Of a stretch of 35,624 nucleotides of DNA, positions 1-35,624 are shown piece after piece. The notes beneath the pieces are model-generated. The model was not told where the DNA came from. It searched no databases and was given only the letters and a program-made list of their open reading frames with translations. This DNA comes from a virus, in IMG/VR virus record IMGVR_UViG_3300025687_000150, positions 1-35,624 of that record; one strand, given 5' to 3'. The translations under genes and the position numbers were made by a program. Numbering within the stretch: position 1 is the stretch's first letter; each line of letters opens with the position of its first letter.

Positions 1-1039
1 GGTAAACGTAAGGTCCACTTCTAAAAGAAAATTTAACTTTTCCGTTGCCCAGACTTTGAGCTCCATCAACTCTTTGATAACCTCTTCTAAATAAGCTTTT
101 CTCAAAAGCTTTGTGGAAGGGAGCATTCTTTTTATTGGGATCTTTCTTGTATGAAACATTGTCAAATTCATATTCTTCGAAGTGTCCTAAAGTATCGTGT
201 TTATCATTGAATTCTGAATTCCACATTGTCTTATAGATAAAGTGTCCGCCTTCTTTAATTTGATTTAAAAATTTATCAAGCCAAGGGTAAGGTGAGCCTA
301 CGTTAAATTTACTAGTTGGAATGTGTTCAACAGCTTCAAAACCTACAACACAATCTAAGTCTTCATCGACTTCTTCTGATTTTAAAACAACAATATTTTT
401 AATCCCAGATATCTTCAGAAGCTCTTTAAAAACTTTTTTAGAGCTAGGGTTGAGTTCATTATAATAGACTGTAGCGTTAGGAAATCTCTTTGCTATCATT
501 AGACTACTAATTCCCATACCACTGCACAAATCTAAGATTTTTGGATTTTCTTTTTGATCGTAACCTAAAAGTTCCAGAGAGTTAAGAGCACCAATCAAAC
601 TAGAAAATTTACTAGGGATTCCTGACTTTTCTAACTGACATGTCACATAAAGTGAACAATTTAAAGTTTCAAAAGAGTACTCTTTTGTATTGTAAAGCCA
701 TCCACAGTCTCTTGTTTTATACCACTGTGGGTATAGAGATTCGAGAATTGGTGGATTCTTTTTGTAGTTTTTTAGAAACTGATCTTGTGTGAACCCTAAA
801 TCATTGACATATATGTTTTCTAAAATCTTAATAAAACCATCATAATCTGTATTAAAGAGAGAATTGTAATTAGGGATTGGTTTGTTATTAATCATGATTC
901 GAAAAATAGGATCAGTTGCTTTCGGGCCGTGCAAAAGATATTTCTTGTTGCTATCATACCTTCTTAATGCTTTTGTATCAGTGTGTTGTTTATAATCAAC
1001 ACCCTTTATAGTTACATCAAACCATTTTTGAACACTCAT
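1..1039 (-). CDS. SAM-dependent methyltransferase (C-terminus cut by window edge)
   Basis: An open frame of 346 codons runs from an ATG to the window edge without a stop, so the C-terminus is missing. The ATG is preceded by AGGAG about 11 bases upstream, lying over the end of the epimerase gene. The first ~165 residues match nothing I recognise. A class I Rossmann methyltransferase core follows: the SAM-binding motif I is DLCSGMGIS (residues 170-178), the acidic end of strand 2 is NEL (194-196), and the strand 4 motif is GFEAVEHI (233-240). This arrangement is typical of small-molecule or sugar methyltransferases of the Methyltransf_11/23 type. There is no DPPY or NPPY motif that would indicate a DNA-adenine or N-methyl enzyme. 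The adjacent epimerase suggests a shared role in modifying a nucleotide sugar or glycan; that is inference. The substrate is unknown. Confidence 0.8.
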   Translation of the reverse strand, partial: MSVQKWFDVTIKGVDYKQHTDTKALRRYDSNKKYLLHGPKATDPIFRIMINNKPIPNYNSLFNTDYDGFIKILENIYVNDLGFTQDQFLKNYKKNPPILESLYPQWYKTRDCGWLYNTKEYSFETLNCSLYVTCQLEKSGIPSKFSSLIGALNSLELLGYDQKENPKILDLCSGMGISSLMIAKRFPNATVYYNELNPSSKKVFKELLKISGIKNIVVLKSEEVDEDLDCVVGFEAVEHIPTSKFNVGSPYPWLDKFLNQIKEGGHFIYKTMWNSEFNDKHDTLGHFEEYEFDNVSYKKDPNKKNAPFHKAFEKSLFRRGYQRVDGAQSLGNGKVKFSFRSGPYVY

Positions 1040-1053
1040 TATTTGAATTACTC

Positions 1054-2070
1054 CTATTTGTAATCGGGATAGAACTGCGTTAAATCTAAATCGCTCTCAT
1101 AAGCTTTTTCAAGATATTCTAAAGGATTATAACCTTCAGCTTTTAAAATGCTTTCATATGATCGATCAATACCTTCTTCTAGAGATATTCTTGGAAACCA
1201 CCCGGAAGCTTCTCTAAATTTCTTTGAGCTCAATATGTGGTTTCCCAAATAATCAGTTTGAGGTTTCCAATTTATAACATCGGCGACGTTTCTGCCTACC
1301 TTGTCACAAATCATTTGAACAATTTCGCCAGTAACAAGAGGAACTTGTGCTGAAACATTAAAGTCATTATTCCAAAGACGCTTTTTAATAGCAATTGCGA
1401 TAGCATCACAGAAATCATCAACGTGCATGTAATCTTTAATCTTTCCCGGATCCAAAAACATGTCAACTGTTTTATCGTTTAAAGTTGCATATATTGACTT
1501 AGCAATCAAAGAATTCATATCGCCTTCGCCACCGTATGCAAAGAGAGGCCTCATAATTAACCAATTGTCACAAACTGATCTGACAATATCTTCACCTGTT
1601 CGCTTTAAAGCTCCGTAAAGTGTAGGAGTTTGAGTCAAGTCTGAGTATTCTGTAATTGCTACTTCTTGATATTTAGGTGTATCATAGATAACAGTTGTAC
1701 CAATAAAACAAACTGGTATCTTTAATTTTTGAGCAGCTCTACAAATTTGATATGTACCCTGTATGTTTGTAAGTGTAGACTCTTTAGAATCTAAAGCTAC
1801 AACATCAGTACCTACAACTGCTGCATTGTGAATTACAACATCAATTTTATTGTGTTCAAAAAAGTTTTCCCAAAAGATTTGTGTGTTGCGATGTACACAT
1901 AACTCTCCTTTTTTCTTTGTGTGAGCAGCACCTCCAAAATGGTCAATGACCTTTGAAACTTCTTTATTTATTAACTCGTCACCTGATACCCAGACCATTC
2001 TCTGCTTCTTAATTGCCTTAGGTAAGTTAGATCCGATAAAACCTTTTTCTCCAGTAACAAAAACTCTCAT
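1054..2070 (-). CDS. NAD-dependent epimerase/dehydratase (extended SDR)
   Basis: This is a 338-residue extended short-chain dehydrogenase of the nucleotide-sugar epimerase/dehydratase family. The N-terminal Rossmann motif TGEKGFIG (residues 6-13) fits the TGxxGFIG dinucleotide-binding signature, HNAAVVG (81-87) is the usual second segment, and the catalytic pair is Y152/K156 in YGALK, with T125/T126 supplying the hydroxyl. Family members act on UDP-, GDP- or dTDP-sugars, but the C-terminal substrate half does not tell me which sugar. The ATG overlaps the stop of the preceding small gene as ATGA, and the methyltransferase gene follows 15 bases later, so the three genes are probably co-transcribed. 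Phages use such pairs for glycan or virion decoration; that role is inferred. Confidence 0.85.
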   Translation of the reverse strand: MRVFVTGEKGFIGSNLPKAIKKQRMVWVSGDELINKEVSKVIDHFGGAAHTKKKGELCVHRNTQIFWENFFEHNKIDVVIHNAAVVGTDVVALDSKESTLTNIQGTYQICRAAQKLKIPVCFIGTTVIYDTPKYQEVAITEYSDLTQTPTLYGALKRTGEDIVRSVCDNWLIMRPLFAYGGEGDMNSLIAKSIYATLNDKTVDMFLDPGKIKDYMHVDDFCDAIAIAIKKRLWNNDFNVSAQVPLVTGEIVQMICDKVGRNVADVINWKPQTDYLGNHILSSKKFREASGWFPRISLEEGIDRSYESILKAEGYNPLEYLEKAYESDLDLTQFYPDYK

Positions 2071-2342
2071 TTTTTATTCTTTCTCCTTTTAAGTCTTTTA
2101 ATAATTTGAAATTCAAATATTTCAAAAGGTTCTTTGAAATGTTCTTCTTCTAATGGTACACCTGCTTCTATTACTTTTTCAAATTCTTTTCTATCAATCA
2201 TAACTCCGTAGAAACCTTTTCCGATCAAAGAAGAATCTTTATGAACTTTTATCTTGCAAGTAACACCACAAAAAAGCTTAACCAAATAAACATGCCCCCG
2301 CTTAAAGCGGGGGTCAAATCCATAATTACTACTCAATTTCAC
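2067..2342 (-). CDS. Small conserved-type protein of unknown function (GTG start)
   Basis: The 91-residue protein is not recognised. It is basic at the C-terminus (a run of K/R over the last ten residues) and appears to be a small beta-rich fold. The only in-frame start that keeps the N-terminal part is a GTG overlapping the last four codons and stop of the deoxyribosyltransferase gene; a TTG two codons later is the alternative. No strong Shine-Dalgarno sequence precedes either. Codons 10-16 lie inside a strong GC-rich hairpin (2295-2313), which is unusual for this AT-rich genome and may limit expression or act as a weak terminator for the upstream gene. The stop overlaps the epimerase start as ATGA, which supports translation of the frame. 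Confidence 0.6.
   Translation of the reverse strand: MKLSSNYGFDPRFKRGHVYLVKLFCGVTCKIKVHKDSSLIGKGFYGVMIDRKEFEKVIEAGVPLEEEHFKEPFEIFEFQIIKRLKRRKNKK
2295..2313 (-). terminator. GC-rich hairpin, possible weak terminator/attenuator
   Basis: An 8-bp perfect stem (CCCCCGCT/AGCGGGGG) with a 3-base loop lies just after the stop of the deoxyribosyltransferase gene and inside the start of the next frame. Its CCCGCTTTAAGCGGG core is identical to the terminator after the ClpP-like gene. It is not followed by a proper T-run (GCATGTTTATTTGG), so termination would be weak. Attenuation or translational control are alternatives. Confidence 0.35.
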
Positions 2343-2778
2343 CTTGATAGCGTTCAGTAATCAATCGTCCTTCAGAGACACACCGACTCAAATAATCATC
2401 TAATTCATCAAGAGAACGACACACTTTAATACCACTAGCTGCTAGCATTAAATTGAATTGAGCTCCAGCAGGTAAACCATCGCAGAAATAGACAATAGGC
2501 TTTTCCAGACAATTGAAATAACCTGCTTCAAATATTGTTCCCATATCTTTGTTACGAGTATTACAAAGCAACCAATCAGATGAATGTAAGTGTTTAATGT
2601 TACCTGCAAAGATTTGATCTTGCATTGAATCAGATGCATCATTATCACATAGATTTTCATCTTTTGGTGAGAAGTATGTAATTCCATGTTTCTCAAATAC
2701 AGACTTAATGTTTTCTACTTCTTGCAGCCACTCTGGATTAAACCAACCGCTAGCTAAATAAACTTTTCCTAAACTCAT
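2329..2778 (-). CDS. Nucleoside 2-deoxyribosyltransferase
   Basis: The 149-residue protein matches the nucleoside 2-deoxyribosyltransferase family in length and motifs. The N-terminal KVYLASGWF carries the substrate-binding loop, and SSDWLLCNTR is followed by DMGTIFEAGY (residues 78-87) with E84 as the expected nucleophile. KPIVYF (93-98) is the usual last core strand. These enzymes exchange bases between deoxynucleosides or hydrolyse deoxynucleotides, feeding base salvage. The start ATG has AAGGG about nine bases upstream and lies just past the stop of the ThyX-like gene, so the two dTMP/deoxynucleoside genes form one unit. Specificity (purine, pyrimidine or dCMP-type hydrolase) cannot be read from the sequence. 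Confidence 0.85.
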   Translation of the reverse strand: MSLGKVYLASGWFNPEWLQEVENIKSVFEKHGITYFSPKDENLCDNDASDSMQDQIFAGNIKHLHSSDWLLCNTRNKDMGTIFEAGYFNCLEKPIVYFCDGLPAGAQFNLMLAASGIKVCRSLDELDDYLSRCVSEGRLITERYQGEIE

Positions 2779-2782
2779 GTTT

Positions 2783-3769
2783 TTATTCCCTTCCCATAAA
2801 TTTGTTATATTTCTCTGTTAGATCATTTATCTCATTTAAAGTTTCTTCCCAGAGCTGTGTAAATACAGTTACACTTCCTGGATTCTCTGTTCCATTGATA
2901 TCTTCACGACGAGATTGATAAATCGAATCATCAGGATGATATTCAAACAGATCGTTCTTAGGTTCTGGCCAGTACAGATTTGTACCGCGCGAAGTAAAGC
3001 CACCTTTACCATCAGGCACGCGGAAAGTTTTCACATAATGCATATCTGGTTTATTAAAATTTATCTTCGTTGACGCTTCTGGGAGAACTTTAATAACTTC
3101 GCGTGCCATATACGCTGCAAGTAAATTGTCAGCAGCAGGTTGAATTTGCATATCTTGTCGTTGTGCAATAAAACCTAGCAAGTCTTTAAGATTAAGACGC
3201 ATCAGATAAAAAGAAGTCATGCATTTTGGAAGAATCATTCGAGCATCCATCATTGACACTGCTTTTGAATCTGTCATATCAGCATACAGTTGCTTTGACT
3301 CTTGCACCAAACGAATCCATCGTTCAGAGAATTCAGGAGAATTTTCAACTGCTTCGGGAATAACAGCAACATCATCACGTAAATCACGATCACCAGTACA
3401 CTGTGCAGCAAAAGAACCAGCACGATGCCGGATAATATGTGTCACCTCTTGAAAAGAAAGCCCGCTTAGTTTAAATGTGAAACCGAGGCATTCCATTGGT
3501 GTGGGTAGCGCACGGTAATTAAGAACATCTTCAAGATTGGAAGAGAGTTCTTGCAAAGATGCTGTACTTGGATTTGTATCATCGTGATGATCAGCCCAAG
3601 TTGCTTTAACATATTGCCAAGCAACATTGAGTGCTTGTGAACGTGTAGGTGCGTCTACAAGCTCAACTTTAAGAGCTCTAAGATTATTGACAATTTCTGT
3701 TGATGGTGCTTGACCAAACTTTAACTTCATTGGTAATTCAACAGGTTTGAGATTCGGATTTTGTGGCAT
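2783..3769 (-). CDS. thyX: Divergent ThyX-like flavin-dependent thymidylate synthase
   Basis: The 328-residue protein is a ThyX homologue, longer than the usual 220-270. The family signature is at residues 114-124, where RHR is followed by seven residues and then Cys instead of the usual Ser (RHRx7S). The Asn of the canonical SxNE is also absent. DARMILP (175-181) and the L-x-x-F-x-x-x-R segment (residues 197-204) fit the conserved ARxxLP and FxxxR parts of the fold, which bind dUMP and FAD. The reaction expected for the family is methylenetetrahydrofolate-dependent conversion of dUMP to dTMP using FAD and NADPH. The altered signature could mean a divergent dTMP synthase or another pyrimidine modification. 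A good SD (AGGAG, five bases before the ATG) marks the start. The gene follows a terminator and precedes a deoxyribosyltransferase. Confidence 0.8.
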   Translation of the reverse strand: MPQNPNLKPVELPMKLKFGQAPSTEIVNNLRALKVELVDAPTRSQALNVAWQYVKATWADHHDDTNPSTASLQELSSNLEDVLNYRALPTPMECLGFTFKLSGLSFQEVTHIIRHRAGSFAAQCTGDRDLRDDVAVIPEAVENSPEFSERWIRLVQESKQLYADMTDSKAVSMMDARMILPKCMTSFYLMRLNLKDLLGFIAQRQDMQIQPAADNLLAAYMAREVIKVLPEASTKINFNKPDMHYVKTFRVPDGKGGFTSRGTNLYWPEPKNDLFEYHPDDSIYQSRREDINGTENPGSVTVFTQLWEETLNEINDLTEKYNKFMGRE

Positions 3770-3794
3770 TTATACTCCTGTTTTGTTAAACAAT

Positions 3795-3819
3795 AAAGGT
3801 TACCACACAGGTAACCTTT
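3795..3819 (-). terminator. Rho-independent terminator after the small secreted-type gene
   Basis: A 10-bp perfect stem (AAAGGTTACC/GGTAACCTTT) with a 5-base loop is followed on the minus strand by TTTATTGTTT. It lies 27 bases after the stop of the 75-residue gene and upstream of the ThyX-like gene. Confidence 0.85.
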
Positions 3820-3845
3820 TTTACAACTGTTATTAAATCTTTTAT

Positions 3846-4073
3846 TTACTTGATTTCGTTGACAGATTGACTCATTTCAAGATTGAAATCTTGACGAAGT
3901 TTAATCAGTGGATTGAACTGTGCAATCTCACGTTCAGTGATAAGTTGACCTTCTGGCTTTACAAGAAGACCTTCAACGTCAACACCTTCGAAATCAATTT
4001 CAGTTTTTTGTTTGTAAACGATTTGTACTTCTTCAGCATATGAAAGAGTAGCGATAAATAGTAGATTAAGCAT
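3846..4073 (-). CDS. Small signal-peptide-like protein, possible host-derived moron
   Basis: The protein has 75 residues. Residues 1-13 (MLNLLFIATLSYA) form a short hydrophobic segment ending in an SYA site before EE, which looks like a signal peptide lacking the usual basic residue at its start. The rest has the pattern IDFEGVDVEG, then LVKPEGQ, then FNPLIKLRQDF and EMSQS. From memory this resembles short conserved segments in periplasmic or secreted proteins of Bdellovibrionota and Myxococcota; no search was done, so this is inference. The gene has a clear SD (AAGGA, eight bases from the ATG), an extended -10 promoter just upstream and a strong terminator just downstream, and is therefore an autonomous cassette. 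A membrane or periplasmic role during infection, such as superinfection exclusion or envelope change, is possible but unproven. Confidence 0.65.
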   Translation of the reverse strand: MLNLLFIATLSYAEEVQIVYKQKTEIDFEGVDVEGLLVKPEGQLITEREIAQFNPLIKLRQDFNLEMSQSVNEIK

Positions 4074-4130
4074 TTTTATTGTCCTTTTATTTGAGTTGTT
4101 TAATTTTGTAGGATTGTTCCTTACCTTATT

Positions 4131-4159
4131 ATTATACCATTAAACTGCTAAAGTTTGCA
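4131..4159 (-). promoter_or_regulatory. Sigma70-like promoter with extended -10 (TGCAAA-N17-TATAAT)
   Basis: The minus strand reads TGCAAA (4159-4154), 17 bases, then TATAAT (4136-4131), with TGG before the -10, which makes an extended -10 element. It starts about 60 bases before the ATG of the 75-residue gene. The same -35 hexamer, spacing and TGN extension occur before the MBD4-like gene, which strengthens the call. Confidence 0.65.
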
Positions 4160-5036
4160 TGCCCTTGACTATATCTAAGTCTTTTTTAACAATTGCTTCA
4201 AAGTCTTCCCATTTCAAATCATTTCTAAGAAAAGGGATGACTTGTGCGACATCTTCGCCATATTTGTCTCTGATTTCTTGATAAGATTTACCTTGATGAT
4301 TTGCCATAATCAATGGATTTTCTTTTAAAGCAGCTGCTCTAACTGCGAATTCATCTACTGCTTTTTGATTATTTCCAGTCAGTGAGTTTTTATAGTCTTC
4401 TAACATTGATTTAATCAGTCCATGGGCATTTCTCTTATCAATTGAGTTATTTGTAAATCTCTTCTCTGAAATCCACTTTTCAATAATTTCATCATCTGTT
4501 AAATCTTTCAAATCTTTTCTCAAGATATTTTTAACTTCATCAGCGTTTAGTTTGTTCGAGCCTATAACGAATTTTATCAGATTGTTTTTTATGTGTCTAA
4601 CTTCATGATCGATTGTTCTTCCGTCACCTGCAATTGTGAAAATCTTTTGATTGATTACAATTCTTGGATTTTGAAAACTTTTATCCTTCCATGATTCTAA
4701 AGCTTTTTCAGATTCGTTATCGACCATCGCAGATCCTTCTGTAAATTTATCAGATGATACATTTCCTGACTCATCGACTACAACGTGAAGAGCATAGGCT
4801 TTTGTATTTTTAGCTCCGCCCTTTTCTTCTTCTATTAAAATCAATTGAATATTTGCAATGATTTGTTTTAACGCAGTTTTATTTTTATCACTCAAAAAGT
4901 TGATCTTGTCAATTTCTGACTTAACTTTTTCTTTTGATGAATCAAGCATTTCTTGATATTCTGACCTGCTTCTTTTTTTTGATTCAAAAAGAATATTTCT
5001 GATAAGCCTTCTAACTCTTTCTTCGGAAATAATCAT
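4140..5036 (-). CDS. Putative HExxH metalloprotease with N-terminal LRxLI-type tag
   Basis: The 298-residue protein has an HExxH motif, HEVRH (residues 144-148), inside a hydrophobic helix context, which is the signature of zincin metallopeptidases. A possible third zinc ligand is E229 in DEFAVRAAA, as in gluzincins, but the spacing is my guess. The N-terminus, ISEERVRRLIRNIL (residues 3-16), resembles a short peptide found at the C-termini of two other proteins in this window. A terminal tag of this sort could direct the protein into the virion. The start ATG directly follows the stop of the NTPase-HAD fusion, with GGAG seven bases upstream, so the genes are translationally linked. Alternatives are a non-enzymatic virion protein or toxin-like effector; family membership beyond HExxH is not established. 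Confidence 0.55.
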   Translation of the reverse strand: MIISEERVRRLIRNILFESKKRSRSEYQEMLDSSKEKVKSEIDKINFLSDKNKTALKQIIANIQLILIEEEKGGAKNTKAYALHVVVDESGNVSSDKFTEGSAMVDNESEKALESWKDKSFQNPRIVINQKIFTIAGDGRTIDHEVRHIKNNLIKFVIGSNKLNADEVKNILRKDLKDLTDDEIIEKWISEKRFTNNSIDKRNAHGLIKSMLEDYKNSLTGNNQKAVDEFAVRAAALKENPLIMANHQGKSYQEIRDKYGEDVAQVIPFLRNDLKWEDFEAIVKKDLDIVKGMQTLAV

Positions 5037-5981
5037 TTAGTTCTCCAATACTAAATTAATTATCTCCTTCGGGTCAGAATAAAAAGTTATATTTTCATGA
5101 GAAACAAAATCGTTGTATGTCTTTAAGGGAACCAAAGTTTTAATCCCATGTTTGGCATACTCTTCAATATGCTTTGGAGAATCATCAATCGCAAACTTAA
5201 TTGCTCCTGAATCATAAAACTCTGATTGTGCACACCATCTAAACTTTTCTGTACTAAAATCTATCGCATCAAAACAATCTGTCCACTTACTAATCCAGTC
5301 GTATGTATCATAAAGACATTTTAAATTTTCTTTAGGTCTTGCAGTTAGTAGTTGAATCCAGTAACCTTTTTTTCTTAAAGTTTTCAATGATTTCATAGAA
5401 TGTTTTACAACTTCTAGATTTTTAAATCCACCTGTCTTCAAAAACTCCATGAATATTTCTTCAGGATTCTCTTTGGAATTAGCTAAAGCTGTAATAAAAT
5501 AATACTCTTTAGAAGAAACTGATGCGTCGATATCTTTATATTTCTTAAGCCATTCAGAAAATCCATCTCTAAATTCTGCTAATACATCATCGACGTCTAC
5601 AATAATAACAGGCTGTCCTTCCCATCGTCTTTTTTCAAGTTTATTTCTAACATTGAGATAAACATCTTTTTCACAAAAAGCCTGAAGGAATTCCTTGTCG
5701 TTGATTTCCCATGTATTTAAAAGAGCAATAATATATCTGAAAGCATCAGCAGCTTCATACTTGAAGTTTGATATGTCAACCTCAGTATAACTTTTTGTGT
5801 GTGATTTAAAATTAATAGTGCTGATTAAAGAGCTTACTTCTTGATGTAAACATAAACCCAGCGTCTTAGAAATTTCTTCTTTTTCTTTAGAAGAAAAATC
5901 TTTGTATTTGCTACCGTAAACTTTTTTGTGAAATTTATCTTGAAGATCAAAGAAAAGTTCCAAGTCTGTTTTATACTTCAT
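5037..5981 (-). CDS. Fusion: all-alpha NTP pyrophosphatase-like domain + HAD 5'-nucleotidase-like domain
   Basis: The 314-residue protein has two parts. Residues 1-118 are all-alpha and align by eye with the neighbouring dUTPase_2/MazG-like protein: the ExxD metal motif is kept (E76-D79), but the first ExxE motif reads EVSS (E48-S51), so pyrophosphatase activity may be reduced. Residues 124-314 form a HAD-type hydrolase: DVDDV (129-133, motif I with nucleophile D129), LLTARP (211-216, motif II Thr213), K262, and AIDDS (264-268, motif IV acids). HAD proteins of this size in phages are often 5'(3')-deoxyribonucleotidases. A plausible combined role is stepwise removal of unwanted dNTPs or dNMPs; this is inference. 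The fusion reads straight through, without a frameshift or stop. Confidence 0.75.
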   Translation of the reverse strand: MKYKTDLELFFDLQDKFHKKVYGSKYKDFSSKEKEEISKTLGLCLHQEVSSLISTINFKSHTKSYTEVDISNFKYEAADAFRYIIALLNTWEINDKEFLQAFCEKDVYLNVRNKLEKRRWEGQPVIIVDVDDVLAEFRDGFSEWLKKYKDIDASVSSKEYYFITALANSKENPEEIFMEFLKTGGFKNLEVVKHSMKSLKTLRKKGYWIQLLTARPKENLKCLYDTYDWISKWTDCFDAIDFSTEKFRWCAQSEFYDSGAIKFAIDDSPKHIEEYAKHGIKTLVPLKTYNDFVSHENITFYSDPKEIINLVLEN

Positions 5982-5989
5982 TTCAAACC

Positions 5990-6376
5990 TTAGTATTTAT
6001 TTGTTACACGTTGATGAATTATTTTGTCTTTTTTAAGATATGCTTCAAAAAATTCTTCAGGAGAGCAATCAAGAGCTACGAGAAGTGCAAAGAAATAATT
6101 AAAAGCATCTACAACTTCTTCAAGAAAATTATCTCTATCGAATTCACTAATTTCTGTTACTCTATGAGTTTTCCAATTTTTCAAATGTTGAAGTGCCTCA
6201 AACATTTCTTCAACTCCACGCAAAGCCAGATCTCTACAATATTGTTGACTTTCTTTTGTTGTGACATCAACAGGAAAATTAGGTTGAGCATGAGGCATGA
6301 CTTCAAGCATTCTACTCATAAAATCATGCCTCATCTGAAAAATCTGATCTAATCTATCCTTCGACATTTTTTTCAT
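5990..6376 (-). CDS. All-alpha NTP pyrophosphatase (dUTPase_2/MazG-like)
   Basis: With the ATG start chosen here the protein has 128 residues. It carries both metal-binding motifs of the all-alpha NTP-PPase superfamily: ExxE (E57-E60 in VEEMFEAL) and ExxD (E87-D90 in LEEVVDAF). The KKDKxxxxR tail (115-123) fits the dimeric dUTPase/dCTPase subgroup. Expected chemistry is Mg-dependent hydrolysis of dUTP or another dNTP to dNMP and pyrophosphate, protecting phage DNA from uracil and giving dUMP to the ThyX-like enzyme. A TTG five codons upstream is an alternative start, but this ATG has a better-placed purine stretch. The gene overlaps the end of the 74-residue gene and is followed by a fusion protein with a related domain, indicating an old duplication. 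Confidence 0.75.
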   Translation of the reverse strand: MKKMSKDRLDQIFQMRHDFMSRMLEVMPHAQPNFPVDVTTKESQQYCRDLALRGVEEMFEALQHLKNWKTHRVTEISEFDRDNFLEEVVDAFNYFFALLVALDCSPEEFFEAYLKKDKIIHQRVTNKY

Positions 6377-6578
6377 TTTCAACTTTCTCAATAAACTCTT
6401 GAAGCTTTTTGATATTTTTTTCTGAAATGTCTGAATAAGCTTCAGTTAAATACAAATTGTCGTCTTCTCTTGTCTCTAACTCAATAAGTCTCAAGTTATC
6501 TACAACATCGGTGCCAGTAAGAATTGCAACTTGCAATTGTTTTGCAATTTCACCTATTACTTCATCTGATAATTTCAT
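6354..6578 (-). CDS. Small acidic protein of unknown function
   Basis: The protein has 74 residues, is acidic and appears mostly helical, with no domain I recognise. It has a clear SD (GAGG, five bases from the ATG), lies between the Fpg/Nei-type gene and the dUTPase-like gene, and overlaps the latter. It is therefore likely translated as part of the repair/nucleotide unit. Its helical pattern would allow a small adaptor or dimeric protein, but no function can be assigned. Confidence 0.65.
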   Translation of the reverse strand: MKLSDEVIGEIAKQLQVAILTGTDVVDNLRLIELETREDDNLYLTEAYSDISEKNIKKLQEFIEKVENEKNVEG

Positions 6579-6584
6579 TTTTCC

Positions 6585-7409
6585 TCACTTTTGTATTGAT
6601 GGAACCCAATGGGTTGTTCTCTTATCTTTTGTTGTTTCTTTTATGACCTCATTACCTTCAAGATCATACTTTTGATTATACACAGCAAACCTTCTACTAT
6701 ACAAACCTTTTTCACCATTTGAGTTTCTATAAGTTGAAATTGTTGCTCCGCCACTCTCATATGACTTTTTAGCAATTAACTGTGAAAAAAGAGCTAAAGA
6801 GTAAAGCTCTGTATCTGTTAAAGATGAAACAATTCTATGTGGTGAAACCTCAGCATGATACAATATTTCTGCTTTCAAATAATTCCCAACGCCTGAAACT
6901 AACGATTGATTCATTAAGTTTTCTGCTATTGTCTTTTTAGGTTTTTTTGTTATCCCTTTAACAAATTCGCTTCTAAATTTTTCAAAAGAATCAAACTCTC
7001 CTAAAACGTCTGTTCCTAGCGATGCAAGCTTTGTAGTTAATTCGCTAACAGAATTGACATACTTTAATGTCCCAAAATTTCTAATGTCGTTAAAATATAA
7101 TTTTTGATTATCACTAGTTGTGATAATGACTCGCGTATGTTTTGTTGAGTAACTTTGCCAAGCTCCACTCATTCCAAGAGTACACCACAGAGATGACATG
7201 TCATCAAAGAAAAAGTAAATAAACTTTCCTTTACAACTAATTTTTGAAACTCTAAGAGGTATCTCAAAAGACATGTCATTGTAACCTTGAAAAGGTCTTC
7301 CTTTTGAATATCTTCCCGATACTATCTCTATGTCTTTGATACGTTCATTATTTTTAAAAGCTGATTTGAGATAATCAACAGTTTTTTTAACTTCTGGTCC
7401 TTCAGGCAC
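6585..7409 (-). CDS. Fpg/Nei-family DNA glycosylase with zincless finger
   Basis: The protein has 274 residues, the normal length for the family. MPEGPE at the N-terminus gives the catalytic Pro2/Glu3 after Met removal, and Lys60 or Lys62 in CKGKF is the expected conserved lysine. The helix-two-turn-helix is GVGNYLKAEILY (173-184), close to the NEIL1/Nei style. The C-terminal finger ends RTTHWVPSIQ, where typical bacterial enzymes have RTTxxCPxCQ. All four zinc cysteines are missing while the Arg finger (R264) is kept, as in NEIL1 and the mimivirus Nei1 enzyme. The expected activity is excision of oxidised bases with beta/delta-elimination. The start is GTG with a strong SD (GAGGAGG) and overlaps the clpS stop by one base. 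Confidence 0.9.
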   Translation of the reverse strand: MPEGPEVKKTVDYLKSAFKNNERIKDIEIVSGRYSKGRPFQGYNDMSFEIPLRVSKISCKGKFIYFFFDDMSSLWCTLGMSGAWQSYSTKHTRVIITTSDNQKLYFNDIRNFGTLKYVNSVSELTTKLASLGTDVLGEFDSFEKFRSEFVKGITKKPKKTIAENLMNQSLVSGVGNYLKAEILYHAEVSPHRIVSSLTDTELYSLALFSQLIAKKSYESGGATISTYRNSNGEKGLYSRRFAVYNQKYDLEGNEVIKETTKDKRTTHWVPSIQK

Positions 7410-7747
7410 TATTCCTCCTCAAATGTTGCTAGCAAAGGATATCCTAACGTCTTTGCAATTGCAATTGTTTTTTCAGTTTTCGTCTCAGCAACTTCTTTAC
7501 TATACGGACCACCAGCTACTCCTCTACCTTTTTCGTGAACATCCATTGTAATTTCCCAAGCTGCGATATCGCTGTGATGGAAAACAGATACTAAAATTGA
7601 AGCAACTAGTTCCATCGGTGTAAAATCATCGTTATGAAAAAGTACTTTGTACTTCTTGGGTTTCTGATTTTCTTGACGAACTTCGTCCTTATCTAATAAA
7701 TCAACTCCACTGCCGCCTTTACTTGGCGTTTTCTTTTTCTGACTCAT
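7409..7747 (-). CDS. clpS: ClpS adaptor (N-degron recognition) homologue
   Basis: The 112-residue protein has a 30-residue polar N-terminus like the flexible tail of ClpS, then the full ClpS core: NDDFTPMELV (39-48) matches the NDDYTPMEFV motif, DVHEKGRG (69-76) contains His71, equivalent to E. coli His66, and KEVAETK (84-90) is the family hallmark. ClpS delivers proteins with N-terminal Leu, Phe, Tyr or Trp to ClpAP. The pocket Asp/Asp/His residues are kept, so N-degron binding is plausible. The start has AGGAG seven bases upstream and overlaps the MBD4-like gene by 29 bases. A ClpP-like protease is encoded elsewhere in the window, but no ClpA ATPase is visible, so the adaptor would presumably act on the host ClpA. 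Confidence 0.9.
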   Translation of the reverse strand: MSQKKKTPSKGGSGVDLLDKDEVRQENQKPKKYKVLFHNDDFTPMELVASILVSVFHHSDIAAWEITMDVHEKGRGVAGGPYSKEVAETKTEKTIAIAKTLGYPLLATFEEE

Positions 7748-8168
7748 TAAAATACTCCTTTAAAAAATTGTGATAATTTACTAAAGCGCCATCTTTGGGC
7801 TCTACGTTTCTCCAGTCTCCTAAACAAAATATACGATAAGCATCAGAAGCATACTTTCCTACGCCGTAGAGTACTGTTGGATTGTCTTTCCATTCCTTGT
7901 TGATAAAATCATTGGACATTCTTTTAAGTGCTCTAGAACGTCTTTCAGATAAGCCTAACGGACTTATTAACGCTATTAAGTCTTTTTCATTAGCGTTTAA
8001 AAGAGCTTTTGGTGTTGGCCATCTTTTGATTGTTTCCCAGAAATAGGGTTCTGCTGTCAATCTTTTTGTTAAGTTACAAAAGATGCAACAAACAAATATC
8101 TTCCATGGGTCGTCATAAATTTGTTCTTGTAAAAGCGTGTAAGGTGATTCAGGTGGTTTCCAATCCAT
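7719..8168 (-). CDS. MBD4-type thymine/uracil mismatch DNA glycosylase (HhH-GPD)
   Basis: The 149-residue protein is a compact HhH-GPD glycosylase. It follows the catalytic domain of vertebrate MBD4 nearly end to end: DDPWKIFVCCIFCNLT (19-34), SPLGL (69-73), the helix-hairpin-helix YGVGKYASDAYRIF (101-114), and VEPKD (122-126), where D126 matches the catalytic Asp of MBD4 (VHPED). It has no methyl-CpG-binding domain and no Fe-S cluster cysteines like those of MutY or EndoIII. MBD4 removes T or U opposite G. Here it would repair deaminated cytosine or 5-methylcytosine, or process modified DNA. A good SD (GGAGG) and a strong promoter-like element lie just upstream, so it heads a repair/proteolysis operon. 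Confidence 0.88.
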   Translation of the reverse strand: MDWKPPESPYTLLQEQIYDDPWKIFVCCIFCNLTKRLTAEPYFWETIKRWPTPKALLNANEKDLIALISPLGLSERRSRALKRMSNDFINKEWKDNPTVLYGVGKYASDAYRIFCLGDWRNVEPKDGALVNYHNFLKEYFNESEKENAK

Positions 8169-8184
8169 AATGCCTCCTACTTTT

Positions 8185-8213
8185 ATTATAACACTAAAAT
8201 TTATTCTTTTGCA
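8185..8213 (-). promoter_or_regulatory. Sigma70-like promoter with extended -10 (TGCAAA-N17-TATAAT)
   Basis: The minus strand reads TGCAAA (8213-8208), 17 bases, then TATAAT (8190-8185), with TGT before the -10. The -35 overlaps the last codons of the J-like gene, and the start of the MBD4-like gene is 17 bases downstream of the -10, giving a short leader. It is the twin of the element at 4131-4159. Confidence 0.6.
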
Positions 8214-8935
8214 CGCTTCAATCTTCTTCTTTTAGCAATAAAGTTATTTGGTCTTTCTCCTGGCTTACGATTAGGTCTTTTTGATTTAATAACTTCTTCT
8301 AAATTTTCTTCGCTGATGTTAAATCCTTGTTGCCTTAAATAATTTTCCAAAAATACTTTCTTTTGGTCTTCTGGTAATCCATCCCAGATTACGTAAGTAT
8401 TATTTTTAAGTAAGTTAATTTTTTGAGATTTTTCAGAAACAGCACACACCAAAATCATTCTATGCTCTTCTGTTATTTTTTTTGGTTTAACTCTTACTTC
8501 ATTAGCAGTCACTAACAAATCTGCGTCTTTTTTATCATTGAAATAATCTTTACACTTAATGTATATTTCGCTATAAAAAACTTTATCTTCTTGTCTAAAA
8601 CTAATCAAAGTATCAGGATGTGTCTTTTTTGAAACTTCTTTAAAAATTGATTTTTGCCAGCCTGACTTTCTTGGTTTTAGAGCGGATGATGTTTGTTTCT
8701 TATCTTGTATTATCTGTTGATCGTGATCGGGACTTTTATTTTGTTGTTCATCAGACTTGGGAAAATAGTTATTACTAAATTTTTCTTTTTGACTTTTCTC
8801 AACTAATTTATAAGCTTCACTTAAACGATAATTCAAGTCAAGTCTTCCGTTAAATTCTTTTTCTTCTAATATCGTAAATTCAGCATTTAATGACTTAATC
8901 TGATAAATGATTTTGTCATATTCTAGTTCATGCAT
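8201..8935 (-). CDS. Protein with J-domain-like HPD motif and basic tail
   Basis: The 244-residue protein has a charged, probably coiled-coil N-terminal half and then a segment of about 50 residues around KSIFKEVSKKTHPDTL (95-110), followed by a helix. This helix-HPD-helix pattern is that of a J domain, the part of DnaJ that stimulates Hsp70 ATPase. The HPD triad is at 106-108, and the segment is short and divergent. The C-terminus is strongly basic (RRRLKRAKE). No zinc-finger or G/F region of classical DnaJ is present. A J-like phage protein could recruit host DnaK or work as an assembly chaperone; this is inference. The SD is weak. It is the last gene of the 10629-8201 run. Confidence 0.55.
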   Translation of the reverse strand: MHELEYDKIIYQIKSLNAEFTILEEKEFNGRLDLNYRLSEAYKLVEKSQKEKFSNNYFPKSDEQQNKSPDHDQQIIQDKKQTSSALKPRKSGWQKSIFKEVSKKTHPDTLISFRQEDKVFYSEIYIKCKDYFNDKKDADLLVTANEVRVKPKKITEEHRMILVCAVSEKSQKINLLKNNTYVIWDGLPEDQKKVFLENYLRQQGFNISEENLEEVIKSKRPNRKPGERPNNFIAKRRRLKRAKE

Positions 8936-8941
8936 TTAATG

Positions 8942-9439
8942 TTATTTCTTTTTTCTTTTTAACACATTAAAGAGATTCTGAATATCTTTGTCTGTTATGA
9001 CATTATCTTTTCTTTTTCTCTCTTTACTCTCGCTAATTTTCGATGTTTTAGAATTTATTACGCTCACAGTGGGTTGTGATTCAACCAAAACTGCAGAAGC
9101 GTTTACTTTTGGTTTTCTTCTAGGAGTTCTTACAATAGCTTCAGCTGTAACTGAAACAGATTTTTCAAATTTTGTTTTTAATTCTAAAGGTACAAATATT
9201 CTATCATCGACTAAAACTTCTAAGTGAGAATCGTAAGTGCCTTCTTTTAAAACATTGCCGAGCTCAGGAACAATAACTACTAACTCACCTTCTGAATCTT
9301 GTTCTCCTTCAAAAATGAGTGACATTTCTGGAGCTTCTAAAACTAAACGACTAATTGTTTTACCTGGACGACTTCCTTCAATGTTAACTTTAAATCTTAA
9401 TTCATTTTCTTCATCAAGCATCAAATCAATCGGTTTCAT
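8942..9439 (-). CDS. Unknown protein: beta-rich domain plus basic tail, possible virion protein
   Basis: The 165-residue protein has residues 1-100 with alternating hydrophobic beta-strand pattern (for example TISRLVLEAPEMSLIFEG) and a basic, Ser/Lys-rich, probably disordered C-terminus ending in KRKKK. I do not recognise the family. The start has GGAG eight bases upstream and overlaps the end of the preceding gene by 14 bases, so it is translated in series with the small genes on either side. The order, between likely structural genes, makes a head, neck or tail accessory protein plausible, but nothing in the sequence proves it. Confidence 0.6.
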   Translation of the reverse strand: MKPIDLMLDEENELRFKVNIEGSRPGKTISRLVLEAPEMSLIFEGEQDSEGELVVIVPELGNVLKEGTYDSHLEVLVDDRIFVPLELKTKFEKSVSVTAEAIVRTPRRKPKVNASAVLVESQPTVSVINSKTSKISESKERKRKDNVITDKDIQNLFNVLKRKKK

Positions 9440-9791
9440 TATCTTTTCTCCTAATTCTTAAACGAGATACCCAAACTCTAAATTTCGAATCTTTCTTAAA
9501 TGTAATCTGTTCAGGAGTCGCCTCAACTTTAACATCTTTCTGTTTCGACAAGTTAAATGTTTTCGTTATTGTATTAATTATGGGCTTGATCAATTCTTTT
9601 CCATTGATTTCAACTAACTTTGCTGTTATTTTAAACTTTTCATAATCTTCAATTAATTCTTCTTTTCGGCGTCGTCCATGTTGTACAGCGCCTCTAATTA
9701 CTTCTGCAACGGCTGCTAAAACACCACCGTATCCCATTGTAACAATTCTTTGGTTGCTTGAAAATCCTTTTGTTACAATGGGAGAAACCAT
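9426..9791 (-). CDS. Unknown small basic protein, possibly virion-associated
   Basis: The protein has 121 residues. A glycine/alanine-rich stretch (GYGGVLAAVAEVIRGAV, 20-36) is followed by RRRK and then a mixed charged domain ending in basic RVWVSRLRIRRK. There is no recognised domain. The ATG overlaps the stop of the upstream gene (TAATG), which implies coupled translation, and the gene overlaps the next one by 14 bases. It could be a small membrane-interacting or structural protein, because the Gly/Ala helix is amphipathic rather than fully hydrophobic. Function not assigned. Confidence 0.6.
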   Translation of the reverse strand: MVSPIVTKGFSSNQRIVTMGYGGVLAAVAEVIRGAVQHGRRRKEELIEDYEKFKITAKLVEINGKELIKPIINTITKTFNLSKQKDVKVEATPEQITFKKDSKFRVWVSRLRIRRKDNETD

Positions 9792-10222
9792 TAACTACTT
9801 CTCAATCTTTCAAATACTGCATCTACTGCTGGATTTCCTGCGCTATCTTTTAAATTAAATCGAGCTATTTCTGTTGAATTGTCGTCTTTATAAAAAATCA
9901 TCTCATTTGTATTTTCATCAATAAGCCATCTTCCAGTTGTCATAAAACGAGTAAATCTTATGTCAACAGCAGATTCTATTTCTTCTAAAGCATAAACTGA
10001 AGTTCCATCTACGTCCCAAACAATAGATCCACTAAAGTCTGTTCTAACATCAAAAGAAGATCCGTAATGACCGGTCCCAGCTACTAATTCATAAACTCCT
10101 GTATTTCTTCTTGACAAGTAAGTCGTACCATCTGCCCAAAGCAATCTAAAATAAACATTAGCAGCTTGTCCTGTTTGACTAGTTCCTAAGTTTGTTGCTT
10201 TAAACATTTTTAAGTTAGCCAT
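9791..10222 (-). CDS. Probable phage structural/tail-tip protein
   Basis: The 143-residue protein has a pattern seen in small phage tail and fibre-associated proteins: short beta-strands, ADGTTYLSRRNTGVYELVAG (30-49), and a C-terminal half with TGRWLIDENTNEMIFYKDDN followed by IARFNLKD. Comparable phrases (an R-WxID-x5-MxFYxDD-x5-ARFxLxD pattern) recur in siphovirus and myovirus tail proteins; this is from memory and not searched. A good SD (GAGGAAG) precedes the ATG, which overlaps the upstream stop (TAATG). It follows the fibre cluster in transcription order, which supports a tail role. Confidence 0.6.
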   Translation of the reverse strand: MANLKMFKATNLGTSQTGQAANVYFRLLWADGTTYLSRRNTGVYELVAGTGHYGSSFDVRTDFSGSIVWDVDGTSVYALEEIESAVDIRFTRFMTTGRWLIDENTNEMIFYKDDNSTEIARFNLKDSAGNPAVDAVFERLRSS

Positions 10223-10629
10223 TATTCTTCCTCGACATCAAAGTCTTCATTACTAACTATTTGATCTTTTAAATTTCTAACTTTTTTTAGCGATTCCGGT
10301 CTCTCTCCAATTTCTCTTTTTAAAGGATCTTTGCCTGATGATAACTCTGATTTTATTTTTTCTTCTCTTTCGTAAGCTTCAATCAATCCTTTAAAAGACT
10401 GCTTTTGAACAATCAAATTATTGAGAGAAAGTAAGTTCTTATTAACAAAAGACTTGAGCGATAAAAGACCTTTAGCACATACTTCGTAAGATTTATTTGA
10501 ATCAGATGCTGCTTCTACTAAAATAGTATCTATAAATTGATCTATTTGTGTGTAAGCATTTTGTGAAGATTTTTCAATGTCATTTTGTTCTTCAATTTTT
10601 TTAATCTTTTCTTCAATAAATTTTTTCAC
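10222..10629 (-). CDS. Unknown helical charged protein (GTG start)
   Basis: From the GTG chosen here the product has 135 residues, is rich in Lys/Glu and is almost entirely predicted helical or coiled-coil by eye (for example KKFIEEKIKKIEEQ at the start and a Lys/Glu-rich stretch in the second half). The GTG has AGGA six bases upstream. A TTG six codons further upstream is less likely. The C-terminus is acidic (EDFDVEEE). No domain is recognised; a chaperone for fibre assembly or a scaffold is possible from the shape and position. It is the first gene after a terminator, and overlaps the next start as TAATG. Confidence 0.6.
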   Translation of the reverse strand: MKKFIEEKIKKIEEQNDIEKSSQNAYTQIDQFIDTILVEAASDSNKSYEVCAKGLLSLKSFVNKNLLSLNNLIVQKQSFKGLIEAYEREEKIKSELSSGKDPLKREIGERPESLKKVRNLKDQIVSNEDFDVEEE

Positions 10630-10696
10630 GGTTATCCTATCCCTCAAAATAAATGTTATTAATTGTATTTAAATATCACTAAAAAGTAAATACAAA

Positions 10697-10720
10697 AAAG
10701 GGCTTCAAAAGAAGCCCTTT
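10697..10720 (-). terminator. Rho-independent terminator after the 745-residue fibre gene
   Basis: The stem AAGGGCTTC/GAAGCCCTT, with one further A-T pair at its base and an AAAA loop, is followed on the minus strand by TTTTTTGTATTT. It lies 19 bases past the fibre stop codon. Confidence 0.9.
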
Positions 10721-10739
10721 AAAATATTAAATCAAAAAA

Positions 10740-12977
10740 TTATCGAGTGATAACTTGAATAATATCATCTGCTTCAAGGCTGAAAGCGAACTTGAGAGTA
10801 TCATCATCAATATGAGTATAATCTGCGTCAGCATCACCATCTGAACCTGAAACTAGAAGCGCACCATTAACGTAAACTTCAACCTTGTTAACTAGATCAG
10901 CATCAGAAATTCCACTCAGATCCAAATTGTCAGAAGTAAGAAGAGTTGTTAATCCTGCTGTTTTAGAAGATCCCAAGTCAATATTTCCAGCTGCAATTGT
11001 TTGTGTAGCTTTGACAATTGTTCTTCTAAGAGAAGCACCAGCTGGGTCAGCCCACGATAACACACCTGAACCGTTGGTTGTTAAAGCGTAACCGTTAGTT
11101 CCATCTGCCGCAGGTAATTGATAAACTGTATCGTCTGGTGAACTAGGAGCTTTAAAACCAACGTAGTTCGTTTCTCCAATATTATAGTAACGTGATTCAA
11201 AAGCAGAAGCACCACCCTTGAATTCAATTCTAGATCCTGTAAGTGTTAAAGCACCACCTGCAGATCCAAACCCACCTTGCAAACCACCAATCGCGATTGT
11301 TGCATCAGCACCTGATCCAGTTACCATTAAGTAACCAGTACCTGCACTATCATCAAGACCTAAAACAACAGTACCTAAATCGTTTGCAGCAATAACGATG
11401 TCAGTTCCCCCTTGACTTTTTATAATTGCAGATTGTCCAGTAGCAAATTGAATTTCGTTAGCTTGGGATATACTATTGTGAATAACTTTGAACATGTCTG
11501 ATTCTAAGTCTCTGATATAAACACCGTCACCACTTCCTTCAAGTTTTAATGCTTGCCCGCCAATCGAAGCTGAAAGTACTAAATCGCTAGATGAATTAGT
11601 AATCTTACCAAATGTTGTTCCGCCATCCATGAAAACAATGTCTGCGCCATTGGCATCAAGATAGATGTCACCACCCGCTTCGATTGTAAGATCGTTAGAA
11701 GCATTCGCTTCAATCTTTTGAGTATCAGCACCGAATGTTAAACCAATGTCTTGAGGAATGTTAACATCAGCCTCAGCAGTGAGATTGATGTCGCCACCTT
11801 TGATTGTTAAATCAGTACCGTCACCTTCAATGATTTCACCGTCGTTACCAAAAGTTAGACCAATATTAGCAGGAATATTAATGTCACCATTAGCACCTAC
11901 AGCAAAAGAAATATCAGTTCCGTCACCTGAAATTGTTTCGTTTCCAGCAAAATCAAAAGAGATAGTTGAAGCAACAACTGTATCTAATTCTCCTTGAGCA
12001 GGAGTAGCAACAAAGCTAGCTGAAGATGGTGAAGTTGCTGTTGTAGCAAAAACAAATTTAGATGCAGAACCATCATAGTAAAGTGCAGGTTGCTTATCTG
12101 CTAAAGCACCACCAGCGAAAACAACACCTCTATCGTTTCCAGAGGGACCGTAAGCGGTTGAACCTGTTGTAGCTAAGCCGATGATATTGTCTTCGACAGT
12201 CATGTTTTCAACATTTACTGTAATAGTATCTCCATTAACAGTAAGATCACCCGTAACAGTAAGGTTATCATTAACTGTTACTTCAGAAGTTGTGTGACCA
12301 ATATTGATAGCACGACCGCTGCTGTTAGTACCGATTGATATTGATCCTGCGCTAGCATCAATTGTCACAGCTCCTGAAGCATCAATATCAAGTGTAGAAG
12401 AATTAATATCAATTGCAACGTCAGCAGCAACACCGATATCAATACCACCTGCTCCATCGATGGAGACCTTACCACTATTAGAAGCGTCAATGTCAACACC
12501 AGTGTGTCCATCTAAGACAAGATTCCCGGCATTGGAATCAACAGTTAAGTTTCCTGCTGTAGTATTGATAACTGAAGTAGCACCTGCTTGAATATCAAAA
12601 GCACCTGCTGATACAACGTCTGCACCTGTTCCGCTATCGTGAGTAATTGTTACGTCTTGGTCATTACCTAATTGTAATGCTTTTCCGTCAGCGATAAAAA
12701 TATCACCCCATTCAACAGAGGTTGAACCGATGTCCTGACCACCCACTGAATCTGGTACGATTGACTGAGAAAATTCACCAGCAGCTGCCTCTGTGAAAGA
12801 ATCAGCACCATGAATTTTCTTAATACTTGCAGCTAAGTGAGAAAGTACTGACGCAAGATCCGAAGAATCAATCGAACCTGTCGCAGAAGCTGCTGTAATA
12901 ATTTGATCATTGATTTGGCCAGAACCAATACCAAAAGATCCTGTTACTTGTTGTAACCTTAATTGTGTTCTACTCAT
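10740..12977 (-). CDS. Tail fibre protein with repetitive beta-structure
   Basis: The 745-residue protein is low in Cys and rich in Gly, Ser, Thr, Asp and Ala. It contains many strand-turn repeats of the type DIDASGAVTIDASAG and NLTVTGDLTVNGDTITV, which are common in long phage fibres and predict a trimeric beta-helix. The N-terminal ~60 residues, ending in the helix ASVLSHLAASIKKIHGADSF, probably attach it to the baseplate or to another fibre. The last ~90 residues form a globular tip module with VNGALLVSGSDGDADADY and SLEADDIIQ, also present in the 508-residue fibre. The start has AAGGAG six to seven bases upstream. Receptor binding is the expected role; the receptor cannot be inferred. Confidence 0.85.
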   Translation of the reverse strand: MSRTQLRLQQVTGSFGIGSGQINDQIITAASATGSIDSSDLASVLSHLAASIKKIHGADSFTEAAAGEFSQSIVPDSVGGQDIGSTSVEWGDIFIADGKALQLGNDQDVTITHDSGTGADVVSAGAFDIQAGATSVINTTAGNLTVDSNAGNLVLDGHTGVDIDASNSGKVSIDGAGGIDIGVAADVAIDINSSTLDIDASGAVTIDASAGSISIGTNSSGRAINIGHTTSEVTVNDNLTVTGDLTVNGDTITVNVENMTVEDNIIGLATTGSTAYGPSGNDRGVVFAGGALADKQPALYYDGSASKFVFATTATSPSSASFVATPAQGELDTVVASTISFDFAGNETISGDGTDISFAVGANGDINIPANIGLTFGNDGEIIEGDGTDLTIKGGDINLTAEADVNIPQDIGLTFGADTQKIEANASNDLTIEAGGDIYLDANGADIVFMDGGTTFGKITNSSSDLVLSASIGGQALKLEGSGDGVYIRDLESDMFKVIHNSISQANEIQFATGQSAIIKSQGGTDIVIAANDLGTVVLGLDDSAGTGYLMVTGSGADATIAIGGLQGGFGSAGGALTLTGSRIEFKGGASAFESRYYNIGETNYVGFKAPSSPDDTVYQLPAADGTNGYALTTNGSGVLSWADPAGASLRRTIVKATQTIAAGNIDLGSSKTAGLTTLLTSDNLDLSGISDADLVNKVEVYVNGALLVSGSDGDADADYTHIDDDTLKFAFSLEADDIIQVITR

Positions 12978-13064
12978 GTTTGTCTCCTTTAAATTAATGA
13001 GTTTGGGGACTTAACTTGACTTTACTTAACTGATATTAAATATATCTGATTAGAAACAAAGTGA

Positions 13065-13313
13065 CTAAGATTTGTATAAAATACTTTTTAGATTCTTCAT
13101 TATAGAATCAAAACGAGCAGACTCACTATTTACGTAATCGACGGCTAGTGCCGGTCCTTTGTTGTTAGGATCGTCAAATTTAAAATTAAATTTTCCTTTG
13201 TAGTCTCTATCTGCACTGATCAATTTTAGACCTTTCATCATAACATAAGAAGCAATTGCAATGTCAGACGTTTCAAAATAGTTTTGTATACATTGATTTG
13301 ACATTTTAGACAT
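13065..13313 (-). CDS. DUF5659-like small protein
   Basis: The 82-residue protein follows the DUF5659 pattern: ETSDIAIASYVMMKGLKLIS (14-33), a KFNFKFDDP strand, ALAVDYVNS, then FDSIMKNLKSILYK at the C-terminus. The family is widespread in phages and in mobile regions of bacteria, and its function is unknown. The gene lies between two fibre genes: its ATG follows the stop of the 508-residue fibre by one base, with GAGG nine bases upstream. It may be co-expressed with the fibre as a small accessory factor. A second in-frame ATG three codons later is the alternative start. Confidence 0.7.
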   Translation of the reverse strand: MSKMSNQCIQNYFETSDIAIASYVMMKGLKLISADRDYKGKFNFKFDDPNNKGPALAVDYVNSESARFDSIMKNLKSILYKS

Positions 13314-13314
13314 T

Positions 13315-14841
13315 TTAGATTGCCTCGTTTGTTGTATAATTTGACATCAACAAACTACCTTCAGGAGGTATTGAAGATGTTGTAAAGTAGATATTAGATC
13401 CTGTGACTGAATAATCTTGAAAAGGTGCGCTAGTTATTGATGTTGCTGGCATTTGAAGTTGACCGTTAACAAAAATAGAAACATTTTTCGCATCAGTAGG
13501 CGAATGATTCAAAGTAAATAATGTGTTAGATCCATCAGCTTGACCTAAATATTCATTAAATACATAGTTTCCGTTTGAGTTTGCTAACGTATAATTTCCG
13601 TTTGCACCAGCATCAGTGGCAGTCAAACCTGTCCCGGCTACAAAAGCTCTTTCGTTTGACAAAGAACCTGTATTTGAAAGCACAAGATAAGAAGCTGTTG
13701 AATCGCCAGATCCCCCAGAGCCTCCGGTACCCACAAAGCTAATAACAGTGTCAACAATGTCGTCAGGTTCAAGCTGAAAACCAAAAGTAATACTATCAGT
13801 AGCTGATAAATTGTAGTCCCTTGTCCCAGCAGTTACTTCTGAAAGAGATCCTGTATGTAATAATTGACCGTTAAGATTAACATCTATTTTATTCGAATCA
13901 TATTGCACAGTTGAAAAGTCTTGGCCTGTTATTATCAAAGGCGAAAGTGCACTATGAGATGAAGTGACAAAATAAGTTGTCTTTTCTCTGCCATTTATTG
14001 ATGCAAGTGTTGAAGCAATTGTAACAGTGTTTGCACCGGTTGTAATTGAAATACCCGAACCTGCTTCTATGACTTTAGCATTTGGTAAAGAACCCGTGGC
14101 AGAAGTGACAACATAATTTGCATTATTATCACCAGATCCTCCTCCAGAACCGCCAGAAGAGCCAGAAGAAATAACTTCTTCTGCCATTTTTCCAACATAA
14201 GCAAAAGCTCTTGCAAATGCAGGAATTTTAGAAGCATCATAATCTTGCAGAAACAAAATACCGTTATAAAGATCAACATTCCAATCGATGTTATCTAGTA
14301 AAGGAATTTCAGATCCTACGCCGCCCCCACCGTCATCTTGATATAATTTTACAATATAAGGATTTGGAGAAGCTTGAGAGAAAAATGGTGGTACTAACTG
14401 TACAGCACCCAAAGATTCATGAACTAGAGCATTATTATTAAAGAATCCGTTACCTGCCCTAGTATTGCTAGTAGAAGATTCATAATCAGAAGGAAATCTA
14501 AACTTATAGGCGTGAGGACCAGATACCTGACTGTCTTCTCCCGTGTCAGTTCCTGCGCCGCCTCCTGTGTCGTTTGCGTCATAAGTTGTTCCAGTAAGAA
14601 CATCTAAAGTAAACTGAATATACTCAACTGTCGAAGGACCGCCGTTTGAAGCACTTTGCAAAAGATATAATGTTCTGGATGGATCATTAGGAATAGTCTC
14701 ACCAAACACAATAGACGTAGCAGTCTGAATGTTTGAACCAATTAATTCTTCACCATCAGTTTTTAAATTTGATGTATGCGCTTTACCTAAAAGTTTTTTC
14801 TGTGCAAAAAAGGTAGCTGATGTATTCGATTTTCCTGCCAT
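13315..14841 (-). CDS. Tail fibre/tip protein with Gly-Ser linkers
   Basis: The start is set at the ATG (MAGKSNTS...), which overlaps the preceding stop as TAATG and has GGAG six bases upstream; a GTG four codons earlier lies on that SD itself. The product has 508 residues. Segments are joined by glycine/serine linkers (SSGSSGGSGGGSGD and GTGGSGGSGD). Two fibre-type segments start with YVVTSATGSLPN and YLVLSNTGSLSN, so they are internal repeats. Two modules with VNLNGQLL...LEPDDIV and VFVNGQLQ-like wording (VSIFVNGQLQ) match the tip module of the 745-residue fibre. It is probably part of the same fibre complex as its two large neighbours. Confidence 0.8.
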   Translation of the reverse strand: MAGKSNTSATFFAQKKLLGKAHTSNLKTDGEELIGSNIQTATSIVFGETIPNDPSRTLYLLQSASNGGPSTVEYIQFTLDVLTGTTYDANDTGGGAGTDTGEDSQVSGPHAYKFRFPSDYESSTSNTRAGNGFFNNNALVHESLGAVQLVPPFFSQASPNPYIVKLYQDDGGGGVGSEIPLLDNIDWNVDLYNGILFLQDYDASKIPAFARAFAYVGKMAEEVISSGSSGGSGGGSGDNNANYVVTSATGSLPNAKVIEAGSGISITTGANTVTIASTLASINGREKTTYFVTSSHSALSPLIITGQDFSTVQYDSNKIDVNLNGQLLHTGSLSEVTAGTRDYNLSATDSITFGFQLEPDDIVDTVISFVGTGGSGGSGDSTASYLVLSNTGSLSNERAFVAGTGLTATDAGANGNYTLANSNGNYVFNEYLGQADGSNTLFTLNHSPTDAKNVSIFVNGQLQMPATSITSAPFQDYSVTGSNIYFTTSSIPPEGSLLMSNYTTNEAI

Positions 14842-17800
14842 TACACGCTCCACGCGACAGAAAGTCTATCTAGATAGCCTGTCCAATCTTCACTAGCAGA
14901 AACCTTTACAACAAAATATTCAGCTCCCGAAGTTGTACCATCTACAGTGAAGCCATTGAAAGTGCAAACATTTGAAGCTCCCGCTCCGTCAATAGTTGCA
15001 TCTAAGTCTCCACTTAAGCATCCGCTTCCATCAGCAAAAGAGAGATCGGATGGTTTCCCTAAATCCATCCAACCTGTCTTTCCCGGAACTTTTACTTCTA
15101 TAAAAATGTTTTTATTAGCTCCAAGCGATGCTGCGTTTGCGCCTGTCTTTCCTACTAAATTAGCGTCTCCATAGGCAGTAATTGTAATACTCGGTCTATC
15201 AGCAGTTGTGTTATTTAAATAAGATCTATAATAATGTCTTTCAGAATTAGTCAAAGAACTATAGTTAACGTTTCCTGCAGGTGATTCAATACCTCCTCCT
15301 TCGTCGTGATTTCTAAAATCACCATTATTCCCTCCGTCTTTTGGAGGTATCAAATAATCATCGTATATTAAAAGACCTGTTGCGTGTTCTGGATAAGTAG
15401 CTTGATCATCCATAGATGTCTGAGAATCCCAATCGTAAGTTCCACCTGAGATATCTGACATTGCTCCGTATGAAGCACTTACTAGTCTATAAGTTTCACC
15501 CGTAAAGTATTCATCTGTGTTTGCATTAGAAGTATCAGAAGGTGTCCAAACCAAAAGATTTGTTGTTGTCTGTGTTGTTATCGTGTGATTTGTCTTGAGT
15601 GGGTGAACAAACGACATTGCTCCAGCACAACTATACGCTGTAGTGTAAGTCCCTGGCAAGGATTTTGATAAAGTAAAATTAATTGTCCCTGTTACATTTA
15701 AGACTTCGTTTTGTGAGTCTGGATTTGTATTTAATGTTTGCAAGCTGTCAGTTGAAGAAACTGTTGTCTTTGTAGAACTCAATCCTGTTCCTTCCTGGAC
15801 TATTTTTGCCCCTGTCGCATTTGTTAAGCTCGTAAAACTAATCGCGGAAGCGCTATCAGAATAAACGTTCTTGTAGATATTACTAATTCTTGTTTCAATG
15901 CTTCCAGATGGTGAAGAGAAATATTTAACGCCACTCAAGTAGTTGAAAGAGTCGTCACCAAAAATAGTAAGATTATTACCAGCTGAACTTAATGCATTCG
16001 CATCATTATCATTAACCCACTCAACATAGTTTGTTTCTCTATCAACGCCGTCAACTGTATGAATAACTCTTGCATAGTTCCACCCATTTCTTTGATCAGC
16101 AGCAACAATTCTATATTTGCTAGTCCTTTGCACCTCTGAATATCTTGGAACTTGATTGTCAAATCTACCAGGGGCCCATTCGCTTAAATCAATAAAACCT
16201 GAGCCATTTGCATTTACATTAGAATCATCAGTTCCTGCGCCTGGAGCTCCAGAACCAACCAAACCCTCAGATCCTGTTATTTCTAGTTCATAAATAACAG
16301 AACCATTAACCTCTAGCTTTAAAGATCCCGTATTAGCATCTGAGAAAGCATTATTAGCATAATCATAACCAGGAGAAACAACATCTTCGTTTAAATCACC
16401 TTCAAAAATCGAAGAACCATTAAATATTCCTCGACGATAATCTGTTCCGCCTGATGGCGCCTCATATAATCCATTAACATCAACTGCAGAAAAACCTGCT
16501 GTCGTTCCAACATCTGAATAACCTGTGATGGATTTTGAGCTTCCAAAACTTAAATTAGCTGTTATTCCAGTGTTGTCTGCATCAATGTTGTCTAAGTCAG
16601 GAACAGGCGTCAGAGTTCCCGTCCCAGCCCCGATATTGACGGTTATCTGATCAACATACCCAGTCCAGCTTGAATCTGCTTCTATTCTTAAGACAACATA
16701 ATCGTTATTAGCAACTCCGACATTTCCAAAGTTTAAATAATTTGTAGCGTTTAAAGAGTTATCAAAACTAATTGTGTAAGCCCCATCGTTATCTTGATAC
16801 TGGTCAATCGTAAATGGCAAAGCTGCATCCATCCATCCAGTAACTTCAGGAATCTTGACAAAAACTCTAAGCCTAGAAGAATTTAATGCTGTTGTGCTTG
16901 GTACAATTGTTGAAGATCCATTAATTGCAATTGATAGATCGTAATGTGTTACTCCATCTAAGTTCTGAAACCATCTGTAAAATGTTCTCTGACCTGATGT
17001 TTGCCCGCTATAATCTGGATTTTCAGAAGGTGCATTGTTTAAAGATCCACCGTCGCTATTGTCTCTAAAATCACCGCTATTTAAAGTATTAGTCGGTGCA
17101 TATAATCGACTATTATAAAACTGTAATCCGTTTGAATGGCCACCATTTGATGCTGTAATAAAAGCTGTGGAATCCCAAACGTTACCAGCATCTACAACTG
17201 AAGCTTGTGTGTCATAAGCACCACTTACAATTCTGTAATTTTCTCTTCTAAAAGTCTCTAAAGTATTTGTAGATGTATTCGTCAAGTTATACATCAAAAT
17301 ACCGGAAGCAGTTGCCTGACCTGAATTTGACAAGTTTGATTTTCTTGGATGCGTAACAGAAACTCCTGCTGTCACTGATCCATCAATAAAATAATTTGCT
17401 GTTATTGTGCTAGAACCGGTCAAGTGTAAAACTTTAGTGTGATCTTCTCCACCTGCAGTGTCAATTGTTGGCTTTGCTTGATTTGATATTGAGAACGAAG
17501 GACTTGATGACAATGTTGCTGTGTTAGAAGTTGGAAATGAAATAGCTGTGTTGTCATAAATGTATTTGTAAGCATTTGTTACTCTAACTTTATATTCGGC
17601 AGATCCGCTCCTAAAGTATTCTACTCCTGAAAGGTGTATACTTCCGCTTCCTTCAAATGTAATTTCATTACCTGCTACAGCCAAAGCATCAGCATTATCA
17701 TCATTTACCCACTCAATATAGTTAGTAACTGTATCAGTTGAACCAATAGTGTGAACTATTCTAGCATAATTCCAGCCATTACGCTGATCATCCGGATCTA

Positions 17801-18863
17801 TTGTATATTCACCTGTTCTATGCTTAAATGTGTTAAAAGCATTACCGTTAGAAAAAGTTCCTGTTGTCGCAGCTGATAAATTAACGAATCCGGAACCGTT
17901 AGCATTGACTTGATTGTCCGTTCCTAGGCCTGAGCCACCAGCTCCCACAGATAAATCTGTTAAATCGATTGATTTTACAACAGAACCATTAACCTCTAAT
18001 TTTAAAGTTCCCTGATCAGCATCTCCGAATGAATCAGCTGGGTAATTTACGTAACCTCCCCCTTGACTATTCGAAGCAACGTCTTGATTTAGTACACCAT
18101 TAATTGTTGTGAGGCCAGCAAAGATTCCTATTCTTTCATTGTTGCCCGAAGTAGCAGGAGCATAACTTTCGTTGACGTCAACAGCACTTCCTATTCCTGC
18201 TGAATTTCCAACTGTAGTGTAAGATGGTGTTGCTAAAGTTTGATCATTACTTGATCCAAATGAAAGAAATGATGTGATACCACTGTCATCTACATCAATA
18301 TCATCAAGTCTGGGAGCTGGAGAAGGAGCAAGAGCTTTAAGAATTTCATTAAATCTATCAATTGCAGTTCCGATATGAGTTTGTGGTGTAAAATCAATAA
18401 ACAATCCATCTGTATAATCACCATCTTCAGCTAAACCAATGGACGACGTCAAAGACGCTCTACCTCCCCCTTCATCGTTTAAGATAAACCCATTACTAGC
18501 TGCAATTGTAGACACTGATGAAACGGATGTTGATCCGGATTCAACAGTAATACTACCGCCTGCTCCTCCAGTAGCATTTATAGTTACTTGACCATTAGAT
18601 TCGCTAGTTATCGTTACGTTAGTGCCAGCAACTAAATAGGATCTCCCGTCAACTAGTTGTGTTAAAGATCCGGATATTCCTTGCAGAAACTGCGCTGAAC
18701 CACTATTAACGGTAGTCGGGCTCGTTCCTGAGCCGCTAGCTATCAAAGTATTTTGTGTAAAGTCAAAAAATAGACTATCTGTGAATATAAATCCACCAGA
18801 CCCATCAGATATTTGCAGTGATCCCCGCGAGCCCGAAGACTCTACGATTCTTACAGCTGTCAT
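14841..18863 (-). CDS. Very large tail fibre with tandem-duplicated ~570-residue module
   Basis: The 1340-residue protein is the largest in the window. Residues 1-183 form an N-terminal fibre segment (SGTSPTTVNSGSAQFLQ and similar strands). The rest is two homologous modules, residues ~184-752 and ~753-1340. Each starts LD(D/N)ID followed by an SFGSS strand, contains LKLEVNGSV, RNGWNYAR(I/V)(I/V)HT and (I/V)EWVNDxxAxAL, and ends W(M)D, then DxWTGY(V/L)D. Module ends resemble carbohydrate-binding or beta-sandwich fibre tips; that is inference. The SD is weak (AGAG about ten bases upstream). The gene sits between the endolysin and a smaller fibre, as expected for a long tail fibre or spike. Confidence 0.8.
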   Translation of the reverse strand: MTAVRIVESSGSRGSLQISDGSGGFIFTDSLFFDFTQNTLIASGSGTSPTTVNSGSAQFLQGISGSLTQLVDGRSYLVAGTNVTITSESNGQVTINATGGAGGSITVESGSTSVSSVSTIAASNGFILNDEGGGRASLTSSIGLAEDGDYTDGLFIDFTPQTHIGTAIDRFNEILKALAPSPAPRLDDIDVDDSGITSFLSFGSSNDQTLATPSYTTVGNSAGIGSAVDVNESYAPATSGNNERIGIFAGLTTINGVLNQDVASNSQGGGYVNYPADSFGDADQGTLKLEVNGSVVKSIDLTDLSVGAGGSGLGTDNQVNANGSGFVNLSAATTGTFSNGNAFNTFKHRTGEYTIDPDDQRNGWNYARIVHTIGSTDTVTNYIEWVNDDNADALAVAGNEITFEGSGSIHLSGVEYFRSGSAEYKVRVTNAYKYIYDNTAISFPTSNTATLSSSPSFSISNQAKPTIDTAGGEDHTKVLHLTGSSTITANYFIDGSVTAGVSVTHPRKSNLSNSGQATASGILMYNLTNTSTNTLETFRRENYRIVSGAYDTQASVVDAGNVWDSTAFITASNGGHSNGLQFYNSRLYAPTNTLNSGDFRDNSDGGSLNNAPSENPDYSGQTSGQRTFYRWFQNLDGVTHYDLSIAINGSSTIVPSTTALNSSRLRVFVKIPEVTGWMDAALPFTIDQYQDNDGAYTISFDNSLNATNYLNFGNVGVANNDYVVLRIEADSSWTGYVDQITVNIGAGTGTLTPVPDLDNIDADNTGITANLSFGSSKSITGYSDVGTTAGFSAVDVNGLYEAPSGGTDYRRGIFNGSSIFEGDLNEDVVSPGYDYANNAFSDANTGSLKLEVNGSVIYELEITGSEGLVGSGAPGAGTDDSNVNANGSGFIDLSEWAPGRFDNQVPRYSEVQRTSKYRIVAADQRNGWNYARVIHTVDGVDRETNYVEWVNDNDANALSSAGNNLTIFGDDSFNYLSGVKYFSSPSGSIETRISNIYKNVYSDSASAISFTSLTNATGAKIVQEGTGLSSTKTTVSSTDSLQTLNTNPDSQNEVLNVTGTINFTLSKSLPGTYTTAYSCAGAMSFVHPLKTNHTITTQTTTNLLVWTPSDTSNANTDEYFTGETYRLVSASYGAMSDISGGTYDWDSQTSMDDQATYPEHATGLLIYDDYLIPPKDGGNNGDFRNHDEGGGIESPAGNVNYSSLTNSERHYYRSYLNNTTADRPSITITAYGDANLVGKTGANAASLGANKNIFIEVKVPGKTGWMDLGKPSDLSFADGSGCLSGDLDATIDGAGASNVCTFNGFTVDGTTSGAEYFVVKVSASEDWTGYLDRLSVAWSV
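14844..18314 (-). repeat. Tandem protein-level duplication inside the large fibre
   Basis: Two copies of a ~570-590-residue module lie end to end (first about 18314-16604, second about 16603-14844). They share landmarks in the same order: LD-ID-D-SGIT/NTGIT, SFGSS, LNxDV, SLKLEVNGSV, NVNANGSGF or similar, DQRNGWNYAR, WVND, YFxS, GWMD and WTGYxD. Divergence at the residue level is large, so this is an old duplication. Confidence 0.8.
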
Positions 18864-18943
18864 ATTTTAAACTCTACTTAAACTTAAACTAAACGAAAAC
18901 ACTTAATAATAAAAAATAAAACTGAAAAATAAAATTAATTTTT

Positions 18944-19837
18944 CTACCTCAACTCATTTAATATACCCTCAATATCTAACCCAGCACAGTCAATTTTCTT
19001 TTTTGAAATATGATAATGACTAACAAATCCGTTAAATCTATTAGCAGCTGCTGCTGTTGAAACTTTGTCTAAAGTTTTACCGTCAGAATCTAGAGGACAT
19101 TTTAGTTGAATTCCCATGCCTTTATGCACTGCTTTATACAATGCTTTAAGAGCTTCGATTTGAATAGGATAAAAGTCTAAGTGATCTTCAAGTGTAGACC
19201 CTTGACATTTAACGCCTCTAACAACCGGACGCTCTCCAAATCCTTTTTTGACGTACCAATCCTGATATTTAGTATAATAAGCATTACTAATTTCAACGCC
19301 TATACTATTACCATTATGATTTCCTGCGTGGTAAGCAATGTGATTTGTATCAAGTAACTGATATATTGTACCATCATTGTCAATACAAAAATGAACAGAT
19401 AAACCTCTTTTACCCAATACTTTTGCGCACGATTCAGAATCTAAACAAGCATCCCAATGTGTTACAAAAAGATTAGGTTTTCTTTCGTCAAAGAAAGGTT
19501 TATATTTACCCGTTGTTTTTAGTCCATCACTTTCAGACCATAAAACAACTTTTTTCCACTCAATGGGAATAAAATTTCCCTTATGAACAATAAAAGCTTC
19601 ATCTTTTTCTTTAATGCTTTTTGGTAAGAAATCATCAATATTTGAAAGTCTTTCCGCATAGATTCTGCGATAAGTTGTTGGTCCACACAAACCGTCAGGA
19701 GTAATTCCTAATTTTTTCTGCCAATCAGCAATTTTTTTAACTAACTTATCATCAAAATCATCTGCGCCAAACCATTCAGGTTCCCAACCAAGCTTAGCTG
19801 CTGAACCTTCGTTATAAAAAACTTTATCTATAGCCAT
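18944..19837 (-). CDS. Endolysin: N-acetylmuramoyl-L-alanine amidase with peptidoglycan-binding domain
   Basis: The 297-residue protein starts with a peptidoglycan-binding domain of the PG_binding_1 type (residues 1-62, with DWQKKLGITPDGLCGPTTY at 38-56). An amidase_2 domain follows. Its zinc site matches T7 lysozyme: His127 (VTHWDA), His276 (HYHISKKKIDC) and Cys284, the last two separated by eight residues as in T7 (His122/Cys130). GNSIGVEI (176-183) is the family core strand. The enzyme cleaves the amide between MurNAc and L-alanine. No signal peptide is present, so export would need a holin, which was not found in this window. The ATG overlaps the nucleotidyltransferase gene by 10 bases; AGAG is the weak SD. 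Confidence 0.88.
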   Translation of the reverse strand: MAIDKVFYNEGSAAKLGWEPEWFGADDFDDKLVKKIADWQKKLGITPDGLCGPTTYRRIYAERLSNIDDFLPKSIKEKDEAFIVHKGNFIPIEWKKVVLWSESDGLKTTGKYKPFFDERKPNLFVTHWDACLDSESCAKVLGKRGLSVHFCIDNDGTIYQLLDTNHIAYHAGNHNGNSIGVEISNAYYTKYQDWYVKKGFGERPVVRGVKCQGSTLEDHLDFYPIQIEALKALYKAVHKGMGIQLKCPLDSDGKTLDKVSTAAAANRFNGFVSHYHISKKKIDCAGLDIEGILNELR

Positions 19838-20595
19838 TTCATTCTTCTCTTTATTGATTCTCTAATTAATTTTCTAAGCTTTGTCTCAGAAAGAGGATCT
19901 AGATCAGCTGCTCCTCTATAATGACTTCTAACTGCAGCAGGATCTACACCAGGAGGAAAAGCTCCAGAAAGTTCTTCTTCACTAAAACCTTCAGATCCTC
20001 TATCAGATTGCATAAGAGCTCTAACTCTAGTACCTGAAATTCCCCCTTGAAATCTTTCAAATCCTGCGAAATCTACATTAGTTGCATATTTTTTAAAATA
20101 TTGATATTTTTTCAAATCGTCAACGCCTGTGTACAGGATAAATTGGTCAGCTGGCCTAGATTCAGCTAACTGCATTAAAACATCGGGTGGTCCACTTCTA
20201 ACTTCTTGAACAGAAACATCTACATTTCCCAAAGAAGAAAAAAGAGAATTAAAATCATTTATCATTCCTGTCATCTCTGCGACTCTTTCCGGGTTTTCTC
20301 TTCCAAACTTTTGTGAATGACAGAAAACGAGATTAACTTTTTTCTGACCTGACAATGAAAACAAATCTGTTAGCGCATCTGTGTATAGGTCTTTTAAAGC
20401 ACTGATCGCTGTTTCGCCCCTGACAGGTAATTCGCCTTTTTTAATTCGATCCTGCATCGAAACTAGAACATAAGTTTCGTCAGCTTTTACAACACCTTCA
20501 GGTGCTTGACTATCCTCGATTGCATTTCTAATCAAAGTGTAATGACCACTCGTCATCGGTTTCATAGCTCCGATCATTACTGTAACTCTACTCAT
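19828..20595 (-). CDS. TxGH nucleotidyltransferase (NMN adenylyl-/cytidylyltransferase-like) with C-terminal LRKLI tag
   Basis: The 255-residue protein has the nucleotidyltransferase signatures GAMKPMTSGH (9-18, TxGH) and ISGTRVR (186-192, the ISxTxxR motif), both used to bind the nucleotide phosphates. The class includes NadM/NadD, CoaD and glycerol-3-phosphate cytidylyltransferase. The order of motifs is closest to NMN adenylyltransferase-like phage proteins, but the substrate is not certain. The C-terminus after residue 230 is a separate tail ending LSETKLRKLIRESIKRR, which matches the tag-like peptide seen elsewhere in the window. An SD of AGGAG eight bases from the ATG and an ATGA overlap with the upstream gene are visible. 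It may regenerate NAD during infection; this is inference. Confidence 0.75.
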   Translation of the reverse strand: MSRVTVMIGAMKPMTSGHYTLIRNAIEDSQAPEGVVKADETYVLVSMQDRIKKGELPVRGETAISALKDLYTDALTDLFSLSGQKKVNLVFCHSQKFGRENPERVAEMTGMINDFNSLFSSLGNVDVSVQEVRSGPPDVLMQLAESRPADQFILYTGVDDLKKYQYFKKYATNVDFAGFERFQGGISGTRVRALMQSDRGSEGFSEEELSGAFPPGVDPAAVRSHYRGAADLDPLSETKLRKLIRESIKRRMKWL

Positions 20596-21068
20596 TTTAA
20601 GTTCTCCTTAACTCGTTGTTGTAGTAAATAAATATATCCTTCTAACTGATTACAGTATGCAGCTAAAAAATCATTAAACCCTAAAGAAAGCATACCGGAA
20701 GATTCCAAAATATTAAAAAACTTTTCTGTGTTATTAATATGCGATTTTACTAATTGTAAAGCTGTCGAAGCAATCATTACAGCATCTTTGTTTGAATTAG
20801 TTGGAATTACTTGCATTTTATCTGCTACAGAATGTGCAATTACTGTAGGACATACTAGATCTTCATCATTAGTTATTCCTAAAATTTTTTCTAATATTCC
20901 GTCTAAAGAATCACCTAACTCTTGATATATCTTACCGTAAAGATTAACATGATCTCCTGAAAACCCTACTCCCTTCGTTAGTATATGTGCAGAATGAAAC
21001 CAATCATGCATTGTTTTAATACAAGCAATGTAATCAGTCATAATAGATTCTATACTCTGATCTTGCAC
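20592..21068 (-). CDS. Dps/ferritin-like protein (GTG start)
   Basis: The 158-residue helical protein has the Dps pattern in its first half: HDWFHSAHILTKG (21-33) then FSGDHVNLY (36-44). His28 and His40 are 12 residues apart, exactly as in E. coli Dps (His51/His63), and D56/E60 follow with the D-x3-E spacing of the ferroxidase centre (one residue shifted). The second half ends FLAAYCNQLEGYIYLLQQR, typical of the last helix. Dps proteins bind DNA and oxidise Fe(II) with H2O2. Whether the site is active, and whether it binds phage or host DNA, is unknown. The start is GTG with AGGAGG five bases upstream, and the gene is first after a terminator. Confidence 0.6.
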   Translation of the reverse strand: MQDQSIESIMTDYIACIKTMHDWFHSAHILTKGVGFSGDHVNLYGKIYQELGDSLDGILEKILGITNDEDLVCPTVIAHSVADKMQVIPTNSNKDAVMIASTALQLVKSHINNTEKFFNILESSGMLSLGFNDFLAAYCNQLEGYIYLLQQRVKENLK

Positions 21069-21114
21069 ACTTCCTCCTTTTAATCATATTATAACTATTC
21101 AACAAAAACAAAAA

Positions 21115-21135
21115 AAGCCCGCTTAAAGCGGGCTT
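21115..21135 (-). terminator. Rho-independent terminator after the ClpP-like gene
   Basis: The stem AGCCCGCT/AGCGGGCT with a 3-base loop, extended by one A-T pair, is followed on the minus strand by TTTTTTGTTTTTG. It lies 26 bases past the stop. The stem core is the same 15-mer as the hairpin at 2295-2313. Confidence 0.92.
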
Positions 21136-21160
21136 GTAATTATTATCTTCATGAGTAAAG

Positions 21161-21763
21161 TTAACAAATTTCCATTTCAACTTTTACTTCCATGCTAAGT
21201 TTAGGAAGTCTAAGATGATTTGCTAAATTAAGTCTTTTAGCTTCTTCTGCTTCAATAAACCAGTCAGCTCTTCCTTTTTCTTGAACCATGTCCCAATAAA
21301 ACTTATCCGGATGCCCGGTATTTCTAGCCATCATTTGATAAACTTTTTCATTTAATCGATTGGCTTCTTCAGCAGAAGATTTTAACTCTTCAACTTTTCC
21401 TAAGGCACCTGAAGAGACATCATGAATCATAATTGTAGCATCTTTATCCATATACCGCATGCCTTCTTCTCCGAAACTAAAAAGAATTGCGCCACACGAC
21501 ATTGCTTTGCCTTCAACAATAGTAGCTACAGGCAATTCTGATTGTTTAATTGCACTAATCATTGCCATTAAAGAATAAACTTGACCACCATAACTGTCAA
21601 TTACAATTGGAATAATTGGTTGACCAGTATTATGTGCTAACCCCATTTGATAAATAAATTCTTTTGCACTATCCTCATCGAACTTATTAACTCTAATAAT
21701 AATTGGAGTTTTTCTCAGTTCTAATTCTTTGATTAAAGGTGAAACTTTTGATTTCCAGAGCAT
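21161..21763 (-). CDS. clpP: ClpP-like serine protease
   Basis: The 200-residue protein has the ClpP/crotonase-like fold signature. The catalytic triad is readable: Ser89 in GKAMSCGA (85-92), His114 in TIMIHD (110-115), and Asp167 in RADWFIEAEEA, which matches the Asp of the E. coli RDRFLSA segment. SYGGQVYSLMAM (57-68) is the conserved GG loop. It has no Clp ATPase beside it, so it would either use host ClpX/ClpA or act alone. Phages also use ClpP-like enzymes as prohead proteases, so that role is open; the absence of a portal or capsid gene nearby argues weakly against it. It is a one-gene unit with SD AAGGAAG and terminators on both sides. Confidence 0.88.
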   Translation of the reverse strand: MLWKSKVSPLIKELELRKTPIIIRVNKFDEDSAKEFIYQMGLAHNTGQPIIPIVIDSYGGQVYSLMAMISAIKQSELPVATIVEGKAMSCGAILFSFGEEGMRYMDKDATIMIHDVSSGALGKVEELKSSAEEANRLNEKVYQMMARNTGHPDKFYWDMVQEKGRADWFIEAEEAKRLNLANHLRLPKLSMEVKVEMEIC

Positions 21764-21809
21764 TAAATCTTCCTTTTTTAATTGTTTAATGTTTATACAT
21801 TATAATAAA

Positions 21810-21836
21810 AAAGAGTGCAATTTACATGCACTCTTT
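21810..21836 (-). terminator. Rho-independent terminator after the RNR gene
   Basis: A 10-bp stem (AAAGAGTGCA/TGCACTCTTT) with a 7-base loop is followed on the minus strand by TTTATTATAATG. It separates the replication/RNR unit from the ClpP-like gene. Confidence 0.85.
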
Positions 21837-21857
21837 AAAGATTATTAATTTAAAATT

Positions 21858-24362
21858 TTACCCACATTTTCCATCTCCGCAAGATGTACAAGTGACGCAT
21901 CCTTCTTGATAAATGAGACTGTCTTCAGCTCCACACTTTAAACAATCTTTATCACTTGCAGAAGTACCATCAAGAATATAATTCTTTAAACATCTAGCAA
22001 TAACTTTTGAAAAGCTAAACAAATCTGCTTCTTTATCTTTTAACATTTGTTCAACCAGAAATTGAACAGGAACTCCATGTCTTAAAGAAGTTGAGATAAC
22101 TCTTGTGTAACCTGCATGGTTAGGATTATCAAAAATACTTACAACATCTTTGACTGTTAAAGCTTCGTCTCCCTCACCAACTGTTAGATCATACTTGCTA
22201 TTCTGCGTTTTAAAAGAACGTTTAAGTAGATTTCCTTGCTTATATTTTTTAGGTATTTCTATTTGATGAGCTTCTCCACCAATGACCTCGTAAGGTTTTC
22301 CATCAAGAAGACCCACAAGAACGATCCACTTCTGACCTTTTACAGAGGTGTGATGAATATCACATTCTAAAATCTCAGGTCTTTTTGGTGCATGCCTTTC
22401 TGCAAACGTTGTTTCTTCTTCTTTCTTTTCTTCAGCAGAAATAAGCACACCAGATCTAGAACCATCTCGATAAACAGTTACACCTTTACATCCAAGTTCC
22501 CAACCCATCATGTAGATATCTTTAACAGTTTCTACATCAATATCAGCAGGTAAATTTGTAGTATTACTAATTGCATGACAGATCCACTTTTGTGCAACTG
22601 ATTGAAGTTTTACTTTAGCACGCCAATCAATTTCATTTGCTGTTGCTCCAGAATACGGACTATGAGAAACTGCAACATTTAAATCATCTGATTCCCAATC
22701 GCAATCCGGATCAGTTGAATCCATCCACTCTTTAAATTTATGATGATAAACATTGAATTCAGTCCACTCGTCACCAAGATCATCAACAAACATTACTTCT
22801 TCGTCACTTTGAACTTTCTTACGTCTCTTATAATAAAGCATAAAAGCTGGCTCAATACCTGATGTGGTTTGAGTCAAACAAGAAACAGAACCTGCAGGTG
22901 CAGTTGTTGTGTTAGCAATATTTCGTCTTCCGTATTTCTTGTAATCTTCAATAACATCCGGAGTTAATTCACTCAAAACACGACTAATAAATTGATGATT
23001 TCTTTCTGAATCTAAATCCCAAATTGGAAAAGCACCACGCTCTTTAGCTAACTGAATTGACTCTTCATATGAAGCCAAAGATAACCACTTGTAGATCTCT
23101 TCAGTTGTTTGGATGGAATCGTCTGAACCATACCTTTGACCCAACATAGCAAGTGCATCACCCAATCCAGTAATACCCAAGCCAGTTCGACGTCCATTGA
23201 GAGCAGCTTGACGAATATTGTGCCACAAACTGCGCTCATAGTACTTAACTTCGTCCGATTCAGGATCATTGTCAATCTTTTCTAGAATCTTATCGACTTG
23301 CTCAATTTCCAAATCAATCATATCGTCCATCAAACGTTGAGCTTTCTTTGCAACTACACGAAATTTTCCGTAGTCAAATTGAGCTTGAGGCGTCCATGGA
23401 TTTGTTACAAAAGATGTTAAATTAACAAGCATTAATCGACATGAATCATAAGGTGACAAAATAATTTCACCGCAAGGATTAGTTGACACACTACCGAAGC
23501 CTTTGTGAGCGTAAGCATCAGAAGGAGTCATTCTTGTGGCAGTGTCCCAAAATAAAACACCGGGTTCTGCAGAAGCATGTGCTCCTTCAATTAAAGCATC
23601 CCAAACATCTCGAGCAAGCACTTCCTCTTCGACTTCAGGAACACCACCACCTTCAGCTATGCTTTCAACAGGCCAGCGAAGTTGATAATAATCACCATGC
23701 TTGACAGCATTCATAAATTCATCAGTCACTCGAACAGAAATATTAGCACCGGTTACACGTGTTAAATCTCTTTTGATCTTAATAAAGTCCATTACTTGTG
23801 GGTGATGAACAGAAATTGAAAGCATTAATGCACCACGGCGGCCGCCTTGTGCAACCTCTCGGCAGCTATTAGAGAATCGATCTAAGAATACTTCAATTCC
23901 ATCAGTTGTCTTAGCAGCATTTGACGTATACATACCTTTAGGTCTAATAGTAGAAACGTCGAATCCTACACCACCACGACGTTTCATAATCTGAACTTGT
24001 TCTTGATCTGTTTTTAGAATTCCTGCGTATGAATCAGCTGGTGCTTCGATAACAAAACAATTAGACAATGATTGAATTTTTGCCTCGTTACCAATGCCAC
24101 TCATAGGAGAACCTTGAGGAACTACAAAACGGAATCCCTGAAATAAACCATAAATTTCTCTCCAATCCATTGGGTTTTCGTATTTTTGTTCAATACGGGC
24201 AAATTCTTTTGCCAGTCTTTTGTGCATATCATCTGGAGTTAATTCTAGATAATTACCTTCAGCATCTTGCAAAGCGTATTTGTTTGTAAAAACGCTAGCA
24301 GCTAACTCATCTCCGCCAAAATATTCCATCGACTTTCTAAATACTTCGTCATTCTTATACAT
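21858..24362 (-). CDS. nrdJ: Class II (adenosylcobalamin-dependent) ribonucleotide reductase
   Basis: The 834-residue protein is a full-length single-chain RNR. Key parts are SNCFVI with Cys102, RRGGVGFDVS (128-137), NPCGEI (295-300) with Cys297 and Glu299, GRRTGLGITGLGDALAMLG, TTTAPAGSVS, and a C-terminal zinc-ribbon-like tail with cysteines 807, 810, 822, 825, 828 and 833 (TSCGDGKC) that recycles the active-site disulfide. This set is typical of B12-dependent NrdJ. It reduces ribonucleotides to deoxyribonucleotides without oxygen or a separate radical subunit, so cobalamin from the host is needed. The gene follows the helicase after 51 bases, with SD GAGGG before the ATG. The leader is too short for a cobalamin riboswitch. 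Confidence 0.93.
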   Translation of the reverse strand: MYKNDEVFRKSMEYFGGDELAASVFTNKYALQDAEGNYLELTPDDMHKRLAKEFARIEQKYENPMDWREIYGLFQGFRFVVPQGSPMSGIGNEAKIQSLSNCFVIEAPADSYAGILKTDQEQVQIMKRRGGVGFDVSTIRPKGMYTSNAAKTTDGIEVFLDRFSNSCREVAQGGRRGALMLSISVHHPQVMDFIKIKRDLTRVTGANISVRVTDEFMNAVKHGDYYQLRWPVESIAEGGGVPEVEEEVLARDVWDALIEGAHASAEPGVLFWDTATRMTPSDAYAHKGFGSVSTNPCGEIILSPYDSCRLMLVNLTSFVTNPWTPQAQFDYGKFRVVAKKAQRLMDDMIDLEIEQVDKILEKIDNDPESDEVKYYERSLWHNIRQAALNGRRTGLGITGLGDALAMLGQRYGSDDSIQTTEEIYKWLSLASYEESIQLAKERGAFPIWDLDSERNHQFISRVLSELTPDVIEDYKKYGRRNIANTTTAPAGSVSCLTQTTSGIEPAFMLYYKRRKKVQSDEEVMFVDDLGDEWTEFNVYHHKFKEWMDSTDPDCDWESDDLNVAVSHSPYSGATANEIDWRAKVKLQSVAQKWICHAISNTTNLPADIDVETVKDIYMMGWELGCKGVTVYRDGSRSGVLISAEEKKEEETTFAERHAPKRPEILECDIHHTSVKGQKWIVLVGLLDGKPYEVIGGEAHQIEIPKKYKQGNLLKRSFKTQNSKYDLTVGEGDEALTVKDVVSIFDNPNHAGYTRVISTSLRHGVPVQFLVEQMLKDKEADLFSFSKVIARCLKNYILDGTSASDKDCLKCGAEDSLIYQEGCVTCTSCGDGKCG

Positions 24363-24413
24363 TATTCCCTCTTTAGAATTTTATAACTATAAACCGTTTG
24401 AAAAGAAATTATA

Positions 24414-25805
24414 CTAAGACGGTTCTTCGTCTCTTATTTCTTTCCATTTTTGTTTTAACAAATTTTTTAAGTTTTGATTTTGAGCTTTAACAGCATCTCC
24501 TAACGTCATTTCATCAGCGTTTTCTAATATTGTTAATTTAGACATTGCTGTATTTATCTGTACTGGGAAAAGTATACCATCTCTACCCGCTCTGTTTTTT
24601 GCAACAAAAAGTCGACCGTAACCAGAAGATTTTTCTGTTGGTTTTCTTGATAGACTCAAAACAACATCTGCTACTTGAGCTTTACCATAAGCTTCAGACA
24701 TGTTTTCTAATCCTACAATATCAGATTTTGCAGATTCTCGATTGGCTTGTGATGCTGTCCATACTGGAATACTCATTTCCATCGCTAAATTACGTAACTC
24801 TTCATAAATTAATTTCAATTCATGTCGAAGGGAATCAAATTTTCGACTTGAACGCATAATATCTGCATAATCGATTACAATTAGCGAAGGCTTAAAATCT
24901 CTCATAGACAACTTTTCCAAGTGATTTCGTATTGTCATAACTGACGCAGTACCTGTCGGATACTCTTTAATAATTAGCCTTCCAAATTCAGAATTTTCGT
25001 ATTTTTCTAAAACTTTTTCTTTATTTTCTCGAACTTCTGAAGAACTTATGCCACACAAATGACTGTCATATCTAATACCTACTTGAGTCTCTGATAATTC
25101 AAAAGTATAGTGGACAACATTCTTACCTCTTTTAAGAGCTTCACATCCTACATGAACCAAAAAGTGAGATTTACCAACACCTGTTGGAGCTACAACAACT
25201 CCAATTTCACCCCTTCCTAATCCTCCGTTTAAGATATCCTGTCCATCGATTGGGCCTAATCCTGTGGGACATGTAATTCTATTAATAAGAGCAAATCGAG
25301 CCTCGAAATCTTCAAAGAAGTTATGTCCGACAGTATGTGGTTCACCCTTTGCAAGGGCATCTTTCATCAATCCAACGACAGAATCGTAATTTTCTGCTGC
25401 AATCATCTTAACAGCTTCTTCTAATGCTTGCTTAAGTGCTTGCTTTTTGCAAAAATCTAATGATTTCTCTTTAACAAAATCCAAATCTCCAATATTGGGA
25501 GATGCTTTCATGCGATGTAAGTAATCAATAATTTGATCTCTTAATATTCCATCATTCCCTTCGCGCAAATCATCTCTGATTATTGTTATAAGAAGTTGCA
25601 TTGTTGGAAAGTTCTTATATTTTCCGTAAAACTCAAAAAATCTTGTGCATAGATACTTCAAATATCTAACATCAAAATACTCAGGAGTCATCACTTCAGC
25701 CATTTGTGCTGCCCAGTTATGATCTGAAAGCAGTGATTGAAATATTTTCTCTTGAAATTCCTTACCGTAATGACTAAAGTAGCTAGTTCTTTGCAAACTA
25801 TTCAT
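24414..25805 (-). CDS. Replicative DnaB/gp41-like helicase
   Basis: The 463-residue protein is a RecA-fold hexameric helicase. Walker A is APTGVGKS (206-213) and Walker B is SLIVIDYADIM (around 305). The motif with Gln and Arg near SQANRES and the arginine-finger region before KNRAGRDGILFPV complete the fold. The N-terminal ~160 residues resemble a primase-interacting helical domain. It should unwind the lagging-strand template 5' to 3' together with a primase, which is not in this window. The start ATG overlaps the stop of the 5' nuclease gene (TAATG), with GAGGAA upstream. It belongs to the RecA-nuclease-helicase-RNR unit. Confidence 0.88.
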   Translation of the reverse strand: MNSLQRTSYFSHYGKEFQEKIFQSLLSDHNWAAQMAEVMTPEYFDVRYLKYLCTRFFEFYGKYKNFPTMQLLITIIRDDLREGNDGILRDQIIDYLHRMKASPNIGDLDFVKEKSLDFCKKQALKQALEEAVKMIAAENYDSVVGLMKDALAKGEPHTVGHNFFEDFEARFALINRITCPTGLGPIDGQDILNGGLGRGEIGVVVAPTGVGKSHFLVHVGCEALKRGKNVVHYTFELSETQVGIRYDSHLCGISSSEVRENKEKVLEKYENSEFGRLIIKEYPTGTASVMTIRNHLEKLSMRDFKPSLIVIDYADIMRSSRKFDSLRHELKLIYEELRNLAMEMSIPVWTASQANRESAKSDIVGLENMSEAYGKAQVADVVLSLSRKPTEKSSGYGRLFVAKNRAGRDGILFPVQINTAMSKLTILENADEMTLGDAVKAQNQNLKNLLKQKWKEIRDEEPS

Positions 25806-26749
25806 TAATTCCTCAAAAGTTTAAAGTTTAAAAAAGCTCTATCAATGTTCAAATTGTTAATGCCGTGGTTTAATAATAACCTAAGTGTACCCATTTTGTC
25901 AAAACTTAATTCACTATTTTCTAAAGAATATTTTATCTTCTCAACTTGTTCATGTGACACATTCTGAACATCTAAGTAAGTTAATCTCCAGTTTCTTTTA
26001 ATGAGCGTTTCACTTTTTAATATATTCTGAAATAATTTCTTTGTACTTGACTCACTTTTCAATTTATTGTCTTCAAAGAAATCTTCCAAATAATAATCAT
26101 CAGGAAGAATAAACTTTTCAAAGTTTTTAGCAAGCGTTTTAAAACCTGCTCCTTTGACTCCTGAAATATTATCTGATTTGTCACCTACAATAGACTTAGC
26201 TAGACAGTAATTCAAAGGATGAATATTATACCTCTCAATTACTTTTTTGTCATCAACTAAAGCCTTTAGAGTAGGTGACCAGATTTTTGTTCTTTCATCA
26301 ATTAATTGATAATAATCATGATCAGATGAAAGAATTAATTTGATATCATCTTTTCTAAGATATCTACACATAAAACCTATCGCATCATCTGCTTCACATT
26401 CTGAAACATACACTTGTTTGACAGGTACATTTTTAAATAAATTTATCAATAATTTAATTTGAAAGTTTCGATTATTTGTTGTGTCTGGAATATCATCGTA
26501 GTATCTATTTAACTTTTGAGGTTTGATATTCTTTTTGTAATCAGAATATATTCCTCTTTTTTTATTAGAGCCTCCTCCTTCCCAAACTATAACAACCTCA
26601 TCGGGTCTAAATCTTTCAGTAAGATTAGAAACTGAATAGAAAAAACCTACTACGCCGCCAATCTGCTCACCATTTTTTGACATTGCAGGATGAGCAACAT
26701 AATGTCTTATAAAGAGATTATAAGCATCAACAATCAAAACCTTTTTCAT
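25805..26749 (-). CDS. 5'-3' exonuclease/RNase H (T4 Rnh, FEN family)
   Basis: The 314-residue protein has the FEN/5'-nuclease acidic residues in order: D8 (LIVDAYN), ECEADDAIG (117-125, E119/D121/D122), SSDHDYYQ (141-148, D143/D145) and IVGDKSDNISGVKGAG with the helix-hairpin-helix. In the second strand the usual D of VVVFDG is a glutamate (VVIVWEGG), a conservative change. The enzyme removes RNA primers and short flaps from Okazaki fragments, as T4 RNase H does. It lies just after recA (three-base gap) with SD GAGGA and overlaps the helicase start. The role in replication is clear from family and neighbours. Confidence 0.88.
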   Translation of the reverse strand: MKKVLIVDAYNLFIRHYVAHPAMSKNGEQIGGVVGFFYSVSNLTERFRPDEVVIVWEGGGSNKKRGIYSDYKKNIKPQKLNRYYDDIPDTTNNRNFQIKLLINLFKNVPVKQVYVSECEADDAIGFMCRYLRKDDIKLILSSDHDYYQLIDERTKIWSPTLKALVDDKKVIERYNIHPLNYCLAKSIVGDKSDNISGVKGAGFKTLAKNFEKFILPDDYYLEDFFEDNKLKSESSTKKLFQNILKSETLIKRNWRLTYLDVQNVSHEQVEKIKYSLENSELSFDKMGTLRLLLNHGINNLNIDRAFLNFKLLRN

Positions 26750-26752
26750 TTA

Positions 26753-27949
26753 TTAATCCTCTGGATCAAAATCATCAATTGCCAAATGTTCTGAGAGTGA
26801 TTTCATTTCTTCATAAGATTCAGGATTAATATCAATTGATTCAGAACTCTTCATAACTTTTGTCATAGCTTTATCTAAAAGTTTGTGAATGTACTGGCCA
26901 TATTCATGATCATTAATAATTTCATGAAAGTCATTCTTTCTAAACTTTTTCTCCGCTATTACTTCTCCCGTTTCTTTGTCAACTACATTTAAATCTTTCC
27001 AACCTCCGTTACCTGAGACTGATATTATTAAACCGTCGACTTCTTCTTCACCATGTCTTCTTAATAAATCAAATATTTCTTCATGCTCAACAATTCCTTT
27101 TCCAAAATGAATTTGAAAATCTACTTTTCTAAACGGGGGAGCAACTTTATTCTTCACAGTCTTTGCCCAAACATGAATTCCTACTACATCGTCTCCATCT
27201 TTAATAGGTTGACCTGCTCCTAATTTGATACGAATAGAACTGTGAAAGGGAATTGCCTTTCCTCCAGGAGTTGTGTCAGGATCTCCATACATTACTCCAA
27301 TCTTTGTTCGAATCTGATTTAGAATAACAAATAATGAATTTGTCTGTCCAATCAAACCTGTAATCTTTCTCATGCCTTTTGAAATAGCACGAGCTTGCAG
27401 ACCAATTGATTCTTTATCGTAATCACCTAGTAATTCAGCTTTTGGAGAAGAAGCAGCAACTGAATCCCAGATAATAGTAATCGGAACATCTTTATCCAAA
27501 GCTTTTGCTTTTAAAATTGTCTTTTCAGCAATTTCTAAAACTTCCTCAGTACAGTGTGTATCAACATATACAAACCTCTTCGAAACATCAACACCAAGTG
27601 AACCCAGATTATCAACAGAGGTTGCGTTTTCAGTATCTATATAAACTATAATACCACCCATCTTCTGTGTACTACGCGCTATCTGAGTAGCTATATGCGA
27701 TTTACCAATCGAAGGAGGACCAAATATTTCTACAATACGTCCTTCAGGAAATCCACCGTCAGCTTTATTTGCGCAAATATAGTCCAATAACTTACTTCCA
27801 GTGCTAACCCATCTTTTAACATGAGTAGGACTTTCATCTTCAGCTAAATTATAAGCTACTCTAGATCCTTGCTCTTTGTTGAGAGACTTAATCAAATCTG
27901 AAGTGAAATCATCATTGTTTTCTATTACTTCTTTCTTTTTTTTTGGCAT
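26753..27949 (-). CDS. RecA/UvsX-type recombinase
   Basis: The 398-residue protein is a RecA-family strand-exchange ATPase. Walker A is GPPSIGKS (77-84), followed by IVYIDTENA, the Walker B-type strand ITIIWDSVAASSPKAEL, and the DNA-binding loop region NQIRTKIGVMYGDPDTTPGGKA, which matches the RecA L2-type NQxRxKxGVMFGxPxxxTGG. It should form filaments on single-stranded DNA coated by the SSB for recombination-dependent replication and repair. The ATG has GGGAG upstream and sits in a short leader with a 16-bp palindrome (27971-27986). It starts the four-gene replication unit that ends with the RNR. Confidence 0.9.
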   Translation of the reverse strand: MPKKKKEVIENNDDFTSDLIKSLNKEQGSRVAYNLAEDESPTHVKRWVSTGSKLLDYICANKADGGFPEGRIVEIFGPPSIGKSHIATQIARSTQKMGGIIVYIDTENATSVDNLGSLGVDVSKRFVYVDTHCTEEVLEIAEKTILKAKALDKDVPITIIWDSVAASSPKAELLGDYDKESIGLQARAISKGMRKITGLIGQTNSLFVILNQIRTKIGVMYGDPDTTPGGKAIPFHSSIRIKLGAGQPIKDGDDVVGIHVWAKTVKNKVAPPFRKVDFQIHFGKGIVEHEEIFDLLRRHGEEEVDGLIISVSGNGGWKDLNVVDKETGEVIAEKKFRKNDFHEIINDHEYGQYIHKLLDKAMTKVMKSSESIDINPESYEEMKSLSEHLAIDDFDPED

Positions 27950-27970
27950 ATTAACTCCCGTTTGTCAATG

Positions 27971-27986
27971 AATTCTAATTAGAATT
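27971..27986. promoter_or_regulatory. 16-bp perfect palindrome in the recA leader
   Basis: The sequence AATTCTAATTAGAATT is a perfect palindrome lying between the upstream terminator and the recA start, 21 bases before the ATG. It could be a repressor site or part of a leader structure. No -10/-35 pair is clear around it, and an AT-rich palindrome can arise by chance. Confidence 0.3.
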
Positions 27987-28005
27987 AGATTTAATTTACA
28001 AAAAA

Positions 28006-28024
28006 AGCCGATCATTGATCGGCT
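28006..28024 (-). terminator. Rho-independent terminator after the hydrophobic protein gene
   Basis: The stem GCCGATC/GATCGGC with an extra A-T pair and a 3-base loop is followed on the minus strand by a run of seven T's (TTTTTTTG). It isolates the gene at 28056-29312 from recA. Confidence 0.92.
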
Positions 28025-28055
28025 TAAATTCTTAACTTTGTTTTGTGAAATATTT

Positions 28056-29312
28056 TTATTCTTCAATACCCGCTAACTTTGATAATCTTTCTATTTTATA
28101 AACTTTGTTTTCTCTAAAGACATTTGGTTGTCCGGGTACCGGTTTTAAATAAATTGTCTGATTGCCAGGAAGCGCAGGTGTTGCGCCCGGGCTGGGTAGT
28201 TGATGTGAAGGCCCTATATAACCTCCTGTAGCTGCGGCTCCCGCTTTGGCTCCTGCAATTGATCCTGCAGAAGCAACTGTTTTATAACCGGCTCTCTCTA
28301 TTGCTTTTTCTATTGCTTTTTCTCTAGCTTTTTGCATTATTGCTGCATATTTGGCGCCTCGAGCTCCGGAGCTTACTGCGGAAAGAAGAATTCCTCTTGC
28401 ATCCCTAGGGCCAAGTATTGCACCATCAATTCTTCTAATTGCGTCAAGTTTTTCTGAAGACATTAAAAAACCAATTAAAGGAACAGCTCCCATAGCAGAA
28501 GACATAAATTCTAGAACTTCTTCAAAAGTTTCATTTCCAACACTTTCTCTAGCAGACTTAAGCGCTTTAGCAACTTCGTAAAGCCCTTCTTTGACCAATC
28601 TTTCAACCGGTAATATTTCTAAAGTAAGAATTGTTGTGTACAAAACCGTCGCAGCTCCTCCAGCTGAAAGTACTCCGCCCGGTCCCGATATAGCAGTTCC
28701 TGCTGCTAAAGCTGCAGCGATTATTGATGATTTAGCAGAAAGTAAAAGATTAAGTACACATGATTTCATAAGTTCTAAAACACTTAACCACATATCTTGC
28801 ACTACTTCTAATTCTTTTTCTTCTATAGGATTATTTTCAAAATACTCAGCTATCTTATTTAAATCTCTTACACTTAATTCAAAAAATGAATATTCACCCA
28901 ACAAAGATTGAGCCCCTTCCAACTCTAAATCTGACTTTTTAATCAGATAATCAGTCATATTCTTTACTGCGCCGGCCAGATTGTAAGTAGACATAGATAA
29001 CGCGCCCAAAGCAATAAAATCACCGAGTCCAGGAATTTTTTTTACTAAACTACCAATACCCAAACCAATTGCTGCACCTAATCCGGCTTGTTTTATTCCT
29101 CGTTTAGCACCTCTAACAAAAGCTTTACCTAGACCTCCAGAACTTTCTAGAGCTTCTATATCTTCTTGGCTTAAGCCTGATATCACATCTTGATTTTGAT
29201 TTTTTAAATTTTCAGCATTTTCATTCAAAACTTTTTGTGAAATTTTCAAGTTAGTATTTGTCTGTCTAATTAAACTTTTAATTTCAAAAAGAATTATATC
29301 TTCATTATTCAT
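28056..29312 (-). CDS. Gly/Ala-rich protein with hydrophobic helices, possible virion or membrane protein
   Basis: From the chosen ATG the protein has 418 residues. An ATG eight codons upstream is possible but has no SD; this one has GAAGAG six bases upstream. The segment at about 60-116 is glycine-rich and hydrophobic (QAGLGAAIGLGIGSL, DFIALGALSM), another at about 185-235 is alanine/glycine-rich and membrane-like (SSIIAAALAAGTAISGPG), and a third is SAMGAVPLIGFLMS. The C-terminus ends GGYIGPSHQLPSPGATP, then VYKIERLSKLAGIEE. The GYxGP wording and a terminal LxKLAG resemble the acidic protein at 30313-30735. Such a pattern suggests an internal virion protein that is ejected or inserted into the host membrane; this is inference. 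It is a separate transcription unit. Confidence 0.65.
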   Translation of the reverse strand: MNNEDIILFEIKSLIRQTNTNLKISQKVLNENAENLKNQNQDVISGLSQEDIEALESSGGLGKAFVRGAKRGIKQAGLGAAIGLGIGSLVKKIPGLGDFIALGALSMSTYNLAGAVKNMTDYLIKKSDLELEGAQSLLGEYSFFELSVRDLNKIAEYFENNPIEEKELEVVQDMWLSVLELMKSCVLNLLLSAKSSIIAAALAAGTAISGPGGVLSAGGAATVLYTTILTLEILPVERLVKEGLYEVAKALKSARESVGNETFEEVLEFMSSAMGAVPLIGFLMSSEKLDAIRRIDGAILGPRDARGILLSAVSSGARGAKYAAIMQKAREKAIEKAIERAGYKTVASAGSIAGAKAGAAATGGYIGPSHQLPSPGATPALPGNQTIYLKPVPGQPNVFRENKVYKIERLSKLAGIEE

Positions 29313-29402
29313 GTCGCACTCTTCAGTTAGATACATTTCTTATATAACTATTCTTTTAATATGAAAATATTTTATTTTTTAAACACGAGAAAGAAAATAA
29401 AA

Positions 29403-29424
29403 ATGCCGGTCAAAAGACCGGCAT
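29403..29424 (-). terminator. Rho-independent terminator after the SSB gene
   Basis: The stem TGCCGGTC/GACCGGCA with an AAAA loop and one extra A-T pair is followed on the minus strand by TTTTATTTTC. It lies 24 bases past the stop. Confidence 0.9.
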
Positions 29425-29447
29425 CAGACGGAAATTCAAATGATATT

Positions 29448-30227
29448 TTACATCAAATCTGCAAACGCATCATCAATGTTATCATAAGAATCGCTAGAAT
29501 TACTATCAGTTTTACTAGAAGTTTTATTAGTATTTCCTGTTCCCCACTCAGTTCCTTCACTTTCTTCACCATCATCACCATTTAACCAGTTATTGACAAT
29601 GTCGGAAAGTTCTTCGTAAGTTTTAGAAGTAAACATAGATGAAACATCAGGAATGTTATTCAACCATTCTTTGATTTGATTTTTATCAGATGACAATGCA
29701 GTACTTTTACCTCGAGGAAGAACCTCAGTTTTAGCCCACTGTTGTCCTGGCTGCTTAGAGCAAATCACTTTGATATCTCGACCGTCAACGGGATCAGTAA
29801 TATCACCGTAATCTTCGTCGACCATCATTCCAAGCAGTTTCTGATAAACTGTTTTACCAAAGCCCCAGATTTGTACACCTTTGTCTTCTTCGCCACGGAC
29901 AATTACAGCTGCATAAACTCTCATGCTTGGGTATAGCTTTTTACAAAGTTCATAACTTTCTTTGCTGCCATCTTCTCGTAGTTTTCCAATTAATTCTTGA
30001 ACTGGATCTTTTTGCCCAAATTGAAATGGTGCAAGTAGACCACGTTGACCAGGAATATTGTAATAGAATTGAAGTTCTTTGAAAGGTTGACCATCATTGT
30101 CTGGGAATGAAATTAAACGAACAGTATGTTCTTCACCTTCAGTTGGCTTCCAGTTTGTATTTCTACTTTTAGTATTACCGCTTAAGCGTTCTAGTTTTCT
30201 CTTAATTGCATCAAAATCGATACCCAT
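29448..30227 (-). CDS. gp32-like single-stranded DNA-binding protein
   Basis: The 259-residue protein resembles T4 gp32 in layout: a basic N-terminal segment (IKRKLERLSG, 8-17), an OB-type core with EHTVRLISFP, the conserved RVYAAVIVRG and KTVYQKLLGM segments, and an acidic C-terminal tail (about 220-259) ending DDAFADLM, which in gp32 binds replisome partners. The Cys/His zinc motif of T4 gp32 is absent, as in several marine gp32-like proteins. It would coat single-stranded DNA and cooperate with the RecA/UvsX protein. The start has AGGAG eight bases upstream, and the leader carries an inverted repeat. Confidence 0.85.
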   Translation of the reverse strand: MGIDFDAIKRKLERLSGNTKSRNTNWKPTEGEEHTVRLISFPDNDGQPFKELQFYYNIPGQRGLLAPFQFGQKDPVQELIGKLREDGSKESYELCKKLYPSMRVYAAVIVRGEEDKGVQIWGFGKTVYQKLLGMMVDEDYGDITDPVDGRDIKVICSKQPGQQWAKTEVLPRGKSTALSSDKNQIKEWLNNIPDVSSMFTSKTYEELSDIVNNWLNGDDGEESEGTEWGTGNTNKTSSKTDSNSSDSYDNIDDAFADLM

Positions 30228-30259
30228 TTTTATCTCCTATTATTATTTAATGTTTAATG

Positions 30260-30292
30260 TGCAAATTACAATGTTTATTGGCGTGATTTGCA
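30260..30292 (-). promoter_or_regulatory. Inverted repeat and weak promoter-like element in the SSB leader
   Basis: TGCAAAT (30260-30266) pairs with ATTTGCA (30286-30292) around a smaller CAAT/ATTG stem, forming a possible hairpin in the leader 33 bases before the ATG. The minus strand also reads TGCAAA, 16 bases, TGTAAT, a weak version of the window's promoters. T4 gp32 controls its own translation through a leader structure; a similar role here is speculation. Confidence 0.35.
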
Positions 30293-30312
30293 ATTAAATA
30301 ATAACAAGAGTT

Positions 30313-30735
30313 TTATTTGTTTTCAAAATTAATTTTATTTATTTCTTCAATTATTAATTTTCTTAAAGTCTTTCTATCTAAAACAAAACTCTCATTATAA
30401 ATGTTCATATCATTATAAAATTTTTTAGGATTTTTTGGAGAAGAAAGTGGACCGGTATAACCTGCAATTGCTCCTGCACCTGAAAATTCAGACATGTCTT
30501 CGTCTTCAGAATACTCATCTTCACTAATTAATAAATCTTCTGTGTTTTCGTCTTCTTCGTAATAATCCACTGGAACTGTCTGTTTTAAATTACTAGAAAA
30601 CTGATCATCAGCAGATCTTCTTGGAGAACCTGAGTAACCAGTTGTGTAAATTTGGTGAGGCTGCTGCGATGAAGGGCCCCCGCCAATCATCCCGTTACCC
30701 AGTGTTGTTCTATTTTCTTTAATTCTTTTTTTCAT
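30313..30735 (-). CDS. Small acidic, disordered protein with C-terminal LRKLI tag
   Basis: The 140-residue protein is mostly low-complexity. After a Lys/Arg start and a Gly/Ser/Gln region, residues ~58-84 are strongly acidic (YYEEDENTEDLL and SEDEYSEDEDMSE). They are followed by GAGAIAGYTGPLSSP (86-100) and a helical end, VLDRKTLRKLIIEEINKIN. The acidic stretch, GYxGP motif and LRKLI end are features also found in other proteins here. A small virion, scaffold-core or prohead-packaged protein is plausible, given the terminal peptide. The ATG overlaps the last codons of the polymerase gene and has no strong SD, so coupled translation is likely. Confidence 0.6.
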   Translation of the reverse strand: MKKRIKENRTTLGNGMIGGGPSSQQPHQIYTTGYSGSPRRSADDQFSSNLKQTVPVDYYEEDENTEDLLISEDEYSEDEDMSEFSGAGAIAGYTGPLSSPKNPKKFYNDMNIYNESFVLDRKTLRKLIIEEINKINFENK

Positions 30736-31768
30736 TTAAAATCTTGACACTTATCTGTGGTTTAGAATTAATTATGTCTTCAAACAGATATTTTCTATTT
30801 AAAATGTTCTGAGCATGTACTGGATGACAATCAATTATTAATGCATCATGAATAGTAGCAATTGGACGAAAATATTTTGAGTCTAATGATTGAATCAGAT
30901 TGTTATAAATATAAAAGCAATAATCTGCTGCAGTTGATTGAATATAATGATTCACAAAAGCATTACTTTTAAAAATTTTTCTTCCGTAATAATTTCTGAA
31001 GAAACCTTTGTCATTAAATTCACTTTGCAATTTTTCTTGTACTGATTCATATTCTAGAAATTCTTTTAATGATTTAGCCTCGTCATAATTCATTCCTGAA
31101 ACTTTTGATATTTTATTGATAGAAGCTCCATAGAGAGCTGATATGATTGCTAACTTACATTTTTTTCTTTCAAGTTTGTTATTAAATAGATCTTCATTTA
31201 AATTGTTATAAACATCATCGTAATCTTTACCTTTGATAATTTTAAAATAAAGAAAAGGTTCTAGCGACTTTAAGTCAATTTCTAATATTTTCCCATCTTT
31301 AAACTGAGACTGAAACTTATTTTTATCCTCAGCTTTCATTGTAAGGTAATTCAATCCTGACTTTATTGTCATTCTTCCAGTAACTGTTCCGTTTAGTTTG
31401 TACTCAGGTACTTCGATTATTTTATTATCTATTATATTATTTCTTAAAGAATTAATTAGATTAATTCTACTACTGAATATATTCAAATATTTAATATCTT
31501 CAGAGTTTATATTTTTAAGATTATTAATAATTTCTTTTTTTCTTGTTTCTATAATATTTTTATTTAGTATTCGATTCCATATAACTTCTTCTGAATTAAT
31601 AGATAACTCATTTAGAATATTTTTACAAATAATATTTAATTTTTTTTGAGTTAAGTTATTCAGCTCGAGTATGTGATCATATGATATTACAGAATTATTA
31701 ATTTCATTTATTTCATACTCAAAAGACTTTCTAAGACCTGAATATTCTTTATCTATTTTTATTTTCAT
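30719..31768 (-). CDS. Minimal family A DNA polymerase (Pol I-like palm/fingers only)
   Basis: The 349-residue protein has the core motifs of a Pol I polymerase domain in order: GTVTGRM (127-133, the TGR motif), EIDLKSLEP (163-171, motif A with D165 and E170), RKKCKLAIISALYGAS (201-216, O-helix with R201, K205 and Y213), Q/ST/AAD (275-282) and IHDAL (306-310, motif C with H307/D308). Compared with E. coli Pol I the residue at the 762 position is Ile209, and the motif C Glu is Ala309. No 3'-5' exonuclease domain or full thumb is present; the first ~120 residues are AT-rich-coded, lysine/asparagine-heavy helices. It could be a split polymerase partner or a specialised gap filler. The catalytic Asp pair is kept, so activity is plausible. 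Confidence 0.85.
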   Translation of the reverse strand: MKIKIDKEYSGLRKSFEYEINEINNSVISYDHILELNNLTQKKLNIICKNILNELSINSEEVIWNRILNKNIIETRKKEIINNLKNINSEDIKYLNIFSSRINLINSLRNNIIDNKIIEVPEYKLNGTVTGRMTIKSGLNYLTMKAEDKNKFQSQFKDGKILEIDLKSLEPFLYFKIIKGKDYDDVYNNLNEDLFNNKLERKKCKLAIISALYGASINKISKVSGMNYDEAKSLKEFLEYESVQEKLQSEFNDKGFFRNYYGRKIFKSNAFVNHYIQSTAADYCFYIYNNLIQSLDSKYFRPIATIHDALIIDCHPVHAQNILNRKYLFEDIINSKPQISVKILNEKKN

Positions 31769-31777
31769 TTTTACTCG

Positions 31778-34700
31778 TTAAACGTTAGGATTGGGATTAG
31801 GATTTTGTTCAATGTAGTCTTTTACAGCAGTTATTTTGTCTCTGAAAGGCTCTATCGCACCTTGACCGGTATAAGAAAGCGTCGCTGTAGTTTCAAATTT
31901 ACCTGCAGAGATATTGTGTGTCACAGAAACGCATGTATAGACATTGTCTAGAGTCGTTCCGGTATCAAAGTCAATATAGACATTGCTGGCTCTTTGAAGT
32001 AATGGTATTCCTTCACATGTTAAATTTACACTAGAAGGTACTAATTTTACATCTTTATAATCTTCTATTTCATTACCATTTGCATTGGAAGTAGCTGTCT
32101 GCTTTAAAGAGTTCAAAAGCAAAACGTTAGCAACACCCCCAGATGTATTTGAACTAACTGACAAACTTTTTATTGTTCCGGTTGAAGTTCCGTAAGTTAT
32201 ACTTGGATATACACTTTTAATTTTTTCTTTTATCTGTGCATTTGTTGCTTTTCTTCTTTTAATTACAATTCCTGATTCACTCTTAGATGAATCTACAACA
32301 TAATCTCCTCCCAATAAATTTGCTTGTCTTTCATCATCTGCATCAAAAGGTCTGGGAGAGTTTATGTAAAGATTTAAATCTTTGCTGGTGATTAAATCTT
32401 GAAGCACTTTTTCAGTCGGGCTTAGTATCGCTTCTTCGTCATATATGTGCACTCTGCAAATTACTTGCTCAACTTCTTCGGTCGTTTTATTTTGATTAAT
32501 CACAGGAAGTGTTTCGATAAACATTGAAAGATTTGGAGGAGTAAATTGTAATTTCGAAGGAGGTCCTGCTGTTTCTTGATAGACCCTTTTTAACTGTTCA
32601 GTAAAAGCAGAATTAGAAGCATCTATAGCTCCTTTTCTAATCTTTTGAGCTCTAATCTGAATGTTTTCTTCAGTTGATGACGTTCCTTCTTCTTTTAACT
32701 GTCTTTCTGCTTCTTCCTTATACTCATCAATAGATTTTGATGCCGTCATTTTTTGTAATTCAGCTGATTCACTCAGACCATAAACCGTTAAAGAATTATC
32801 TTTTATTATTTCTCTTTCTATTACACCTAAAAAAGAAGCAATTGTTAATGTCTTCGTTGATTCTTTCTCAAATAAAACTTGCTTTAATTTATCAATATCT
32901 ATCGGCATGCTAGCTGTTGTATGAATTCTTGCTCCGGCTGCTTGATGATTAATTGGATAATACATCATTTGAACCTCATCAAATCTTCCGGAAGAAACTA
33001 GTGAGTACCCTATAAATAGATCAAAAATAGCTCCTAAACTAATAGATACTGAATTTGCTTCAGGCTCAGCATCAATCAACTGAGTATCTCTCATATAAGG
33101 ATCGTTAGGGCCTGCTAATGTTTCTAATTTTGAAAATTTAGAAGAAAAAGCTTTTACTAGTAAATCCTTTTGCGTAGCTGAATCTAACTGTGTACCAATT
33201 GATTCTAAAATTGGAATTAAATCGTTGTCAGATATCTGTCCATCCTCAGATGAATTTAAAGTGCTCAGGAAATACTGCATTGTTTCAATTGAAACAACAG
33301 CATCTCCTCTTGCTTCGTCAATAATTTCTAAGGACGGTCTCACTTCAGAGAGTTGTCCTAAGTCAGCATCATCAGGAAGGTTAGTATAATCTTTACCAAT
33401 CCTACTTTCTAAAATTTCTTCCAGCCTTCCTTTGAAAAGTTTGATCGGTACATAGGGTCCGGATGCAGCAGGTATCGAAACAGATTCTTTGCCTCCTAAC
33501 GCTGCTAATTCAACTGTTATTTTGACAGTATTGTCTGATCCAAAGCTAAAGTTTGAAGATACTACATTAAATACTCCTACATCTCTAAGTGAGTCTAGAA
33601 ATTGACCAATCGGATTTTTGCTATTGATTCCTCCATCTGGATGGGTCCAACCGTATTCTATTAACATTTGAATTTTTCCAAAAGACTCAGTAGAAACAAG
33701 AGGCGCAACATCTGAAAGTCTAGATCTGTCGTGAAGAATTAAACTCAAACTAGCTCTTTTACTAGCAAATAATCCTTGACCTAAACCTGAAATTGATACT
33801 GAAAGACTTTCTAGAGTTAAAAAAGGAGCAATTGGCTCTAAAATATGACTTCCTCGAATAGAAGAATCTTCTGTCGATACAAAAGAATTTCTAATATTTG
33901 CATTAGAAAGAGTCGCAGGTGCTGTAAATATTTCCATCCCTGTATAATATCTGTTTTGTATATCACTTATTTTACTTTCTCCGACAATACTAACTGGTAT
34001 TGCTGTGGATATCCCAGCACCATCATTTAAAACAAAATTATTATCTTCTCCTCTTCTAATAAATCTCATATAAGAGACGTTATTCATTGTTCCTAGAGCT
34101 TTTTCGCGATTACCGTAGAATATTTTAAGATCAATAAAGGGTGCACATCTTGACATTTCAATAGGCGGTATTGCGTTAAAAAAAAGTGATAAAGCGTCTC
34201 CATTTCTTCCCGCGATTGAAAGAATTGAATCTCTAAAAACAATCGATCCCAAGCTAGGATTGTCTTTAGAAGGCGAATCTGGCTTTTTGTTAGCTAAAGA
34301 CTGATCGAATTTGCTAGGATCAGTTGAGGCGATCGCAAAAGCAGCAGGTGAGCCATCTTCGTTTTTTTTGTCTTCACTTTTTTTCAAAACAACATCACCC
34401 GCAGAAGGTAAAGTTGCTGTCTCGCTCATTTTAATGTCTGAAACAATCAGAGACCCTAAAGTGCCACCTGATCCTTCGTAATGGAATAACAAACTTTTGC
34501 TAATTTTTTCTTCTGCAACTGATTCTTCTCCTGTAGTAATACTAGGAATCCAACTAAAAAATTTAGTAATAGGATCAACTTGAAATGCAGTGCCGTCGAC
34601 AATGTCTTTCATAAAATACGCGCCGTTTGCCGTGTCTAAAAGCTTACTTACATAAATTGAATTTGTCGTGTCTTTTAGTTTATCATTTGCTGTGCTTGTT

Positions 34701-34849
34701 ATTTCCTTCGAATCTGCTAAGCTTTTTAGAGAAGTTTGAAAAAGTTCATTATCTTTTCCAATTCCCGTAATATATCCCTTGAATTGATTTAGAATAAATT
34801 CAGCAAACTTTGATCGAGTTTCTCTATTCGTAATGCTAGACATACTCAC
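31778..34849 (-). CDS. Large baseplate/tail structural protein
   Basis: The 1023-residue protein is not clearly matched to one named family. Residues ~340-475 include a recognisable phage-tail segment with LESLSVSISGLGQGL, LSLILHDRSR, IQMLIEYGWTHPDGG, and SSNFSFGSDNTVKITVEL, a wording common in baseplate-type proteins of marine myoviruses (from memory). The C-terminal part (VNLTCEGIPLLQRASNVYIDF and VSVTHNISAGKFETTATLSY) resembles the late-control/hub type of baseplate domain. The gene starts at GTG with AGGTGA upstream, or at an ATG two codons later, and overlaps the gp53-like gene by four bases. Its place between the LysM baseplate gene and the polymerase fits a baseplate hub or wedge. Confidence 0.65.
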   Translation of the reverse strand: MSMSSITNRETRSKFAEFILNQFKGYITGIGKDNELFQTSLKSLADSKEITSTANDKLKDTTNSIYVSKLLDTANGAYFMKDIVDGTAFQVDPITKFFSWIPSITTGEESVAEEKISKSLLFHYEGSGGTLGSLIVSDIKMSETATLPSAGDVVLKKSEDKKNEDGSPAAFAIASTDPSKFDQSLANKKPDSPSKDNPSLGSIVFRDSILSIAGRNGDALSLFFNAIPPIEMSRCAPFIDLKIFYGNREKALGTMNNVSYMRFIRRGEDNNFVLNDGAGISTAIPVSIVGESKISDIQNRYYTGMEIFTAPATLSNANIRNSFVSTEDSSIRGSHILEPIAPFLTLESLSVSISGLGQGLFASKRASLSLILHDRSRLSDVAPLVSTESFGKIQMLIEYGWTHPDGGINSKNPIGQFLDSLRDVGVFNVVSSNFSFGSDNTVKITVELAALGGKESVSIPAASGPYVPIKLFKGRLEEILESRIGKDYTNLPDDADLGQLSEVRPSLEIIDEARGDAVVSIETMQYFLSTLNSSEDGQISDNDLIPILESIGTQLDSATQKDLLVKAFSSKFSKLETLAGPNDPYMRDTQLIDAEPEANSVSISLGAIFDLFIGYSLVSSGRFDEVQMMYYPINHQAAGARIHTTASMPIDIDKLKQVLFEKESTKTLTIASFLGVIEREIIKDNSLTVYGLSESAELQKMTASKSIDEYKEEAERQLKEEGTSSTEENIQIRAQKIRKGAIDASNSAFTEQLKRVYQETAGPPSKLQFTPPNLSMFIETLPVINQNKTTEEVEQVICRVHIYDEEAILSPTEKVLQDLITSKDLNLYINSPRPFDADDERQANLLGGDYVVDSSKSESGIVIKRRKATNAQIKEKIKSVYPSITYGTSTGTIKSLSVSSNTSGGVANVLLLNSLKQTATSNANGNEIEDYKDVKLVPSSVNLTCEGIPLLQRASNVYIDFDTGTTLDNVYTCVSVTHNISAGKFETTATLSYTGQGAIEPFRDKITAVKDYIEQNPNPNPNV

Positions 34850-35139
34850 GTGATCACCTGATAAACTTGTCCTATGTCATAAGGTATTCTAATAACTGTT
34901 CCAGGAGGTACTTGTAACCCCCAACCAATTCCACTCGCAGCTGCTATCACCCACCATAAACTGCTATTACCGTAAAACTCTCCAGCAAAGTGATCTAGTC
35001 GCTGCCCCTCTTCTAGTATTAAAGTTGTTACTCTCAAGTTTCCTGAAAGCACAGCATCAAATATTTTTTTACTATTTCTTGTTGTTCCATATCGTAAAGA
35101 TCCAATTTTCTTTACGAAAGTGTATCTTGACATTGACAT
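34846..35139 (-). CDS. Baseplate wedge protein with LysM-like domain (gp53-like)
   Basis: The 97-residue protein has a C-terminal LysM/tail-protein-X type segment: LILEEGQRLDHFAGEFYGN (41-59), SSLWWVIAAAS (59-69) and LQVPPGTVIRIP (75-86). The same wording (RLDxLAxxxYGDxxLWWVIAxAN, then VPxGTxLxIP) occurs in T4 gp53-related baseplate wedge proteins and phage tail X proteins. It likely helps to hold the baseplate periphery together. The ATG overlaps the preceding stop (TAATG) and the stop overlaps the next gene, so the three structural genes form one unit. The N-terminal 40 residues are variable. Confidence 0.82.
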   Translation of the reverse strand: MSMSRYTFVKKIGSLRYGTTRNSKKIFDAVLSGNLRVTTLILEEGQRLDHFAGEFYGNSSLWWVIAAASGIGWGLQVPPGTVIRIPYDIGQVYQVIT

Positions 35140-35624
35140 TATTTTTTAACCTTTCTATTCACTTCTTTGCCTGCTACTTTAAAAGTGTGTTCTGATACTT
35201 CTCCGTTATCTTCATATGGATCACCAGCTACATGTTTCATGATATTTCCAACATTGTACAAAGGTGCTCTGTTGAAACCAGAATGATCCAACCCGGGAGG
35301 AAGATCATGAATAACGTCTAAGTCTAAAGATATTGTAACTCCTTTTGGCGCCCTTGAATTCCAGTCAGTTTCCCAGCCTCCGTTACCTGCCTCAAGCCAA
35401 TCAAAACTTAAACCTCCCAAAGTACCAGCTAATCCTCTGCCTGCTGTAGTTTCATAAGCTCTTGTTATAGGGTTTCTAGAAGGATCCATAAACCCAGCTG
35501 CAGACGAAGCAAATACAGCTCTAATGATATCTGTTAATTCTGTACCTAAACCACTATTAATATTAGATTGTCTTAAAGATTCTTTTGTTGGGTTTGCGAT
35601 AAAACCTTCGTCAGCAAAAACTCC
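35139..35624 (-). CDS. Phage structural protein (N-terminus cut by window edge)
   Basis: The frame stays open to the window edge: 45 more codons without a stop lie before an internal ATG at 35489, so the gene start is outside the window and the visible 161 residues are the C-terminal part. The region with TAGRGLAGTLGGLSFDWL, APKGVTISLDLDVIHDLPPG and LDHSGFNRAPLYNVG is typical of a tail or baseplate-associated protein seen in marine phages. The terminal tail is basic (NRKVKK). It sits just upstream of the gp53-like gene and overlaps it by one base. The exact virion position is not determined. Confidence 0.65.
   Translation of the reverse strand, partial: GVFADEGFIANPTKESLRQSNINSGLGTELTDIIRAVFASSAAGFMDPSRNPITRAYETTAGRGLAGTLGGLSFDWLEAGNGGWETDWNSRAPKGVTISLDLDVIHDLPPGLDHSGFNRAPLYNVGNIMKHVAGDPYEDNGEVSEHTFKVAGKEVNRKVKK

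Follow-up and report, generated by a model that had tools for sequence, protein, structure and literature searches.

The 35.6-kb IMG/VR fragment analyzed here (in the following the window) carries a reading frame of only 349 residues in which the motifs of DNA polymerase I can be recognized. This raises the question whether such a short protein is a true polymerase and, if so, which task it has in the phage. The initial annotation had offered three options, a split polymerase, a specialized gap filler or a reduced replicative enzyme.

The product is a very small Pol I-type polymerase

The protein (P0001) consists of the palm and fingers regions and contains all catalytic motifs of the family A polymerases. 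The TGR motif, motif A, the O-helix and motif C with the catalytic Asp165 and Asp308 are all found as annotated (Table 1), and an alignment with the relatives described below confirmed that Ile209 occupies the 762 position and that motif C reads HDA. Further residues of the catalytic set are E170 and Q277, and the equivalent of Gly763 is Ser210.

P0001 matches the Pfam model DNA_pol_A (PF00476) with 3.1e-8 and 33.4 bits in hmmscan (cut-off 34.3), and when the genome was searched with PF00476 it scored 34.3 bits, over the cut-off. PHROG 17 (phrog_17, "DNA polymerase") is matched at 5.8e-15. A profile built from 75 relatives found Aquifex Pol I (8jrb) at 3.9e-16 in an hmmsearch against solved chains and also matched many Klenow, Taq and Bst chains; 75/75 aligned members of the small PolA family match PF00476 at E up to 0.01. 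Judged by these sequence comparisons, the similarity to family A polymerases lies far above chance level.

The AlphaFold2 model, calculated on the alignment of the relatives, has a mean pLDDT of 94.8 and a pTM of 0.92, and Foldseek places it with Pol I structures at 1.5e-11. The fold prediction, proposed earlier as a check, thus returned the palm/fingers fold of Pol I, and the alignment placed neither a Phe, Tyr or Leu at the 762 position of P0001 nor an intact HDE elsewhere in it. A 388-aa relative was modeled independently (pLDDT 91.7), and its core superimposes on Taq and Bst fragments with an rmsd of about 4 Å over about 285 columns (Foldseek). One of the best matches in the PDB, both in sequence and in fold, is human Pol nu. 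Just 129 residues precede the TGR motif of P0001, and the thumb seems to be very short; the helices 70-85 and 89-106 of the model could represent such a short thumb. A thumb of this size would put the grip on the DNA and the processivity in doubt.

The model for the 3′–5′ exonuclease (PF01612) does not match P0001, in agreement with the annotated absence of an exonuclease domain, and over seven records it gave nothing above the cut-off and two sub-threshold matches, both in G003. The 5′–3′ exonuclease domain is not fused to the N-terminus of P0001. It is encoded on its own, some 4 kb downstream of the polymerase gene, and the gene product matches full Pol I models best, in their residues 1-263. 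With this separate 5′ nuclease of Pol I type, the functions of Pol I are spread over two genes, without a proofreading domain. The option of a split polymerase therefore holds only in a restricted sense, for the 5′–3′ nuclease; a separate 3′–5′ exonuclease or thumb protein was not found. We conclude that the reading frame encodes a genuine, very small Pol I-type DNA polymerase.

Conservation and variation among the relatives

Relatives were searched for by way of the neighboring DnaB, then with PF00476 and P0001 in the records found and then with an alignment search, which confirmed 244 relatives. The best 80 of these were kept and yielded 78 non-redundant proteins, which are 334-424 aa long except for two pieces at contig edges. 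The residues D165, E170, R201, K205, Q277, H307 and D308 are invariant in 78/78 sequences; motif A and the Q277 helix had been used as search patterns, so that the invariance there is partly by construction; neither motif C nor the O-helix served as a pattern. Y213 is kept in 76/78 relatives.

The 762 position is occupied by Leu in 50, Ile in 22, Phe in 4 and Met in 2 of the 78 relatives. Ile762 does not occur in the ten phage PolAs used as yardsticks; it is not a singular substitution, however, but one of several hydrophobic residues at this position in the family. The residue following HD is never Glu among the 78 relatives. We considered whether HDA indicates lost or altered catalysis and rejected this, because HDA, HDS and HDQ also occur in full-length phage PolAs. 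The ten yardsticks carry HDA (Acinetobacter APK128 and Vibrio SIO-2, both full-length), HDS, HDQ or HDE, and the third residue of motif C can therefore vary freely in phage enzymes. Thus the weight that had been placed on HDA was misplaced.

In six close pairs dN/dS ranges from 0.06 to 0.16, and the family is thus under purifying selection; the pair formed by the window and L002 is too similar for an informative value. The 78 relatives of like size, the fixed synteny and these dN/dS values rule out a pseudogene or an assembly fragment. In the tree the window falls into a grouping of 33 rows (up to the outgroup) with mostly proteins of about 350 aa, and the adjoining clade of 45 rows contains mostly proteins of about 400 aa. 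When six family members were compared by tblastn with 50,697 phage records, no match covered 80% of the query. The phages that share the small PolA family form a large aquatic group, most of it uncultured.

The gene neighborhood is conserved

In the relatives, which come from IMG/VR contigs, the genes follow each other on one strand in the fixed order baseplate, small PolA, SSB, RecA, Pol I-type 5′–3′ exonuclease and DnaB, and an RNR homologue was found on the same strand and in the same order in 5/5 relatives with enough sequence. The baseplate and replication genes of these phages are T4-like. The placement of P0001 between baseplate genes and the SSB gene had been annotated correctly, apart from an unmentioned gene for an acidic protein that intervenes before the SSB gene. 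The homologues of this protein have 85-583 aa and are often longer, and they are encoded at the same or a near place in most, not all, relatives.

Table 1. Features of the window; for the neighboring genes, fractions of relatives refer to homologues in the cassette, with only those relatives in the denominator that have enough sequence
Feature	Position	Strand	Remarks
Small family A DNA polymerase (P0001)	30719..31768	-	349 aa, ATG start
TGR motif, residues 130-132	31373..31381	-	T in 76/78, G and R in 77/78 relatives
Motif A from D165 (DLKSLEP)	31256..31276	-	D165, E170 and P171 in 78/78 relatives (motif A was a search pattern)
O-helix R201...K205...I209-S210...Y213-G214	31127..31168	-	Ile209 = 762 position
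Motif C, H307-D308-A309	30842..30850	-	Third residue Ala in 67, Ser in 9, Cys in 1 and Asn in 1 of 78 relatives
Baseplate-wedge-like gene	34846-35139		Precedes the 1023-aa gene
1023-aa gene directly upstream of PolA	31778..34849	-	No family match alone; homologue in 53/53 relatives
140-aa acidic protein gene	30313..30735	-	Between PolA and SSB; 17-nt overlap with the 3′ end of PolA
gp32-like single-strand binding protein (SSB)	29448..30227	-	59/59 relatives
RecA/UvsX-type recombinase	26753..27949	-	54/54 relatives
Separate 5′–3′ exonuclease, Pol I N-terminal-domain type	25805..26749	-	314 aa; 42/42 relatives
DnaB-type replicative helicase	24414..25805	-	33/33 relatives
ThyX and nucleoside deoxyribosyltransferase pair	2329..3769	-	

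Outside the cassette the window encodes two glycosylases, Fpg and a short HhH-GPD/MutY-like protein, at 6585-7409 and 7719-8168. Base-excision repair as a universal role was considered and rejected, since an Fpg-type H2TH is found in only 8/16 records searched. The window also encodes a ClpS adaptor and a ClpP-like protease (7409-7747 and 21161-21763), and in many relatives ClpP adjoins the RNR gene. One relative (L120 / L095) lies on a 109-kb contig that binning had assigned to a Halobacteriovorax MAG; this assignment may hint at a predatory bacterium as host or may be a binning error. No RNA element reached the Rfam gathering score in the window or in two relatives.

The main replicase

The records G011, G012 and G014 and 11/30 larger records encode a Pol III alpha of the DnaE type, about 1200 aa in length. 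It combines PHP, palm, finger and helix-hairpin-helix domains with the motif PDID[ST]D and lies 14-36 kb downstream of the PolA gene. Every record that continues for 35 kb or more downstream of PolA contains DnaE (11/11), as does G011 with 18.5 kb. Where DnaE is missing, the downstream part of the record never exceeds 32 kb. The window, with 31 kb, itself ends before the DnaE point, and the claim of a DnaE rests on the relatives. The ThyX and the deoxyribosyltransferase of the window are 90% and 95% identical, respectively, to those of L143, in which DnaE comes directly next. This match of the neighborhood, together with the DnaE in every sufficiently long relative, leads to the strong prediction, which is not an observation, that the DnaE counterpart of the window's phage would lie past the left end of the record. 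A search for overlapping contigs with the left-end gene of the window as query found none.

There is one polA gene per record (18/18 records), which rules out a full-length PolA elsewhere in these records. A second polymerase of family B, for which a search had been advised, was not found in the seven records searched.

In L143 the DnaE gene is in two pieces (1880-6801), as it is in L173, L174 and L147. Between the pieces of L143 there is an overlapping 329-aa ORF with a weak match to DUF559 (endonuclease-like), and Rfam at gathering scores did not detect an intron in L143 or L173.

An ATP-type DNA ligase is encoded in only 2/11 DnaE-bearing records, an NAD-type ligase was not found in 11 records and a beta clamp not in 14 records. 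With few ligases and no clamp found, these phages would have to rely on proteins of the host or on divergent versions of their own.

Distant homologues with other replicases

The same cassette is found in Microcystis phage Mel-JY01, which has an unannotated 408-aa homologue (WWT39333; L132:13552-14778) and a PolB, in Flavobacterium phage immuto, where gp001 is a 441-aa "DNA polymerase family A" (L133:1-1326), and in LR756508 (small PolA homologue at L134:9338-10708). Phage immuto also encodes a separate PolA of 777 aa, and this PolA matches PF01612. The three homologues share with P0001 the place in the SSB–RecA–5′ exonuclease–DnaB cassette and both catalytic Asp. Unlike P0001 they belong to a second, divergent subfamily with His, Tyr and Tyr at the E710, R754 and H881 positions, and these coordinated exchanges possibly alter nucleotide selection or activity. 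The N-terminal 110 residues of immuto gp001 resemble an inactivated exonuclease domain, which is an impression only; Pfam returned no match.

Since Mel-JY01 has a PolB and immuto a full-length PolA, the cassette persists while the main replicase changes. We give about even odds to the proposal that Pol I was reduced in these aquatic phages to a stand-alone polymerase of palm and fingers, accompanied by a separate 5′ nuclease and lacking proofreading, and that this pair is held in a fixed cassette while DnaE, PolB and full-length PolA exchange around it.

Role of the small polymerase

We propose, with a probability of about 0.6, that P0001 is a conserved, pared-down accessory polymerase that shares the tasks of Pol I with the 5′ nuclease, alongside a DnaE replicase. 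The genome would be copied by DnaE, and the 5′ nuclease and the small polymerase would remove RNA primers and fill gaps on the lagging strand. The small polymerase would also fill repair or recombination gaps on SSB-coated DNA, and nicks would be sealed by a host or phage ligase. As the patches would be short, proofreading could be dispensed with. The comparisons give good support to the accessory role, and the exact pathway we infer. Points that count against the proposal are that the window itself contains no DnaE, that few ligases and no clamp were found in the relatives, that the thumb seems very short and that the Fpg-type glycosylase accompanies the small PolA in only some relatives. Of the three options offered initially, a specialized gap filler is the best fit as the relatives carry a DnaE replicase.

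The main rival to gap filling is recombination repair or lesion bypass. The small PolA would then extend D-loops made with RecA and SSB or copy damaged DNA, like Pol nu or Pol theta, and would not take part in Okazaki maturation. SSB and RecA adjoin the small PolA in every relative, the proofreading domain is absent, human Pol nu stands among the best matches and the window contains the Fpg and HhH-GPD glycosylases, all of which would suit such an enzyme. The glycosylases are, however, inconstant among the relatives, and the Pol I-type 5′ nuclease is just as constant (42/42) as SSB and RecA and points to the processing of nicks or gaps. We therefore consider this explanation possible but rather doubtful.

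From the window and from many partial records, in which the small PolA is the sole polymerase, one could conclude that it serves the phage as a reduced main replicase. Every record long enough to show DnaE does contain DnaE, however, the cassette goes with PolB or a full-length PolA in other lineages, and the small PolA has no proofreading domain and apparently little thumb, so that the reduced replicative enzyme of the initial annotation is highly improbable. A catalytically weak or dead relic that has only a structural function, such as keeping the 5′ nuclease or SSB in place at the fork, would agree with the altered Gly763 and Glu883 positions and with the His, Tyr and Tyr of the three distant homologues, but is very unlikely given that both catalytic Asp and the equivalents of Glu710, Arg754, Lys758, Gln849 and His881 are kept in 78/78 family sequences and that HDA also occurs in the PolAs of APK128 and SIO-2.

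Relation to known polymerases and implications

With bacterial Pol I/Klenow (PF00476) P0001 shares the palm/fingers fold, the TGR motif, motifs A, B and C, the catalytic Asp pair, the equivalents of Arg754, Lys758, Tyr766, Gln849 and His881 and a Pol I-type 5′ nuclease encoded nearby. It differs in its length of 349 aa, in having the 5′ nuclease in a separate gene and no 3′–5′ exonuclease domain, in an N-terminal/thumb region that seems very short and in Ile762, Ser763 and HDA instead of HDE.

Virioplankton PolAs have been grouped by residue 762 into Tyr762, Phe762 I and II and Leu762 I and II (PMC6302109). These are, like the small PolAs, family A polymerases of phages from aquatic viral communities, and most members of the small PolA family carry Leu762. 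The window differs from these groups by its Ile762 (22/78 in the family) in place of Phe, Tyr or Leu; isoleucine is nowhere mentioned in this main paper on 762 typing. The small PolAs differ by their neighbors DnaB, RecA, SSB, RNR and a distant DnaE.

A survey of jumbo phages describes DnaE-type replicases and, in group 2.2, a minimal split Pol III alpha beside PolB (PMC7824862, section 3.4.1); a minimal PolA beside DnaE is not described in that section. The phages of group 2.2 resemble the small PolA phages in that a reduced second polymerase accompanies the main replicase of a large phage. In group 2.2, however, a family C enzyme is reduced and PolB is the replicase, whereas in the small PolA phages the reduced enzyme belongs to family A and the replicase is DnaE. 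Our literature search found no paper describing the small PolA family, which is weak evidence as its coverage was incomplete.

The small PolAs add to family A a compact, conserved and proofreading-free branch of at least 78 distinct sequences. Their occurrence suggests a bacterial-style division of labor from the phage's own genes, in which DnaE copies and the equivalent of Pol I patches. They also caution that finding polA in a metagenome, or typing its residue 762, does not necessarily reveal the main replicase. With a length of about 350 aa and seemingly little thumb, such a natural enzyme would also be useful for probing the purpose of the thumb.
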